A DNA stretch of 64,000 bases from Natronospira proteinivora (GTDB taxonomy: Bacteria; Pseudomonadota; Gammaproteobacteria; Natronospirales; Natronospiraceae), in the NCBI RefSeq assembly GCF_024170465.1, contig NZ_JALJYF010000002.1, forward strand, positions 372,001 through 436,000. The letters are read 5' to 3'. A model generated the notes under the pieces. The model saw only the letters and a program-made list of their open reading frames with translations, was not told the DNA's origin and ran no database searches. The position numbers and the translations under genes are program-made. Numbering within the stretch: the first letter of the stretch is position 1; every line of letters starts with the position of its first letter. Positions 1 through 64,000 of this stretch are shown in pieces.

Positions 1-606
1 CTCTATCTACTGGGCGAGAGCATGGGTGCGGCGGTGGCGATTCTTGCCCTCACCGGCGAACAGGCACCCGAGGTGGACGGCACGATTCTCATGGCACCAG
101 CGGTCTGGGCCCGTGAAACCCAGCCCTGGTATCAGCGTCTTGGCCTGTGGCTGGGGGTCCGCCTGACCCCGGGCATGAAGCTGGACAGTGAATGGGTGGC
201 GGTGGAACCCACAGACGATCCCACCTGGGCCGATTACTGGGATGAACATCCCCTGGTGATTCACCGCAGTCGAATGGATGCCCTGGACGGCATCTCCCAC
301 CTCATGAGCGATGCCCTGGCCGCCAGTGCCGAACTGCCGGGCCCGACCTTGCTGCTTTACGGGGGCAATGATGAAGTGGTCCCGCCCGAGGCCATCTGCA
401 ATATGCTCAAGACCCTGCCCGACCCCCAGAACCACCACTGGCGCTTTGCCTACTACCCCGAGGGATGGCACTTTCTCAGCCGTGACCGGCGGGCAAGGGA
501 AACCCTCATGGATATGCTGGAATGGCAACACTCACCGACTACGGCATTGCCTTCCGGCCGGGAACTGACCAAGTCAGCCGGCCTTGCCCTCTTATGCGAG
601 GACTGA
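1..606 (+). CDS. Alpha/beta hydrolase (lysophospholipase/monoacylglycerol lipase-like), 5' partial
   Basis: The reading frame is open from the first base, so the N-terminus lies outside the window. It opens with LYLLGESMG, a nucleophile elbow (G-E-S-M-G) whose Ser should be catalytic. An Asp in LLLYGGNDEVVPPEA and a His in YYPEGWHFLSRD sit at the spacing expected for the rest of the triad. The C-terminal 201 residues therefore cover most of an alpha/beta hydrolase core. The pattern fits the serine aminopeptidase S33/monoglyceride lipase group. The substrate cannot be read from sequence. The gene is convergent with the diguanylate cyclase that ends 2 bp downstream. Confidence 0.8.
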   Translation, partial: LYLLGESMGAAVAILALTGEQAPEVDGTILMAPAVWARETQPWYQRLGLWLGVRLTPGMKLDSEWVAVEPTDDPTWADYWDEHPLVIHRSRMDALDGISHLMSDALAASAELPGPTLLLYGGNDEVVPPEAICNMLKTLPDPQNHHWRFAYYPEGWHFLSRDRRARETLMDMLEWQHSPTTALPSGRELTKSAGLALLCED

Positions 607-607
607 T

Positions 608-2095
608 TCAACGCGGGGAATGGTCCACCAGGCGGTTACGCCCCTCGGCCTTGGCCTCATAAAGGGCCACATCCGCCTTGAGCAGGAAACGCATGGCCGA
701 TTCGTTGAGACGGGGAATGGCCGTGTAAACACCGATACTGACACTGAGCCCGGCCTCATTCCCGCCAAAACACATGCGGCTCGCTGCCACTTCCCGGCGG
801 AAATGGGCCAGCTGTGCCACAAAAGCCTCGGCATCGCTGCCTTCGGACAAAACCACAAACTCTTCCCCGCCATAGCGGGCCACGACCTCAGTGCCCCGCT
901 GCAGCATATGCTTCATGATCCTGGATAGCGCTTTCAGGCAATGATCACCAAATGCATGACCATACTGATCGTTCAGGCGCTTGAAATGATCCAGATCGAT
1001 CATGGCCACCGACAACCGCGTATTATTTCGTTTGGCCCGCGTCATGGCCTGGGCCAGGCAGTCATCAAAATGCAGGCGATTGAACAGCCCCGTGAGGGCA
1101 TCGGTACGATTGAGATGGGTCAGACGCTGATTGGTCGCTTCCAGGCCCCTGTTGAGAAGTCGAAGTCGATACCCCCAATACAGCAATAGCACAATACTCA
1201 AAGACACCAACACCAGCAGGGCCCACATCATCGACAAGCGCTGGGTATCCGCGGCCGCCACCCCGGATGTTTGACCATACCAGTGGTTGATGATTACCTG
1301 ACGCTCGGCTGCTGAAATGGAAGCGACCAGCGTCTGAAATATCGCCAACAACTCGGGTTTGTCTTGACGAACCGCCACTGAGAGCCGGGAATCCCCCTCC
1401 AGTCGGCCATTGATTTTCACCTGCCCGTTCCCCGACTCCCGTATGGCATAACGGATACTGGCCATATTACCCAACAAGCCGAAAAGCCGACCCTCGATCA
1501 CCCCCTCAATACCCTGCTCATAACTGTCCACTTCCACTAGATTGATATCCGGATAGCGCTGACGATAGATTTCCACAAAACTGAAATCCTTCATGATCCC
1601 CAGCGGTTGATGGGTCACCGCCGCAATGTCACGGACATAGGGGCCGTCGGATCGGGTTGCGAGAACGGAAGGGGTTTCCAGATAGGGTTCGCTAAACGTC
1701 AGATACTGCTCCCGCCCCGGCGTAGCCATGGCAAGGGGAAGAAAATCGCAGTCACCGTCCCGGGCTCTCTGCAAGGTTTCCGACCAGCTATCCGTGATAA
1801 GCAACTCCAGCTCCAATGCGCCCCGCTGCTCCATCAAGGCCAGAAAATCCGCCCCCATACCCACATACCGCCCTGCCTCATCAATCGCTTCGAAGGGAAG
1901 CCAATCGGGATCCACGCAAAAAGTCAGCGGCTCCCGCTCCATTAGATAGGCCTGCTGGGATACTTCCAGCACCCACATGGGCCGATCCAGCAGGGACACG
2001 GCCTCGCTACTTCCTATGTCGGCTGCCGCCCCGGCCCCGGGCAGGGCCAGGAGAAGCACCATCCCGATACGAGTGATCGACAAATCGGCATGCAT
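608..2095 (-). CDS. Diguanylate cyclase with periplasmic SBP_bac_3-like sensor
   Basis: A 495-residue membrane-bound signalling protein. A signal peptide (residues 1-24) precedes a family-3 solute-binding-like domain (about 50-275; CVDPDWLPFEA and FSEPYLETPSVLA are typical). A transmembrane helix follows at about 288-309 and a GGDEF domain at about 330-490. The catalytic motif is intact (GGEEF, 409-413), so it should make c-di-GMP from GTP in the cytoplasm in response to a periplasmic ligand, perhaps an amino acid. The inhibitory I-site position reads RGTE instead of RxxD, so product inhibition may be weak. The ATG at 2095 follows a strong AAAGGAGGG ribosome-binding site. Confidence 0.88.
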   Translation of the reverse strand: MHADLSITRIGMVLLLALPGAGAAADIGSSEAVSLLDRPMWVLEVSQQAYLMEREPLTFCVDPDWLPFEAIDEAGRYVGMGADFLALMEQRGALELELLITDSWSETLQRARDGDCDFLPLAMATPGREQYLTFSEPYLETPSVLATRSDGPYVRDIAAVTHQPLGIMKDFSFVEIYRQRYPDINLVEVDSYEQGIEGVIEGRLFGLLGNMASIRYAIRESGNGQVKINGRLEGDSRLSVAVRQDKPELLAIFQTLVASISAAERQVIINHWYGQTSGVAAADTQRLSMMWALLVLVSLSIVLLLYWGYRLRLLNRGLEATNQRLTHLNRTDALTGLFNRLHFDDCLAQAMTRAKRNNTRLSVAMIDLDHFKRLNDQYGHAFGDHCLKALSRIMKHMLQRGTEVVARYGGEEFVVLSEGSDAEAFVAQLAHFRREVAASRMCFGGNEAGLSVSIGVYTAIPRLNESAMRFLLKADVALYEAKAEGRNRLVDHSPR

Positions 2096-2235
2096 CCCCC
2101 CTCCTTTCCAGCTTCAACAGCCGTTTTTGTTTTTACATAGATCGAATATAGTTCGGTAGGGAAGCTCTCGCCACTCATTGACTTGCAAACCCCCGGCAAC
2201 ATAATGGTGGCCACCGTTCACTGGGGAGATTGTTT

Positions 2236-2826
2236 GTGGAGGAAGAAGAAAAGACCGGCCACCCACTCTATGGGGCCCTCCTGTTTCAGGCCGCCTTTAT
2301 TCCGGTGGCCCTGATCCTCGCCCTCTGGCTGGGACTGACCCCTTGGGCAGACCTCCATTTCGATCTTGCCACCATTGGCCTGACGCTGGCCGGCACTGCC
2401 CTGATGTTCCTGTTCTACATGGCCTTGCTACCCTTCGGCTTCCAGTGGGCCCGGCGCCTGGAAACCCAGGTGGCGGAGATGATGGCCACCCTGTTCCAGG
2501 GCAAGTCCCAGCATTGGGCCTTGTTGCTGGCGATTCTGGCGGGGGTGGGGGAAGAGCTGCTGTTTCGCGGGGTGATTCAGGCCGGTCTTGCGGAATGGCT
2601 GGGCTGGCAGGCTGGCCTGATTCTGTCTTCCCTGCTGTTCGGCCTGGCCCACTGCATCTCCCGGGCCTATTTCATCATTGCCTGTCTGATGGGCTTTTAC
2701 ATGGGCCTGATTTATCTCTGGTCCGGTAACCTGCTACTGGTCATCCTCATCCATGCCTTGTACGACTGGCTCGCCTTCCAGTACTACCTGCGACGCTTAC
2801 CCAGCACCACCACCCCTCAAGATTGA
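2236..2826 (+). CDS. CPBP family intramembrane glutamic endopeptidase
   Basis: A polytopic membrane protein of about 196 residues with the CPBP (CAAX protease and bacteriocin-processing) signature. The EExxxR motif is in GVGEELLFRGVIQ, a second conserved His is in LLFGLAHCI, and a third motif, HALYD, lies near the C-terminus. These residues form the intramembrane active site in the family; the substrate is unknown. A TTG at 2230 also opens the frame, but GGGGAG at 2223-2228 is correctly spaced for the GTG at 2236, so that start is preferred. It stands alone and is divergent from the diguanylate cyclase. Confidence 0.85.
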   Translation: MEEEEKTGHPLYGALLFQAAFIPVALILALWLGLTPWADLHFDLATIGLTLAGTALMFLFYMALLPFGFQWARRLETQVAEMMATLFQGKSQHWALLLAILAGVGEELLFRGVIQAGLAEWLGWQAGLILSSLLFGLAHCISRAYFIIACLMGFYMGLIYLWSGNLLLVILIHALYDWLAFQYYLRRLPSTTTPQD

Positions 2827-2870
2827 AAAGAATTTGGCACGATTCAAAACAAGCCATCTCTCAAAACAAG

Positions 2871-2895
2871 CTACCTGGGCAATCCGAACGAAGCC
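2871..2895. repeat. Fragment of the outer end of the 520-bp inverted-repeat element
   Basis: CTACCTGGGCAATCCGAACG followed by AAGCC closely matches the sequence leading into the element at 39230-39253, and a weaker match precedes the element at 25992. No other part of the element is present here. Confidence 0.45.
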
Positions 2896-2945
2896 GATAT
2901 AGGAATATAAATTGTCGATTTGATGGATAACTGATCGACTGAAAA

Positions 2946-2979
2946 CAAAAAAAGCCCGCCTTGAAAACAAGGACGGGCT
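2946..2979 (-). terminator. Rho-independent terminator of the 12.7-3.0 kb operon
   Basis: Read on the minus strand, a stem AGCCCGTCCTTG/CAAGGCGGGCT (one bulge, TTTT loop) is followed by a run of seven T. It lies 27 bp beyond the lipoprotein stop codon. Confidence 0.85.
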
Positions 2980-3005
2980 CATTGATACGTCTATAATCTG
3001 AACTG

Positions 3006-3497
3006 CTATTCGGCCAGGTAAGCACGCACTGTTTCATCCTCCAAAGCCTCGATCACAGCCAGAGCGATAGTGCCATTAAGGACCCGGTAAATCACTCCCG
3101 GACTGCCATTGCGCCGCTCGAAACTCACCTGTTCCCCGTTACCCAACTCCAGCTCCACACTAACCCGCCCTTCCATATAGGCAATACGGTTAGCCAGGTT
3201 CATATCGGTAACACGGACCATGATGTGCTTGTCAGCACCACCATCCCCATTATGATGACGATCGATCTCCTGGCCCATCTGCTCAGCGAATTGCTCACTG
3301 ATCTGCTGTAGATCGGCATCCAGATTGGTAATGCGAATGGGATGGGGTTCATCATAAGCGGAACGGACACTGACCTCCCCATTCACCTGAAAACTCGATA
3401 CCCGGTCTTCATTGAGCGGATATTCATCGGCCACATAGGTACCCCCACAGGCCTGCAGCAGAAAAGCAGCAAACACCACGAAACTGAGTTTTTTCAT
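3006..3497 (-). CDS. Hypothetical lipoprotein
   Basis: A 163-residue protein with a lipoprotein signal peptide and lipobox LLQAC (Cys17), so it should be lipid-anchored to the outer or inner membrane. The mature part alternates short beta-rich stretches and ends with IEALEDETVRAYLAE. I do not recognise a family. It is the last gene of a probable operon: 43 bp after the HExxH/propeller/barrel gene and just before a strong terminator. The start ATG has a GGGAGA site. A part in envelope assembly or in anchoring the upstream protein is possible but unproven. Confidence 0.75.
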   Translation of the reverse strand: MKKLSFVVFAAFLLQACGGTYVADEYPLNEDRVSSFQVNGEVSVRSAYDEPHPIRITNLDADLQQISEQFAEQMGQEIDRHHNGDGGADKHIMVRVTDMNLANRIAYMEGRVSVELELGNGEQVSFERRNGSPGVIYRVLNGTIALAVIEALEDETVRAYLAE

Positions 3498-3540
3498 TTT
3501 TTATCTCCCTTGGATTGATTTAACTGCCAACAGGCAGGCA

Positions 3541-6435
3541 TTACCAGTCATAACGAAGATTGAGCCAGGCCCGTCGATGGCCTTCCCGCCCTTCACCGTG
3601 TACTTGTCCGAAACCCAGACCCAGCGCAATCCCCCTCACCTCCGGCAAGGCTAGAATCCCCGGAACCTGGATCGCGGACACTTCAAAACCGCTTACCTTC
3701 AACCATTCACCTTCACCGGCATTGCTCATACCCATTCGATGGCGACGGTGGAATAGCCGCGCGTTACCGGGACCCGACAGGCTCAACGCCTGTTTTTCAT
3801 AAACCTGCCCCTGCAAAAGCCCGGCGGCAATCGCCGGCTCGTAGAGGGTAAGAGGCTGGGTCTTTTGATTATTCACCGTCCCCATCTGCCCCCCCAGCGT
3901 GAGGGAGGCCATACCCGGGGCGGTCTTGCCCAGCTCAGCCTGATGCCAGCTTGCCTGGAGTCGTGTATTGCGAAAGCCGCCCCCCAGGTTCAATGACCAG
4001 TCATCTCGTTCCCAGGATTGATCATCACTGTCACCGCGCCATGTCTGCAGCTGAACGCCCCCCTGCAATCGCCAATCGCCACGACGCCAATGCCCCTGAA
4101 AGGCAATGCCCAGATCCAGCCAGTCCTGGTCCAGGGTCTGACCCGCCTGGCGTAAACGGGCATGGTTCAAGCCGCCCTGGATACGCCAGTGAGACAAGCC
4201 CATTTGCTGGCGATAGGCCGTCCCCAGGCGCAGGCCACGCTGCTCCTGATCAACAAAGGTCTCCCGCAGGGCATGGGGCATATCCGATTGTTCCCCCAGG
4301 GCGGTATCCAGACGAAACAGGCTCATATTCAGGCTGGCGGGCCAACCATGCCAGCCCACCGAGGCCACTTCCCCGTCCAGACTGCCGCGACTGGAACGGC
4401 TGGCCGCCAGCATCCAGTCCAGGCGACCCACCGGATCGCCCCCACGAATACCGAGATCCAGACTGCGATCCGCACGGTGCCAGCGAAAACCCAACAGGCT
4501 GCTGGCAAACTGTGGCCCCGCGCCATAAGGCCGACTTTCCACCGAGGCCCGCTGGTCGATATCCATCCCCTTCAGGGAAGCCAGCTTGTCCTCTCCCAGG
4601 ACGGCCGGCTTGGCAAGTGGGACAGGCTCCAACTCATCGAGCTTCATCACCCGCATGCCGCTACGACCATGGCTGAGGTACAGCAGGCCGGCCTGGTCTG
4701 GAATGGCCTCGGGCTGGAATGCGATATGGGGCGATTGTGTCAGTTGAAAGTGGGTGCCGGCGGCTCGGTCCAGCATGTAGAGATCCAGATGCCCATTCCG
4801 GCTTCGGGTGAAGAATAACCGCTCCCCATCCGCCGACCAGTTGGGATGGGAAAGAAAATCCTCACCCCGGGAATCCATCAAAACCTGCTCGTGACCATCT
4901 GACAAGCGCCGTTCCACCAGCTGCCAACGGCCGGCTTCATGGCGCATATAAGCCAAGTACTCACCGTCCGGATGGAAACGGGGGTAATCGTGAATCACAT
5001 CCAGGCGGGGCTCCGTTATTGCCTCAATAGTCCCATCGTCCAGATCCACCCGGACCAGCTGGGACTGTCCATGAACCTGGCGAACCGCCACTGCCCAATC
5101 CCCCTCCGGCGAGGGATCCGCACGATGCAGGCTGGCATGGCGGCTGATGCGACTGACTTGGCCGGATTCGTAATTCCAGCGGAACAGATCGGACCGCTGC
5201 TGACCCCGGGCATCCACGGTGGACTGGGCAAACAACAGTTCGGATTGTCCGGGTATCCAGCGGGGATGGCGGATATCCCGCGCCTGGGGGGCCGGCAAAC
5301 GATACGACGGTGAGCGCGGAAGACTGTCGGGCTCCACGGCTTTCACATCGTCCGGGTCCCGCTCCAATAATTGCGCCTGCTGTTCATGCCAGCGTTCAAA
5401 ACGCGCCTCATTGTCATTCAGGGTCAGAATCTTGAGTTCACTAGCCTGCCGAGGCTGGCGCTTGACCAGCGCCAGGTATTCCCCGTCCGGCGAAACCGCC
5501 AGATCCCCGGTGTTGCCCGAATAGTCCTGCCAAAGCCGGCCCCAACGCTGATTGTCCGCCAGGGTCTCTTCCCGCACCAGAGCCGCATGGGTCAGCTCTG
5601 CGGTAAAACGGGCATAGAGATCGGCCGGACTGTCTCCGAAGACCCCCTTGAAGGCCTCGGAAAATGAGCGACGTTCCCGGGCCGTGGCCCGGGCCCAGAC
5701 GTCCTGAAAGGCCTCGGGACCCTCTCTTTCCTCCAGCCAGTCAAAATAGGCCGAGCCCACCAGATAGGCCATGGTCCGGGCCATCCAGTCATCACCGTCC
5801 GGGCGGCTGACCGCCCCATAGGAGGGCAGCCGTCCCTCCAGGGCCCACTGGCGAATCAGGGCATCACGGAAATCACTGTTGGGCCGACCCCGGCCGGTGA
5901 GTTTGCCTTCCACCCAGGTGGCATAACCCTCGATCATCCACATGGGCTCCTGGGCCAGGGGGCCCAGGCCCAGGGGCAACCAGAGGCGACGCCAACCCGG
6001 GCCCACCAGGCCCCGGGGCGGCCGAGCCAGATGAGCCAGATGGGCCTGTTCATGAATGAACAGTAATTGATCCCAGTGGGCGAAGTTGCCGATCACCGAA
6101 TCGGACTGAGGGGGCGTGGTGAACAGCACCATACGGCTCTTGCCGATGATGGGCAGGGCCATTCCATTGGGCTGATTGAAAGGGTCCACCACCAGCACAT
6201 CGATGCGCCCTTCCGGTTCATAGCCCACCAGTTCATGGACTTCATCCGCCAGGACTTCACTGCCCTGAACGATCCCCCGGGCCCAGGGTTCCGCTTCCAC
6301 CGGGACATGGAATCGAAAACGTTCCGTTTCCAGAGTTCGCCATTCTTCCGAGGGGTGAGCCGCCACCGCAGTGGACACGGCAACCATCAATGAACAACCA
6401 AGCCATGCCGCCATTCCCATCCTTGCCAGGCTCAC
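3541..6435 (-). CDS. Secreted HExxH metallopeptidase / TolB-like propeller / C-terminal beta-barrel protein
   Basis: A 964-residue exported protein (signal peptide 1-26). An N-terminal gluzincin-type domain has HEQAH (128-132) and a downstream Glu in MWMIEGYATW (Glu169), the likely zinc ligands. The middle (about 290-620) carries repeated SPDGEYLA-type blades of a TolB/WD40-like propeller. The last 300 residues are rich in alternating aromatic strands and end in WLNLRYDW, as in outer-membrane beta-barrels. It probably degrades or processes proteins at the outer membrane; this is inferred from architecture. The GTG start overlaps the hydrolase stop (GTGA) behind an AGGAG site. A paralogue lies at 23035-25869. 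Confidence 0.75.
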   Translation of the reverse strand: MSLARMGMAAWLGCSLMVAVSTAVAAHPSEEWRTLETERFRFHVPVEAEPWARGIVQGSEVLADEVHELVGYEPEGRIDVLVVDPFNQPNGMALPIIGKSRMVLFTTPPQSDSVIGNFAHWDQLLFIHEQAHLAHLARPPRGLVGPGWRRLWLPLGLGPLAQEPMWMIEGYATWVEGKLTGRGRPNSDFRDALIRQWALEGRLPSYGAVSRPDGDDWMARTMAYLVGSAYFDWLEEREGPEAFQDVWARATARERRSFSEAFKGVFGDSPADLYARFTAELTHAALVREETLADNQRWGRLWQDYSGNTGDLAVSPDGEYLALVKRQPRQASELKILTLNDNEARFERWHEQQAQLLERDPDDVKAVEPDSLPRSPSYRLPAPQARDIRHPRWIPGQSELLFAQSTVDARGQQRSDLFRWNYESGQVSRISRHASLHRADPSPEGDWAVAVRQVHGQSQLVRVDLDDGTIEAITEPRLDVIHDYPRFHPDGEYLAYMRHEAGRWQLVERRLSDGHEQVLMDSRGEDFLSHPNWSADGERLFFTRSRNGHLDLYMLDRAAGTHFQLTQSPHIAFQPEAIPDQAGLLYLSHGRSGMRVMKLDELEPVPLAKPAVLGEDKLASLKGMDIDQRASVESRPYGAGPQFASSLLGFRWHRADRSLDLGIRGGDPVGRLDWMLAASRSSRGSLDGEVASVGWHGWPASLNMSLFRLDTALGEQSDMPHALRETFVDQEQRGLRLGTAYRQQMGLSHWRIQGGLNHARLRQAGQTLDQDWLDLGIAFQGHWRRGDWRLQGGVQLQTWRGDSDDQSWERDDWSLNLGGGFRNTRLQASWHQAELGKTAPGMASLTLGGQMGTVNNQKTQPLTLYEPAIAAGLLQGQVYEKQALSLSGPGNARLFHRRHRMGMSNAGEGEWLKVSGFEVSAIQVPGILALPEVRGIALGLGFGQVHGEGREGHRRAWLNLRYDW

Positions 6436-7805
6436 ATTGTTTCTCCTTTTTCCAGGCCAATAACCCGATGCAGATATCCCGCTTCCCCGGGCTTCTGGAA
6501 AGCGGAAACGGAAAACACGATCTCGCTGGCCGATGGTTCCGGGTTGCTCACCAGGATGTCCTGGGCCTGGAGGCGCACCCCGGCCAGGTCCAGGGAACTG
6601 CGCCCGGTATCGATCACCGGCTCGCCCTGAAGCCGACCGGCCGTGACACTGACACGGCTGTTTCGGGCAAGCACTGCAGGCTCGTCCTCCGATTCCCTGA
6701 CAATGGCGGAGGCGTGAATTTTCACCCGGGAATCGCGAATCTCCAATGAGCGAGCGGAGACCCGATCCAGCACCACCGAATCACAGTCTTCAATCACCAC
6801 ATGGCGATAGGCCCCGCTCAATCGCCAGCCCGACTCACCCTGACACACCGCATCCCGGCGACCCGCCCCCACTGGTGGCCGCACTGCTTCGCCATGGCGG
6901 ATCGGACGGTCCAGGGCCTCGATCAGGCTGCGATTGAAACGCTGCGGGGTTTCCCGCATGGGCATATGGCCGGCATCATCAAAGACCGTGAGACTACCCT
7001 GGGGCAGACGGGCCGCCAGCAATTGCCCCGTTCGCAGGGGGGCAGTGGCATCATCCACGCCCCAATAGACGGCAGTGGGCGCGCTTACCTGATCCAGGGT
7101 TTCACTGAAATCCGTGCTCACCAATGCCAGGGCCGCTATGCGCTCCGGATCCCCTCTCAATATCAGTCGCCTGAGCAACTGACTGCCCAATACCCGCTCC
7201 CCTCCCGGGGCCCGACGGACGAATTTGCGAATGGCCTTACCCAGTACCGGGTGAACGGTATCCGCCCGCTCTCCATCATAAGGCCCGCCCCCGGCCAGGA
7301 ATTCGGTATAACTGGCCTGATGGAGAATACCCGCCACACTTACCAAATGCAGACGATGGACCTGCTCTGGATAGCGAGCCGCATAGCGGAGTGCAACTGC
7401 ACCGCCCAGGGAGTGACCGATCAGAATCACCGGCTCATCGGTGAATTCCTCAATTACATGCTGAAGCACTTCGGCGTAGGCATCCTGGCTGTACAGGCGA
7501 TTGCCCCCCGCCGAATCACCGAAGCCCGGCAGATCCATGGCCAGCAGAAAATAGTCATCCCTCAACGGCGGTACCAGGGCATTCCATGCTGTGACGGAAT
7601 CACCGCCAATACCATGAACCAGGACCACGGGATGCCCACCTTCCTTGCCACCGTGATACACGGTGACATGCTCACCCAGAACCGGATCAGGCAGACGGGT
7701 TTTCTCGAGACCAGGCAAGGCATGCACCGGCACAACCATGAGCAGCAGCAAGAGGAACAGACCCCGACTCAGCCATCCACAAGCCCGCTTTCTATCAGCC
7801 CGCAT
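6432..7805 (-). CDS. Exported alpha/beta hydrolase with C-terminal beta-helix-like extension
   Basis: A 457-residue protein with a signal peptide (about 1-29). The hydrolase core spans about 45-305: VLVHGIGGDS (oxyanion region), GHSLGG with Ser132, Asp in YWGVDDATAP and His in DDAGHMPMRE. After it comes an unusual tail of about 150 residues (CDSVVLDRVSARSLEIRDSR and following) with short repeated strands resembling a small right-handed parallel beta-helix. Hydrolase alone is a safe call; substrate and the role of the tail are unknown. It overlaps the next gene by 4 bp, so translation is probably coupled. Confidence 0.8.
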   Translation of the reverse strand: MRADRKRACGWLSRGLFLLLLLMVVPVHALPGLEKTRLPDPVLGEHVTVYHGGKEGGHPVVLVHGIGGDSVTAWNALVPPLRDDYFLLAMDLPGFGDSAGGNRLYSQDAYAEVLQHVIEEFTDEPVILIGHSLGGAVALRYAARYPEQVHRLHLVSVAGILHQASYTEFLAGGGPYDGERADTVHPVLGKAIRKFVRRAPGGERVLGSQLLRRLILRGDPERIAALALVSTDFSETLDQVSAPTAVYWGVDDATAPLRTGQLLAARLPQGSLTVFDDAGHMPMRETPQRFNRSLIEALDRPIRHGEAVRPPVGAGRRDAVCQGESGWRLSGAYRHVVIEDCDSVVLDRVSARSLEIRDSRVKIHASAIVRESEDEPAVLARNSRVSVTAGRLQGEPVIDTGRSSLDLAGVRLQAQDILVSNPEPSASEIVFSVSAFQKPGEAGYLHRVIGLEKGETM

Positions 7806-7823
7806 GCCGCTTCCCTTATTTAG

Positions 7824-9179
7824 CTAGAAGGTATAGGAACTGGAAAGAAAGATGGTGATGTTCTCGGCCACCATTGTCTGGGGCTCGTTGCCGGCAGGCA
7901 GTACCTGCCCCTCGCCGCGTCCCCGGGAATAGCTGAAACCAAGATCCAGGGAAGAGTTGCGGGTGAAACGGGCCAGGCTGGCCGAAATACCGTAGAGATT
8001 GACATGATCATGGGCCACCACGTCCGAGGATGTATTGGCCCGATTGGTGAAAACCCCGCTTCGCACTGCCCATTGATTATTCAGGTAGTACTCGCTACCC
8101 AATGCGATATTCCAGGTGCCTTCCACATCCCGCCCATCCACACCCCGGACCACATCAGTATGGGCAGTGTGATAACTGATATCGGCAGACAGCAGAAAGC
8201 GGGGGCTGTGGAACCAAGCCGCGCCCAGGCGAATCTCCACCGGGTGATCCCGCCGAATATCATCACTGAGTTCCACATAATCGATATCCCCTTCCGGGCA
8301 AAGAGCGCTGTCCGATATCGAAGAACCATGGCAGGTGAAGAAAAGGTAATTCTCCGCGCTCGCCACATTGGCCTGTCGAATACTGGCACCCAGAGCCAGC
8401 CGATCATCAGGCTCCCACATGATGCCAATCACTGGCTTGATGCCCCACTCGTCGTTCTGGGTTTGCACGTATCGCCATTCGATATCTGAATCACCCGCCC
8501 CTGGGCCACTGCCAGCATCCAGCACAATCAACTGATTGTTGATCTCTTCCTGCTCCCGAAAGTGGAAATACAGACTGACCCCCACCGACAACTGGTCATT
8601 CACTTGCCAGGCATAGGAGGGGCCCAGCTTGTAGACCGATTGATTGTCATTGAGATTAATGGTGAAGCGTTCACGATTCTCCACATCCAGAAAGGTCTGG
8701 TCCTGATCCTCCTGGATGGAGTCGGTCACCACATAGGAAAAACCCAGCACCCCCGGGCCCACCGGCTGAGTAATACCGAAGAAGTTGGGAATGAGCGTGC
8801 CGGACTCCCGGTTCCAGTCACGTCCATCGCCCAGCACGTCTTCGTAAGTCACCCGGGTCCGGTGCCAGGCATTGACGCTGCCGGACAGATTCAACTCGCT
8901 GGCATGCACGATCCCCGCCGGATTGTGATACAAGCCCGAGGGATCGTCGGAGATGGCCGTGTAGGCGCCTCCCATGGCAGAGGCCCGGGTGCCGATAAGA
9001 ATATCCCGGTAATGGTATTCATCCGCCACGGCCGCGCCGGCCAGGGAGGTGGCCGCCAGCAATATAAGCGGCCGGGCCAGGCCCCGCCACTTGTTGCGAT
9101 GGTTGATGGGCCCCTGCCGGACGGCCTCAGGGCACATGGCGCTGGAATCGTGCTGCTCGACGTTGCCGGTCTGCTTCAC
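7824..9179 (-). CDS. Outer-membrane transport protein, OMPP1/FadL-like
   Basis: A 451-residue predicted outer-membrane beta-barrel. The mature N-terminus (ASAMGGAYTAISDDPSGLYH, then NPAG) is the hallmark hatch region of the FadL/TodX family, which passes hydrophobic molecules across the outer membrane. The protein ends in a strand with terminal Phe (SSSYTF). The GTG at 9179 follows GAGGAGG inside the upstream M48 gene, giving a 53-bp overlap but a signal peptide with a long n-region of about 35 residues. A later ATG at 9137 is possible but has no clear ribosome-binding site. Operon context suggests the cargo relates to the adjacent hydrolase. Confidence 0.8.
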   Translation of the reverse strand: MKQTGNVEQHDSSAMCPEAVRQGPINHRNKWRGLARPLILLAATSLAGAAVADEYHYRDILIGTRASAMGGAYTAISDDPSGLYHNPAGIVHASELNLSGSVNAWHRTRVTYEDVLGDGRDWNRESGTLIPNFFGITQPVGPGVLGFSYVVTDSIQEDQDQTFLDVENRERFTINLNDNQSVYKLGPSYAWQVNDQLSVGVSLYFHFREQEEINNQLIVLDAGSGPGAGDSDIEWRYVQTQNDEWGIKPVIGIMWEPDDRLALGASIRQANVASAENYLFFTCHGSSISDSALCPEGDIDYVELSDDIRRDHPVEIRLGAAWFHSPRFLLSADISYHTAHTDVVRGVDGRDVEGTWNIALGSEYYLNNQWAVRSGVFTNRANTSSDVVAHDHVNLYGISASLARFTRNSSLDLGFSYSRGRGEGQVLPAGNEPQTMVAENITIFLSSSYTF

Positions 9180-9963
9180 TCAAACCCTCCTCGTCCAATT
9201 GCCGGCTTAGCCGGGACAGTCGCTCACTGGCCGCCGGGTGGGTGCTGGAGACCTCATCCAATGCGCGTCCATTATCTTTCTCAGACATTCGCTCCAGAAA
9301 ACGGGACAGGCCCTGTGGATCATAACCGGCCCGGGCCGCCAGGCGCACTGCCATGGCATCGGCCTGAAATTCATCGTCCCTTTGCAGGCCCTCCTCGAAC
9401 AGTACTTCCACCACCTGCTCCACGGTCTGGCTGAAAAAGACCTGGGCCGCTTCCCCGGCCCCGCCAAAGAAGCGGGTCAGGCCTGCCATGGGAGAGCTTT
9501 CCGGCGCCCGAATGCCCAGGGCATTGACGATGTGCCGGGCATCCACGTGGGCGATTTCATGGGCCAGCACCCCCACCAGCTCGGCTTCATCCTCCATCAG
9601 GGCCAAGGCCCCTGCGGTCACGAAGACATAGCCACCGGGGGCGGCATAAGCGTTGATCTGTTCGGAATCCAGCACGGCAAAATAGAAATCCAGGGCCGGA
9701 CGCTCGCCATGCATGGACAGGCCTCGTCCCACCAGATTCACGTAACGCTGCAACTCGGCATCCGGATGCAGTTCATGGCGAGCCAGAATCCTTGCCGCCA
9801 CTTCCCGGCCCACGCGGATTTCGGCCCGCTCATTGGCTTCGGCGGCCTGAACCGGCTGAATCTGATGGAGTCGCGCCCGGGCCGGATGCTCCGCAGCCAG
9901 CCACTGCGGGGCCAGCAGGCTCAGACACAGCAGAATGAATCCGGCGCCGCGCAATCGCCCCAT
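9127..9963 (-). CDS. Periplasmic M48 family metalloprotease
   Basis: A 278-residue exported zinc protease (signal peptide about 1-24). HEIAHVDARH supplies the HExxH zinc ligands, and the third ligand Glu is in the region FEEGLQRDDEFQADAMAVRLA. It lacks the TPR tail of BepA, so it is closer in size to LoiP/YcaL-type proteases, which act in outer-membrane protein quality control. It begins 2 bp after the SH3 gene and overlaps the FadL-like gene by 53 bp, suggesting coupled translation. A role in maturing the neighbouring outer-membrane proteins is an inference. Confidence 0.88.
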   Translation of the reverse strand: MGRLRGAGFILLCLSLLAPQWLAAEHPARARLHQIQPVQAAEANERAEIRVGREVAARILARHELHPDAELQRYVNLVGRGLSMHGERPALDFYFAVLDSEQINAYAAPGGYVFVTAGALALMEDEAELVGVLAHEIAHVDARHIVNALGIRAPESSPMAGLTRFFGGAGEAAQVFFSQTVEQVVEVLFEEGLQRDDEFQADAMAVRLAARAGYDPQGLSRFLERMSEKDNGRALDEVSSTHPAASERLSRLSRQLDEEGLSEADRQRRAARFQRHVP

Positions 9964-9965
9964 GG

Positions 9966-10475
9966 CTAGCGTTCCTCTTCTTCTTCGCTCATGAACTGCA
10001 GGGCCTCTTCCGGGCTGGCGCCCAGCTCTTCCATCCGACGCAGGGCCTCGATATTAAGATTGGGATCATCCAGCAGACGCTCATCCTCCTCAACACCCCG
10101 GATGGCGCCAGCCGTGGTCACCGCGGAAGCCCGCCGGCGGGCGCTGGATTCCAGTTCAGCCGCTTCATCCACATGGCTTTCCCGGCCCGTGGGCGGGGTA
10201 TCCCGCAGCACCATGGCCGGCATCCAGCCCTCCAGCTCTTCAACCCGGATTCTCTGCCAGCCATCCTCCTCGGCCAGCACCCGGACTTCCAGTCCCTGGG
10301 CCAGTCGAGCCACCGGGTCTCCCCCGAAGCTGGGGTCTTCAAAAAGGGCGGCCCCCTGGGTTTGCACGTAGACCGTCCCGTCCTCGGACGCCGCGACCGT
10401 TTCCGCCATCAGCGGCTTGAACGGCAAAGCGGCCAGTACCAGGCCAGCCATCAAACAGAATCTCATCCCCATCAT
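9966..10475 (-). CDS. Exported SH3-domain protein
   Basis: A 169-residue protein with a signal peptide (about 1-24) and a bacterial SH3-like domain at about 30-90 (VYVQTQGAALFEDPSFGGDP, then WQRIRVEELEGWMP). The C-terminal half is helical and highly acidic, ending in a run of Glu. Bacterial SH3 domains commonly bind cell-wall peptides or protein partners. It sits between the CHASE2 cyclase (13 bp upstream) and the M48 protease (2 bp downstream) in the same operon and could be an adaptor for the protease. Two adjacent ATG codons at 10475 and 10472 follow GGGAG; either could be used. Confidence 0.75.
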   Translation of the reverse strand: MMGMRFCLMAGLVLAALPFKPLMAETVAASEDGTVYVQTQGAALFEDPSFGGDPVARLAQGLEVRVLAEEDGWQRIRVEELEGWMPAMVLRDTPPTGRESHVDEAAELESSARRRASAVTTAGAIRGVEEDERLLDDPNLNIEALRRMEELGASPEEALQFMSEEEEER

Positions 10476-10488
10476 TCATCTCCCTAGA

Positions 10489-12666
10489 TCACTTGCTGTC
10501 CAGACCGTGGACACCCTGCCAGTCGTCACTCACACCACTACGGGCGTAAGCCCGGCATCGTTCAACAAAGACGGCCCTGACCGGGTCCCCTTCCGGCAGG
10601 GCCTGGAATGCGACCAATGCCTCATCCCATTGCCGGGCCTCATAACAGGCCCAGGCGGCTTCCGTGGTCTGACGAATCGCCATGGCCTGCTGTCGCCATT
10701 CCGGGCCATCCTCGGGCCCCGCCAGGGGGCGCCAGACCGCCACTGACTGCTGTTTGCCCTTGACCCGCACCCGGTCCACCAAAGCGCAGATCACCTCCTG
10801 TGACAGGGCGCGATAGGTGATATCCGATATCAACAAGGGGCAACCATAGTGACTGGTCAACCCCTCGATGCGGGAAGCCAGGTTCACATTGTCACCAATC
10901 ACAGTGTAGTCAAGCTTTCGATCGGAACCGATATTCCCCAGCACCACTCGTCCACTATGCAGGCCGATACCGGTCCGCAGCAGGGGCTGGCCTTCCGCCT
11001 CTAGTTCCTGGTTCAGGGCATCCACCTGCCGCTGCATGGCCAGGCCCGCCAACACCGCCCGGTCGGCATGATCCGCCACCCGGATAGGCGCCCCCCAAAA
11101 GGCCATGATGGCGTCACCAATGAACTTGTCCAGGGTACCGTCGTGATCAAAGATGGCATCGCTCAGGCGGGACAGGTAACGATTAAGCAGTTCCACCACC
11201 TGGGCCGGAGGATAGCTTTCGGAGATACCGGTGAATCCTCGAATATCGGAGAACAGGATGGTCATTTCCTCATCCGTGCCCACCTCGGCGCTGATGTGAT
11301 CCTCGTAACGATCCACCACCTCGGCCAATACCGCCGGTGAGACATACTGAGAGAGCATGCGCCGCACCCGTCGTCGGTCACGCCCCTCGGTGGCGGAGAC
11401 GTAGGCCATGCAGAACAGGCCGCTGAAGGCGAGACCCGCCACCGGCGCCACCAGATCCACCAGGTAATGCTGGCCAAAGGCCCAGAAGGCAAACCCCACA
11501 TGGGCCACCATCAGGGCCAGGGGTAAAAGCGACTGGCGATAAACCCGGCTCATGAGAAAACCCAGGGCAGTGAGCAGAGACAAGGCCATGATCAACACCG
11601 GCGTGAACCAGACCGGCATGGGCCGCAGATAATCTCCTTTAAGGAGATTACTGGCGGCGGTCAGGTGAATTTCCACCCCGGGCGTTCGACTGTCCATGGG
11701 CGTGTGCTTGATATCGTGTAGCCCAATGGCCGAACCGCCAATAAACACGATCTTGTCTTCGAACTCCTCCGGCTGAACCAGCATGCGATCCGCTTCACCC
11801 CGAAGCAGTGCGGAACGGCTCTGAATCAGTCCGGAAAAGGAAAAAGCCGGCACATCTCCATAAAAGTTGGCATGCAGACGGCTTTCCCCGTCCACGGGCA
11901 ATACCTGCCCGTTCATGTGAAGGGCCTGATCGCCTTGCTGCAGGACCTCGGGAGCCAGCTGCTCATGCAAAGCGGTGGTGGACAAACCGGGCAGGACCGC
12001 GTCCTGATAGACGAAAAAGGGACTGACCCGGCGATAAACCCCGTCGGCATCAGAATCCAGGCCCACGCCGCCCAGGCCCGCCGACATCTGGGCGAGCTCA
12101 TCAAAGGGCAATAGATAACTGTTCCGCCCCAGATCCGGAAAACCCTCGGCCCGGCTCAGGGCATGGCGATTCACCACGAAATCCGGCAGGGCCTGAGCAC
12201 GAACGGTATCGGCCTGCTCATCCGGAGACTCCCGGTGGACATGCAGGGCATGGTGGACATTGCCGGCGGCCGCCGTTTCCATGGCCAGGGCCTCGTCCTC
12301 CCGACTCAGCGCGTCACGGGCCTCATTGTCCAGCCACTGGTTCTCGCTGAACAGCACATCAAAGACCACCGCCCGGGGGTTGCCCTGGGCCAGGAATTCC
12401 AGCAGATCGGCATACACCGAGCGGGGCCAGGGAAAACGACCCAGCAGGGGGTTGAGCTGGGTGAGCGAGGTTTCATCAATGAGCACAAGCGCCAGATCCT
12501 CGTGAACCCGGGCCTCTGAACGCATGACCTGGGTACGGGCATCCTGGCTGATCCATTCCAGGCGCTGAAAACCGCCCGCCAGATGAATCAGCGTTACCAG
12601 CAATCCGGCCAGCAGTCCGATCAGGACCAGCCATCGCGCCTGCTTTTTGTGATGTGACCATTGCAT
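10489..12666 (-). CDS. CHASE2-domain class III adenylate cyclase
   Basis: A 725-residue membrane protein. A TM helix at about 12-30 is followed by an extracytoplasmic CHASE2 sensor (about 35-340) and three TM helices (about 352-425). A class III nucleotide cyclase domain follows (about 465-645). The metal-binding Asp residues are at 474 and 518 (FSDIRGFTG, DKFIGDAIMAFWG), and Asn595 and Arg599 of the transition-state pair are present. Lys514 and Thr588 (DYTVIGD) form the pair seen in adenylate-specific cyclases such as CyaB1, so the product should be cAMP. It heads a seven-gene operon and is divergent from a cyclic-nucleotide-binding EAL protein. The last 70 residues are helical. Confidence 0.9.
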   Translation of the reverse strand: MQWSHHKKQARWLVLIGLLAGLLVTLIHLAGGFQRLEWISQDARTQVMRSEARVHEDLALVLIDETSLTQLNPLLGRFPWPRSVYADLLEFLAQGNPRAVVFDVLFSENQWLDNEARDALSREDEALAMETAAAGNVHHALHVHRESPDEQADTVRAQALPDFVVNRHALSRAEGFPDLGRNSYLLPFDELAQMSAGLGGVGLDSDADGVYRRVSPFFVYQDAVLPGLSTTALHEQLAPEVLQQGDQALHMNGQVLPVDGESRLHANFYGDVPAFSFSGLIQSRSALLRGEADRMLVQPEEFEDKIVFIGGSAIGLHDIKHTPMDSRTPGVEIHLTAASNLLKGDYLRPMPVWFTPVLIMALSLLTALGFLMSRVYRQSLLPLALMVAHVGFAFWAFGQHYLVDLVAPVAGLAFSGLFCMAYVSATEGRDRRRVRRMLSQYVSPAVLAEVVDRYEDHISAEVGTDEEMTILFSDIRGFTGISESYPPAQVVELLNRYLSRLSDAIFDHDGTLDKFIGDAIMAFWGAPIRVADHADRAVLAGLAMQRQVDALNQELEAEGQPLLRTGIGLHSGRVVLGNIGSDRKLDYTVIGDNVNLASRIEGLTSHYGCPLLISDITYRALSQEVICALVDRVRVKGKQQSVAVWRPLAGPEDGPEWRQQAMAIRQTTEAAWACYEARQWDEALVAFQALPEGDPVRAVFVERCRAYARSGVSDDWQGVHGLDSK

Positions 12667-12743
12667 TCAGACACTACCCCCAATCCACAGTGTAACCATT
12701 TCCGATGCCAGTAACGGCCCCCTGGATGGGGCGTTGACAGCTG

Positions 12744-12759
12744 TCCCCCTTATGGGGGA
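12744..12759. promoter_or_regulatory. G/C-tract palindrome in the cyclase/EAL divergent intergenic region
   Basis: TCCCCCTTATGGGGGA is a perfect palindrome, 34 bp before the EAL start and 78 bp before the cyclase start. It shares CCCCCNTATG with sites at 34044 and 40411, so it may be an operator for a dimeric regulator. The regulator is not identifiable from sequence. Confidence 0.45.
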
Positions 12760-12792
12760 TTGTCGCCGAAAGGATTGCCGGGGAGGGACACA

Positions 12793-14004
12793 ATGGCCGA
12801 ACTGCCCAACACGCGTTTCGATGCTGGAGAAACCATATTCCATCGAGGTGAGCCCGGTGACCATGCCTATCTGATCCGTTCCGGCCAGGTGGAGATTTCC
12901 ACCGATCAGGGTGGCAAGAAAGTGGTCATCGCCAATCTGGGCCCCGGTGAGGTCTTCGGTGAACTGGCCCTGATCAGCCATCAGGCCCGCACGGCCACCG
13001 CCACCACCACTCGCGACACCGAGGCCACGGTCATCTCCACCGAGCGCCTGCAGGCCGCCATTGATTCCGCGGACCCCCTGCTCCAAACCCTGCTGCGGGG
13101 CAACCTGGGCCGCTTCATCTGGACCCAGCGCTTCATGCTCCAGCATGCCTCCCCCAAGTCCGAAGACAGTTCCCTGGCCCACCAGGCTGAGCGGGACCGC
13201 AATGTGGAGGCGGAAATCGGCCGCGCCATCAAGACCCGGGAATTCGAGCTGTTCTATCAGCCCATTGTGGATCTGGAAAAAGGGCATATCGCCGGTTTCG
13301 AGGCCCTGATGCGCTGGCGCCATCCGGACCGGGGCACGGTCTCCCCCGGCGAGTTCATCGGCGTGGCGGAGGCCACCGGCCAGATCGTCGCCATGGGGGC
13401 CTGGGCTCTGGAAGAAGCCCTGGAACAGCTCAAGGGCTTTCAGGCCATCGTGGACCAACAGGCACTCGACGAGCAGCCACCGCTTTTCATGAGTGTGAAT
13501 GTCTCCGGCCGCCAATTGCTGGAGCTGGACGAAATCGAGCATCTCGGTGCGGTGCTCAAGCAATCGGGGGTAGCCCCGGAGCGGATCAAGCTGGAGATCA
13601 CCGAAAGCCTGCTGGTGGATGATCCCATGCACGCGGCCATCGCCCTGCAGCAATTGCGGGACCTGGGCGTGCGCCTGGCCATTGATGATTTCGGCACCGG
13701 CTATTCCAGCCTCAGCTATCTGCATCTCTTCCCGCTGGACACCCTCAAGATCGACCGTTCCTTTGTCCAGGACATGATCCATGATCCCCGCCGGGAGCGC
13801 ATCGTGCGGGCCATTTCGGGCCTGGCCCGGGATCTGGACCTGAACATCATTGCGGAGGGGGTGGAGAACGAGGAGGAGCTGGCCAGTCTGAATCGCTTCG
13901 AGTGCGATTACGTCCAGGGCTTTCTCATGGCCAAGCCCCAAACCGCCGATCAGATCCGCCAGCTGCTGGCCGGTGCCCCACGGTTTGAGGTGCCGAGGCA
14001 TTAG
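12793..14004 (+). CDS. Cyclic-nucleotide-binding domain / EAL c-di-GMP phosphodiesterase
   Basis: A soluble 403-residue protein. Residues about 8-115 form a CRP-type cNMP-binding domain with a phosphate-binding cassette FGELALISHQARTATA, in which the key Arg66 is present. Residues about 140-395 form an EAL domain with all catalytic landmarks: EAL (170-172), Asn236, Glu268, DDFGTGYSS (Asp298/Asp299), Lys319, Glu355 and Gln375. It should hydrolyse c-di-GMP under control of cAMP or cGMP. The start at 12793 was chosen because GGGGAGG lies seven bases upstream; a TTG at 12760 also opens the frame. The adenylate cyclase gene is divergent across only 126 bp, making a functional link likely. Confidence 0.92.
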   Translation: MAELPNTRFDAGETIFHRGEPGDHAYLIRSGQVEISTDQGGKKVVIANLGPGEVFGELALISHQARTATATTTRDTEATVISTERLQAAIDSADPLLQTLLRGNLGRFIWTQRFMLQHASPKSEDSSLAHQAERDRNVEAEIGRAIKTREFELFYQPIVDLEKGHIAGFEALMRWRHPDRGTVSPGEFIGVAEATGQIVAMGAWALEEALEQLKGFQAIVDQQALDEQPPLFMSVNVSGRQLLELDEIEHLGAVLKQSGVAPERIKLEITESLLVDDPMHAAIALQQLRDLGVRLAIDDFGTGYSSLSYLHLFPLDTLKIDRSFVQDMIHDPRRERIVRAISGLARDLDLNIIAEGVENEEELASLNRFECDYVQGFLMAKPQTADQIRQLLAGAPRFEVPRH

Positions 14005-14138
14005 GCCTCCAGGACCATCACCCAATAGGAACACGATTCAACATTCTAATGGCTCAATGTCCTAATACTGTCAGTTTCAGAAATCTACGGTGCGATTCAA
14101 GCTCAGCCAGCCGGAGGGAAGTGGACTGCTTTCGAAGC

Positions 14139-14302
14139 TTCACGGCTTGACCACATGGTGGGATTTTCCAGGGACGCTGTGAATCCATCCCTGAGACGCT
14201 CTGGGCGCGACATCCCTGTCGCTTACAGCCCTGGAAAATCCCACCATGTGCTCAATCCTCCAGTTGGAAAGCAGTGGTGGAGGTGAGCTAGCTTCGGCTT
14301 CG
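14139..14302. repeat. Interspersed palindromic module, solo copy
   Basis: Part of a 343-bp gene-free stretch (14005-14347) that otherwise holds nothing recognisable. CACATGGTGGGATTTTCCAG at 14152 pairs with its inverse ending at 14250, giving a long near-perfect hairpin. The flank ends in GTGAGCTAGCTTCGGCTTCG, like the ends of the 520-bp elements at 26010 and 39248. Short open frames across it are artefacts. Confidence 0.8.
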
Positions 14303-14347
14303 TTCTGGGTGCTGTTGTAGCTGAATTTATTTTGGCGTCCCAAGCGT

Positions 14348-15604
14348 TTACCAGCGCGCCTGACGACTCTGGAGCAACTTGCGGGCCTCGCGGAAGGAAG
14401 CCGGGCGGGACATCAGATAACCCTGGCCATAGTCGCACTCGATTTCCCGCAAACCGGCCAGCTGATTATTCCGTTCGATGCCCTCCGCAATGGTCTCCAT
14501 GCCCAACTCCTGAGCCAAACCCACAATGGCCCGAACAATGCGATAGCTCTTGGGATCGCGGCCCATGGTGGAGACAAAGGTCTGATCGATTTTCAGGGTA
14601 TCCATGGGGAACTGATGGAGATAGCTCAGGCTGGAATAGCCGGTGCCGAAATCATCCAGCGCGATCTTCATGCCGTATTCACGCAGCATCTGCAAGGCCG
14701 CCGCAGCATGGCCCGGATCATCCACCAGCAAACTCTCGGTGATCTCCAGCTTGACCTGTTTCGGGTCCACCCCGGAAGCCATCACCAGATCCCCAATGGT
14801 ATCGATCTCCTGCAGCTCGAAGAGCTGGCGCCCCGACACATTGATACTCATGAACAAGGGGTCCCGGGAGCGGGGCCGGGGTTCCGGTGCTGCTTCGGCC
14901 AGGGCGGTGAGGGGCGGACGGGGGCTGGCCCCGGCCCCGCTGGACAGCATCTGGAAGGCCTTCAGGGCATTCAGGGATTCCTCCAGGGCAAAGCGCCCCA
15001 TCTCAACAATCTGCCCCGTTCGTTCGGCCACCTCGATGAACTCGGCCGGATACAGCAAGCCCCGCCGGGGATGGCGCCAGCGCATCAGGGCCTCGAAACC
15101 CACGGTGTTTCCCCCCCGCAGGGCAATAATGGGCTGGTAATGCATTTCGAACTGGCGTTCCCCGATCGCCGTCTCGATTTCCTTTTCCAGGGCCAGATCC
15201 CGTTTGGCCCGTTTTTCCAGTGGCTGGCCTGCATCACCACTCTCGGTATTCTGAAGCATGAACTGCTGGGTCCACTGGAAACGGCCCAGATTCACCTGCA
15301 GCAGTTTGCGTAGCAAAGGGTTGGCGCCTTTCAGCGCCCGGTCCAACTGGGCCGCGGTGATAGCCACCACTTCGGTGGGTTCCACCGCCACCGCCGTGGC
15401 CGAGCGGGTCTGCTGATTGATCAGGGCCAGCTCGCCGAACAAATCACCGGCCTTCAGGCGGGCAATCACCACCCGCCGCCCGCCCTGCTCGGCACTGATG
15501 TCCACACTGCCCCGGTCAATGAAATAGGCCTTGTCGCCTAGATCTCCCTGGGCAAAGATCTGCTCTCCGGCCGCGAACTGCTCTCTGGGCAATTGATCCG
15601 GCAT
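14348..15604 (-). CDS. Cyclic-nucleotide-binding domain / EAL c-di-GMP phosphodiesterase (second copy)
   Basis: A 418-residue paralogue of the protein at 12793-14004 with the same order: cNMP-binding domain (cassette FGELALINQQTRSATA with the conserved Arg) and then EAL. EAL in GFEALMRWRHP, Asn in SINVSGRQL, KLEITES, DDFGTGYSS, the Lys in DTLKIDQ and the Glu in IAEGIE are all present, so it should be catalytically competent. It differs by a Pro/Arg-rich insertion of about 25 residues after SSGAGASPRPP, in the middle of the EAL domain. The ATG at 15604 follows AGGGGAG; an in-frame upstream start at 15682 is less likely. The two copies are convergent and separated by the repeat at 14139, consistent with local duplication. 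Confidence 0.92.
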   Translation of the reverse strand: MPDQLPREQFAAGEQIFAQGDLGDKAYFIDRGSVDISAEQGGRRVVIARLKAGDLFGELALINQQTRSATAVAVEPTEVVAITAAQLDRALKGANPLLRKLLQVNLGRFQWTQQFMLQNTESGDAGQPLEKRAKRDLALEKEIETAIGERQFEMHYQPIIALRGGNTVGFEALMRWRHPRRGLLYPAEFIEVAERTGQIVEMGRFALEESLNALKAFQMLSSGAGASPRPPLTALAEAAPEPRPRSRDPLFMSINVSGRQLFELQEIDTIGDLVMASGVDPKQVKLEITESLLVDDPGHAAAALQMLREYGMKIALDDFGTGYSSLSYLHQFPMDTLKIDQTFVSTMGRDPKSYRIVRAIVGLAQELGMETIAEGIERNNQLAGLREIECDYGQGYLMSRPASFREARKLLQSRQARW

Positions 15605-15737
15605 GCCATGCTCCCCTGAATGACGGCCCCGGCGGGCACCAATATGAAAACCCTTTTGACTGACTTCGCGCCGCTTCGGCAAACGGCTTTTTTCAGCTTA
15701 GCAGGATAGGCGATTGATCGCCCAAGCGGGTCGACAT

Positions 15738-16922
15738 CTAGCCCAAGTCCACCTGGATCGCCGTTCGGGCCGCCACTGCCTTGCCCACGGCTTCCTCGAT
15801 GTCCTCGCCCCGGGCAAGGGTCACACCCATACGGCGGCTGCCCTGAACCTCGGGTTTGCCGAACAAGCGCAAATCCGTGTCCGGCTCGGCCAGGGCTTGA
15901 TCCAGGCCGCTAAAGCGGACCTGCTGGGAATCCCCATGCACCACCAGGGCCGCGGACGCCGAAGGGCCCCATTGGCGAATGGCGGGAATGGGCAGGCCCA
16001 GAATCGCCCGGGCGTGGAGCTCAAACTCGGACAAGTCCTGGGAGATCAGGGTCACCAAGCCCGTGTCATGGGGCCGCGGCGAGACTTCACTGAACCAGAC
16101 CATATCGCCCTTGATGAACAACTCCACCCCAAAGACCCCGTAGCCGCCCAAGGCCGTGGTCACCGCCTCGGCCACCTCCCGGGCACGCCGGGCGGCTTGC
16201 TCGGACATGGCCTGGGGCTGCCAGGATTCCCGGTAATCACCATCTTCCTGGCGATGCCCGATAGGTTCACAAAAGGCCGTCCCGTCCCGGTGGCGCACGG
16301 TGAGCAGGGTGATCTCGTAGTCAAAATCCACAAAGCCTTCCACGATCACCCGGCCCTTGCCGGCCCGGCCCCCGGACTGGGCGTATTCCCAGGCCGGCAC
16401 GATATCTTTCTCCGCCCGCACCAGGCTTTGGCCCTTGCCGGAGGAGGACATCACCGGCTTGACCACGCAGGGCAGCCCCACCGTCTCCACGGCAGCGCGG
16501 TACTCGGCCTCGCTCTCGGCAAATTGATAAGGCGAAGTGGGCAAATCCAGTTCCTCGGCGGCCAGACGCCGGATGCCTTCCCGGTTCATGGTGAGCTTTG
16601 TGGCCCGGGCATTGGGCACCACGTTGTGACCCCGTTCCTCCAGGATCACCAGCATATCGGTAGCGATGGCTTCCACTTCCGGCACGATGAGATGGGGCGC
16701 TTCCTGGTCCACCACCGCTCGAATGGCCTCCCCGTCCAGCATGTCGATGACATGGTGGCGGTGGGCCACCTGCATGGCCGGGGCGTTGGCGTAGCGGTCC
16801 ACCGCAATCACCTCACAACCCAGCCGCTGCAGGGCAATGGCCACTTCCTTGCCCAATTCGCCGCTGCCCAGAAGTATCACACGCTTGGCGCTGGGACTGG
16901 CGGGAGTTCCTATACTGCTCAT
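15738..16922 (-). CDS. purT: Formate-dependent phosphoribosylglycinamide formyltransferase
   Basis: A 394-residue ATP-grasp enzyme of purine biosynthesis. It makes formylglycinamide ribonucleotide from GAR, formate and ATP in the cytoplasm. The N-terminal [20 protein letters not shown], the ATP-grasp loop MSSSGKGQS and the C-terminal [16 protein letters not shown] are diagnostic. Length matches the E. coli enzyme (392). The ATG at 16922 follows GAGGTG; a GTG six bases earlier also opens the frame. It is transcribed alone, between the second EAL gene and the divergent beta-barrel gene. Confidence 0.96.
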
Positions 16923-17074
16923 AAGCACCTCATGGCAAAACAGACAACGATAATGGCCGGATTATACCGTCCCCACGCGAGCAACATGGCAAGGACGGCG
17001 CTTGGCGATTATGCTGCAGGTGTTAAGATGATTCCCGCAATGGGACCCCTTGCAGAATGAAGAGGAAATGAATC

Positions 17075-17587
17075 ATGAACAAGCAGATTATCGCGGGCCT
17101 CGCCCTGGCCGGCAGCCTGACTGTCGCTCCCACCGCCCAGGCTTTGCCATTGATCGACTTCGGCGTGGGCGCTGGTGCTCTGACGCTGGAAGATGATGAC
17201 GACGCAGCCATCGCCGTCAACCTTCGGGTGGACATCAACATTCCGGCCACCCCTTTCAGTGTGGAAGGCAATTACACCCAAACCCTGACGGATGGCGAAT
17301 TCGATGACCTGATGGGCAGCATGGATTACAGCGGTAACATGCTGAGTGCTTTCTTTGTGGGTGAGTCGCCGACCCCTGCAGTGAAAATTCGAGGCAAGAT
17401 CGGTGTAGCCCAATCGGACTTCGACTTTTCCCCATCCGCCGGAGGCTCTTTCAGCCAGTCAAGCACCAACTTCGCCTATGGCGTTGGTGTCAGCGTAAGC
17501 AATTGGCATTTCGAGTGGACACGCACGAAGCTGGATGATGATTTCGAAGCCGACCTGGATTACCTGAGTGCCACGCTGACGTTCTGA
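17075..17587 (+). CDS. Small outer-membrane beta-barrel protein (YfaZ-like)
   Basis: A 170-residue exported protein (signal peptide 1-24, cleavage after AQA). The mature part consists of alternating amphipathic strands with aromatic belts and ends ATLTF, the terminal Phe recognised by the Bam machinery. An eight-stranded barrel is likely, and the layout resembles YfaZ-type proteins. An acidic loop (LEDDDDAA) lies near the N-terminus. No transport or enzymatic role can be assigned. It has a GAGGAAA ribosome-binding site and its own terminator 22 bp downstream. Confidence 0.7.
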   Translation: MNKQIIAGLALAGSLTVAPTAQALPLIDFGVGAGALTLEDDDDAAIAVNLRVDINIPATPFSVEGNYTQTLTDGEFDDLMGSMDYSGNMLSAFFVGESPTPAVKIRGKIGVAQSDFDFSPSAGGSFSQSSTNFAYGVGVSVSNWHFEWTRTKLDDDFEADLDYLSATLTF

Positions 17588-17609
17588 TCTCCCTGTCAGC
17601 CTGAAACTG

Positions 17610-17639
17610 AAAAAGGCCGGTCATTCGACCGGCCTTTTT
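17610..17639. terminator. Bidirectional terminator between the beta-barrel gene and pepN
   Basis: AAAAAGGCCGGTC, an ATTC loop and GACCGGCCTTTTT form a perfect hairpin with A and T tracts, so it can stop transcription from both convergent genes. Confidence 0.95.
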
Positions 17640-17658
17640 GGTTTAGCGTCGCTTAACC

Positions 17659-20301
17659 TTACTGGCCCAAGGCACGCGAGACGATTTCGTTGACATCCCG
17701 GCTTAGTTTACCCTTGGCCTTGATGCGCTCAAGCTGAGCCTTCATCAAGCCCTGACGGGTCTCATCCATCCGCTTCCAGGGGTTGAAGACACTCACCAGA
17801 CGGGCCGCGATGGACGGATTCAATTCATCCAGCTCCATCACCACATCGGCGATCAGCTCATAACCCCGCCCATCCTCGGCATGAAAGGACTTGCGATTGC
17901 CATTGGCGAAAGCCCCATACAGGGCACGCACCTTGTTGGGATTGGTGATCTTGAACGCCGGATGATCGCGTAGCTCCCGAATGCGAGCCACCGCATCACC
18001 ATCGCTACGCATGGCCTGCAGGGTGAACCACTTGTCCACCACCAGCGGCTGAGACTTCCACTGCTTGTAGAAACGGGTCAGCAAAGATTCGCCCTGGGTG
18101 TGGCCTTCCAGCACCACCGACTTCATGGCCGCCATCTGATCGCTCATATTATCGGCGGTATCGAACTGGGCCACGGCCTTTTTCACGGACTCGCTCTCGC
18201 CGCTGGCCGCCAGATAGGACAGGGCCAGGTTCTTCAGGCGACGCTTGAGGATATCCCGGGGCTCGGGCTGGTACTCACCCTGCAATTGATTGTCCGCATA
18301 CAAACGCGCCCAATCCTCGTGGAAGCGTTTGGCCAGATGCACTTTGAGGGCATGTCGGGCATCGGCAATGGCGACTGGATCAATGGGGCTGACCAGCTCC
18401 GCCAACCAGGTCTCGGCCGGCAGGGTCAGGGCCTCGGCCCGCAGACCGGGATCGGCCTTGTCATCACGCAGCAATGCGGCAAAGGCCTGATCGATACTGT
18501 CCGGGAACTGGGGCGTCTGACCGGCCTGGATGGCTTCCATGGCTTGAATAATGACCCGGCAGCACAGCCGCTGGGAGGCTTCCCAGCGATTGAAGGAATC
18601 CTGATCGTGGGCCATCAGATGCGCCAGGTCGGCATCGCTTTGATCAAAGTCCAGCTTCACCGGGGCCGAGAAGCCCCGCAGCAGGGAAACCACCGGCCTT
18701 TCACTCACCCCTTCAAAGACAAAACGCTGTTCGGTCTCGGTCAATTGCAATACGGCTTCCTCGCCCCGGGGCTTTTCCTCCCCCGCCAGCTTCAGGGGCA
18801 TGGCCCGGCCCTGGCTGTTGAGCAGGCCCATGGGCACCGGAATCAGGGTGGGTTGTTTATCGCTTTGCCCGGGAGTGTCCGGCAGGCTTTGCTTGAGCGT
18901 CAGGGTCAAACGGCGCTTGTCTTCATCGTAGTCAGTCGTTACATGGACGGTGGGCGTGCCCGCCTGGTCATACCAGCGCTGCATCCGGGACAGATCCATT
19001 TGATTGGCATCGGCCATGGCCGCCAGGAAATCCTCGGTGGTCACCGCATCCCCGTCGTGGCGTTCGAAGTACAGGCGCATGCCCTTCTGAAACCCTTCCT
19101 CGCCCAGCAGGCTGTGATACAGGCGCACCACTTCCGCGCCCTTGATGTAGACGGTGGCGGTGTAGAAGTTGTTGATCTCCTGGTACTCCGGCGGGCGCAC
19201 CGGATGGGCCATGGGCCCGGCATCCTCCGGGAACTGACCGGCCCGCAGCAGACGCACATCCTCGATGCGCTTTACCGCCCGGGAATTGCGATCGGCGGAG
19301 AACTCCTGATCCCGGAATACGGTCAGGCCTTCCTTGAGGCTTAACTGGAACCAGTCCCGGCAGGTGACCCGGTTGCCGGTCCAGTTATGGAAGTATTCAT
19401 GGCCGATCACCGATTCAATCCCCAAAAAGTCCTCGTCGGTGGCGGTATCCGGCCGGGCCAGGACGAAACGGGAATTGAAGATATTCAGGCCCTTGTTTTC
19501 CATGGCCCCCATGTTGAAGTCGTCCGTGGCCACGATGTTGTAGACGTCCAGGTCATAGTTGAGCCCGAAGCGTTCTTCATCCCAGCGCATGGCATTGATC
19601 AGGGAGGTCATGGCGAAATCGCATTGATCCATATTGCGATGTTCGGCATAGACCCTCAGGGTCACGTCCCGGCCCGCCGACGTGGCGTAGGGCTTTTCGA
19701 TATAGCCCAAATCCCCGGCCACCAGGGCAAAGAGATAGCTTGGCTTGGGATGGGGGTCATGCCATTCGGCAAAGTGGCGGCCGTCTTCCAGCTCGCCGCT
19801 GGCCACCGGATTGCCGTTGGACAGCAGTACCGGATAACGGGCCTTGTCGGCCTCCAGACGTACTTCGAACTCGGCCATCACATCGGGCCGGTCCGGGAAA
19901 TAGGTGATCTTGCGAAAGCCTTCCGCCTCGCACTGGGTCAGCAGAAAGTCGGCGGACTGATACAGGCCTTCCAGGGCCGTGTTTCGGGCCGGGTGGACCC
20001 GATTGACCAGGGTGACGGTAGCCTGATCCTGGCTGATGGGAAAGCTCAGGGATTCATCGTCCTGTTCATAGTCAGCGGCCAACAAGGTTTCACCGTCCAC
20101 CTGAACGGACAACAACTCCAGCGCTTCACCATCCAGTCGCAGGGTATCGGAATGAGGACCCTCGCCCCGGCGAATCTTGAGTTCGCTATGGACCACGGTG
20201 GCCTCGGCATCCAGCTCGAAACGCAGGCGGACCTTGTCCACCGTCCAGCTGGGGGGCTGGTATTCGGCCAATCGAATGGTTCTGGCTTGGTCTTCTCTCA
20301 T
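17659..20301 (-). CDS. pepN: Aminopeptidase N (M1 family)
   Basis: An 880-residue cytoplasmic zinc aminopeptidase that removes N-terminal residues from peptides. GAMEN (265-269), HEYFHNWTGNR (HExxH, 301-305) and the third ligand Glu324 in LKEGLTVFRDQEF are intact. The C-terminal helical domain is present and the length is close to E. coli PepN (870). There is no signal peptide. It lies 90 bp downstream of the MMPL exporter gene on the same strand and may be cotranscribed. The 3' end meets a bidirectional terminator. Confidence 0.97.
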   Translation of the reverse strand: MREDQARTIRLAEYQPPSWTVDKVRLRFELDAEATVVHSELKIRRGEGPHSDTLRLDGEALELLSVQVDGETLLAADYEQDDESLSFPISQDQATVTLVNRVHPARNTALEGLYQSADFLLTQCEAEGFRKITYFPDRPDVMAEFEVRLEADKARYPVLLSNGNPVASGELEDGRHFAEWHDPHPKPSYLFALVAGDLGYIEKPYATSAGRDVTLRVYAEHRNMDQCDFAMTSLINAMRWDEERFGLNYDLDVYNIVATDDFNMGAMENKGLNIFNSRFVLARPDTATDEDFLGIESVIGHEYFHNWTGNRVTCRDWFQLSLKEGLTVFRDQEFSADRNSRAVKRIEDVRLLRAGQFPEDAGPMAHPVRPPEYQEINNFYTATVYIKGAEVVRLYHSLLGEEGFQKGMRLYFERHDGDAVTTEDFLAAMADANQMDLSRMQRWYDQAGTPTVHVTTDYDEDKRRLTLTLKQSLPDTPGQSDKQPTLIPVPMGLLNSQGRAMPLKLAGEEKPRGEEAVLQLTETEQRFVFEGVSERPVVSLLRGFSAPVKLDFDQSDADLAHLMAHDQDSFNRWEASQRLCCRVIIQAMEAIQAGQTPQFPDSIDQAFAALLRDDKADPGLRAEALTLPAETWLAELVSPIDPVAIADARHALKVHLAKRFHEDWARLYADNQLQGEYQPEPRDILKRRLKNLALSYLAASGESESVKKAVAQFDTADNMSDQMAAMKSVVLEGHTQGESLLTRFYKQWKSQPLVVDKWFTLQAMRSDGDAVARIRELRDHPAFKITNPNKVRALYGAFANGNRKSFHAEDGRGYELIADVVMELDELNPSIAARLVSVFNPWKRMDETRQGLMKAQLERIKAKGKLSRDVNEIVSRALGQ

Positions 20302-20391
20302 GATGGTATTCCCGTTAAAAACGTCGTATCACTTGGAGCCGATCAGGGGGCCGGCGTTCAACGATGCCGGCCCCGTATGTCCGGTTTCTTG

Positions 20392-23010
20392 TCAGTTGCC
20401 ATTGCCGGTGCTGAAGGGGCGGAATTGCCCCAGCAGGGCCGGCAGCAAAAAGAGGTTACTCAATAGGGCAAAGGTCATGGCCACCCCGGTGAGCAGACCG
20501 AAATAAATGGTCGGCATGAAGTTGGACAGGGTCAGGATGGAGAAACCGGCGATGATAATCACCGAGGTATACACCATGGCCCGACCCACCTGGCGGTGGC
20601 TTTCCCGGAGCGCTTGAGCATAGCTGCCGCTGTCCGCCACTTCCGACTGGAAGCGGTGAGTGTAATGAATGGTGTCATGCACCCCGATGCCAATGGTAAT
20701 GGCCGCGATGGTCATGGTCATCAAATCCAGGGGCAGCCCCACCCAACCGATCAGGCCCATCACCGAGATGGAGGCCACCAGGGTGGGCAGGGGACCGATG
20801 AAGGCCATTTTCAGGGAGCGGAACAGGAAGGCGAACATCAGCATCATGGCCGAGAACACCACCAGCAGGGTCACCCACTGGGAACGCACCAGGCTCTGCA
20901 TCACATTGTTATAGAGCACCAGCATCCCACTGAGACGGATCTGCTCCTCGCCCAGGTCGAATTGACGCATCAGGTCAGAGCGGATCTTTTTCAGCAGGGC
21001 GTCGCGTTCCAGATTGGGATCGGAATCGATCACCCGAATGTCGAAACGAATCTGGTCGCCATCGTCGGTCATATAGGGGTCGAAGAGAATCTCCCGCAGG
21101 TCAGCAGGGAGCTGCTCAAACATGATGCCCATCTCGAAAGAGCTTAATTGGCGACCCTGATTGAGCTGGCGCATGAGCTTGAGACTGGTGGCCACCGACA
21201 GCACCTTGCCGGTCTCGTCCAGGGACTCCAGGTAGTTGTGAATATCCTCCATCACATCCACCTGGTATTCATTGAACCAATAGCCGCCTACCGGACCGTC
21301 CCGGTCCAATTCACCATTACCCCAATCGTCATCGCCCCAGTCATCATCCCCCCACTCGTCGTCATCCCAATCGTCATCCTCCGAAGTGGCTTCATCCCTC
21401 TCCTCGGTAGAAGCCGGCTCCCCGGCCTCGCTGGCGTCATCACCGGCTTCTTCAGCCAGTTGTTCCGCCCCCCAGTCGCCATCGTCCAGATAGGCCTGAC
21501 TGGGATCCAACACCACATCCAGGGGCGTGGTGCCCCCCAGTTCCTGGTCGATCAGAGCCATGCCCTGGTGGATCTCGGTGTCCGACTTGAAATAATCGAT
21601 GAAACGATTTTCCACCGTAATGCGGGTAATCCCCACCGCAGCAATCATCGCGATCAGCAGGAAGACCCCCATCACCCGCAATTCCCGGCCGCTGACCAGT
21701 TCCGCCACCCGGGCATTGAAACGGGCCGTATAGTCCCGACTCAGCGTGGGCAGAGGGCCCGGCTTCAAGCGTGCCAAGCCGGCGGGAAACACCGCGAAGG
21801 TCAGCACAAAAGCAAAGGCCACGGCACAAACCATCATCAGGCCGAAATCCATCACCGGGCGAATATCGGCAAAGACCATGGCCCCGAAGGCGATCATGGT
21901 GGTGAGTGCGGTATATAAAGAAGGTTTGAACTTGCTTTCAATGGTCTCCGCCATCAGCCATCGCCCATCCGCCTCGGGATGGGCCTGATGCAACTCCCGG
22001 TGGCGCACGATCAGGTGGATCATCAGCGACAGGGTGATGATCAGCACCAGGGAAATGAAATTGGAGGAGACCACCGTCACCGGCCAGTCCATGAAACCCA
22101 GGAAGCCAGTCATGCCAAGCGCCACGCCGCCGGAAACCCCCACCGGCAACAAGACCCAGCGCAGTCGCCGGAAGGTAAAAGCCAACAGGAGAATAATGAA
22201 CAGGGCCACCCCCACCCCGAAGGTGGCGATGTCATTGCGCACGAACTCGATCATGTCCACCGCAATCATGGGCACCCCGCCCAGGTGAATGCGGCTGCCA
22301 TTGCGATGGGCATCCAGAATCCGGCGAACATCGGCAATGGTGGATTCCAGCTCTGCCTGATGGGCACGACTGGCTTGCCGGTAGTCGGCTTCCACGGAAG
22401 CCAGTTCGGCGACTTCTTCAGCATTCAGACCACTTTCCACTTCCTGAATACGCAGGGCATCCCGGCGCTGCAGCAGGGCATAGAGTTCCTCATCCTGTTC
22501 CAGGGTCAAAAGCAGGGCCGTGGTATCCGCGTCCCGGTTCATCAGAAGATCACGGTAAAGGGGGCTTTCCAGGAATTCCTGGCGGGCCAGGTCCCGATCC
22601 GTATCCGGATCGGACAGGGTCCGGATATCGGACTGAACCTCATCAAAGGTCACCGGCGGGCTTTGCAGCAGCGGCACATCCAGGATGGTCATGGCCGAGG
22701 CCACCGACTCCACGTTAACCAGTTCATCCCGCAAAACCTTGAGCTGTTCCAGGCTTTCATCACTGAACAACGCCGCCTCGGGCGTGAAGGTCACGATGAG
22801 GAAATCATCCGAGCCGTACTGGGCACGCACCTTGCGGTAATAGTGCATATCCTCGTCGCCGGCCAGCATCAGGGACTCGGCCGAGGCATCCAGATGGAAG
22901 TGGCGCACCTGGGTGGCGGCCGCCGCCAGCAGGGCCACCATGAGCAACAGCACAATCCAGCCGTGATCCAGGGTCAGGCGGTAATACAGGGCTCGAATGA
23001 ATGCGAACAT
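20392..23010 (-). CDS. MMPL/RND-superfamily exporter (HAE3-like)
   Basis: An 872-residue inner-membrane protein with the duplicated RND layout: TM1 (about 17-33), a large periplasmic loop, a block of five or six TM helices (about 250-430), a second loop and a final TM block (about 715-865). No RND-associated operon partner is visible. Sterol-sensing/MMPL-type members move lipids or hydrophobic molecules using the proton gradient. The second periplasmic loop (about residues 505-573) holds an unusual acidic stretch with repeats of DDDW and DDEWG. Only 24 bp separate it from the HExxH/propeller/barrel gene upstream, suggesting joint transcription. Confidence 0.85.
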   Translation of the reverse strand: MFAFIRALYYRLTLDHGWIVLLLMVALLAAAATQVRHFHLDASAESLMLAGDEDMHYYRKVRAQYGSDDFLIVTFTPEAALFSDESLEQLKVLRDELVNVESVASAMTILDVPLLQSPPVTFDEVQSDIRTLSDPDTDRDLARQEFLESPLYRDLLMNRDADTTALLLTLEQDEELYALLQRRDALRIQEVESGLNAEEVAELASVEADYRQASRAHQAELESTIADVRRILDAHRNGSRIHLGGVPMIAVDMIEFVRNDIATFGVGVALFIILLLAFTFRRLRWVLLPVGVSGGVALGMTGFLGFMDWPVTVVSSNFISLVLIITLSLMIHLIVRHRELHQAHPEADGRWLMAETIESKFKPSLYTALTTMIAFGAMVFADIRPVMDFGLMMVCAVAFAFVLTFAVFPAGLARLKPGPLPTLSRDYTARFNARVAELVSGRELRVMGVFLLIAMIAAVGITRITVENRFIDYFKSDTEIHQGMALIDQELGGTTPLDVVLDPSQAYLDDGDWGAEQLAEEAGDDASEAGEPASTEERDEATSEDDDWDDDEWGDDDWGDDDWGNGELDRDGPVGGYWFNEYQVDVMEDIHNYLESLDETGKVLSVATSLKLMRQLNQGRQLSSFEMGIMFEQLPADLREILFDPYMTDDGDQIRFDIRVIDSDPNLERDALLKKIRSDLMRQFDLGEEQIRLSGMLVLYNNVMQSLVRSQWVTLLVVFSAMMLMFAFLFRSLKMAFIGPLPTLVASISVMGLIGWVGLPLDLMTMTIAAITIGIGVHDTIHYTHRFQSEVADSGSYAQALRESHRQVGRAMVYTSVIIIAGFSILTLSNFMPTIYFGLLTGVAMTFALLSNLFLLPALLGQFRPFSTGNGN

Positions 23011-23034
23011 GAGGGTCCTTGAAAACGATGGGTT

Positions 23035-25869
23035 TTAAAAGGGACTGCTCAGCAGCAGATAGGCCCGGGTATCTTCTTCTTCATCCAGGCCACGGGCCAG
23101 GCCCAGACGCAATTGAAGATTGGCACGGTAGAACAGGTTCAGATCCGCCAGCAACTCGCCGCCAACGCTGCGCCGGTAATCGTCCGGTGAGCTGCCCGAA
23201 TCCCAGGCGGCACCCGCCTCGGCAAACAGACGCCCCGAGAACTGGTGGGCACCCAGGGGAAAACGGGTGAAACCCCTTTGTGGCCGGGCAATGGGAAAAC
23301 GCCATTCGGCCGTGGCCAATTGCAGACGACGGCCAGTCTCAAGGCGATCATAACCACGCAGGGCATAGCGACGGCGATCAAACAGCCCGCCCGTATCCAA
23401 CAGATCCGCCGCATGGGCATCACCCAGGCGGAAAGGCCGGGGGTTATTACTGCCCCAGGCATGTACCCCGCGCAGATACAGTACATGCTCGCCACTCAGG
23501 GGCAGGTATTCCCGCCAGTCTACGCTGTAAACCAGGCCGCTGTAATCACTGCCGAAAACACTATTGTCCTCGGCCACGAAGCGAATCTGGCGACCATGAC
23601 TGCGGCTGACCGAATGCAGATAGCGGCTGCTGTCATCCCAACTGATGGCCACACCGGCCGCACCGCTGCGTCGTGTGGGCCAGGGTTCAGTGATGTCATG
23701 ATTGAATACATCCGACTCCCGGGTCCAGGCCCCGCCAAGATGGCCTGCCAGCATCCAGTCGTCACGAATCCAGGGCAGGGTCCAGACCAGATCCACCTGG
23801 TCCTCGGCCCGGGCCCGGATTAAGGACTGCTCGTCCTCCCCGTCCAGCTCCGCCTGGTAATAGTCATGCTGGCGAGACAGACCAAACTGCAAGCGCTCGG
23901 CATAGCGATAGGACAGCGCACCGGAGGCCAGCCCTTCGGTCAGTTCCAGCAAACCCCCGGCCGAATAGCGGTGAATCCCCAGTACATCATTACCCTCAAT
24001 CAGGGCCCCCACTTCCACAGTGGATTCACTGGCCGCCAGCAAGGGCGTCCAGCTGGTGGGCGGCAGGGTCAACCAGGGCCGGTAAGCACGGTCCTCACCT
24101 GCTACCGCCTCGCCCACCTCGGCCCTGGGCTGGAAGGTGGGGGGCTCTGGCAAGGGCTCGAGCAATTGCTCGTCCAGGGGCAGGCGATAAAGATCATAGC
24201 CCTCGGAGGAATAGCCGATATAGAACAGGTCGGAGCCTGTCTGGGCCTGGGTCGGTGCAAAAGCCCCTCCCGCCACCCGGCTCAGAGTGGTGAGCTGCCC
24301 GTTGTCCAAATCCAGGCGGCGGAGATTGAAAATACCACCATGGTCGCTGCTGAACAGCAGGGAACGTCCATCGGCGGCATAGCGAACATCCCCCACCATC
24401 ATGCCGGAAATCCCAAGGTCCTCCAGTCGGCCATGGGACAGGGATAGGCGATACAGGCCCCAGCCGATCCCGGGCCGCCAGAGACTCAGGGCCAGGGCAT
24501 CGCCTTGGGGCGACATGGCCAAGCGGCCGGGAATCTCGTCCTGCTCGCCCCGCCACACTGTCAGCTGGCGCCTACCACGGGCATCCAGGCGATCAATCCG
24601 CGCCTGCCCCGCCTCGATGCGGGCGGCAACCATACCTTCCCCATTGGGCAGCCAGACGGCATCGCGATAGCGGCTGCAGTGGGTCAGACGACGCAGGCGC
24701 CGGCTGTCGGGCTGCCAGTGATAAAGATCGTAATAGTGATTGCGGTTGCGACAGACCTCCGGCATGGCCACCAGCACGCCGGCCTCCGGGTGGGCATCAA
24801 TACGGGCCCCCGCATTGAGATCCGCCAGATGCCGGGGTCCCTTATCCTCATCCCAGACCATCAGGGCCGGCTCGGCCCGGGCATCGGAACGCAGATAATA
24901 AACCCGCTCGCCCTGTTCATCGGCCACCGCCCGAGGGGAGGCGGTTCTGAAACCATGCTCGGTAAGCCGCTCACCGGCCACCAGACCCGCCTCCACCGAC
25001 GCCTCGCGCACCGGCATCAAGTTGTCTTGCACCCAGCCTTCGAAATCCGACCACAGGGCCTCGCCGTCCCGGGCCAGGGTCTGACGAAGATTGCGATTGA
25101 GCAGATAAGGAATGATGTTGTTGCTGTAGTTATCCACCAGGGCCTGCACCGTCTCCTCGCCCCGGGTCTCGGCCACATAGCGAAAAAAGAAGGCCCCATA
25201 GAGATAGGGGGTGGTGCCGGCGGGCCAATCCCTCAGGCCATCCATGCCCACTTGGTCGAAGGGCTTGAAGCCGTCCGCCAGTTCTTCTCTCAACATCATT
25301 TCAAACAAGCTGGACTGACTGCGGCCAATGCCGTGCTCGGCATCGCTTTCCACATGCACCGCCAGGCCTTCAATCATCCAGGTGGGATTGAATAGATTGG
25401 GAAACAACAAAGGATGACGCCCCAGCACCCGACGCGCCCCCTTGGGGAAACCCTCGGCCTTGTCCAGGTGCAGGATATGCAGATACTCGTGGGTAATCAG
25501 CAGCCGCAACCAGCCATCGTGCTGGGCCAGGCTGTTGAGCCCATCCGGCGGGGTAAGATACAGGGTGATGGTGTTGCGCGGCAGTGGCGTGGCCCAGCCG
25601 TTGGCCTGATCAAACTGGTCATTGATAATCAGATGGGTGGGCCGGCTTGGCTGCCAGTCCATCCCGGCACTCAGCTCTTCATGCACCGCCTCGGCAATCC
25701 CGGCCGCCCGGCGCGCGGTGGCTTCCAGCTCCGCCGGATAATGCACCTGGAAATGCTCGCTGTCGAAGCTGCGCCATTCCAACCAGGGATTGGCCTGCCC
25801 CCACAGTGTCAGTGGCATCATCACCAGACACAGCAGCAACCCCCTCCCAATACCATGACCCACTTTCAT
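23035..25869 (-). CDS. Secreted HExxH metallopeptidase / TolB-like propeller / BamA-like barrel protein (second copy)
   Basis: A 944-residue exported protein (signal peptide 1-25) with the same architecture as 3541-6435. A gluzincin-type domain has HEYLH (127-131) and Glu167 in WMIEGLAVHVE. Propeller repeats run from about 300 to 580 (AADGRSLLFSSDHGG and similar). A C-terminal barrel follows, with features of the bacterial surface antigen (BamA/Omp85) fold: LLDTGGLFDRRRYALRGYDR, then LGLARG and the terminal LLLSSPF. The barrel probably anchors the peptidase and propeller at the outer membrane. Sequence identity to the other copy is low outside the motifs, so the duplication is old. The substrate is unknown. 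Confidence 0.78.
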   Translation of the reverse strand: MKVGHGIGRGLLLCLVMMPLTLWGQANPWLEWRSFDSEHFQVHYPAELEATARRAAGIAEAVHEELSAGMDWQPSRPTHLIINDQFDQANGWATPLPRNTITLYLTPPDGLNSLAQHDGWLRLLITHEYLHILHLDKAEGFPKGARRVLGRHPLLFPNLFNPTWMIEGLAVHVESDAEHGIGRSQSSLFEMMLREELADGFKPFDQVGMDGLRDWPAGTTPYLYGAFFFRYVAETRGEETVQALVDNYSNNIIPYLLNRNLRQTLARDGEALWSDFEGWVQDNLMPVREASVEAGLVAGERLTEHGFRTASPRAVADEQGERVYYLRSDARAEPALMVWDEDKGPRHLADLNAGARIDAHPEAGVLVAMPEVCRNRNHYYDLYHWQPDSRRLRRLTHCSRYRDAVWLPNGEGMVAARIEAGQARIDRLDARGRRQLTVWRGEQDEIPGRLAMSPQGDALALSLWRPGIGWGLYRLSLSHGRLEDLGISGMMVGDVRYAADGRSLLFSSDHGGIFNLRRLDLDNGQLTTLSRVAGGAFAPTQAQTGSDLFYIGYSSEGYDLYRLPLDEQLLEPLPEPPTFQPRAEVGEAVAGEDRAYRPWLTLPPTSWTPLLAASESTVEVGALIEGNDVLGIHRYSAGGLLELTEGLASGALSYRYAERLQFGLSRQHDYYQAELDGEDEQSLIRARAEDQVDLVWTLPWIRDDWMLAGHLGGAWTRESDVFNHDITEPWPTRRSGAAGVAISWDDSSRYLHSVSRSHGRQIRFVAEDNSVFGSDYSGLVYSVDWREYLPLSGEHVLYLRGVHAWGSNNPRPFRLGDAHAADLLDTGGLFDRRRYALRGYDRLETGRRLQLATAEWRFPIARPQRGFTRFPLGAHQFSGRLFAEAGAAWDSGSSPDDYRRSVGGELLADLNLFYRANLQLRLGLARGLDEEEDTRAYLLLSSPF

Positions 25870-26009
25870 TACGCCCCCTTTAGCGTCGTTCCTTGATGTC
25901 TTAATAAACTCACTGTCACGATCCCCTTCCCTTCTGCAACCCCATCCTATCCCAGCGCAAATATCGTCGCTTTATCCCCTCAAGAAGTTAGCTACATAAG
26001 CAAGCGGAA

Positions 26010-26532
26010 CGAAGCCAAAGCCAGCTCACACCCACCACTACTTTCAGTCTGGAGGATCGAGCACATGGTGGGATTGGCCAGGGCTGTGCGCGACAGGGAT
26101 GTCGCGCCCAGAGCGTCTCAGGGACGGATTTACAGCGTCCCTGGACAATTCCACCATGTGCTCGAGCCGTAAAAGCCGTGAAAGAAAACCATTCCTATCG
26201 GCTGGCTAAACTCAACTCGCTCCAAAACAATCCGACCTGACCAAGCGCTGGCACGCAGCAGCTCTAAAGATTGTTCAGTGTTCCCATTGGGCAAATTAAG
26301 GCGCTGTTCCGTTAGGCGACTACCGGCTTTTCTAGCCACAGCCAGCTGAGGATATTGTTTTCTGCTTAAATTTCACGGCTCGAGTACAGGGTGGAACTGT
26401 CCAGGGACGCATGGACCCATCCTTGGGGCTCTGGGCGCGACATCCCTGTCGCGCACAGCCCTGGCCAGTCCCACCCTGCACTCGATCCTCCTGAATTAAA
26501 GCAGTGGTGGAGGTGAGCTGGCTTTGGCTTCG
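26010..26532. mobile_element. 520-bp element with terminal inverted repeats, copy 1
   Basis: It starts CGAAGCCAAAGCCAGCTCAC and ends with the exact reverse complement (26513-26532). Two palindromic modules (26062-26160 and 26384-26482) lie in opposite orientation around a core of about 220 bp. No transposase is encoded, so it looks like a non-autonomous, MITE-like element. The same structure occurs at 39248-39766. It occupies most of the 25870-26590 gap; the rest holds only the promoter region of the gene at 25869. Confidence 0.75.
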
Positions 26533-26590
26533 ATGACCCGGCGGCCGTTGATGATCTCTAATGGGCCAGCGCGCTATAAATCATCCCCCC

Positions 26591-27706
26591 CTACGACAAC
26601 GCCTGCCTCAACCCCCGATGCAACCGCGCCACACTCTCCGATCGGGCACTCTCCCCCATCAACCCGACACGCCAAACCTTCCCGGCCAGCGGCCCCAGCC
26701 CCGCACCGATCTCAATGCCTTCATCCAGCAACTGCGCCCGGACCGCCGCCTTATCCACCCCCTCGGGTACCTTGACGGTATTGAGCTGGGGCAGACGCTC
26801 ATCGGCCGGCACCAGAAAAGCCAGGCCCAGATCCTCCATCGCCGCCACCAGCTCTCCATGCACCCGTTCGTGACGGGCCCAGGACGCCTCCAATCCCTCT
26901 TCCTGCAACACCAGCAAGGCCTCATGCAGGCCGTACAGGGCATTGACCGGGGCGGTATGGTGATAGGCCCGCTTGCCGCCGCCGCCCCAATAGCTCATCA
27001 CCAGGCTGAAATCCATGAACCAGCTCTGCACCGGTTTTTCCCGCGCCCGGATACGGGCCGCGGCCCGTTCGCTCAGGCTTACCGGCGACAGGCCGGGTGG
27101 GCAGGACAGGCATTTCTGGGTGCCGGCATAGGCCGCATCCACCTCCCAGGCATCCAGTTCCACCGGAATGCCCCCGAGACTGGTTACGCAATCCATCAGG
27201 CTCAGGCAATCATGCTCACGTGCCAGACGGGCCAGAGCCCGGGCATCGGAGCGGGCCCCGGTGGAGGTCTCGGCGTGAACGAAGGCAAGGATCCGGGCAT
27301 CGGGGTGTACGCTCAGGGCGGCCTCCACGGCGTCCACGTCCACCGCCCGGCCCCAGTCCTGATCCACCACCACGACCCGGGCTCCCATACGTTCGCTCAT
27401 CTCCACCATGCGCTGACCAAAGGCTCCGTTGCGACAGATGACGATCTCATCCCCCGGTTCCAGCAGATTGGCAAAGCAGGCTTCCATTCCCGCCGTGCCT
27501 GGCCCGGAGACCGGCAGGGTCAGAGCATTGTCCGTACGAAACAGCCATTGCAGCAGGCCCTTGGTGGCGTCCATGAAATCCACGAACAAGGGATCCAGAT
27601 GCCCGATGGTGGGTCGTGCCGTGGCCTCCAGGACGCGCCTGGACACATTGGATGGACCCGGGCCCATCAACAGCCGCTGCGGTGGATAAAACCCTTGATT
27701 GCTCAT
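26591..27706 (-). CDS. Class V aminotransferase (alanine/serine-glyoxylate or serine-pyruvate type)
   Basis: A 371-residue PLP enzyme. MGPGPSNVSRRVLEA at the N-terminus, VSGPGTAGMEA for cofactor binding, VDCVTSLGGIPVELD-like context around the PLP Asp (MDCVTSLGG) and AGTQKCLSCPPGLSP with the Schiff-base Lys are typical of the alanine-glyoxylate/serine-glyoxylate aminotransferase group. It should transfer an amino group to glyoxylate or pyruvate in the cytoplasm; the donor is not resolved from sequence. The start ATG follows GGAGAG. It is divergent from the GGDEF gene and its 3' side borders the inverted-repeat element. Confidence 0.9.
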   Translation of the reverse strand: MSNQGFYPPQRLLMGPGPSNVSRRVLEATARPTIGHLDPLFVDFMDATKGLLQWLFRTDNALTLPVSGPGTAGMEACFANLLEPGDEIVICRNGAFGQRMVEMSERMGARVVVVDQDWGRAVDVDAVEAALSVHPDARILAFVHAETSTGARSDARALARLAREHDCLSLMDCVTSLGGIPVELDAWEVDAAYAGTQKCLSCPPGLSPVSLSERAAARIRAREKPVQSWFMDFSLVMSYWGGGGKRAYHHTAPVNALYGLHEALLVLQEEGLEASWARHERVHGELVAAMEDLGLAFLVPADERLPQLNTVKVPEGVDKAAVRAQLLDEGIEIGAGLGPLAGKVWRVGLMGESARSESVARLHRGLRQALS

Positions 27707-27908
27707 TGCTCTCTCCTACTGCATCACCCAGTCGCCCAGCAGCAACACCTCTTCGGTCACCACTCATAGTCATTGACCTGCCGGATAACGGGAAGCGCGC
27801 ATTGTCGCAGGAAGCGGTCGGGGATTCACCACCATCGATCGGGAGGCCCCGGGATTGGGGCAGGCTGACATGATATCTTTTGCTGATCGCCCACTTGGCG
27901 GAGCAACC

Positions 27909-29801
27909 ATGAACGATCAATCCGGCACCCCTCCCGAAGAAGACGGTCAGGCCCATTGGGAACGACGTTACCGGGAGGCTCTGGACAGCCTGGAAGCCCA
28001 GGGACATGAAGCCCGGGAAATGGAACGGCGACTGCGGCGCGCCCTGGCTCAGGTAGCCATGGCCGGCATGGGCGGCGATTCCCAGCTGAGCCGCTATCTG
28101 GAAGAAATCCGCCAGAATGCCCGTGGTGATGCGGCCCTGGAAGAAGTGCTGGATACCATCGAGCGCATGGGCCGCTTTCTGCGACACCAGGCTGAGAAGG
28201 ATATCCGCCTGCCGGAGACCGGCGGATCAATGGAACAGGTGCTGCGACGCCTGCTCCTGCAGATACTGATGCTGATCAAGACTCGGCATCCGGATGACGA
28301 GACCCTGCTCAGCCTGCAAAGCCGGCTGCAGGATGCCGGCACCCGGGAACTCAAGCAGACCGCCGAGGCCCTGGAAAACCAGCTACTGGAAACCTTTGGT
28401 CAGGTGGAAAAGGAAAACCGGGGTGTCAGCCGATGGCTGCGCCGGGGCGGCAAACAGCAGGGCGACAATGACGCCGGGGTAGCTGCAGTCAGCTCCCTGC
28501 TCAACAGCCTGTCCCAGCGACTGCCGCCGGAAGAAACCCAGGCGCTAACCCGGCAACTGGAGCAGGAAGGCAGCCAGGCCCTGCTGCCAGTCTGTCGCCG
28601 TTTGGTCAGTCTGGTGGAAGGGGCATTGGATACGGCCGCTGTACCGGGGGACAACACCCCCCAGACACCTGCCCGCCCGGGCGAAAGCGCCAACGACGAT
28701 GGCGAGCAGACCGGAAGCCCGGCCCAAGGCCCCACGGCCAAGCCCCGAAAGACCATCAAGGCGGGCAAACACGTTCTGGCGCAATTGCGTTTCCCGGAAG
28801 AACTGCGCGAAGAGGCGGATGCCCTGGCCAAGGAGGCCCGTCAGGCCCTGGCGGATCCGGCCGGCATCGCAAACTGGCTGGAAGCCACCGCGGATTTGCT
28901 GCAGCGCTTTCAGGGGGCCGTGGACCGGGAACGCCAGGCCTTGAAGAAGTTCCTGGAAACCGTGCTGGGCCGGCTCTCGGAGCTGGAAGGGTTCGTGGGT
29001 TCGGAGCGTGCCTCCCGGGCTCGCACGGCAGCAGCCGGACGCAAGGTGGATGCCGCCCTTGAACGGGACCTTCACGATATCCGTACGGCCATGGACCAAA
29101 AGCAGGACATGGGCAGCCTGGGTAAAGCCATCAATGAACGCCTGAACCGGCTCAACAAACACCTCAACCGACGACAGCGCATCGAGGCGGATGCGAACAG
29201 CGAGGCCGAAGAACGCATGGCCGCCATGGAGCAGCGGCTCGAGCAAATGGAGGCAGAAGCCAACCAGCTGCGCCAGCGGCTGAAAAAGGCCCAAGACCGA
29301 TCCGCCATCGATCCCCTGACCGATCTCCCCAACCGCCGGGGCTATGAAAAGCGCCTAGCGTATGAAGTGGAACGCCAACGTCGGCATGATCGGCCTCTCA
29401 GTCTGGCGGTCTGCGATCTGGATGAATTCAAACTGGTCAATGATCAGCTGGGGCATCTGGCGGGTGATGAAGCTCTGGGACAGGTGGCAGATCTGATCCG
29501 CGAGACCCTGCGCACCACCGACTTCGCAGCCCGCTTCGGCGGCGAGGAGTTCGTTATCCTGTTACCCGAAACCGAGCTGGAGGCGGCCCGGCAGGTGGCA
29601 GAACGGCTGCGCGTAATGATTCAGGACGCCGGCTTTGAACATGAAGGGGTGCGCTATCCCCTGACCCTGTCGGTGGGTGTGGCCGAGTTCGGCGAACAGG
29701 AACCCCCGGAGAAGGTCTTCCGCCGCGCCGATCAGGCGGTTTTGGATGCCAAGGAGCAGGGAAGGAACCGCGTAGTCGTCGCCATGGAGGATGCTGCGTA
29801 A
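27909..29801 (+). CDS. Soluble diguanylate cyclase with long helical N-terminal region
   Basis: A 630-residue protein without TM segments. The first 440 residues are mostly helical and charged, with coiled coils just before the catalytic domain (ERMAAMEQRLEQMEAEANQL). A Pro/Gly-rich linker occurs at about 235-275. The GGDEF domain occupies about 470-625 with GGEEF at 544-548 and an intact inhibitory site RTTD five residues before it, so it should make c-di-GMP and be product-inhibited. The ATG at 27909 follows a GCGGAG site; a TTG at 27855 also opens the frame. What the helical region senses is unknown. Confidence 0.88.
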   Translation: MNDQSGTPPEEDGQAHWERRYREALDSLEAQGHEAREMERRLRRALAQVAMAGMGGDSQLSRYLEEIRQNARGDAALEEVLDTIERMGRFLRHQAEKDIRLPETGGSMEQVLRRLLLQILMLIKTRHPDDETLLSLQSRLQDAGTRELKQTAEALENQLLETFGQVEKENRGVSRWLRRGGKQQGDNDAGVAAVSSLLNSLSQRLPPEETQALTRQLEQEGSQALLPVCRRLVSLVEGALDTAAVPGDNTPQTPARPGESANDDGEQTGSPAQGPTAKPRKTIKAGKHVLAQLRFPEELREEADALAKEARQALADPAGIANWLEATADLLQRFQGAVDRERQALKKFLETVLGRLSELEGFVGSERASRARTAAAGRKVDAALERDLHDIRTAMDQKQDMGSLGKAINERLNRLNKHLNRRQRIEADANSEAEERMAAMEQRLEQMEAEANQLRQRLKKAQDRSAIDPLTDLPNRRGYEKRLAYEVERQRRHDRPLSLAVCDLDEFKLVNDQLGHLAGDEALGQVADLIRETLRTTDFAARFGGEEFVILLPETELEAARQVAERLRVMIQDAGFEHEGVRYPLTLSVGVAEFGEQEPPEKVFRRADQAVLDAKEQGRNRVVVAMEDAA

Positions 29802-29860
29802 GGCCCCAAAGCTCACATCATCCACAACCATCTACTCACATCCCTATACTTCACAACCCT

Positions 29861-29935
29861 CTACTAAGGCACCCCAATCGAAGCCAAAGCCAGCTGAGGG
29901 TGTTGGTTTTTGTTTTAACTTCACGGCTTGAATTT
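29861..29935. repeat. Deletion fragment of the 520-bp inverted-repeat element
   Basis: CGAAGCCAAAGCCAGCTGAG joins the outer end directly to the internal segment GGTGTTGG...TTCACGGCTTGA that precedes the right-hand palindrome in the full elements (compare 39574-39622). Nothing else is recognisable in the gap 29802-29997. Confidence 0.55.
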
Positions 29936-29997
29936 CTGCTATTGGTGCATGGGTAATGAGTTAATCCAATGCGTCTGTTAACTCGTCGAAAAACCAC

Positions 29998-30031
29998 AAA
30001 AAAGCCCTTGCCGTTACCGGCAAGGGCTTTT
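29998..30031. terminator. Bidirectional terminator between the GGDEF gene and sodC
   Basis: GCCCTTGCCG, a short loop and CGGCAAGGGC with flanking A and T tracts form a strong hairpin. It lies 28 bp past the sodC stop codon and also downstream of the convergent GGDEF gene. Confidence 0.92.
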
Positions 30032-30058
30032 CATCAATCAAGCACTTGAATGGAAGGC

Positions 30059-30613
30059 TCAGTCGGCGGGGCGAACCACGCCGCAGGCAATGCGACTGCC
30101 GGCGCCACCGATGGGCTGGCTGGTGTGATCATCCGGGTTTTCGTGGATGACCATGGCCGTGCCGTCACCGTGGAGCAGGCCATTGCCTTCACCATGCAGA
30201 CTCAAGCCCGGACCATAAATCTCGGCCCTGACACGGCCCTGGTCACTGGCCCAGATATTGGGCAGATCCCCGATTTCCGGGCCCTCGGGATTGAGCAGGC
30301 CATGCTCACGGCCATGGGGATCGATGTGACCCCCGGAGGCGGTAAAGCCCTCATGGTGATCGTCACAAGTCCCCTTCTCGTGCACATGAATGGCCTTCCA
30401 GCCGGCGGGTAAGCCATCCAGCTCCAGACGAATCACCACACCCTTGGGGCCTTCCTGGATACGGGCCTCACCCAATTCATTCTCATCCTCATCCTGGAAG
30501 GCGACCGTCGCCATGGAAGCCTTGTCCTTGTCATCATAATCATCCGCCAGGGCCACGCCTCCCATCAGGAAGGCCGAAGCCAGAAGGGCGATCGAGCTCA
30601 TGCCGTATCTCAT
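30059..30613 (-). CDS. sodC: Periplasmic Cu/Zn superoxide dismutase
   Basis: A 184-residue exported enzyme that dismutates superoxide in the periplasm. The signal peptide ends near ALA (residue 23) and is followed by an acidic DDYDDKDK stretch. Copper and zinc ligands are visible in IHVHEKGTC, ASGGHIDPHGREHG and GDGTAMVIHENPDDH. The conserved disulfide cysteines are in KGTCDD and GSRIACGVV. The ATG at 30613 follows AGGAG at eight bases. It is 18 bp downstream of the S9 peptidase gene and probably cotranscribed with it. Confidence 0.96.
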   Translation of the reverse strand: MRYGMSSIALLASAFLMGGVALADDYDDKDKASMATVAFQDEDENELGEARIQEGPKGVVIRLELDGLPAGWKAIHVHEKGTCDDHHEGFTASGGHIDPHGREHGLLNPEGPEIGDLPNIWASDQGRVRAEIYGPGLSLHGEGNGLLHGDGTAMVIHENPDDHTSQPIGGAGSRIACGVVRPAD

Positions 30614-30631
30614 GCCATCACTCCTGTCCGA

Positions 30632-33460
30632 TTACTCAGTCTCAAGACCCAGTGTAGCGTCTTTCTCCAGGGTCGGAATACCGGACTCCAGCCAGCGGGG
30701 CGCCGGCTCGTCCTTCAGATAGTGATCAAAGAACTGCTGCAGACGAATCTGCCAGTCCTCCCGATTGGCGAAGGTCGTGGGCCAGTGAGGCTCGCCTTCG
30801 TAGTTGATCAGCCAAGCAGGACGATCCAGCCGCCGCAGGGCGGTAAAGAGTTCAATGCCCTGCTCCCACGGCACCGCCCCATCCTCATCGTTATGCATCA
30901 TCAGCAGGGGTGTATTGATCTGATCCGCCCGGAACAGGGGGGAGTTGTGCAGATAGAGCTCCTTGTCCTCCCACAGGGTGACGCCGAGCCGGCTTTGGGT
31001 CCGCTCATACTGGAACATGCGGCTCATGCCGGTGCGCCAGCGAATACCGCCATAGGCACTGGTCATATTGGAGACCGGTGCACCACCAGCGGCGGCCTTG
31101 AAGAAGTCCGTATGGCCCACCATGTAGGCGATCTTGTAACCGGCCCAGCTATGGCCCTGAATGCCTACGCGATCGGCATCAATCCAGGGCTCTTCGGCCA
31201 GGGCTCGGGTCTTGGGCATGATGGCCTCCAGGGCGCTGTCACCCGGATAGCCTTCCCGATACCAGATATCCGGTACGAAGACGATGTAATCGTTACTGTT
31301 ATAGAACGTGGGAATGATCACCGAGCGATGGGCCTGGGGCGGCCGGTGACTATGCAGGGTATCCGAGGCCCGCTCGTAGAAATACACGATCATGGGGTAT
31401 TCCTGCTCGGGATCGAAATCCTCCGGCTTGAACAGCAGGCCCTCGTGGGGCTTGCCGGTCTCGCTCTCCCAGGATACCTGTTCCACCTGCCCCCAACGGT
31501 AATCCGACTGCTGGGGGTTGGCCTCGCTAAGCTTGCGGGGCGATTCCAGACGATGATCCTCGGCTACCTGCAGGTCCGGGAACTCCTGGAAGCTCTCACG
31601 GGTAAACAGAATGGCATCACCGTCCTCCGCCCGCGCCAAAAAGTCATAACGATGGGCACTCATCACCTGCTCAACGGGCGAGGATTCGCCATCCAGGTCC
31701 AACTGGAAGAGACCATGGTCTCGGCTCTGTTCATCAAAGGCCGTGGCCAGCAGGGGCTGTTCCGGATCAATGTAATCCTCATCCTCCGGGAAGCTCAGCA
31801 GACGGAAATTCCAGTCCGCTTCCCGACCCTCGCCTGCGGTCAGGTTCCGGGCCTCGCCGGAAGCCGGGTCCACCCACCAAACATCATGGCGGTCATGCAC
31901 CAGCACCGCTGCATCGTCTTTCACCCAGGCAATGTTGTCATAGGGCGGGTTGGGGAAGGGACGATCGTTGCGATGGCTATCCAGGCGGTAATCAATGGCC
32001 TGACCCAGGTCCGTGGCCTCGCGGCTGTCCAGGTCCAGAGCAAACCAGGTCTTCTGATCCCCGTCCCACCAGCTCACATGACCGGTGGCCGGCGACAGGG
32101 TCGGCTGCCACTGCACCGCCTTGAGGACCATCTCCGCTTCGCCGGAATCCACGTCAATAATCCAGGCATCGTAATAGCGGGGGAAGTCCCAGGAGATTTC
32201 CTTTTGATAGGGCAGATTGGACAGGCCCATAAAGACCGGGGCATCCCCGTCCATGGCCAATTCCACATCGGGGATTTCAGTCCGGCCCAACTGAACCAGG
32301 CGATTGTCATCCGCCAGATGGGCCACGGCCAGGTAGCTACGCTTTTGATCCTGCTCCAGCTCCTGATCCTGCATGGGCTGGAGACGGTCATCCTGCCAGT
32401 GCCAGACCTGGACCCCGACCTTTTCCTCGTCCAGCTTGTCCTCCTGATCCATCTCCTCGATGGGATCCGGGGCGGTGCCGAAGAACAGGCGCTCACCACT
32501 GTCGGAAAACTCAGGCCGGCGATGTTCACTCACATGCCAATCATCCCGGAGAAAACCGGACCCTTCGTCGGCCAGACGGCGAGTGTCACTGGCGTCCGCG
32601 GACCAGAGATGCAGGGAGCGGGCGGGCTCACTGCGATCTTCGTTCTCATCTTGCAGCCGGGCCAGAAAAGCCAGCTGCTCACCGGCCGGATCAAAAACCA
32701 GCCCCTCGTAAAGGCCTTCGCCCTGATAGGCCCAGGCGGAATCACCCTGGCTGTCCACTATCTTGACACCATCGCCCTCCCCATCCGGGGTGCGGATGGC
32801 CAAGGCAAGGCGATCTCCATTGGGAGACAGCGCGAAGTCGGCCACATGGTCGAAACGCTGCTTTTCACCGGATTCGAGATTCAGCAGGACCAGCTCCGTG
32901 CCCGGGTCCTTTTCATCGGCCCGCTGGTCTTCATCGTTCTCGTCATTGTTCTCTTCATCCTCTTCCGGCAGCGGCGGAGCGTGACGCCAGGCCAACCAAC
33001 CGCCCGCTTCTTCCGGCAGGGCAAATTCCTCCACCCGGTCAAAGGTATGAAGCTGACCATCGTCTAGGCTCACCACCCCCAGGTCGGGCTTGGGGTGCTC
33101 CTCTTCCGGTTTCTCATCCAGACGGGCTTGACGCACCGCTTCCCGCTCAGGGGCAATGCGAAAGACCAGATGACGGCTGTCATGGCTGAAACGAGGGTCT
33201 TCGCCGCGCTCGATCTCGGTGGCCTCGCCACCATCGCTGGCACGATAAACCAGCGTGGCATCCCGTTCCTCGGGGGCCATGGACCAGGCCAGCCATTGGC
33301 CGTCCGGGCTCAGGCTCTGTTCCTTGATCTCCTGCCATTCGGTGTAGATGCTGTGATCCAACGCCTGCTTGGCAAGCAGTTGCAAGGGCAAGGCCAGCAG
33401 GGCCATTGTCAGAAGAAGCAGGGGCAAGCGGGTAAGCAACAACGGTTTTCTCTGAATCAT
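30632..33460 (-). CDS. Exported S9 family (prolyl oligopeptidase-type) peptidase
   Basis: A 942-residue protein with a signal peptide (about 1-30). A propeller-like N-terminal domain (about 40-640) is unusually rich in Asp and Glu. The alpha/beta hydrolase domain holds the catalytic triad: Ser771 in GIQGHSWAG, Asp near 860 in HNDEDGAVPW and His near 892 in EGEPHWPTTF. Overall it resembles S9C acylaminoacyl/dipeptidyl peptidases and likely digests peptides in the periplasm or outside the cell. The acidic surface fits a salt-adapted host. It is 18 bp upstream of sodC. Confidence 0.92.
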   Translation of the reverse strand: MIQRKPLLLTRLPLLLLTMALLALPLQLLAKQALDHSIYTEWQEIKEQSLSPDGQWLAWSMAPEERDATLVYRASDGGEATEIERGEDPRFSHDSRHLVFRIAPEREAVRQARLDEKPEEEHPKPDLGVVSLDDGQLHTFDRVEEFALPEEAGGWLAWRHAPPLPEEDEENNDENDEDQRADEKDPGTELVLLNLESGEKQRFDHVADFALSPNGDRLALAIRTPDGEGDGVKIVDSQGDSAWAYQGEGLYEGLVFDPAGEQLAFLARLQDENEDRSEPARSLHLWSADASDTRRLADEGSGFLRDDWHVSEHRRPEFSDSGERLFFGTAPDPIEEMDQEDKLDEEKVGVQVWHWQDDRLQPMQDQELEQDQKRSYLAVAHLADDNRLVQLGRTEIPDVELAMDGDAPVFMGLSNLPYQKEISWDFPRYYDAWIIDVDSGEAEMVLKAVQWQPTLSPATGHVSWWDGDQKTWFALDLDSREATDLGQAIDYRLDSHRNDRPFPNPPYDNIAWVKDDAAVLVHDRHDVWWVDPASGEARNLTAGEGREADWNFRLLSFPEDEDYIDPEQPLLATAFDEQSRDHGLFQLDLDGESSPVEQVMSAHRYDFLARAEDGDAILFTRESFQEFPDLQVAEDHRLESPRKLSEANPQQSDYRWGQVEQVSWESETGKPHEGLLFKPEDFDPEQEYPMIVYFYERASDTLHSHRPPQAHRSVIIPTFYNSNDYIVFVPDIWYREGYPGDSALEAIMPKTRALAEEPWIDADRVGIQGHSWAGYKIAYMVGHTDFFKAAAGGAPVSNMTSAYGGIRWRTGMSRMFQYERTQSRLGVTLWEDKELYLHNSPLFRADQINTPLLMMHNDEDGAVPWEQGIELFTALRRLDRPAWLINYEGEPHWPTTFANREDWQIRLQQFFDHYLKDEPAPRWLESGIPTLEKDATLGLETE

Positions 33461-33575
33461 CGGAAACCTTATTGGTTCTTGGTTGAGATGGATACTGTCG
33501 GAATAAGAAAGCTCTGCTTTGTGACGGTAATCCGGCCGCCGGGTTCAATGATCAGGCATGCCTCGTCGGACAAGC

Positions 33576-33887
33576 CTACTGCGGGGCCACGTCCCGGCGA
33601 ACTTCCATGAACTCCGGCTCCAGACGCTCCCGGACCGCCTCGTTCATGGCGTCCGCGATGGATTCATCAGGGATGCCGCGCTCGATGGCCAGAAAATACT
33701 GTTCCCGGCTGGGCCATTCGGCATAGGCAATCCACAGGCCGTCCTCGCGCTGGTGCAAGCGTCCGCCCACCGCACCGAACAATTGCTGATACAGCGCCAT
33801 CAGCGCCGACCAGTGACGGGCGAAATGCTCCTCCTGCTCGGGCTTGATCCGCCAGCGATAGAGAATCACGAAATTGGCTTCATTCAT
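33576..33887 (-). CDS. Antibiotic biosynthesis monooxygenase (ABM)-like protein
   Basis: A 103-residue protein with the dimeric alpha-beta barrel pattern of the ABM superfamily: FVILYRWRIKPEQEEHFARH at the N-terminus, GLWIAYAEWPSREQY in the middle and ERLEPEFMEVRRDV at the end. Such proteins bind small organic molecules or heme; no specific role can be given. The ATG at 33887 was chosen because homology-like sequence begins there, although the frame is open to 34103; the ribosome-binding site is weak. It is divergent from the transglycosylase gene. Confidence 0.65.
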   Translation of the reverse strand: MNEANFVILYRWRIKPEQEEHFARHWSALMALYQQLFGAVGGRLHQREDGLWIAYAEWPSREQYFLAIERGIPDESIADAMNEAVRERLEPEFMEVRRDVAPQ

Positions 33888-34043
33888 GCCGAGATCATAC
33901 CTCCGGACAATAAACCATACGGGGCAGCCATTCAGCCAGCATGTCGTCCCTGAGTGCCAGTGACTGATCCATGAGTCTGGACTGGTGGAGCAGGGTTTCC
34001 GGCAAACGGCCCACAACCGGAACCGCCTCGACATGCAAATTGT

Positions 34044-34060
34044 CTCCCCCGTATGAGGAT
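34044..34060. promoter_or_regulatory. CTCCCCCGTATGAGG motif upstream of the transglycosylase gene
   Basis: This 15-mer is identical to the reverse strand of the palindrome at 40411-40432 and related to the one at 12744. It lies 55 bp before the GTG start at 34115. It is a candidate binding site for an unidentified regulator. Confidence 0.4.
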
Positions 34061-34114
34061 TAATCGTTATCCTAATGCAAGCCCCGATTGCCTGCTTGAA
34101 CAAGGACGAACAAA

Positions 34115-35332
34115 GTGCCCCGAAACACCCTGACCCAATTGGCCCTCACCGGTCTACTGACACTGCTTCCCCTGAGCGGCCCACTGCATGCCATGGAGAC
34201 CGAGGAATTCCAGGCCTGCCTGGCGGGCATTGAAAGCCAGGCCCGGAGCGAGGGAGTGTCCCAGAACATACTCAGCGAGAATCTGCGCACGGCACGCTGG
34301 CAGGAGCGGGTAATCGAACTGGACCGGCGCCAGCCGGAATTCACCACACCCTTTCACGAATACCTGAACCGGCGGGTAACGGACGACCGCGTGGAGCAGG
34401 GCCGGCGCCTGCTGGCGGAACACCGACCTCTGCTGGAGGAAATTGCCGAGCAATATGGTGTACCGCCCCAGTACCTGGTGGCCTTCTGGGGCCTGGAAAC
34501 CAACTACGGCAGCTTCTTCGGCAATATGCGGGTGATTGACTCCCTCGCCACTCTGGCCTGCGACCAGCGACGCAGCGCCTATTTCACCACCGAACTCATC
34601 GCGGCCCTGCGCATCCTGGACAATGAAGCCATGGGAGCGGAAGAGATGGAAGGGTCCTGGGCCGGCGCCATGGGCCATGTCCAGTTCATGCCCTCGATCT
34701 TTTTGCAGTATGCCGTGGATTACGATGGCAGCGGCCAACGGGACCTGTGGGGCAGCGTACCCGATGCCATGGCCTCGGCGGCCAATTTTCTGCATGGAAT
34801 CGGCTGGGAACACGGCTATCGCTGGGGCCGGGAAGTGGTCCTGCCGGATGATTTCGATTTCAGCCTGGCCGGCGGCGATGACCGCCTGTCACTGGAAGAA
34901 TGGCGGCGCATGGGGGTTCGCATGACCAATGGCGACCGCCTGCCCGCGGTGGATATCGAAGCCCGTCTGCTGCTGCCCGCCGGCCATCGGGGCCCGGCCT
35001 TTCTGGTCTATGACAATTTCGATGTGATCATGCGCTGGAACCGTTCGGAGTATTACGCCCTGGCGGTGGGTCATCTGGCCAACCGTATCGCCGGCAGTGC
35101 TGGTCTGCACAACCCGCCCCCCACCGATACCCCGCGTCTGGATCGTGAGCAGGTCAAGACTCTGCAGGAAGGCCTCCAGTCGGCCGGCCACGATCCCGGC
35201 CCTGTCGACGGCATCCTGGGCCCGGCCACCCGCCGGGCCATCCGCGACTTCCAACGCGATGCCGACAAGGTCCCCGACGGCTTCCCCCATCCGGATGTGC
35301 TTGAGGCTTTTGATGTTGGGGAGAGTAGCTGA
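34115..35332 (+). CDS. MltB-family lytic murein transglycosylase with peptidoglycan-binding domain
   Basis: A 405-residue exported protein (signal peptide about 1-26, no lipobox). The SLT-type catalytic domain (about 30-320) contains FWGLETNYGSFFGN, where Glu is the catalytic acid, and GSWAGAMGHVQFMPS. A C-terminal peptidoglycan-binding domain (about 345-398; LQEGLQSAGHDPGPVDGILG) follows. It should cleave the glycan strand of murein in the periplasm, giving 1,6-anhydro ends. The start is GTG behind AAGGA. It is convergent with the S33 hydrolase gene. Confidence 0.93.
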   Translation: MPRNTLTQLALTGLLTLLPLSGPLHAMETEEFQACLAGIESQARSEGVSQNILSENLRTARWQERVIELDRRQPEFTTPFHEYLNRRVTDDRVEQGRRLLAEHRPLLEEIAEQYGVPPQYLVAFWGLETNYGSFFGNMRVIDSLATLACDQRRSAYFTTELIAALRILDNEAMGAEEMEGSWAGAMGHVQFMPSIFLQYAVDYDGSGQRDLWGSVPDAMASAANFLHGIGWEHGYRWGREVVLPDDFDFSLAGGDDRLSLEEWRRMGVRMTNGDRLPAVDIEARLLLPAGHRGPAFLVYDNFDVIMRWNRSEYYALAVGHLANRIAGSAGLHNPPPTDTPRLDREQVKTLQEGLQSAGHDPGPVDGILGPATRRAIRDFQRDADKVPDGFPHPDVLEAFDVGESS

Positions 35333-35363
35333 GCAAGCATTGCTCAGCGTTCTCACGGGTATT

Positions 35364-35470
35364 GGAACACGGAGATCACGGAGGGCCACGGAGAAACACG
35401 GAGAAGGTGAATTGTATTAACACCCTCCGTGATCTCCGTGGTCTCCGTGGTCCTCCGTGTGCTCCGTGTT
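35364..35470. repeat. CACGGAG-type direct and inverted repeats between convergent genes
   Basis: Five spaced copies of CACGGAG on one side face copies of CTCCGTG on the other (35420-35470), so the stretch can fold into an imperfect hairpin. A shorter run of the same motif occurs at 61334-61372. Confidence 0.7.
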
Positions 35471-35494
35471 AAAACACCAATGTCTAAACCGGCA

Positions 35495-37525
35495 TCAAAA
35501 AGGCCACAGGTCCCAGGCCAGGCCGAACAGGGCCAGGGAGATCACACCCAGGGCCACGGCGGACAGGCCGATCATACCGGCCAGGGTGAAGCGCAGGCGG
35601 GTGCGGAACATTTGCACCAGCCCCGCCACGGCCACGATCAGGGCCAGCGGCGCCAGCCAGGCGAACCAGCCGGCCCAGGGTAGAAAGCCCAACAACAACA
35701 GCGCTTCGCTCAACTCGCTGCTGCGCCAGGCCGCCAGGCCCATACCCAGTAACCATCCCAGAATCAACACGGTGGAAGCGAAGATCAGAATGCGTCCGCC
35801 GCCGCCCTTGGGCCGGGGGGCCCGGTTGACCCGGCCGGCCAGCCAGCCGATGCCCAGGGTCAGAAAACCACCGCCAGCCAGAACCAGGGAACTGCCTGCC
35901 CAGGCCGCCTGCCCGGGCAGAGCCTCGGGCTCGGTCTCGCTCATCAATAGGCCGCGAATCACCGCATCGGTCTCATAGACCCGGGCCAAGTATTCGGCTT
36001 CCGATTCGCCCGACTCCACACAGTCCTCATCCAGCGGCGCATCGGGATCATCAAAAAAGTCGTTCATGAAATCCCCGGCGCAATCCACCGAGCGGGTGGG
36101 TCCATGTCCGGCATGGGGAAACTCCACATAACGGGCATTGCTCAGGCCATCCAGGATGTAACGTGCCAAGGGCGGCGGGGTAATGGGATCCCAGGCCCCA
36201 TTGGCCACCACAATGGGCAGGTCACTCTGGGGCTGCTGGTAAAGACTCGGGTCCAGTCGACCCAGCCCCAGCTCCTCGCAGCGCTCGGCCATTTCCCGCT
36301 GGGCATCGGGATGACCGAAGGCCGGTGTCAGCACAGGATTGCGGCTCAGTTCCTCGGGCAGCAATCGCGCCTGCTCTTCCATGAATCCATCCAGGCAGCG
36401 CACCGCCGATCCCATCCCCATGCTGGATTGAACGCCGCCACTGGTATCGGCCACCGCCAGGGCGGTGAAGAAGTCCTTGTCCCGATCCTCCGCCGCCCGG
36501 CTCAGGCGATCCAGCAATGCCGGCAGAATAGGATGGTTGGACTGTTCATAAAGCAGGCTGAAGGGCATGCCCACCAGGGTGTTCTGAAACAGCCAGGCCT
36601 CGCCATCGGGATGGATATCACTCTCCGGGACGGTCACCTGAACCGGTGACTCATCCAGGGCCTGGATGGCATCGATGTAACGGGACGCCAGCCCGTCATA
36701 GGCCCGGGCACAGGCATCCTGCTCGTCACAGGCCTCGAACAGCTTGTCCAGATCACGCTGATACCAGCCGCCGATACGCATCAGATCGGTGAGATCCAAA
36801 GGCACAATGGCATCCAGCACCATGGCCCGGATGCCATCAGGGTCCTGTTCCAGCAGAGCCTGGCCCATGATGGAGCCGTAGGAAATTCCCCAGACATTCC
36901 AGTCCTCGTAGCCCAGCGCCATCCGCAAGGCCCGCACATCCCGGGCATTTTCGATAGTGTTGTAGGCAGTCAGATCCACCCCCCGGGCACGGGCCTTCTC
37001 AAAGCAGGCGGTAACCCGCTCGGCCATCACCCGGGAGGCATCCCGGAAATTGTCCTGAGCTGACAGCTCCGGATTGCGGCTGCTGAAGAAGGGACAAAAA
37101 TCACCGGATTGACCAATGCCGCGATGCTCAAGGATATAAAGATCGCGGCGCTCGAGAATGGAATGATCCTTGAGGTTGCGGACATAGAGCGGTACCTGCA
37201 CCCCGGGCCCACCGGTGAGATAAATCACCGGATCATCACGGATTTCCTCCTCGTCCTCCGCCGTGGAACGGATCCGGACGAAATGCAGTTCAATACTGCG
37301 GCTGTCCGGCACCGTGCGGTTCTCGGGCACCTCGATCAGACCGCATTCGACCTCCCCATGCTCATAGTCGATATCGCCCTTGAAGGGACAGGCCAGCGCG
37401 TCTACCTGCTCACTACGCAGCCATTCCCAATCACCCTCTGCCTGCGCCAGGACCTGACCCGGCAAGGCCAGCATGAACAACAGCAGCACTGGAACCGCCA
37501 GGCTGACACCGACTCGAATCCCCAT
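35495..37525 (-). CDS. S33-type alpha/beta hydrolase (tripeptidyl aminopeptidase-like) with C-terminal membrane segments
   Basis: A 676-residue protein with a signal peptide (about 1-27). The hydrolase part shows YLTGGPGVQVP (oxyanion region), WGISYGSIMG with Ser215, Asp in NGAWDPITPPP and His in PHAGHGPTRS, typical of the TAP/prolyl aminopeptidase group. Unlike soluble secreted relatives, the last 150 residues hold about four hydrophobic helices (for example ILIFASTVLILGWLLGMGLA). The catalytic domain should therefore be tethered to the inner membrane and face the periplasm. It probably trims peptides or hydrolyses esters. Confidence 0.85.
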   Translation of the reverse strand: MGIRVGVSLAVPVLLLFMLALPGQVLAQAEGDWEWLRSEQVDALACPFKGDIDYEHGEVECGLIEVPENRTVPDSRSIELHFVRIRSTAEDEEEIRDDPVIYLTGGPGVQVPLYVRNLKDHSILERRDLYILEHRGIGQSGDFCPFFSSRNPELSAQDNFRDASRVMAERVTACFEKARARGVDLTAYNTIENARDVRALRMALGYEDWNVWGISYGSIMGQALLEQDPDGIRAMVLDAIVPLDLTDLMRIGGWYQRDLDKLFEACDEQDACARAYDGLASRYIDAIQALDESPVQVTVPESDIHPDGEAWLFQNTLVGMPFSLLYEQSNHPILPALLDRLSRAAEDRDKDFFTALAVADTSGGVQSSMGMGSAVRCLDGFMEEQARLLPEELSRNPVLTPAFGHPDAQREMAERCEELGLGRLDPSLYQQPQSDLPIVVANGAWDPITPPPLARYILDGLSNARYVEFPHAGHGPTRSVDCAGDFMNDFFDDPDAPLDEDCVESGESEAEYLARVYETDAVIRGLLMSETEPEALPGQAAWAGSSLVLAGGGFLTLGIGWLAGRVNRAPRPKGGGGRILIFASTVLILGWLLGMGLAAWRSSELSEALLLLGFLPWAGWFAWLAPLALIVAVAGLVQMFRTRLRFTLAGMIGLSAVALGVISLALFGLAWDLWPF

Positions 37526-37634
37526 GAAGACACCCTTTTCTTATAAGCGGAAAGCATCGACCATAGCGCAGTCCCCGCGCGAGGCAAAGCCCGCATACGG
37601 GGCAGCCGTTTGACGGAGCAGGCATACTGGCCCC

Positions 37635-39197
37635 ATGCATACACTGAACTTCGACAATCGATTCCTTCGCGAACTGCCCGGTGAAACCCCCGAGCATTCC
37701 CACCCCCGAACCGTCAACGGCGTGCTCTACTCCCGGGTCGATCCCACCCCCGTGGCCGCGCCCAAGCTACTCAGCCATTCCCCGGAGATGGCCGAAGAAC
37801 TGGGCCTGTCGGCTGAGGACATCAAAGACCCCGCCTTCGTCGAGGCGATGGCAGGCAACCGCCTGTTGCCCGGCATGGAGGCCTATGCCAGTTGCTATGG
37901 TGGGCATCAGTTCGGTCACTGGGCGGGGCAACTGGGGGATGGCCGGGCCATCGGCCTGGGCGAAGCCGTCAACCAGGCCAGCCAGCGCTGGGAGCTGCAA
38001 CTGAAAGGCGCCGGGCCCACCCCCTATTCCCGCATGGCCGACGGCCGCGCGGTGCTGCGCTCTTCCTTGCGGGAATATGTCTGCAGCGAGGCCATGCATC
38101 ATCTGGGGATTCCCACCACCCGGGCGCTCACCCTTTGCCTGACCGGGGAGTCGGTGGTCCGGGACATGTTCTATGACGGTCACCTGGAAGACGAGCCCGG
38201 TGCGGTGGTCTGCCGGGTCGCCCCCACCTTCACCCGCTTCGGGCACTTCGAAATGCTCTATGCCCGGGGCGAGATCGACTTGCTCAAGCGGCTCACCGAC
38301 TTCACCATCCAGCGGGATTTCCCCGAGTTGGACCCCGAGGCCGAGGATCGCTACATCCAGCTGTTCCACACGGTCTGCGAACGCACCGCGGAACTGATCG
38401 CCCACTGGATGCGGGTGGGTTTCGTCCATGGGGTGATGAACTCGGACAATATGTCCATCACCGGGCTGACCATTGATTACGGGCCCTATGGCTGGCTGGA
38501 GGATTTCGACCCGGCCTGGACCCCCAACACCACCGATGCCCAGGGACGGCGCTACTGCTACGGCCGGCAGCCGGATATCGGTCGCTGGAACCTGCAATGC
38601 CTGGCCCGGGCCCTGTCACCCCTGATCAACGACCAGGACGCCATCCAGGCGGGGCTGGATCTCTACGAATCCCATTACGCCCGGCGCTTTCGCGAGATGA
38701 GCGCACAAAAGCTGGGCCTGGCCCAACTGGATGAAGACAGTGACATCCCCCTGCTGCAGGATCTATTCACCCTGCTGGAGAAGATGGAGCTGGATATGAC
38801 GCTGTTCTTCCGCAAGCTGGCCGAGCTGGATAGTCAATCGCCGACGAACGATGTAGTGGCCGAAGCCGCCTACCGGCAAGATCTCTGGGAAGCCCACCAG
38901 GGGGAACTGACCGCCTGGCTGGACCGTTACGCGGAACGGATTCGCAGCCAGGAGGAGCCGTCTGAAAAGCGCATCCAGCGCATGAACACGGTCAATCCCT
39001 GCTATGTCTTTCGCAACTATCTGGCCCAGCAGGCCATCGATGCGGCCGAAGACGGCGACAGTGGCCCACTGGAGGAGTTGATGCAGGTTCTGCGACGGCC
39101 CTATGAGGCCCAGCCAGGCATGGAGGCCTATGCCCAACGCCGCCCCGAATGGGCCCGCCACAAGGCCGGCTGCTCCATGCTTTCCTGCAGTTCCTGA
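37635..39197 (+). CDS. selO: Protein adenylyltransferase SelO (YdiU/UPF0061)
   Basis: A 520-residue pseudokinase-fold enzyme that transfers AMP from ATP to protein Ser/Thr/Tyr in the family. Diagnostic stretches include YGGHQFGHWAGQLGDGRA, QLKGAGPTPYSRMADGRAVL, VHGVMNSDNMSI and TIDYGPYGWLEDFDP. The C-terminus SMLSCSS has Cys where eukaryotic SelO has selenocysteine, as usual in bacteria. Start ATG at 37635, divergent from the S33 gene with 109 bp between them. An inverted-repeat element begins 50 bp past the stop. Confidence 0.96.
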   Translation: MHTLNFDNRFLRELPGETPEHSHPRTVNGVLYSRVDPTPVAAPKLLSHSPEMAEELGLSAEDIKDPAFVEAMAGNRLLPGMEAYASCYGGHQFGHWAGQLGDGRAIGLGEAVNQASQRWELQLKGAGPTPYSRMADGRAVLRSSLREYVCSEAMHHLGIPTTRALTLCLTGESVVRDMFYDGHLEDEPGAVVCRVAPTFTRFGHFEMLYARGEIDLLKRLTDFTIQRDFPELDPEAEDRYIQLFHTVCERTAELIAHWMRVGFVHGVMNSDNMSITGLTIDYGPYGWLEDFDPAWTPNTTDAQGRRYCYGRQPDIGRWNLQCLARALSPLINDQDAIQAGLDLYESHYARRFREMSAQKLGLAQLDEDSDIPLLQDLFTLLEKMELDMTLFFRKLAELDSQSPTNDVVAEAAYRQDLWEAHQGELTAWLDRYAERIRSQEEPSEKRIQRMNTVNPCYVFRNYLAQQAIDAAEDGDSGPLEELMQVLRRPYEAQPGMEAYAQRRPEWARHKAGCSMLSCSS

Positions 39198-39247
39198 TCA
39201 CCCACGTCTGCCGAGGCATCCAGAACTATCTACCGAGGCAATCCAAA

Positions 39248-39766
39248 CGAAGCCAGAGCCAGCTCACCCCGTCCAGACTTTCAGCCTGGAGGATCGAGCG
39301 CATGGTGGGATGTTCCAGGGCTGTGCGCGACAGGGATGTCGCGCCCAGAGCGTCTCAGGGATGGATTCACAGCGTCCCTGGAACATCCCACCATGTGATC
39401 GAGCCGTGAAGCCCTGAAAGAAACCCATTCCCATCGGCTGGCTAAACTTAACTCGCCCTCAAACGATCGGACCTGAATAAGCAGTAACGCGCGGCAACTG
39501 TAAAGATTGTTCAGTGTTTCCATTGGGCAAATTGAGGCAATGTACCATTAGGCGGCTAAGGGCTTTTCCGGCCACAGCCAGCTGAGGGTGTTGATTTCTG
39601 TTTAAACTTCACGGCTCGAGTACAGGGTGGAACTGTCCAGGGACGCATGGACCCATCCCTGGGGCTCTGGGCGCGACATCCCTGTCAGGGCCACTCGCCA
39701 AGGTCCAGACGCGCTCGCAGCCTCCCGAATTAAAGCAGTGGTAGGGGTGAGCTGGCTTTGGCTTCG
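39248..39766. mobile_element. 520-bp element with terminal inverted repeats, copy 2
   Basis: It starts CGAAGCCAGAGCCAGCTCAC and ends GTGAGCTGGCTTTGGCTTCG, 19 of 20 complementary. The left palindrome (39299-39397) is intact. The right palindrome (39620-39720) has lost its right arm: after GACATCCCTGTC the sequence diverges from copy 1. The core between them (about 39415-39600) clearly aligns with 26170-26380. There is no transposase. It fills most of the gap between selO and the DUF3617-like gene. Confidence 0.75.
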
Positions 39767-39843
39767 ATCAGCGTGCTGAAATAGAGAAGATGGAGCTAGT
39801 CACTAGTGCCATGCTCAAGCGAGTTTTCTGAAAGGTAATACAT

Positions 39844-39874
39844 AAAAAAAGCCCGCCATTTGGCGGGCTTTTTT
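39844..39874. terminator. Terminator of the DUF3617-like gene
   Basis: GCCCGCC, ATTT loop and GGCGGGC are flanked by seven A and six T, giving a strong bidirectional hairpin 22 bp past the minus-strand stop codon. Confidence 0.92.
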
Positions 39875-39895
39875 GTAGTGAGTGATCAACGAGAA

Positions 39896-40345
39896 TCAGC
39901 AATCGTCGATGCGCTCACCTTCAGTAACCACATGCAAGGTCATTTCCCCCATGGGGCCTTCCATCTTGCCGTCCATGGTGCCGCTCATGGTCTCGCCCAT
40001 GAAGGACGCTTCCGAATCCATGGTGACAGTCATGCCCACCTCCGGCTCTTCGCAGACCATGGAATAACTCATGCCACCACTGGAAAGATCCAGGTTGGAA
40101 ACCTCACAGTTATCCATATCCTCCAGCAGAAAATCCGGATCGGCCAGATCCTCCTCGGTCACACACTCCTGATAAGTGTTCTCTTCCTCAGGGATCTCCA
40201 TGGGGCCGCCTTCCATGGTGGTGGTATTGGTGAATGACCACAGACCGGCCTCCAGATTGGGCTGCTCCGCCAGGGCTGCCATGGGTAGCGACAAAGCCAG
40301 GGCCAACAGTGTGGTCAGACAGACGTTTTGATTGGCTTTCAACAT
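39896..40345 (-). CDS. DUF3617-like periplasmic protein
   Basis: A 149-residue exported protein (signal peptide about 1-26, MAALA). The mature part begins with NLEAGLWSFTNTTTM, typical of DUF3617 proteins, whose function is not known. It is acidic, contains four Cys (TYQECVTEED, DNCEVSN, SMVCEEPE and the terminal DDC) that could form two disulfides, and carries a Met-rich GETMSGTMDGKMEGPMGEM stretch, which might bind metal. The ATG at 40345 fits the signal peptide. A G/C-tract palindrome lies 66 bp upstream, and it has its own terminator. Confidence 0.7.
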   Translation of the reverse strand: MLKANQNVCLTTLLALALSLPMAALAEQPNLEAGLWSFTNTTTMEGGPMEIPEEENTYQECVTEEDLADPDFLLEDMDNCEVSNLDLSSGGMSYSMVCEEPEVGMTVTMDSEASFMGETMSGTMDGKMEGPMGEMTLHVVTEGERIDDC

Positions 40346-40410
40346 GGGTTCCGACTCCCCTTCTTTCACTGAATGTAACAAGCAGTCTATCGCTTTCCGG
40401 GAAAGATCGC

Positions 40411-40432
40411 CTCCCCCTCATACGGGGGAGGG
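40411..40432. promoter_or_regulatory. G/C-tract palindrome upstream of the DUF3617-like gene
   Basis: CTCCCCCTCATACGGGGGAG is an inverted repeat with 7-bp arms. Its reverse strand contains CTCCCCCGTATGAGG, the 15-mer also found at 34044. It starts 66 bp before the ATG at 40345. Confidence 0.45.
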
Positions 40433-40433
40433 C

Positions 40434-41492
40434 TCAAACCACCAGGGGCTCCGGCTCCAGGATCACGCCGAACCGGGCCTCCACGGCCGCCTGAATCGCC
40501 TGCGCCAGGGCCCAGAGTTCGGCACCAGTGGCACCCCCCCGGTTGATCAGCACCAGGGCATGGCGATCGGATACGGCCGCCTTCCCCTGCTGGTGTCCCT
40601 TGAAACCACAGGCTTCGATCATCCAGGCAGCAGACAGCTTGACGCCCTGCCCGGTCTCGAAACCGGGCAGCTCGGGATGGCGCGCCTTGAGTGTGTTCGC
40701 CTGCTCGTGGCTGACCTGGGGGTTTTTGAAAAAACTGCCGACATTGCCAATCTCCGCCGGGTCCGGCAACTTGCTGCGCCGAAGGGCTTCGATGACATCG
40801 GCCACCTGGCTGGCGCTAGGCTGCTCAATTCCCTTGTCGGCCAGTGCTTCCCGTACCCCGGCATAATCCAGCACCCGCTCCCTTTGATAAGGCAGACGAA
40901 AGGCCACATGGGTAATCAGGTAACGGTCCCGGTGACGCTTGAAGATCGAATCCCGATAGGCGAAGTCACAATCGGCCGGGGCCAGTGTCCGAAAGGCCGC
41001 CTGCTGGCAATCCCAGACACGAACCGCGTCGATGAAATCCGCCACTTCCACCCCGTAGGCGCCGATGTTCTGCATGGGGGCCGCGCCCACCGACCCCGGA
41101 ATCAGGATCAGGTTCTCCAGGCCCTCAAAACCCTCGGCCAGGCTCCATCGCACAAACCCATCCCAGTTCTCACCGGCCCCCACCCACAGTCGTTCCCCGG
41201 TGTCATTCAGTGGCCGACGTTGAATGCCGCGCTCGGCCATGCGGACGACCAGGCCGGGGAAATCGCCGGTGAACAGCAGATTACTGCCTCCGCCCAGAAC
41301 CAGGCGGGGCAATCGCGCCAGGACTGGGTCGTTCAACAAGCCCGGTAACTGACCGGCTGCATCCACCACCGCCAGATACTGGGCCCGGGCCGACACCCCG
41401 AAGGTATTCAGCGCCGCCAGATCAGCGGCCCGGATCAATCTGGGTGCGGGCGGTGGTGTCGATTCGGGGGCGAAGCCCGGGGTATCCGGCAT
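40434..41492 (-). CDS. murB: UDP-N-acetylenolpyruvoylglucosamine reductase
   Basis: A 352-residue cytoplasmic FAD enzyme that reduces UDP-GlcNAc-enolpyruvate to UDP-MurNAc in cell-wall synthesis. LVLGGGSNLLF and IPGSVGAAPMQNIGAYGVEV bind FAD, the catalytic Ser is in GNVGSFFKNP, and the final Glu is in ILEPEPLVV. It is the E. coli-like (type I) form. The start is uncertain: the frame is open to a TTG at 41558, and no clear ribosome-binding site marks the ATG at 41492. It is divergent from slyX. Confidence 0.94.
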   Translation of the reverse strand: MPDTPGFAPESTPPPAPRLIRAADLAALNTFGVSARAQYLAVVDAAGQLPGLLNDPVLARLPRLVLGGGSNLLFTGDFPGLVVRMAERGIQRRPLNDTGERLWVGAGENWDGFVRWSLAEGFEGLENLILIPGSVGAAPMQNIGAYGVEVADFIDAVRVWDCQQAAFRTLAPADCDFAYRDSIFKRHRDRYLITHVAFRLPYQRERVLDYAGVREALADKGIEQPSASQVADVIEALRRSKLPDPAEIGNVGSFFKNPQVSHEQANTLKARHPELPGFETGQGVKLSAAWMIEACGFKGHQQGKAAVSDRHALVLINRGGATGAELWALAQAIQAAVEARFGVILEPEPLVV

Positions 41493-41580
41493 AATGGTGA
41501 CTGGCTGCTGGGGTTCGGTGGCCGATGATGCTACAAGGCGGCGTTTTTTGCCACTCAAACACGTTTAGGGATGAGGCAAT

Positions 41581-41793
41581 ATGCAAGAGGAACGATTGAC
41601 ACGACTGGAAGAGAAGCTGGCACACCAGGAAGCCCATATCCTCTCATTGAACGATACGCTCTATCAGCAGCAGACCGAGCTGGCGGCCCTGCGTCGGCGA
41701 CAGGAGGAACTGCTGGCGCAGGTGGAACAGCTCAGAAACCATCCAGGCACGGGCAGCGAAACCGGTGGCGAGCCGCCACCGCCCCACTACTGA
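41581..41793 (+). CDS. slyX: SlyX family protein
   Basis: A 70-residue coiled-coil protein: RLTRLEEKLAHQEAHILSLN and continuing heptads, then a Pro-rich end PPPPHY typical of SlyX. Its function is not firmly known. Its last 7 bp overlap the end of the convergent TPR diguanylate cyclase gene. Confidence 0.9.
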   Translation: MQEERLTRLEEKLAHQEAHILSLNDTLYQQQTELAALRRRQEELLAQVEQLRNHPGTGSETGGEPPPPHY

Positions 41794-43583
41794 TCCACGG
41801 GGTCGAGTCGCTCGTGATCGGCTTCCACCACCCGATCACGACCCGCCCCCTTGGCCTCATAGAGGGCCTCATCCGCCAGACGGTGCATGGCTCGCACACT
41901 CAGATCTTCACCGGCCTCAACCAGACCGAAGCTAAGGGTGATCTGCAATCGTTGGCCGTCATAGCTGAGCGGCTCCAGTTTTCGACGAAAACGGTGAATC
42001 CGGGCCAGCGTCCCTTCCCGGTTCCAAGCGGGCAGGGCCAGGGCAAACTCCTCGCCGCCGACCCGGCCAATCACGGCATCTTCACCGAAGACCCGGTGGA
42101 ACAGGGCCGCCACTTTGCGCAGGGCGCCATCCCCGGCGGCATGGCCGTGGGTATCGTTGAACTGCTTGAAATGGTCGATATCGGCCAGCACCAGGACAAA
42201 TCCCTGCTCATCGGCCCGGGCTTCATCCAGCGCCTGCTGGGCACAAGCAAAGAAATGACTGTGATTGAGCAGGCCGGTGAGACTGTCTCTTTCGGACAAG
42301 CGGCGAAAATGCCGGCGCTCGCGACTGGAGCGCATCAACAAGACAAAGAGCATGACACTGACCACCGCCGTGGCCGCATACCCCAGGCCCATGAACAACC
42401 GACGCTGTCGCTGGGTGGTAGCTTCCAGGTCGGCCACCCGGGCCTGCTCCCGAAGCAATTCCAGTTCCTGACGCTGGATCTCGGTTTCAAAGGCCGTGCG
42501 CAGGTAGGTCCGACGTAGATCCCGCTCGCGCTCCTCCCATTCAATGCGGATCTCGCGGGCACGGCGGTAATACTGGGCCGCGCTTTCATGATCCCGGCGG
42601 GCCTCGGCCAGCTCAGCCGCCGCAATCAGGGCCCGCTCCAAATCCATCAGATCCCCCCGGGCCTCCAGGGTCTCGATGGTGCCGTCCAGCAATCCTTCGG
42701 CTTTCTCCAGTTCGCCCATTTCAATCAGCATCTCAGCCCGGTCCAGATCCACAACGATCATGCCGCGGGCGAATCCCAATTCTCCAATCGCCTCCCGAGC
42801 CTGGGCCAGCACCACCAATGCCTGGGCCCACTCCCCGCGATCCCGGTATAACAGGCCCCGCTTGCGAATCATGGCGGCCCCGAAGAGTTCGTCATTGGCC
42901 GCTTCACAGGTCCGTTCCGCATCACTGATGGTGGCATGACGGGCGATCCAGCCTCGGGTTTCGGTCTCGGCATTGCTCAATCGTTCCAGCTCCACGCAGA
43001 GTTCTCGCCGGTTGCCGGTCTCTCGGGCCATGGCCACCGCCTGGTCACCAAAGCGGGTGGCCTGCTCATATTCCCCCATGCGGGTATAGATCATGGCCGC
43101 ATGACCATAGATTCGGGCGCGCGGGGCGGGGTCATCCACCACATCCAGCAAGTCCAGACCATGTCCGAGGTGCTCAAATGCCTTGGCATAGCGGCCAATA
43201 TTCATGGCCAGGTTGGCCGTCAGGGAATGCACATCAAGACGAAGGGCGTCCGTGGGAGCCTGCTCAAGCAGCTCTTCCAGCATTGCCAGACCACGGTCTT
43301 CATTCCCGCCGATGGCGGCGTTACGAGCGCGAATCAGCCCCGCCCGAACCTGCAAGGCCGGATCCGCCTCCGCCAATTGCGGGGCCAGGGCATCCAGGCG
43401 TTCCTCGGTGGCCTGCCAGTCTCCGGTCACGCTTTGCGCTTCCAGGGATGTCAGTTCCGCCTCCAGCGATTCGGCGGCAAGGCTTGGAAAGGAGACCACG
43501 GACAGCAAGAGGCCCAAAGTCATTACCTGCCAGGACTGGACGGCGATCTTCCGCCATCCCTGTGCGTTGCTTTCTGCCTGCAT
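41787..43583 (-). CDS. Envelope-spanning TPR diguanylate cyclase
   Basis: A 598-residue protein. A signal peptide (about 1-37) leads to a TPR-rich periplasmic region (about 40-385; GEYEQATRFGDQAVAMARET and similar repeats). One TM helix (397-417) and a cytoplasmic GGDEF domain follow, with GGEEF at 509-513. The inhibitory RxxD site is absent (GEDA at its position), so product inhibition is unlikely. It lies 84 bp downstream of the borosin-type methyltransferase gene on the same strand. Its domain plan mirrors that of the histidine kinase in the cluster: TPR outside, enzyme inside. It may share the same signal; this is inference. Confidence 0.88.
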   Translation of the reverse strand: MQAESNAQGWRKIAVQSWQVMTLGLLLSVVSFPSLAAESLEAELTSLEAQSVTGDWQATEERLDALAPQLAEADPALQVRAGLIRARNAAIGGNEDRGLAMLEELLEQAPTDALRLDVHSLTANLAMNIGRYAKAFEHLGHGLDLLDVVDDPAPRARIYGHAAMIYTRMGEYEQATRFGDQAVAMARETGNRRELCVELERLSNAETETRGWIARHATISDAERTCEAANDELFGAAMIRKRGLLYRDRGEWAQALVVLAQAREAIGELGFARGMIVVDLDRAEMLIEMGELEKAEGLLDGTIETLEARGDLMDLERALIAAAELAEARRDHESAAQYYRRAREIRIEWEERERDLRRTYLRTAFETEIQRQELELLREQARVADLEATTQRQRRLFMGLGYAATAVVSVMLFVLLMRSSRERRHFRRLSERDSLTGLLNHSHFFACAQQALDEARADEQGFVLVLADIDHFKQFNDTHGHAAGDGALRKVAALFHRVFGEDAVIGRVGGEEFALALPAWNREGTLARIHRFRRKLEPLSYDGQRLQITLSFGLVEAGEDLSVRAMHRLADEALYEAKGAGRDRVVEADHERLDPVDQ

Positions 43584-43667
43584 AAACCGATTCCTGATCC
43601 ATGGAGTCTTTCAGGCTTAGCAGCCTGGGCAGTTATTGTCCATTGATCACCCGACCACCGGTGGCAA

Positions 43668-44486
43668 TCAGGAGACCCGGGCCGTCCCGGCCTCACACTT
43701 GAGGCTTTGCCGATCCTCCTCACCGGCCAGCGCCCGACGAACGGCCGGGTCTTTTGCCGGGGCATGGATCGGCGGAATCACCAGGGTGGTGTATTCCTGG
43801 TAGCGGGCCTGGGGCAAGGCCGCCAGCGTCATACGCTCCGCCCGGCAGGCCTCCAGCGGCAGCTGGGCGGCTTCATAGAGCAGCACGGGGGTGTCCGGCG
43901 GATACCAGCGTTCAAGCTTTTCAATCAGCAAAGACAAGCCGCGCGGATCGGCATGAAAACGTCGGCAGTCCAGATCCCCGGCCAAGGCCACCTGCCAGAG
44001 GATCAGCAATGCCGCAGGATTGATCACATGTTCATAGACCAGAAAATGGGTGGCTTCCAGTGACTGAACCCCATGGTTGCCCGGGTCCAGGCCCAAATCG
44101 GCGTAGAGGCAGGCCTCGGCGGAAATCCCCGGCAGCATGCGGGCCCGGTGACCCGCCGCCCGAGCCTCCCGGATAGCCCGGTGGGGCGCATCGGCAAACA
44201 CCCCCGGGTGGCCATAAAACACGGCACAGACCCGATACCCCTGATACACCGGGGCCATGATGGCGGCCTGCATCTCCCGATAGGTGTCACGACGATCCTT
44301 GTTCTCGCCGTAGTAATCGTTCAGAGGCCGCGTGTCGGGCCGATGCTGGCAGAGCCAGTCCAGCATATAGGCATCAGTGAGGCAAAAGACCACATCGGCG
44401 GCCTCGATCTCGGAGAGGGTCCGCTCACTGAGATCACGGCCCAGCTGTATACCACTGCCCACCACCACCAGCTCACCCGCTTTCAT
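43668..44486 (-). CDS. Borosin-type peptide backbone alpha-N-methyltransferase (SonM-like, split form)
   Basis: A 272-residue tetrapyrrole-methylase-fold, SAM-dependent enzyme. It starts GELVVVGSGIQLG, has YYGENKDRRDTYREM (58-72, the Tyr/Arg cluster that positions the peptide amide in borosin enzymes), then YGHPGVFA (91-98) and PGISAEACLYADLGLDPG (119-136). These match what I recall of SonM from Shewanella oneidensis far better than porphyrin or diphthine methylases. It should N-methylate backbone amides of a separate precursor, here probably 47520-47735. The ATG at 44486 follows AGGAG. The start overlaps the end of the kinase gene by 14 bp, so translation is probably coupled. Confidence 0.88.
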   Translation of the reverse strand: MKAGELVVVGSGIQLGRDLSERTLSEIEAADVVFCLTDAYMLDWLCQHRPDTRPLNDYYGENKDRRDTYREMQAAIMAPVYQGYRVCAVFYGHPGVFADAPHRAIREARAAGHRARMLPGISAEACLYADLGLDPGNHGVQSLEATHFLVYEHVINPAALLILWQVALAGDLDCRRFHADPRGLSLLIEKLERWYPPDTPVLLYEAAQLPLEACRAERMTLAALPQARYQEYTTLVIPPIHAPAKDPAVRRALAGEEDRQSLKCEAGTARVS

Positions 44487-47433
44487 CAAGGGCACTCCTG
44501 ATTCGTGACACCAGAGCCGGAAAGTCCACCGGCTTGACTTCATAAGCATCGCAGCCGGCATTCATGGCCGCCTCCCGGGTGGCCCGCGAGGCATCCGCCG
44601 ACACGGCAATGATGGGGATATGCCGAATGGAGCGATCCGCCCGAATCATGCGAACCGCCTCGATACCCGACAGCCGCGGCAGATTGAGGTCCATGAGGAT
44701 CAGATCCGGACAATGTGCCCGGGCCATGTCCAACCCCACCTGGCCATCCTCCGCCGCCAACAGATCAAAGCCCTCCATACCCAAATATTCCAGCATGAGC
44801 TCCCGGTTGATCCGATTATCCTCCACCACCAACAACCGGGGGCCCGCCGCCGATGCTGCCAGCCCCTGATTCGAATCACACTCGGCGGCCGCGAGCTCGG
44901 GGCTTCGGGGCAGGGTCACCACAAAATGACTGCCCTGCCCCGGCTGGCTGCTCACCGAGATTTCCCCGCCCAAGGCCTGGCAGAGACCCCGGGTTACCGA
45001 CAGACCCAGACCGGTGCCGGCGTAATGGCCCTGATGCTGATCATCCCCCCGGTGAAAGGCATCAAAGATCCGTTCCTGCTCGGATTCGGAAATGCCGATA
45101 CCGGTATCCCGCACCTGAAACTGAATGGTTTCCACCGCATCTGCTCGCCGATTGCCCGGCTGAACAAGCAACTCCACATGACCGCCACGGGTGAACTTGC
45201 CGGCATTGGACAGGAGATTGAACAGGATCTGGCGCAACTTGACCGGATCACTTTCCATTTCATCCAGCTGCGGATCACAGGACACATGCAGGCGATTACC
45301 ATTGTCCTCAAGCTGGGGCCGGACAATGGCGGCGGTGTCCTCGATAAATTCCTTGAGTACGATGGATTCGGTCTCTCCCGAGCGCCCCCCGCCCTCCACC
45401 GTGGAAAGTTCCATCAAACCCTCCAGCAAGGAGAGCAGGTGTTCCCCTGAGGATCGAATATGGTCCACGGCAGCAAGGCCATCCTGGGACGGTTCCCGGG
45501 CCAGTCCCCGCCCCAGTTTCTGGCTATAGCCGATGATGGCATGGAGCGGCGTGCGCAATTCATGGGAGATGCGGGAAAGAAACGCCGCTTTTTCCTGATT
45601 GGCCCGCTCGGCCTGTTCCGCGCCCCTTTCCAAGGCCGTGGCGGTGGCCCGAAGCTGCCCCATGGCCTGCTCGGCTCGATGTCGTTCACTGTTCAGATCT
45701 TCGGCCTGCTGGGAGCGGCTGAGCGCCGAGGCCACATGGCGACGTATCCGGCTCAATCGCTCCACGTCGGCCGGAGACAGTCGGGGACCTCGCCCCCCTT
45801 CACAGGCGAACAGCATCACCCCATCGATCTCATCCTCCCCCGGGATGGTCAGAGCCACCAGCGGCAGGCTCGACGGCCAGGGGTCCGACCCGGAAGGGGA
45901 GCCTTCCTGGGTGAAACCCTCGCAGTAATATAAGCCCTCGGCCAGGAATTCGGATGCCTCAAGCTGCTCCAGCAAGGCATGATCCGGCGCCGGGGTCGCT
46001 ACGATGGGCCGGGCCACGCTGCCGGCGTTAACCAACACTCGGAAACGCCGGTGCCGCCAATCCCGCACCAGCATTTCGCCATAATCCACCGTTACCATGG
46101 TATCCAGGGACCAGCGCAACAAGGGCGACAGGACCTCCTGCAGGGAATGTTGCTGGTTAATCCGGCGAATCAACTGCCCCAGGGTTTCCAGCTCCCGGTT
46201 ACGCCGCTCCACCGCGCGCTGCGTGCGGCGCTTGAGCCGGTAACGGTTGTAGATCAGCCCCGCTACCAGCAACAGGAAACCGCTACCCACCAGGGCCCGA
46301 TCACGCAGCAGGGCATCCCGGCGCCCCTCTTCTTCCAACAAGGCCAGGGTCTGCTCCTGGTTCAGTCGTTCAAACTGGGCCTGGTGGTAGGCGGCCTGGA
46401 TAGCGAGCTCCTGTTCCTTGCGCCGGTCCAGGGCGGCATCGGCGGCCTGCTGCCAGCCCAAAGCCTGGCGATAACGTCCCCGGGACTCGGACAGCCCGGA
46501 CAGCAATTCGCTGACCTCTTGCTGATTATGCCAGCGGCGCTGGACAGCCAGCCGTGGCAAGATATCCAGCAGCAATAGTTCCGCCTCATCGGCCATGTCA
46601 CTTGCCACCAAGACGCGGGCCAAAACCAAGCGTGTTTCCAGGATGCCGTCGGCAAAACCGGTGGCTTCCACCTCAGCCAGAGCCTGGCGAAGCGTCCCAA
46701 TGGCCTCATCCAGCCGCCCCTGCTGAAAGAGATATTTGCCAATCATCTGCCGCGCTACCGCCGCGAACACCGGAGAGCCGGCCTGCTGGCAAACCGACAG
46801 GGCTTCTCGGGCATCGGCCTCCAACATGGCAGGGGGATAAGACCTCTCCCGAGCGCCCGTTCGCTCCATCAGCGCATCACAGATGCGCTGACCATCGCCG
46901 CTTTGCCGAGCCGCCTCTACCGCCTGCTCGGAAAATTCCAGCGCCCGTCCATACTGGTCCAGGTTTCGATATAGAAAGGTGGCCCCGCCCATAAAATGGG
47001 ACCGGATAAAAGCATCCTCTACCTCGGCCAACAAGGCCTGTCCGGCCAACAGCTCGCGAAAGGCGTTCACATAATCGCCACGCATAATATTCAGCTGCAC
47101 CGACCGGCTATGAAGAAACACAGTCGTCGCTGGATCCAGTTCCCGTTCAAGAGCCCGCTTCAGCAGAACCAACCCTTCATCCACCTGGCCGGCCAAGGCC
47201 CGAACACGGGCCTCCATGCCGTCCAGATAGGACTGTTGCTGGGGAGATAATGACGGGTAGGTATGACGAAACTCATCAATCAGCACCTGGGCTTCCTGCC
47301 AGGGCACCGCATGGGTCAAGGCATCCAGTTCCTCAAGAGCCTGATCCAAGGTCTCATTCTCCTCCGCATTCAGCGGAGAAGAATAAGGCATCAAGAAAAG
47401 CAGCAGTACTGCCACCAGTATTAGGCGTATCAT
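44473..47433 (-). CDS. TPR-containing hybrid sensor histidine kinase
   Basis: A 986-residue protein: signal peptide (1-23), periplasmic TPR-like repeats (about 25-370), TM helix (381-397) and a GAF-like region (about 415-575). A HisKA domain follows with His624 in SRISHELRTP, then an ATPase domain (N-box LRQILFNLLSNAGKF, DTGIGIS, GTGLGLS) and a C-terminal receiver with Asp915 in LILMDLNLP. All phosphotransfer residues are present, but no separate response regulator or Hpt gene is nearby. It sits between the predicted borosin precursor and methyltransferase genes, so its periplasmic TPR part could sense the modified peptide; this is a hypothesis. Confidence 0.92.
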   Translation of the reverse strand: MIRLILVAVLLLFLMPYSSPLNAEENETLDQALEELDALTHAVPWQEAQVLIDEFRHTYPSLSPQQQSYLDGMEARVRALAGQVDEGLVLLKRALERELDPATTVFLHSRSVQLNIMRGDYVNAFRELLAGQALLAEVEDAFIRSHFMGGATFLYRNLDQYGRALEFSEQAVEAARQSGDGQRICDALMERTGARERSYPPAMLEADAREALSVCQQAGSPVFAAVARQMIGKYLFQQGRLDEAIGTLRQALAEVEATGFADGILETRLVLARVLVASDMADEAELLLLDILPRLAVQRRWHNQQEVSELLSGLSESRGRYRQALGWQQAADAALDRRKEQELAIQAAYHQAQFERLNQEQTLALLEEEGRRDALLRDRALVGSGFLLLVAGLIYNRYRLKRRTQRAVERRNRELETLGQLIRRINQQHSLQEVLSPLLRWSLDTMVTVDYGEMLVRDWRHRRFRVLVNAGSVARPIVATPAPDHALLEQLEASEFLAEGLYYCEGFTQEGSPSGSDPWPSSLPLVALTIPGEDEIDGVMLFACEGGRGPRLSPADVERLSRIRRHVASALSRSQQAEDLNSERHRAEQAMGQLRATATALERGAEQAERANQEKAAFLSRISHELRTPLHAIIGYSQKLGRGLAREPSQDGLAAVDHIRSSGEHLLSLLEGLMELSTVEGGGRSGETESIVLKEFIEDTAAIVRPQLEDNGNRLHVSCDPQLDEMESDPVKLRQILFNLLSNAGKFTRGGHVELLVQPGNRRADAVETIQFQVRDTGIGISESEQERIFDAFHRGDDQHQGHYAGTGLGLSVTRGLCQALGGEISVSSQPGQGSHFVVTLPRSPELAAAECDSNQGLAASAAGPRLLVVEDNRINRELMLEYLGMEGFDLLAAEDGQVGLDMARAHCPDLILMDLNLPRLSGIEAVRMIRADRSIRHIPIIAVSADASRATREAAMNAGCDAYEVKPVDFPALVSRIRSALDESG

Positions 47434-47519
47434 CCATGCACGCTCTCAATAATCCGAGGATCCCTCACTACAGCAGCCAGAGTCCGACAACGCAAGTCAG
47501 CGGATGGGGAAGGAATCAG

Positions 47520-47735
47520 CTATTCGTCATAGGAACTGACGGTAGTATTGCTCAGTGAGGCCGTCGTGCTACCGGATAGTGACTTGATCTTTTCAATATC
47601 CTGGTCCCGCAAGGCTTGACGTTCTTCTTCAGTGAGACGATAGCGCTCCATCACCGATTCCGGGTCTTCCTGGTAAGCCTTCTCGAGTTTCGCATCACTG
47701 CCCAGATCCCGCAGCAATTCATTCAATCCTGACAT
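47520..47735 (-). CDS. Predicted split-borosin precursor peptide (SonA-like)
   Basis: A 71-residue peptide. Residues 1-55 (beginning MSGLNELLRDLGSDAKLEKA, with DPESVMERYRLTEEE and IEKIKSLSG) follow the helical leader or borosin-binding domain of SonA-type precursors: MSGL, LG.DA.L, DPE.VM and K.LSG occur in the same order. The predicted core is STTASLSNTTVSSYDE, rich in Ser and Thr. In the family the partner enzyme methylates backbone amides in this tail. A strong AAGGAGAG site precedes the ATG. The kinase gene follows after 86 bp with no obvious terminator. No protease or exporter gene is adjacent on this strand. Confidence 0.85.
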   Translation of the reverse strand: MSGLNELLRDLGSDAKLEKAYQEDPESVMERYRLTEEERQALRDQDIEKIKSLSGSTTASLSNTTVSSYDE

Positions 47736-47902
47736 GCCATCTCTCCTTTTTATTACTGCTTGCTCGATAACGTAAAAGTCTATCAGCGGCCATCATAGTC
47801 CAGATGCGGCGTTTTAGCAGCCCCACTGTCGCTTAGGGTAGAACTCACCGCAATTTTCTCTTGATTGGCGGCGAGGAAATCGGCCACCGATTGCTGTAAA
47901 AT
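47736..47902. promoter_or_regulatory. Divergent intergenic region between the precursor and MFS genes
   Basis: This 167-bp gap must hold the promoter of the precursor-kinase-methyltransferase genes and probably that of the MFS gene. AT-rich sequence (TAAAAGTC, TTTTTATTAC) lies just before the precursor. I could not choose a definite -10/-35 pair or operator. Confidence 0.4.
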
Positions 47903-49315
47903 GTGGCCGTCATCCTCCCGTCCGGACACCGCCACCTGCCTCGGTCACAGGATGGGTGCGCGCGTCGTGTCGCCCAAGCTAATCAGGATTTGACCTTGTT
48001 CGCCAGCAAGCAGCTCAAGCAGATCTACGGCCGCCGTCGCCTGCCCTTCATCGCCCGCGCCCACTACCCCCGGGAAATCCGCTCCTGGGCACTGCTGGCC
48101 TTTGCCCTGGGCGCGGTGGAAGGGGGCGTGGCCGGGGTGATCGTGCAGAACGCCTTTGCCGGGGAGGTCTCGGGTTTCTGGCTGAGCGTGGCGGTGGCCC
48201 TGGTGACCGGCGCGCCCCAGCTGGCCAATATCTTCAGCTTCCTGTGGGCCTGGGGCAGCCAGGGCAAGGACAAGATCCGCTTCCTGCTGCTGGTCCAGGC
48301 CGCCTGTGTGCTCTGCCTGCTGGTCATCGCCGCCTCCCCCATTAATGCCATGGGGCTGGTGATGATGACCATGGGGGTGATCGCCGCCCGGGTCTGCTGG
48401 TCCGGGGTGACCACCATCCGCTCCACGGTCTGGCGGGCCAACTACCCCCGGGAACTGCTGGCCTATATGACCGGCCGGCTGGTGACCTTCGCCTCCCTGA
48501 TCATGGGCAGCGTGGGCATTGTGCTGGGCCTGGCCATGGACCAGAACGAGAATGCCTTTCGCTACATCCTGCCGGGCCTGGCCCTGATCGGCATGGTGGG
48601 CGCACTCAATTACGGCCGGCTGCGGGTACGGCGCCATCGCAAGCTGCTGCGGGATGAACTGGCCGCCCGGGAGAAGATGATGAATCCCTTCTCCTCCCTG
48701 GGAATTCTCAAGGAGGACGGCCGCTTCCGGCATTACATGGGGCTGATGATGGTCTTCGGCAGCGGCAACCTCATGCTCAAGGCCCCGCTGATCGTGATCC
48801 TGGCCGAGCAGCTGCAGTATTCCCAGTTCCAGCAGATGATGGTGACCGGCTCCATCCCCCTGCTGGTGATGCCCTTCTGCGTCCCGCTCTGGGCCCGCAT
48901 GCTGGATTCGCGGCATGTGGTCCATTACCGGGCCCGGCAAAGCTGGGGCTTTGTGATCGCCTTCACCGTACTGGCCCTGGCCGCCATCACCGCCTGGATG
49001 CCGCTGATGTGGATCGGCTCGGCCCTGTATGGCGCGGCCATGGCCGGCGGGATCCTGGGCTGGAACGTGGGCCACCACGACTTCGCCCCGGTCTCCAAGG
49101 CCTCCCAGTACATGGGGGTGCACGTGAGCCTGACCGGCATCCGGGGCCTGATCGCCCCGCTGCTGGGGGTGGGCCTGTATCAACTGGCGGTCCACTTCGC
49201 CCCCGACTACAGCCGCTGGGTCCTGATCCTACCCCTCATCCTGGTCACCCTCGGGGCGCTGGGCTTCGTCCACATGTCCCGCAGCATGCGCCGCGAGGCC
49301 GCCAGACAGGCCTGA
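47903..49315 (+). CDS. MFS transporter
   Basis: A protein of up to 470 residues with about twelve TM helices in two halves, separated by a basic cytoplasmic loop (YGRLRVRRHRKLLRDELAAR). Segments such as WALLAFALGAVEGGVAGVIV and FWLSVAVALVTGAPQLANIF fit the major facilitator fold. The substrate is unknown. The GTG at 47903 gives an N-terminal extension without clear homology-like character; TTG at 47996 behind CAGGA may be the true start. It is divergent from the borosin precursor, so a role in exporting the product is conceivable but unsupported. A REP pair follows the stop. Confidence 0.8.
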   Translation: MAVILPSGHRHLPRSQDGCARRVAQANQDLTLFASKQLKQIYGRRRLPFIARAHYPREIRSWALLAFALGAVEGGVAGVIVQNAFAGEVSGFWLSVAVALVTGAPQLANIFSFLWAWGSQGKDKIRFLLLVQAACVLCLLVIAASPINAMGLVMMTMGVIAARVCWSGVTTIRSTVWRANYPRELLAYMTGRLVTFASLIMGSVGIVLGLAMDQNENAFRYILPGLALIGMVGALNYGRLRVRRHRKLLRDELAAREKMMNPFSSLGILKEDGRFRHYMGLMMVFGSGNLMLKAPLIVILAEQLQYSQFQQMMVTGSIPLLVMPFCVPLWARMLDSRHVVHYRARQSWGFVIAFTVLALAAITAWMPLMWIGSALYGAAMAGGILGWNVGHHDFAPVSKASQYMGVHVSLTGIRGLIAPLLGVGLYQLAVHFAPDYSRWVLILPLILVTLGALGFVHMSRSMRREAARQA

Positions 49316-49388
49316 TAGCAAACCCGTGGCTGGATTAGAGCTGGGACTATTAAACGCAGAGAACCCAGAGAATCCGCCGCACGCCCTA

Positions 49389-49447
49389 TCGCGAATGAAT
49401 TCGCTCCTACGGAGATACCTCACCCGTAGGAGCGGATTCATCCGCGA
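49389..49447. repeat. REP pair (inverted)
   Basis: GAATGAATTCGCTCCTACGG and its inverted relative CCGTAGGAGCGGATTCATCC face each other with an 11-bp loop, between the MFS and carrier genes. It can fold as a long hairpin and may act as a terminator for these convergent genes. Confidence 0.9.
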
Positions 49448-49453
49448 TCCACG

Positions 49454-50860
49454 TCAGAACCCCGGCAGGACCGGGCCGAAGGTGACCGCCAGGATCAGGA
49501 CCACGGCGGCGGCGGCCAGCAGCTTGAGGAAAAGGGAAAAGGCGAACTTGAACCAGGCCCCGTAGGACACCCCGGCAATCCCCAGAATCCCCATCAGCAC
49601 CGCATTGGTGGGCACGATCATATTGGCGAAGCCATCACCGAACTGATAGGCCAGCACCGCCACCTGTCGGCTCACACCCACCAGATCCCCCACCGGCGCC
49701 ATCAAGGGCATGGTCACAAAGGCCTGGCCGGAGCCGGAGGGAATAAAGAGGTTCAAAATACTCTGGATGATGAGCATGCCCACCGCCGAGAACTGGGGCC
49801 AGAGATGGCTAAGCGGCTGGGACAGACCATGGACGATGGAATCCAGGATCTGGCCATCCTCCATGATCAAGGCGATACAGCGGGCAAAGCCCACCAGCAG
49901 GGCGGTGGTCACCAGCTCCATGGCCCCCTGAATGAAGCGGGCGGCGGCATCGTCGGCGCCGAGTCGGCCGACAATGGCTGAAGCGACGCCGAAGACCAAG
50001 AAGGCTGCCCCCATCTCCGACAACCACCAGCCCTGGCTGGCAATGCCCCAGACGGTCAGGCCGATGGTGGCCAGGAAGAGCAGCAGGATCAGGCGATGGC
50101 GCAGATTCAGCTGTGGGTATTCGGCCGGAGGCTCACCCTGTTCCGGCACTTCCAGGCCCTTGACCAGGGAACGATTGGGGTCGGCCTGGACCTGCATGGC
50201 ATAGCGATAGACGTGATGCACACCGATCAAGACAAAGGGAATCAATATCGCTGCCCGGAACCAGGCCGCCGAATAGATGGGCACCTCGGCAATGCTCTGG
50301 GCGATCACCACGGTAAAGGGATTGAACACCGCCACCCCGTAGCCGATCCCGTAACCGCAGATGGTCACCGCCACCGCGGTCATGGCATCCAGTCGCATGG
50401 CCCGGCACAGGGCCACCAGAATGAGGACAAAGGGTATGTACTCCCCGGCGGTGCCGATACTCCCCGAGGCCAGGGCAAAGCAGAAGATCACCATGAAGAT
50501 GAGCGTGCCGGGCTTGTCCCCGAAGCGCTCCAGCATTCGTCCGATCAGAGCATCCACCGTGCCCGTGGCCCGCACCACCGCCAGTACCCCGCCGATGATG
50601 AGCACGAAGAAGATAATGTCCTGGGCTGCGGCCATGGCCCGGGGAACGGCCACGAACATATCCCAGGGAGTGAGCACCTCCCGTTCGGCGGCCAGCTCGA
50701 AGGTGCCGGGCACCACCACCTCCAGCTCCTGGCCTTCCTCGGTGACCCGCGTCTCGCGCTCGAAATTCCCCTGGGGCACCACCCAGGTCAGCACCAGCGC
50801 AATGAAGATCATCACCGACAACAGCGTCAATGTATGCGGCACTCGCAGACGAAAACCCAT
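49454..50860 (-). CDS. YfcC/DcuC-type membrane carrier
   Basis: A 468-residue inner-membrane protein with 12 or more hydrophobic segments. PHTLTLLSVMIFIALVLTWV, then VPQGNF at the N-terminus and the re-entrant-like motif IPSGSGQAFVTMPLMAP, then GFANMIVPTNAVLMGILGIA, are typical of the C4-dicarboxylate anaerobic carrier/YfcC group of the ion-transporter superfamily. Probable substrates are dicarboxylates or basic amino acids; not resolvable here. The ATG at 50860 follows GGGAG; an in-frame start at 50908 lacks a good site. Confidence 0.85.
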   Translation of the reverse strand: MGFRLRVPHTLTLLSVMIFIALVLTWVVPQGNFERETRVTEEGQELEVVVPGTFELAAEREVLTPWDMFVAVPRAMAAAQDIIFFVLIIGGVLAVVRATGTVDALIGRMLERFGDKPGTLIFMVIFCFALASGSIGTAGEYIPFVLILVALCRAMRLDAMTAVAVTICGYGIGYGVAVFNPFTVVIAQSIAEVPIYSAAWFRAAILIPFVLIGVHHVYRYAMQVQADPNRSLVKGLEVPEQGEPPAEYPQLNLRHRLILLLFLATIGLTVWGIASQGWWLSEMGAAFLVFGVASAIVGRLGADDAAARFIQGAMELVTTALLVGFARCIALIMEDGQILDSIVHGLSQPLSHLWPQFSAVGMLIIQSILNLFIPSGSGQAFVTMPLMAPVGDLVGVSRQVAVLAYQFGDGFANMIVPTNAVLMGILGIAGVSYGAWFKFAFSLFLKLLAAAAVVLILAVTFGPVLPGF

Positions 50861-50915
50861 GACACACTCCCGAGATTCGAATGCGGGGCATTGTAGCGGA
50901 AGATTCAAAAGAACG

Positions 50916-50939
50916 CCGTAGGAGCGAATTCATTCGCGA
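50916..50939. repeat. REP copy upstream of the carrier gene
   Basis: CCGTAGGAGCGAATTCATTC followed by GCGA. Single copy, 16 bp downstream of the RAYT stop. Confidence 0.85.
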
Positions 50940-50954
50940 TCAACGAGACTTCTA

Positions 50955-51452
50955 TCATGGCTCCAAAGGTCTATCCTCGTCCCCGCCTTCCACCCATACC
51001 GCATCCCAATATGGCCATTGCCCAATATCCTCCACCAAGCCAGCCCGCAAAGGATTAGCGACGATGTAACGGGCCACCGCCCGAAGGTCCGGTTCTTCAC
51101 GAATGGCCCAGTCATGGAAGCCGGGCTGCCATAAGCGCCCCCGGCGACCGAGGTGCTTGTTGATACGGTAGCCGGAACGAGCCTTGACCTGCTTGACCAC
51201 ACCGGACAGGTCGTCAACCTGACCCAGGCGAATCAGCCAATGAAAATGATCCGGCATGATGACGTAGGTGATGGTGCGGGCCTTGCGTTCCTCCTGGACA
51301 AGCCGGAATTCATTCACGATCAGGCGGGCGGTAGCGAGGGTGTCGAGTATCGGGGCCCGCTGCCAGATGCAGGCGGTGATCATATAGACCTGTCCCGCCA
51401 AGGAGCAGCGGCCCTTGCGCAGGAGTCGGGCGCCTCCGAATGCCCTTTGCAT
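50955..51452 (-). CDS. REP-associated tyrosine transposase (RAYT)
   Basis: A 165-residue Y1/IS200-like HUH protein. The HUH pair is His69-Phe-His71 in VIMPDHFHWLIRL, and the catalytic Tyr129 is in AVARYIVANPLRAGLVE. RAYTs nick single-stranded REP palindromes and are domesticated rather than freely mobile. REP copies lie immediately on both sides (50916 and 51501-51611), the usual setting. The ATG follows GGAGG. The catalytic residues are intact, so it may still act on the REPs of this genome. Confidence 0.92.
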   Translation of the reverse strand: MQRAFGGARLLRKGRCSLAGQVYMITACIWQRAPILDTLATARLIVNEFRLVQEERKARTITYVIMPDHFHWLIRLGQVDDLSGVVKQVKARSGYRINKHLGRRGRLWQPGFHDWAIREEPDLRAVARYIVANPLRAGLVEDIGQWPYWDAVWVEGGDEDRPLEP

Positions 51453-51500
51453 GGTTCCCTCCTGGTTTTTTCGTCCTTGAAGTCTTTCCTGTGGATCGGA

Positions 51501-51611
51501 TCGCGAATGAATTCGCTCCTACGGTGTTGGTGCGGGCCTGGGGTCGCGGATGAATCCGCTCCTACGGTTATGCGCGATACCCCCAGCCCGTAGGAGCGGA
51601 TTTATCCGCGA
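51501..51611. repeat. Cluster of three REP copies between RAYT and radC
   Basis: Copies at 51501-51524, 51544-51567 (same orientation) and 51588-51611 (inverted) share the core CGCTCCTACGG or its complement. Confidence 0.9.
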
Positions 51612-51619
51612 CTGGCCCA

Positions 51620-52294
51620 CTACACCCACCCCCGCTCGGCAAAGGACACCACCGCCCCATCGCCGACAACGAAATGGTCGAGCACCCGGATATCCACCAG
51701 GCCCAGGGCCTCCTTCAGGCGATCGGTGATATGGCGGTCGGAACGGGAAGGCTCGGCTACGCCGGAGGGGTGATTGTGGGCGAGGATCACGGCGGCGGCA
51801 TTATGGGCGAGTGCGGCCTTGACCACTTCCCGGGGCGGGACAGCGGCGCCGTCGATGGTGCCGCGAAACAGTTCTTCAAAACGAATCACCCGGTGGCGGT
51901 TATCCAGGAAGATGCAGGCAAAGACCTCATGGGGCAAATCCCGCAGGCGGGCGGTGAGAAAACGTCGCACCCGGCCCGGGTCGGACAGTACCTCGCCGCG
52001 TTCCAATTCTTCATTGAGATGCCGCCGGGCCATTTCCACCACGGCCTGCAGCTGCGCATACTTGGCCTCGCCCATGCCCCGGCCCCGGCAAAAATCCTGC
52101 TTTGAGGCATTGAGCAGGGCCCGCAGGCTGCCGAACTGGGCCAGCAGATCCCGGGCCAGGTCCACGGCGGTCATGCCCGGCACGCCCGTTCGCAGAAAGA
52201 TGGCCAGCAGTTCGGCATCGGACAGGGCCTCGGGGCCGCGGGCCAGTAGTTTCTCCCTGGGTCGTTCTGCCACGGGCCAGGCGGTGATGGCCAT
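51620..52294 (-). CDS. radC: RadC family JAB-domain protein
   Basis: A 224-residue protein. An N-terminal helix-hairpin-helix-like part (about 1-95) precedes a JAB/MPN metalloprotease-like domain with the zinc motif HNHPSG (His173, His175) and Asp186. The name comes from an old repair phenotype; actual function is unproven. The length is that of E. coli RadC. The start ATG is at 52294. Confidence 0.93.
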
Positions 52295-52439
52295 GGTGTT
52301 TCCCCCCTCTCTTATGGTGTTTTTTGGGTGTTTTATCCGGGGGAGAACATCAAGGCAATGGCAGGACAGTGATTGTCAAAATATTCCGACAGGGAATGCC
52401 GGGGAAGGGGGCATGCTCTGCGTCATTGTTTGGTTTTGA

Positions 52440-52517
52440 TCGCGAATGAATTCGCGATTGGGTGGTAGCGGGTTCATTCGCGGCGGATAGGAATCGCGGA
52501 TAAATCCGCTCCTACGG
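52440..52517. repeat. Partial and full REP copies upstream of the ABC operon
   Basis: A truncated palindrome TCGCGAATGAATTCGCGA (52440-52457) and a full copy (52494-52517) ending CGCTCCTACGG. The rest of the gap 52295-52439 shows nothing recognisable. Confidence 0.8.
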
Positions 52518-52535
52518 CCCAATACCCCTAATGGT

Positions 52536-52583
52536 TTGATGCAGATCAATACCTTCCCTCCGGCAGGTGCTACATTGGTTTTA
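52536..52583 (+). promoter_or_regulatory. FNR/ANR-type promoter of the MacB-like operon
   Basis: TTGATGCAGATCAA (52536-52549) is a perfect FNR/ANR consensus (TTGAT-N4-ATCAA). A -10-like TACATT lies at 52571-52576, which would put the transcription start near 52583-52584 and centre the box at about -41.5, the classical class II activator position. The ABC transporter gene starts at 52610. DNR-type regulators bind similar sites. Confidence 0.65.
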
Positions 52584-52609
52584 TCCGGAAAAAACTGGGG
52601 GATGGGGAA

Positions 52610-53338
52610 ATGAGCGCGGTGGAAAAACCACAGGCGGAGGTGGTGTTCGCCACCAAGGGCCTGACCAAGGTCTATCGCATGGGTGAGGTGGAGATTCATG
52701 CCCTGCGAGGCGTGGACATGGAGCTTTATGCCGGAGAACTCACCGTCATGCTGGGCGCCTCGGGCTCGGGCAAATCCACCCTGCTCAATATCCTGGGTGG
52801 CCTGGACAGCGCCACCGATGGCGAGGTGCGTTACGGCGAACAGAACCTGGTCCGGGCCGGGGAAAAGATCCTGACCCGTTTTCGCCGGGACCATGTGGGC
52901 TTCGTCTTCCAGTTCTACAACCTGATCTCCAGCCTCACCGCCCGCGAGAATGTGGCCATTGTCACCGAGATCAGCAAAAACCCCATGGCCCCCGAGGACG
53001 CCCTGGCACTGGTGGGCCTGGAAGGACGGATGGATCACTTCCCCTCCCAACTCTCCGGCGGCGAACAACAGCGGGTGGCCATCGCCCGCGCCATTGCCAA
53101 GCGCCCCGCCGTCCTGCTCTGCGACGAACCCACCGGCGCCCTGGATTCCAAGACCGGCATCCGGGTACTGGAAGCCATCGAGCACATCAATCGGGAACTC
53201 AACACCACCACCGCAGTGATCACCCATAACCAGGTGATTGGCGAGATGGCCGACCGGGTGATTCAGCTCAGTGATGGTCGGGTCTCTGATGTGCACATCA
53301 ATGAACACCGCAAGGCACCCCGGGAGCTGCACTGGTGA
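52610..53338 (+). CDS. ABC transporter ATP-binding protein (MacB/LolD type)
   Basis: A 242-residue ATPase with Walker [10 protein letters not shown], signature [15 protein letters not shown], Walker [13 protein letters not shown] and the switch His in TTAVITHNQ. It belongs to the MacB/LolD/FtsE-type subfamily that works with FtsX-fold permeases. It overlaps the permease gene by 4 bp. It is the first gene of a three-gene exporter operon behind a likely FNR/ANR promoter. Confidence 0.94.
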
Positions 53339-55698
53339 AAACCCTTCACCGCAAACTGCTACGGGACCTGGGCCAGCTCAAGGGCCAGGTAGCCGCCATT
53401 GCCGTGGTCATCGCCGCCGGGGTGATGACTCTGATCCTGGCGGTGAGCAATCTGGAATCCATCCTGCTGAGCCAGGAACGCTTCTATGAGGAACAGCGTT
53501 TCGCCGATGTCTTCGCCGAGCTGACCCGGGCCCCGGAAGGGACCAGTGAACGGCTGCGGGATATTCCCGGGGTCAATCGGGTGGAGACCCGCATTCGGGC
53601 CGGTATTCGCCTGGAAGTCCCGGGCTATGCGGAACCGGTCCGTGGCCAGCTGCATTCCATCCCTGATGGCCGCCAGCCGGACATCAATGCCTTATATCTG
53701 CGTGAAGGCAATCTACCCGAATTCGGCCGCTCTGATCAGGTGGCCATCAGCGAACCCTTTGCCGAAGCCCATGGTCTGCGCGCCGGGGATCATCTCAACG
53801 CCATCATCAATGGCCGACTGGAACAGCTCACCGTCAGCGGCATTGCCCTGTCCCCGGAATGGGTTTACCAGATCGGCCCGGCTGACATCCTGCCGGACTA
53901 TGAACGCTTCGCCGTGCTGTGGATGAACCGCCGGGCGGTGGCCAATGCCTTTGATCTGGATGGTGCCTTCAATAGCGTGGTCCTGACCCTGCAGGCCGGG
54001 GCCGATGCCGCCCCCGTGATCGACGCGGTGGATCAGATACTGGCGCCTTACGGGGGTATCGGCGCCCATGACCGGGACGATCAAATGTCCCATCGCTTCC
54101 TGGAAGAAGAGATCGACCAGCTGCGGGTCATGGCGGTGATGCTGCCCACCATCTTTCTGGGGGTCTCGGCCTTTCTCCTGAGTGTGCTCATGGGCCGTAT
54201 CATCCGTACCCAGCGCCAGGCGGTGGCGGTACTCAAGGCCTTTGGCTATTCCAATCAAGACATGGCCATCCACTATGGCCTGTTAACCGGCATCGTGGTG
54301 ACCGTGGGGGCCCTGGCCGGTGTGCTGCTGGGTGGCTGGGCGGCAGACCACCTGATCCAGGTGTATCTGGAATACTTCCGTTTCCCGGAACTGGAAGTCC
54401 GCCTGCATCCCCGTTATATCGTCCTGGCGGTGGCCGTGGCCGGGGGGTCAGCGGCCGTCGGTACGTGGCGGGCGGTGAACCGGGCCGTGTCCCTCGCCCC
54501 GGCCGAGGCCATGCGTCCCCCCGCCCCGGAGACCTTCAAGCAGGGCTGGATTGAACGCTCACGCCTGGGCCAGCTGCTGGATCAAAGCAGCCGCATCATC
54601 CTGCGTAATCTGGCCCGCTATCGCTTCAAGGCCAGTCTCTCCGCTTTGGGCATTGGCCTGTCGGCCTCCCTGATGTTGGTGGGCAGCTTCCAGTTCGGCG
54701 CCGTGGACAAGCTCTTTGATACCCAATACCGCCTGGTGCAGAAATCCGATGTCATCCTGCATTTCACCGACCCCACCCCGGAACGTTCACTGGCAGAGCT
54801 ACGACACATCCCCGGCGTACAGTTCGCCGAAGGCTTTCGCAATGTCCCCGTGCGCCTGGTCAATGGCCGCCATGATTACCGCACCAGTATTCAGGGCATG
54901 GATGCCGAACCCCGTCTGCTGGGCCTGATCGACAAGCAGCACCGCCCCATCACCCTGCCCCCCGAGGGCCTGCTGCTTACCGATTTCCTGGCCGATCATC
55001 TGCATGTCCAACCCGGCGATAGCCTCACGGTGGAAATCATGGAGGGCCATCGCCGAACCCTGGAAGTGGAACTGGCCGGGGTGGTCTCCGAACCCCTGGG
55101 GGTGAGCGCCTATATGGAACGCCGGGCGCTAAACCGCCTGATGCGGGAAGGCCCGGCCATTTCCGGGGCCTGGTTGATGACCGATGAGGGGCAAAACGAT
55201 GCCCTGTTCGACGCCCTCTGGGATGTACCCCGAATCGCCGGCATCGGCCTGATCCGGGATGCCGAATCCCGCATCCGTGAATACATCGCCGACACGGTGC
55301 TGGTCACCATGGCCTTTCTGCTGCTGCTGGCCGGCTCCATCGCCTTTGCCGTGGTCTACAACAATGCCCGCATTGCCTTCGCCGAACGGGAACGAGAACT
55401 GGCCACCCTTAGAGTGCTGGGTTTCACCCGTGCCGAGGTCGCCTGGATTCTGATCGGCGAGATTGCCCTGATTACCCTGATCGCCATCCCCATTGGCTGG
55501 CTGTTGGGGACCGGCTTCGCCTTTGCGTTAAGCGAGGCCCTTGCCATGGACATGTTCCGCGTTCCCTTTGTTATTTCCGTCCAGACCTATGCCTTTTCCG
55601 CATTGGGTGTGATCGTGGCGACCATCCTGTCGCTGCTGTTGATCACCCGGCGGCTGTATCGTCTGGACATGGTCTCTGCCCTGAAAACCGTTGAGTGA
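53335..55698 (+). CDS. FtsX-family ABC transporter permease
   Basis: A 787-residue inner-membrane protein: TM1 at about 20-40, a large periplasmic domain, a TM block at about 265-385, a second TM at about 430-450 followed by another periplasmic domain, and a final TM block at about 655-775 ending [19 protein letters not shown]. This duplicated FtsX layout is that of mechanotransmission ABC systems, which export or extract lipids or peptides through the periplasm. The GTG start overlaps the ATPase stop. Confidence 0.92.
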
Positions 55699-56897
55699 AC
55701 GACATGAGTACTCAGAAGAAAATCATTCTTGCACTGACGGGCCTTGCCTTGCTGGCCCTGCTGATCCTGGCCCTGATGCCGAGCCCCGTGCCGGTCTCCA
55801 CCAGCAGCGTGGAAGAAGGCCATTTCCAGGCCTGGGTGGAAGACGAAGGCCAGACCCGCCTGCGGGACCCCTACAATGTTTCCTCCCCCATCAATGCCTA
55901 TTTGAGACGGGTGGAGCTGGAACCGGGCGACACGGTGGAAGCAGGCGACCCCCTGTTTGAACTGGAGGCCCTGCCGGCCCCGGCCCTGGACCCCCGCGCC
56001 CGGGAACAGGCCCGGGAAGCGGTGTCCGCCGCCCGGGCCCGACTGGAATCGGCCGAGGCCGAGCTGGAATCCCGCCAAACCCGCCACCGCCAGGCCGAAT
56101 CCGAATACCAGCGCCTGCGCCAGCTGCATGAGCGGGATATGGTCGCCGCCGAGCGGGCCGAGCAGGCCCAAAGCGAGAGAGACGCGGCCCGTTCCACCGA
56201 GCGCAGCGCCCGCCATGCGGTGGAAGTGGCCCGTTTCGAACTAGAAGCGGCCCGCGCCAATCTGGAGATCGCCGACGGCGAACGGGCCCGCACCGACCAG
56301 CCCACCCTGGCCGTACGATCTCCCATCAGCGGCACCATTACCCGCCGCCATCGTTGCTGTGAGGGCCCTACCCAGGCCGGTGAGACCATCATGGAAATTG
56401 GTGATCTGGATACCCTGGAAGTGCAGGTGGATCTTCTGTCCATGGATGCGGTGCGAGTTCGCGCCGGCATGCGGGTGGAGATCGATCGCTGGGGGGGCGA
56501 CGATGCGCTGAAGGGGACGGTTCGGCGGGTGGAACCCGGCGGGTTCAAGCGGGTCTCCGCCCTGGGGGTGGATGAGCAGCGGGTGCCGGTGATGGTCACC
56601 ATCGACAGCCCCCGGGAGGACTGGGCCGAGCTGGGGGATGGTTATCGCATCGAGGCCCGCTTCATTCTCTGGGAAGGCGATGATGTCACCCACATCCCCA
56701 CCAGTGCCCTGTTCCGCCATCAGGACCAATGGCATGTCTTTGTGGTGGAAGAAGGCCGGGCCCGCCTGCGGGCGGTGGAAACCGGCCGGCGCTCCGGCCT
56801 GCGCACTCAGGTCACCGAGGGTCTGTCAGCCGGGGAGACTCTGATTACCCATCCCAGTGATCGGATTGAGGATGGTTCAAGGGTTCAGGTGAACTGA
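55695..56897 (+). CDS. Periplasmic adaptor (HlyD/membrane fusion protein family)
   Basis: A 400-residue adaptor with an N-terminal TM anchor (about 10-28). A lipoyl-like half (PYNVSSPINAYLRRVELEPG) precedes a long helical hairpin (about 95-195, many Ala/Glu/Arg), then the second lipoyl half (TLAVRSPISGTITRRH) and beta domains. It should connect the ABC permease to an outer-membrane channel, but no TolC-like gene is nearby. GTG at 55695 overlaps the permease stop; ATG at 55704 is an alternative start. Confidence 0.9.
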   Translation: MNDMSTQKKIILALTGLALLALLILALMPSPVPVSTSSVEEGHFQAWVEDEGQTRLRDPYNVSSPINAYLRRVELEPGDTVEAGDPLFELEALPAPALDPRAREQAREAVSAARARLESAEAELESRQTRHRQAESEYQRLRQLHERDMVAAERAEQAQSERDAARSTERSARHAVEVARFELEAARANLEIADGERARTDQPTLAVRSPISGTITRRHRCCEGPTQAGETIMEIGDLDTLEVQVDLLSMDAVRVRAGMRVEIDRWGGDDALKGTVRRVEPGGFKRVSALGVDEQRVPVMVTIDSPREDWAELGDGYRIEARFILWEGDDVTHIPTSALFRHQDQWHVFVVEEGRARLRAVETGRRSGLRTQVTEGLSAGETLITHPSDRIEDGSRVQVN

Positions 56898-56906
56898 GCT
56901 TGGGGA

Positions 56907-57031
56907 TCGCGGATGAATCCGCTCCTACGGCGTTGCGACCAGGCACCGTAGGAGCGAATTTATTCGCGATTGGACCGCGGCGGACACGATGGCTGCCCTG
57001 GGGGAAATCGCGGATGAATCCGCTCCTACGG
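56907..57031. repeat. Cluster of three REP copies between the ABC operon and lemA
   Basis: Copies at 56907-56930, 56946-56969 (inverted) and 57008-57031. The first two form a hairpin shortly after the adaptor stop and may end the operon transcript. Confidence 0.9.
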
Positions 57032-57129
57032 CATGGCAGCCGAAAGGGATGTCATTCCCGCTTGTTAAGGTATCCTTCCCCTTCTAAACTATCGCCGTTA
57101 TCTCATCACGGCACCCAAGGGGGAAAAAC

Positions 57130-57714
57130 GTGGAAACCTGGATCATAATCGGCATCATCGTGCTGGTGGTGTTGTTCACCATCATCACCTACAACGCGCT
57201 CATCGTTGCCCGTAACCGCTACAAGAACGCCTTTGCCCAGATCGACGTGCAGCTCACCCGTCGTTACGATCTGATCCCCAACCTGGTGGATACCGCCAAG
57301 CGTTACATGAAGCATGAACAGGAAACCCTGGAAGGGGTCACCAAGGCCCGTAACCAGGCTTCCGACATGCTGCAAAAGGCCAAGGCCGACCCCAGCGACC
57401 CCAGCGCCATGAAGGGCCTGGGCCAGGCCGAGCAGGGACTGTCCGGTGCCCTGGGCCGCTTGTTTGCCGTGTCCGAGAACTATCCCGATCTCAAGGCCAA
57501 CGAGAACATGAAGCAGCTCTCCGAAGAGCTGGTGAGCACCGAAAACCGAGTGGCCTATGCCCGTCAGCACTTCAATGACGCGGTCATGCAGTACAACAAC
57601 AAGCGCGAGGCCTTCCCCAACAACATGGTCGCCGGCATGTTCAACTTCAAATACGCCGAGATGCTGGACATCGAAGACCCGGCCAAGCGGGAAGCGGTGA
57701 AAGTCAATTTTTAG
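57130..57714 (+). CDS. lemA: LemA family protein
   Basis: A 194-residue protein with an N-terminal membrane anchor (IIIGIIVLVVLFTIITYNAL) and a helical domain containing the family motif QIDVQLTRRYDLIPNLVDTA. Further conserved stretches are FAVSENYPDLKANENMKQLS and RVAYARQHFNDAVMQYN. The role is unclear; LemA proteins often sit next to HtpX/M48 proteases, as here. The start GTG follows AAGGGGG. Confidence 0.93.
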   Translation: METWIIIGIIVLVVLFTIITYNALIVARNRYKNAFAQIDVQLTRRYDLIPNLVDTAKRYMKHEQETLEGVTKARNQASDMLQKAKADPSDPSAMKGLGQAEQGLSGALGRLFAVSENYPDLKANENMKQLSEELVSTENRVAYARQHFNDAVMQYNNKREAFPNNMVAGMFNFKYAEMLDIEDPAKREAVKVNF

Positions 57715-57874
57715 GCAGCTGGCGCTGCCAGCTTCAAGCCACAAGCTCCAAGCTACAAGCCAAAAGCAATGGCAAGCTGGTAGCGCGTTGGCCATAGCAG
57801 CCCGTGAATCATCCGAAGGCCCAAGGCAGTTAAGGCTGCCTTAAACCGGCTTGAAGCTTGTAGCTTGCAGCTCG
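57714..57874. repeat. AAGCTTGTAG-type repeat flanking the lemA/M48 gap
   Basis: Runs of CAAGCTACAAGC-like sequence (57735-57762) are mirrored by GAAGCTTGTAGCTTGCAGC (57851-57869), giving an imperfect inverted repeat across the gap. Confidence 0.55.
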
Positions 57875-57888
57875 ACAAAGGCGCAACC

Positions 57889-59835
57889 ATGAATTTTTTC
57901 GAACACCAGGACAAGGCCCGCAACCAGACCCGCAAGCTGGTGGTGCTGTTTACCCTGGCAGTACTGGCCATCATCGTAGCCATCAATCTGCTGGTGCTGG
58001 GGCTGTTTACCTATTCCGATACCGAGACCATGGTGGAACAGCCCAATATCCTGTCCCAGGAATTCTTGCTGGCCCACCTGGATGTGATTCTGCTGATTTC
58101 CTTCCTCACCGGCGGCCTGATTGGCCTGGCCAGTCTGTTCCGAACGGTGAAACTGCGTTCCGGCGGCAGTGTGGTGGCCCGCCAGCTCGGCGGCACGCCG
58201 GTGGACCCGGACACCAATGACCCCCTGAAACGCCGCCTGCGCAATGTGGTGGAAGAAGTGGCCATTGCCTCCGGGGTACCGGTGCCGGACATCTTCATTC
58301 TGGAAGAGGAAAGGGGCATCAATGCCTTTGCCGCCGGCTACTCCACCTCAGATGCGGCCATTGCCGTGACCCGGGGCACCCTGGAGACGCTCAACCGGGA
58401 GGAGCTCCAAGGTGTGGTGGCCCATGAATTCGCCCACATCCTCAATGGGGATATGCGCCTCAACATCCGTCTGATGGGCATTCTCTTTGGCATCCTGGCA
58501 CTCACCATCGTGGGCCGCATCCTGATGTATTCCAGCCGCGGTGGCGGCAACCGCAACGCGGGCGGGATTGTCTTTGCGGGCCTGGCCATCATGCTGATCG
58601 GCTACATCGGCGTGTTCTTCGGGCGCTGGATCAAGTCGGCGGTCTCCCGGCAACGGGAATACCTGGCCGATGCCTCCGCCGTGCAGTTCACCCGCCAACC
58701 CGAGGGCATCGGCGGGGCGCTGAAAAAGATTGCCGCTTCCCAGGCCGGTGCCAAGCTGGACGCCGACACCGAGGAAGTGGGCCATATGCTCTTCGCCAGC
58801 GGTTTTGCCAGCCGCATGATGGCCACCCATCCGCCCCTCATGGATCGCATCAAAGCGGTGGACCCCAGCTTCAAGGCCGAGGATCTGAAAAAGGTCCATG
58901 CCGAGATCCAGTCCCAGAAACAGGCCGAGCAGGCGGCGAAGGAAGAAGAAGCCACCAAGGCCAAGGAAAAACAGGAAGGACGCCGTCCGCCCGGCAAGAT
59001 CAACCGCATGATGGAGCCGGATAACCTCATCGAACAGATCGGCCAGCCCGGCCTGGGCCAGATCCTGGCCGCGGCCCTGCTGGCCGAGGCCATTCCCCGG
59101 CCCCTGGAACAGGCGGCCCACTCCCGGGACTGGGCCCGGGAGATCATTTGTGCCCTGCTGATTTCCTCGGATGCCGACGTTCGCAACCGGCAGCTGGACA
59201 GTATCGCTGAACATCTCGGCGCCGACAGCGAACGCCAGGTCCGCACCCTATTGGAAGCCGGCCAGAATCTGCAGGCCGAGCAGCGCCTGCCGCTGATGGA
59301 GATGGCCTATCCCCAGATCCGCCATCGCCCGCCGGCCGAGCTGGATGCCCTGCTGACGCTGGTGGACAAACTGGTGGCGGCCGACGGTGAGGTCAGTGCC
59401 TTTGAATATGCCCTGGCCCGTCTGCTGCGGGTACAGCTCAAGGATGCCCAGCGCCCGGACCGCTCCCGCCCGGGCGGCAACAAGCAACTGAAAAACCATG
59501 CCGGCCCGGTCAATGACCTGTTACGCATTCTGGCCCACCACGGTCATGAGGACGATGAGGCCGCCGTGGCGGCCCTGGAAGCGGGCATGAAGGAACTGGG
59601 TCTGACGGTGAGCGAAACTCACAGCCTGCGGGACAACTGGCATGAACGGATGGATCAGGCACTCATGACCCTGGACCGACTGCGCATGAAGGACAAGGGC
59701 CGCCTGGTCCGCGCCATGGTGACCGTAATCCAGCATGCCGGCGAAACCGTGGCCGCCGAGGCCGAGCTGATGCGCGCCATCTGCGCCTGCCTGCACGTGC
59801 CCCTGCCGCTGATGGAGCAGGATTCGGGGAGCTGA
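57889..59835 (+). CDS. HtpX-like M48 membrane protease with C-terminal TerB-like domain
   Basis: A 648-residue inner-membrane zinc protease. Two TM helices (about 20-42 and 65-85) precede the catalytic domain with HEFAHILNGD (HExxH) and a third ligand in SRQREYLADASAV; two more TM helices lie at about 190-240. Unlike E. coli HtpX (about 290 residues) it continues with a charged Lys/Glu linker and a helical domain of about 260 residues with TerB-like features (LVDKLVAADGEVSAFEYALA). The ATG at 57889 lies just after the repeat; the frame also opens at 57865. It probably acts with LemA in membrane protein quality control. Confidence 0.88.
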   Translation: MNFFEHQDKARNQTRKLVVLFTLAVLAIIVAINLLVLGLFTYSDTETMVEQPNILSQEFLLAHLDVILLISFLTGGLIGLASLFRTVKLRSGGSVVARQLGGTPVDPDTNDPLKRRLRNVVEEVAIASGVPVPDIFILEEERGINAFAAGYSTSDAAIAVTRGTLETLNREELQGVVAHEFAHILNGDMRLNIRLMGILFGILALTIVGRILMYSSRGGGNRNAGGIVFAGLAIMLIGYIGVFFGRWIKSAVSRQREYLADASAVQFTRQPEGIGGALKKIAASQAGAKLDADTEEVGHMLFASGFASRMMATHPPLMDRIKAVDPSFKAEDLKKVHAEIQSQKQAEQAAKEEEATKAKEKQEGRRPPGKINRMMEPDNLIEQIGQPGLGQILAAALLAEAIPRPLEQAAHSRDWAREIICALLISSDADVRNRQLDSIAEHLGADSERQVRTLLEAGQNLQAEQRLPLMEMAYPQIRHRPPAELDALLTLVDKLVAADGEVSAFEYALARLLRVQLKDAQRPDRSRPGGNKQLKNHAGPVNDLLRILAHHGHEDDEAAVAALEAGMKELGLTVSETHSLRDNWHERMDQALMTLDRLRMKDKGRLVRAMVTVIQHAGETVAAEAELMRAICACLHVPLPLMEQDSGS

Positions 59836-59913
59836 TCGCGAATCAATCCGCGATCCAAACCAGAGCCCTCTACCTCCGCCGCAGCCCCATCGCGAATGAA
59901 TTCGCTCCTACGG
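59836..59913. repeat. Partial and full REP copies upstream of coaBC
   Basis: A short palindrome TCGCGAATCAATCCGCGA (59836-59853) directly at the protease stop and a full copy at 59890-59913. Confidence 0.8.
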
Positions 59914-59996
59914 GGTGGGTCATCGGCCCTTGTGCAATCGCAATTCCCTGACCTCACCGCTACAATTCACCCTCCAAACGCCAAACCGAGAACGCA

Positions 59997-61208
59997 ATGG
60001 GCGATTTAAACGGCAAAAACATCCTCCTGGGCGTCACCGGTGGCATTGCCGCCTACAAGGCGCCGGACCTGGTGCGGCGGCTACGGGAACGCGGCGCCAC
60101 CGTGCAAGTGGTCATGACCGCCGGCGCGGAGGCCTTTGTCACCCCCATGACCTTCCAGGCGGTCAGCCACCGCCCGGTGCGGACCCATCTCTGGGACCGG
60201 GAAGCCGAGATGGCCATGGGCCATATCGAACTGGCTCGCTGGGCGGACCGCATCGTCATTGCGCCGGCCACGGCCGATTTCATGGCCCGCTTGGCCCATG
60301 GCCTGGCCGATGATCTTCTGAGCACGCTGTGTCTGGCCTCGGAAGCACCCATCACCTTCTGCCCGGCCATGAACCCGGTGATGTGGGCCCATCCAGCCAC
60401 CCGCACCAATCTCGCCACCCTGGAATCCCGGGGCGCGGCCTTCATCGGCCCGGCGGACGGGCCCATGGCCGAGAACGAGTCCGGGCCCGGGCGTCTGGTG
60501 GAACCGGAGGAGATTGCTAGGCAATTGGACGGATCCGGTGAAGGCCCCCTGTCCGGCAAGACCGTGCTGATCACCGCCGGGCCCACCCGGGAAGCAGTGG
60601 ACCCGGTGCGTTATCTCAGCAACCGCAGCTCCGGGCGCATGGGTTTTGCCGTGGCTGAAGCCGCCGCCCGCGCCGGGGCCCAAGTGAAGTTGGTCACCGG
60701 GCCGGTGCATCTGCCCACCCCGGCCGGGGTGGAACGGGTGGATGTGGAAACCGCCGAAGAAATGCGCCAGGCGGTGACCGACCGGGCCGCCTCCGCCGAT
60801 GTCTTCATCGCCGCTGCGGCCGTCGCCGATTATCGAGTACCGCGCATCGCCGAGCACAAGCTCAAAAAAGACACCGACGGCGAGCTGCATGAAATCCCCC
60901 TGGAGCGTAATCCCGACATCCTCGCTGAAGTGGCGGCCATGACCGACAAGCGCCCCTTCAGCGTGGGCTTTGCCGCCGAAACCCGGGACCTGGAAAAACA
61001 CGCCCGCAAGAAACTCGAGCGCAAGAAGCTGGATCTGATCGCCGCCAACCTGGTGGGCCGGGATCGGGGCTTTGACCGGGAAGAAAATGAACTGCTGCTA
61101 CTGGATCAACAGGGCAGCCAGGCCCTGGGCGCCGGCAGCAAGCGGGCGCTGGCGGGCAAGCTGATTGCGGAGATCGCGGCGCGATTAGACGGCGAGGCAT
61201 CTTCCTAG
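59997..61208 (+). CDS. coaBC: Bifunctional phosphopantothenoylcysteine decarboxylase/synthase
   Basis: A 403-residue cytoplasmic enzyme making 4'-phosphopantetheine for coenzyme A. The N-terminal flavoprotein half has LLGVTGGIAAYKAPDLVRRL and PAMNPVMWAHPATRTNL (the PxMNxxMW motif). The C-terminal synthase half has VLITAGPTREAVDPVRYLSN and VADYRVPRIAEHKLKK. The length matches E. coli Dfp. The order coaBC-dut is typical for Gammaproteobacteria. Confidence 0.97.
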   Translation: MGDLNGKNILLGVTGGIAAYKAPDLVRRLRERGATVQVVMTAGAEAFVTPMTFQAVSHRPVRTHLWDREAEMAMGHIELARWADRIVIAPATADFMARLAHGLADDLLSTLCLASEAPITFCPAMNPVMWAHPATRTNLATLESRGAAFIGPADGPMAENESGPGRLVEPEEIARQLDGSGEGPLSGKTVLITAGPTREAVDPVRYLSNRSSGRMGFAVAEAAARAGAQVKLVTGPVHLPTPAGVERVDVETAEEMRQAVTDRAASADVFIAAAAVADYRVPRIAEHKLKKDTDGELHEIPLERNPDILAEVAAMTDKRPFSVGFAAETRDLEKHARKKLERKKLDLIAANLVGRDRGFDREENELLLLDQQGSQALGAGSKRALAGKLIAEIAARLDGEASS

Positions 61209-61220
61209 GTTTGAAAAGCA

Positions 61221-61262
61221 GAACACGAAGGACACGAAGAAAGGCAGAAGGGCACGAAGGGA
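61221..61262. repeat. ACGAAGGACACGAAGAAAGG-type repeat, copy 1
   Basis: GAACACGAAGGACACGAAGA and the following AAGGCAGAAGG recur almost exactly at 62074-62104. Confidence 0.7.
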
Positions 61263-61292
61263 GTTAGGTGAGGCCGTCGCACCCAGCCATCC

Positions 61293-61316
61293 CCGTAGGA
61301 GCGAATTTATTCGCGA
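61293..61316. repeat. REP copy
   Basis: CCGTAGGAGCGAATTTATTC followed by GCGA, single copy in the coaBC-dut gap. Confidence 0.85.
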
Positions 61317-61333
61317 TGGGTTCCCCCCCTATC

Positions 61334-61372
61334 AGCTCCGTGTCCTCCGTGGTTCTCCGTGATCTCCGTGTT
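61334..61372. repeat. CTCCGTG-type repeat
   Basis: Four copies of CTCCGTG (or TCCGTG) in 39 bp, the same motif as in 35364-35470. Confidence 0.65.
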
Positions 61373-61408
61373 CCAACAAACAAACCCTCTATACACACCG
61401 AGAGCCAA

Positions 61409-61465
61409 TCGCGGATAAATCCGCTCCTACGGCCCTCTCATCCGTAGGAGCGGATTTATCCGCGA
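61409..61465. repeat. REP pair (inverted) upstream of dut
   Basis: Copies at 61409-61432 and 61442-61465 are perfect inverted repeats with a 9-bp loop, ending 25 bp before the dut start. Confidence 0.92.
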
Positions 61466-61490
61466 TCAACAAAACCAAATTGGAGATTCC

Positions 61491-61946
61491 ATGCAAAAGA
61501 TTCAGCTCAAGATCCTCGACGAGCGCCTGGGCCAGGAATTCGAACTGCCTCACTACGCCACCGACGGCTCGGCGGGGATGGATGTTCGGGCCTGCCTGGA
61601 CCAGGCCCTGACGCTGAAACCCGGCCAGACCGAACTGATCCCCAGCGGCTTCGCCATCCATATCGGCGACCCCAGCCTGGCGGCGGTGCTGCTGCCCCGC
61701 TCGGGTCTGGGTCACAAGCACGGCATCGTGCTGGGCAATCTCACCGGCCTGATCGATTCCGATTACCAGGGCCAGGTCTTCGTCTCGGTCTGGAACCGGG
61801 GGCAGGCCGAATTCACCATCGAGCCGGGGGATCGCATGGCCCAGCTGGTCTTCGTGCCGGTGGTGCAGGCCGAGTTCGATGTGGTGGAGGATTTCCAGAA
61901 AAGCCGGCGGGGCGGCGGTGGTTTCGGGCATTCCGGGCGGCGGTAA
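61491..61946 (+). CDS. dut: Deoxyuridine 5'-triphosphate nucleotidohydrolase
   Basis: A 151-residue trimeric-type dUTPase that converts dUTP to dUMP and keeps uracil out of DNA. The five motifs are present: [42 protein letters not shown] and the C-terminal [10 protein letters not shown]. The length is as in E. coli (about 151). Confidence 0.97.
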
Positions 61947-61957
61947 TCACCCCCGAA

Positions 61958-62019
61958 TCGCGGATGAATCCGCTCCTACGGTAAGACCTCCATCGCCGTA
62001 GGAGCGGATTCATCCGCGA
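61958..62019. repeat. REP pair (inverted) downstream of dut
   Basis: Copies at 61958-61981 and 61996-62019, inverted, 11 bp past the dut stop codon. They could serve as its transcription or mRNA-stability boundary. Confidence 0.92.
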
Positions 62020-62073
62020 TTGATCTCCGGGGGCCGCAGCAGCTCGCTAGGGCTGACCGCAGCATTCAAAATC

Positions 62074-62104
62074 GAACACGAAGGACACGAAGAAAGGCAG
62101 AAGG
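62074..62104. repeat. ACGAAGGACACGAAGAAAGG-type repeat, copy 2
   Basis: Near-exact second copy of the sequence at 61221; the two flank the dut gene. Confidence 0.7.
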
Positions 62105-62132
62105 GGTGGGGTTGGGTTTTGTCGCGGACCAA

Positions 62133-62154
62133 TCGCGGAGGAATCCGCTCCTAC
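62133..62154. repeat. REP copy, degenerate
   Basis: TCGCGGAGGAATCCGCTCCT followed by AC: one mismatch in the loop and a truncated end. Confidence 0.75.
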
Positions 62155-62243
62155 ACCCCACCCTTCTGTGGGAGAGACATTCTTAACCGTCGACCCTGGA
62201 AAGGGCCTCCCACAGCCCATAAGCAAGGCCCTAACGCGAGGCC

Positions 62244-62861
62244 CTAGCGCCCTTCCGCCTGCAGCTCGGTAAACCGCTCAATGTCATTTTCGAAACGATC
62301 ACGAACCTGCTGCAGCTGCTCTTCCAGATCCATCAGCTGCTGCTGGCGATCAACAATCTGGTTGGCCAGGTTCTCGTAACGCTCTTCCAGATATTCCGGC
62401 GGGTCCTCATCGCGGCCTTCGTAGTTGTCCAGGCGACTTTCCACCGATTCCAGATCATCCTCCAGGCTCTCCAGATTGGAGGCCGTCAGACGGACCTGTG
62501 AGCGCAGGCCGTCCACCCGGTCATCCCGCACCCGCTCAATCTCACCCACCGAGGCATACAGGCTCAGCAGACGGCGATCCCGTTCAGCCTGGAGCTGGGC
62601 GACCCGATCGGCTTCGGCTGCCAGTTCTTCCTGATGACGAAGCTCTTCGCGCTCTTCCTCGGTCAAGGCCCGGTCGGTGCGTTCAATCTCAAGCCCGTCC
62701 CGCAAGGTGCGCTGCTCCTGGTCCCGGTATTCGGGGGGAATGGAATCCCCGTAATGCACATTGCCGTCTTCATCCGTCCAGCTGTAGGCCTGACCGGATG
62801 CCGACAACGGCAGGGCAGCCACCAGGGCGGCCACCGCGATAATCACCGAAAACTGTCTCAT
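62244..62861 (-). CDS. DUF4124-type periplasmic coiled-coil protein
   Basis: A 205-residue exported protein (signal peptide about 1-24). The DUF4124 signature YSWTDEDGNVHYGDSIPPEY follows at about 26-45. The remaining 150 residues are a charged coiled coil rich in Glu, Arg and Gln. DUF4124 proteins are common in Gammaproteobacteria and their function is not established. It is convergent with dut and divergent from nothing closer than pyrE, which is on the same strand 87 bp upstream. Confidence 0.8.
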   Translation of the reverse strand: MRQFSVIIAVAALVAALPLSASGQAYSWTDEDGNVHYGDSIPPEYRDQEQRTLRDGLEIERTDRALTEEEREELRHQEELAAEADRVAQLQAERDRRLLSLYASVGEIERVRDDRVDGLRSQVRLTASNLESLEDDLESVESRLDNYEGRDEDPPEYLEERYENLANQIVDRQQQLMDLEEQLQQVRDRFENDIERFTELQAEGR

Positions 62862-62948
62862 GGTTGATTCACCTCCATGGACGCGAGCTTATGGGAAGCT
62901 CAAAAGAAGCCATATACCCCGAATTCTAGCACTCTGTGGGACCAGAAC

Positions 62949-63593
62949 TCAGCGGACACCGTACTGTTCCCGATAGGCACGAATCGATTCACGATGAACG
63001 GCCCACTCGCCGGTCTCCGGCAGCCAGTCCAGCAGGTCCTGAAGGGTCACAATGGAGGCCACCTTCAAGCCATAGGCCTGCTCGGCCTGCTGGATGGCGG
63101 AGCTGCCGTCCGGGCCGGTCTCCTGCCGGTCCAGGGCGATCACCACCCCCACCGGCGCGGCCCCCGCCTCGCGGATGATATCCACCGATTCGCGAATGGC
63201 GGTGCCGGCGGTGATCACGTCATCCACGATCAGGACCCGGCCTTGCAGTGGTGCACCCACCAGATTGCCGCCTTCGCCGTGGTCCTTGGCTTCCTTGCGG
63301 TTAAAGCAATAGGGCACATCCCGGTCGTGCTCGGCGGCCAGGGCGGCGGCGGTGACCGTGGCCAGGGGGATACCCTTGTAAGCCGGGCCGAAGATCATGT
63401 CGAAGTCGATACCGGCTTCCACCACTGCGCGGGCGTAGAAACGGCCCAGCTGGTGCAGGGCCGAGCCCGTGTTGAACAGGCCGGCATTGAAGAAATAGGG
63501 GCTCACCCGCCCGGATTTCAGGGTGAACTCGCCAAAGCGCAGCACATCCCGGTCATGGGCAAATTGCAGGAAATCGGATTTGTAGTTGGACAT
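62949..63593 (-). CDS. pyrE: Orotate phosphoribosyltransferase
   Basis: A 214-residue cytoplasmic enzyme joining orotate and PRPP to form OMP in pyrimidine synthesis. The PRPP-binding motif [17 protein letters not shown] and the catalytic loop [12 protein letters not shown] (Lys, Asp, His) are intact. The length matches E. coli PyrE (213). The ATG at 63593 starts [11 protein letters not shown]; the frame is open further upstream but without homology-like sequence. Confidence 0.97.
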
Positions 63594-63676
63594 GGAGAAG
63601 TCTGTTCTGGGTTGTCGGGTGGATTTAGTTTTCGGGCATTTTATCAGGCCCCGGGAATTTCGGCGCAACGACCTGA

Positions 63677-63790
63677 TCGCGGATAAATCCGCTCCTACAC
63701 CCCCTCCCGTAGGAGCGGATTTATCCGCGATTCAAACCAGAGCCCGCTACACCCACCGCAAACCCATCGCGAATGAATTCGCTCCTACGG
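63677..63790. repeat. Cluster of three REP copies between pyrE and the exonuclease gene
   Basis: Copies at 63677-63699, 63707-63730 (inverted to the first, 7-bp loop) and 63767-63790. Confidence 0.9.
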
Positions 63791-63852
63791 CGGGCGGGGT
63801 GGGGCTGGTATCATGCCTGCATTTGGCAACTGAACCGGCTAATCAAACCCCC

Positions 63853-64000
63853 ATGAAAATCGTCAGCTTCAACGCCAACGGCATCCGCGCCGCCGCCCGC
63901 AAGGGCTTTTTTGACTGGATGAACAAGACCCAGCCGGACATCGTCTGCGTGCAGGAACTCAAGGCCCAGGCCTGGCAGCTGGACGGCGAACCCTTCCACC
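63853..64000 (+). CDS. xthA: Exodeoxyribonuclease III, 3' partial
   Basis: Only the first 49 codons are in the window. MKIVSFNANGIRAAARKGFF and PDIVCVQELKAQ match the N-terminus of the ExoIII/AP-endonuclease family, including the metal-binding Asn and Glu (QELK). The complete enzyme removes nucleotides from 3' ends and cuts at abasic sites in DNA repair. It is divergent from pyrE. Confidence 0.9.
   Translation, partial: MKIVSFNANGIRAAARKGFFDWMNKTQPDIVCVQELKAQAWQLDGEPFH

Follow-up and report, generated by a model that had tools for sequence, protein, structure and literature searches.

The window examined here, a 64,000-nucleotide stretch of the Natronospira proteinivora genome, carries on its minus strand four genes in the order precursor, kinase, methyltransferase, and TPR-GGDEF protein. 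The first (47520..47735) has an AGGAG sequence upstream and encodes a 71-aa SonA-like split-borosin precursor. Whereas such a gene is usually the immediate neighbour of the methyltransferase gene, this one is not; after a gap of 86 bp, a 2.96-kb gene on the same strand (44473..47433) encodes a 986-aa hybrid histidine kinase with Pfam HisKA, HATPase_c, Response_reg, and TPR domains. The 3′ end of the kinase gene shares 14 bp with the start of the gene for a 272-aa SonM-like backbone N-methyltransferase (43668..44486; TP_methylase PF00590, 4.6e-19). The start codon assigned to this gene, the ATG at 44486, is preceded by an AGGAG inside the kinase gene and agrees with the start of SonM. The same open reading frame also contains in-frame ATGs further upstream (44561). 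A 598-aa TPR-GGDEF diguanylate cyclase (41787..43583; GGDEF PF00990, 9.3e-34) is encoded from 84 bp past the methyltransferase. A promoter scan returned no sigma-70-like site. Open reading frames together with Pfam and PDB matches confirm the preliminary description of this locus, which had reported a 71-residue precursor, a SonM-like methyltransferase, a hybrid kinase between them, and the 14-bp overlap.

Comparison of both small proteins with SonM and SonA, proposed when the locus was first described, placed the methyltransferase with SonM (7ltc_A, 1.4e-68), followed by OphMA-type fungal enzymes (1e-36 to 1e-45), and residues 1–58 of the precursor with SonA (7ltc_B, 1.3e-10). The precursor also matches LigA (PF07746) at 3.8e-7, and consists of a borosin-binding domain (BBD, residues 1–54) followed by a linker and core tail (...STTASLSNTTVSSYDE). 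A clustering of the enzyme with cobalamin, siroheme, or diphthine methylases, named beforehand as the outcome that would contradict a borosin identity, was not observed, with no such enzyme among the 25 PDB matches at E≤1e-3, and the protein scores far under the cut-offs of the NCBIfam YabN and precorrin-3B models. We therefore reject an ordinary tetrapyrrole methylase, as the PDB matches are to borosin enzymes only. Residues Y59, R65, and Y69 of the methyltransferase correspond to Y58, R67, and Y71 of SonM and are invariant in 17 aligned relatives; in the SonM–SonA complex, Y58 and Y71 of SonM hydrogen-bond the substrate backbone (PMC8429565). Split borosins have been defined by the separate encoding of methyltransferase and precursor (PMC8429565), and the two are encoded here as separate open reading frames. 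Homology to SonM and SonA, the retained tyrosines and R65, a BBD with a C-terminal tail, and the position of SonM inside the methyltransferase tree make a strong case that the locus is a split borosin of the SonM–SonA kind, and bear out the identity originally proposed for it. No second SonM-like enzyme and no second BBD was found in the genome.

The kinase starts with a signal peptide, followed by a TPR domain predicted to be periplasmic, one transmembrane (TM) helix (approximately residues 380–395), HisKA, HATPase, and a receiver. As expected of a hybrid histidine kinase, it has its phospho-acceptor residues, H624 in HisKA and D915 in the receiver. The TPR-GGDEF protein is laid out in the same way, and its GGEEF motif is intact. 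In a tree of TPR domains, its TPR groups with those of the Natronospiraceae kinases (support 94/91). This topology is widely shared among sensors at such loci, where a hydrophobic N-terminus is predicted in 96/99 and a TM helix after the TPR in 88/99. The only residues invariant in 35 aligned TPR domains from these loci are two cysteines spaced 30 apart. In the kinase, they are C185 and C215, the only cysteines of the periplasmic part, and a disulfide between them is plausible.

A genome scan yielded 71 borosin loci, to which class and phylum searches added more. Loci were taken as SonM-type when the enzyme scored E<1e-80 with profiles built from the collected loci (n=89). In 86/89 of these loci, a TPR sensor from a single family is encoded on the same strand no more than 2.5 kb away; this count and those that follow take related loci one by one, and a few records repeat one genome. 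The three exceptions are two loci whose sequence ends at the methyltransferase (L043, L049) and one whose sensor is divergent (L118). At 41 loci, mostly from Lysobacterales such as Luteimonas, sensor and methyltransferase form a single open reading frame (TPR-TM-GGDEF-MT), and a fusion of this kind, TPR-GGDEF-MT, was confirmed with Pfam in L008. Other loci have a separate TPR-GGDEF gene (~33), a TPR-only protein (5, Kangiella group), or a kinase (7). Most of the inspected loci that lack a BBD match keep a small open reading frame between methyltransferase and sensor. No TPR neighbour accompanies the seven more distant borosin-like enzymes (L106–L111, L125). Linkage and fusion, which for evidence of this type are strong, make it likely that sensor and methyltransferase are functionally coupled.

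The C-terminus of the precursor is conserved across these loci. The tail of the window precursor is SLSNTTVSSYDE, while precursors of the fused clade most often read FATNHxIKAYDE. Near the C-terminus, the motif [ILVF]x[ASGCT][YH] occurs in 54/57 precursors of the group, which are related sequences, against 4.1 expected on shuffling. A defensive natural product would seldom have so conserved a core; it suits a signal with a receptor, although among related sequences it falls short of proof.

All four Natronospiraceae genomes examined (L077, L078, L079, and the window) have the order precursor, kinase, methyltransferase, with a TPR-TM-HK-REC sensor. The survey of other genomes for this order, which had been recommended, thus recovered it in three further members of the family, and this recurrence together with the TPR-sensor fusions elsewhere supports the earlier idea that peptide production is coupled to a sensor kinase. 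Locus L079 is arranged precursor-kinase-MT-precursor-kinase, and such a doubling of the precursor-kinase pair around one methyltransferase fits the pairing of a peptide with its receptor. In the TPR tree, the Natronospiraceae kinase TPRs sit within an 18-row clade with GGDEF sensors (100/99). Because the kinase TPRs nest inside those of GGDEF sensors, the kinase output probably replaced a GGDEF domain, and the window kinase represents one of the output forms taken by a family of sensors in which GGDEF is usual. A second kinase group (L105, L123, L124) has the order MT-precursor-TPR-HK, and the starred branches of the methyltransferase tree require the kinase label to have changed three or more times. 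L105 also contains a weak Hpt match, just under the Pfam cut-off.

The TPR domains at these loci stand apart from other TPRs in the same genomes. The top two matches to the TPR profile in the genome of the window, at 370 and 354 bits, both lie in the operon, with the TPR-GGDEF protein scoring highest, and the next reaches 108 bits. The best match to the family is at the borosin locus in 14/16 genomes. With five candidates per genome scored, the profile matches 3/369 genomes of the class at E≤1e-35, all three with a SonM-type locus. Most TPR-GGDEF proteins elsewhere in the same genomes are without the cysteine pair. TPR-GGDEF sensors are nevertheless widespread without borosin genes; this, like the absence of a TPR neighbour beside the distant borosin-like enzymes, counts against the signalling reading favoured below.

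We also looked to structure and co-variation for signs of peptide recognition. The kinase TPR domain was modelled as a superhelix (pLDDT 95.7), and Rap pheromone receptors head the list of its PDB matches (8rsv, 4gyo; E ~1e-7, TM ~0.63). An off-locus TPR-GGDEF protein used as a control had LGN as its best match and Rap scores equal to those of the sensor. The similarity to Rap therefore adds little, and its value as proof of a pheromone receptor is weakened. A viral fold search gave generic TPR matches. Distances among cores, TPRs, and methyltransferases all co-vary, and partial Mantel tests (0.20 for core and TPR given the methyltransferase; 0.34 for core and methyltransferase given the TPR) single out no core–TPR coupling and so do not discriminate. 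In the fused clade, helix A (groove) scores 2.44 bits vs 2.18 for helix B (p=0.004), a weak difference drawn from columns that are not independent.

What the sequences show directly is the gene order with its overlap, the conservation and the fusions, the swap of output domains, the topology signals, and the conserved core. From these we favour, with some reserve, a split-borosin signalling operon in which the sensor reads the methylated peptide or the status of its synthesis. Methylation, export, ligand identity, and signal direction would, we infer, be arranged as follows. By homology to the action of SonM on SonA, the methyltransferase would bind the BBD of the precursor and N-methylate backbone amides in the C-terminal core. 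The methylated peptide might then be processed and exported by general machinery. The kinase would act as the operon’s dedicated transmembrane sensor, with a periplasmic TPR, a single TM helix, and a cytoplasmic histidine kinase and receiver, and could detect either the methylated peptide or pathway status. Its signal may be passed on as a phosphorelay by the kinase and as c-di-GMP by the downstream GGDEF protein. Within this range we prefer a sensor that reads the peptide, since the TPR is predicted to be periplasmic, the core is conserved, and precursor and kinase are duplicated as a pair. The largest gap in a receptor role is that the cassette holds no dedicated exporter or protease that would bring the peptide to the periplasm; no conserved gene of either kind lies beside it, and an ABC-type gene alone was seen, in 9/43 loci, several of them syntenic. 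More tentatively, the loci could represent a Gram-negative peptide-pheromone system, in which a backbone-N-methylated ribosomal peptide is recognized by a transmembrane receptor with a periplasmic TPR and interchangeable outputs (c-di-GMP, phosphorelay, or none) and each precursor has its own receptor.

A sensor that does no more than control the methyltransferase would produce the same linkage. The chief rival to peptide sensing is a sensor that detects some other envelope signal and controls borosin production or methyltransferase activity, for example by membrane tethering or through a phosphorylated BBD-receiver competing for the enzyme. Such regulation would sit well with the 41 loci at which sensor and methyltransferase are fused, with the overlap of the kinase and methyltransferase genes, and with an extra BBD fused to a receiver domain in L077, a fusion that also counts in favour of a signalling operon. 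That BBD-receiver is, however, known from one metagenome-assembled genome only, and the duplicated precursor-kinase pairs of L079 and the conserved core fit ligand and receptor better. We regard this alternative as possible, if on the unlikely side.

It seems improbable that the locus is an ordinary borosin cluster of the antibiotic type whose two-component sensor is autoregulatory. Peptide-sensing kinases such as NisK of the nisin clusters are established within lanthipeptide RiPP operons, and the window likewise has a sensor kinase in a RiPP operon, although sensor domain, RiPP class, and phylum all differ. Against it, the core has stayed conserved from family to family instead of diversifying, immunity and export genes are not conserved, and the output is mostly GGDEF rather than a local response regulator. 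That a kinase gene was inserted into a borosin operon as a chance neighbour with no functional link is hardly credible and is rejected by the locus survey: sensors of the TPR-GGDEF and TPR-HK kinds are frequent in these genomes, but the linkage in 86/89 loci, the same-ORF fusions, and the standing of the locus TPRs as their own Cys-pair subfamily all oppose it.

Peptide sensing, the reading we prefer, can be set beside several described systems. SonM–SonA of Shewanella oneidensis (PMC8429565; PDB 7ltc) resembles the window in its separate methyltransferase and BBD precursor, in the substrate-contacting residues, and in sequence along the enzyme and across residues 1–58 of the precursor, and differs in that a hybrid kinase gene separates precursor and methyltransferase in the window; loci of the SonM branch (L114, L120, L121) are arranged MT-precursor-TPR-GGDEF, whereas the window is precursor-kinase-MT. 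A published borosin architecture includes a GGDEF domain, as named in a Figure 1 legend (PMC11395268). Going by that legend, it probably corresponds to the TPR-GGDEF-MT fusions found here, from which the window differs in having a histidine kinase and receiver as output, not fused to the enzyme. RRNPP/Rap receptors (8rsv, 4gyo) have a TPR superhelix in common with the window sensor, a fold match that is not specific. The cytoplasmic location typical of RRNPP receptors is not what is predicted for the window sensor, which has a hydrophobic segment before the TPR and a TM helix after it; the sensor is thus distinguished by its predicted periplasmic, membrane-anchored domain, its Cys pair, and its HK/GGDEF output. 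In Vibrio RcbB, a seven-repeat TPR precedes a GGDEF domain and represses the cyclase until a partner relieves the repression (PMC12282931). We liken the window sensor to RcbB by description, not by sequence, and no borosin genes are described for RcbB (PMC12282931).

Split borosins, a link between borosins and GGDEF, and TPR-restrained GGDEF proteins are thus already known. A literature search whose coverage did not include the main split-borosin survey (Imani 2022) found no description of the kinase form or of the family-wide sensor rule, and the priority of the kinase form is not established. Nor does the literature covered establish what bacterial split borosins do in nature. The near-constant tie of SonM-type enzymes to one TPR membrane-sensor subfamily, in which output domains are swapped and sensor and enzyme may share one open reading frame, gives these peptides a concrete, testable role, that of peptide signalling through c-di-GMP or a phosphorelay. 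Relatives have, in the place of the kinase, a sensor that makes c-di-GMP and shares its outer domain, often as one polypeptide with the enzyme, and this suggests that the peptides take part in signalling; if this is true, a backbone-methylated peptide would be added to the known bacterial signals.

Within the window, palindromic repeats of ~25 nt each (type CCGTAGGAGCG..TTCAT..CGCGA) span 49388-52517 and flank a Y1 (IS200-like) transposase (50955-51452, minus strand), an arrangement that looks like a REP/RAYT system.

In the Kangiella group (loci L064, L066, L067, L068, and L070), tandem TPR-only proteins adjoin the borosin genes, and the TPR-only proteins carry signal peptides without an output domain. 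Borosin-type TPR-GGDEF sensors bearing the Cys pair also occur apart from the methyltransferase locus (L143 in genome G578 and L144 in G706), and are possible orphan receptors.

Within the window's own family, locus L079 contains two precursor-kinase pairs that have a single methyltransferase in common (2866-10520). L077, another locus of this family, encodes on its minus strand an ORF (L077:5643-6182, equivalent to L045:1928-2467 in the Natronospira MAG record) whose first ~42 residues form a borosin-binding domain followed by a complete receiver domain. This gene adjoins regular precursor, kinase, and methyltransferase genes. Its product, found in one MAG only, is possibly a phospho-controlled competitor for the methyltransferase.
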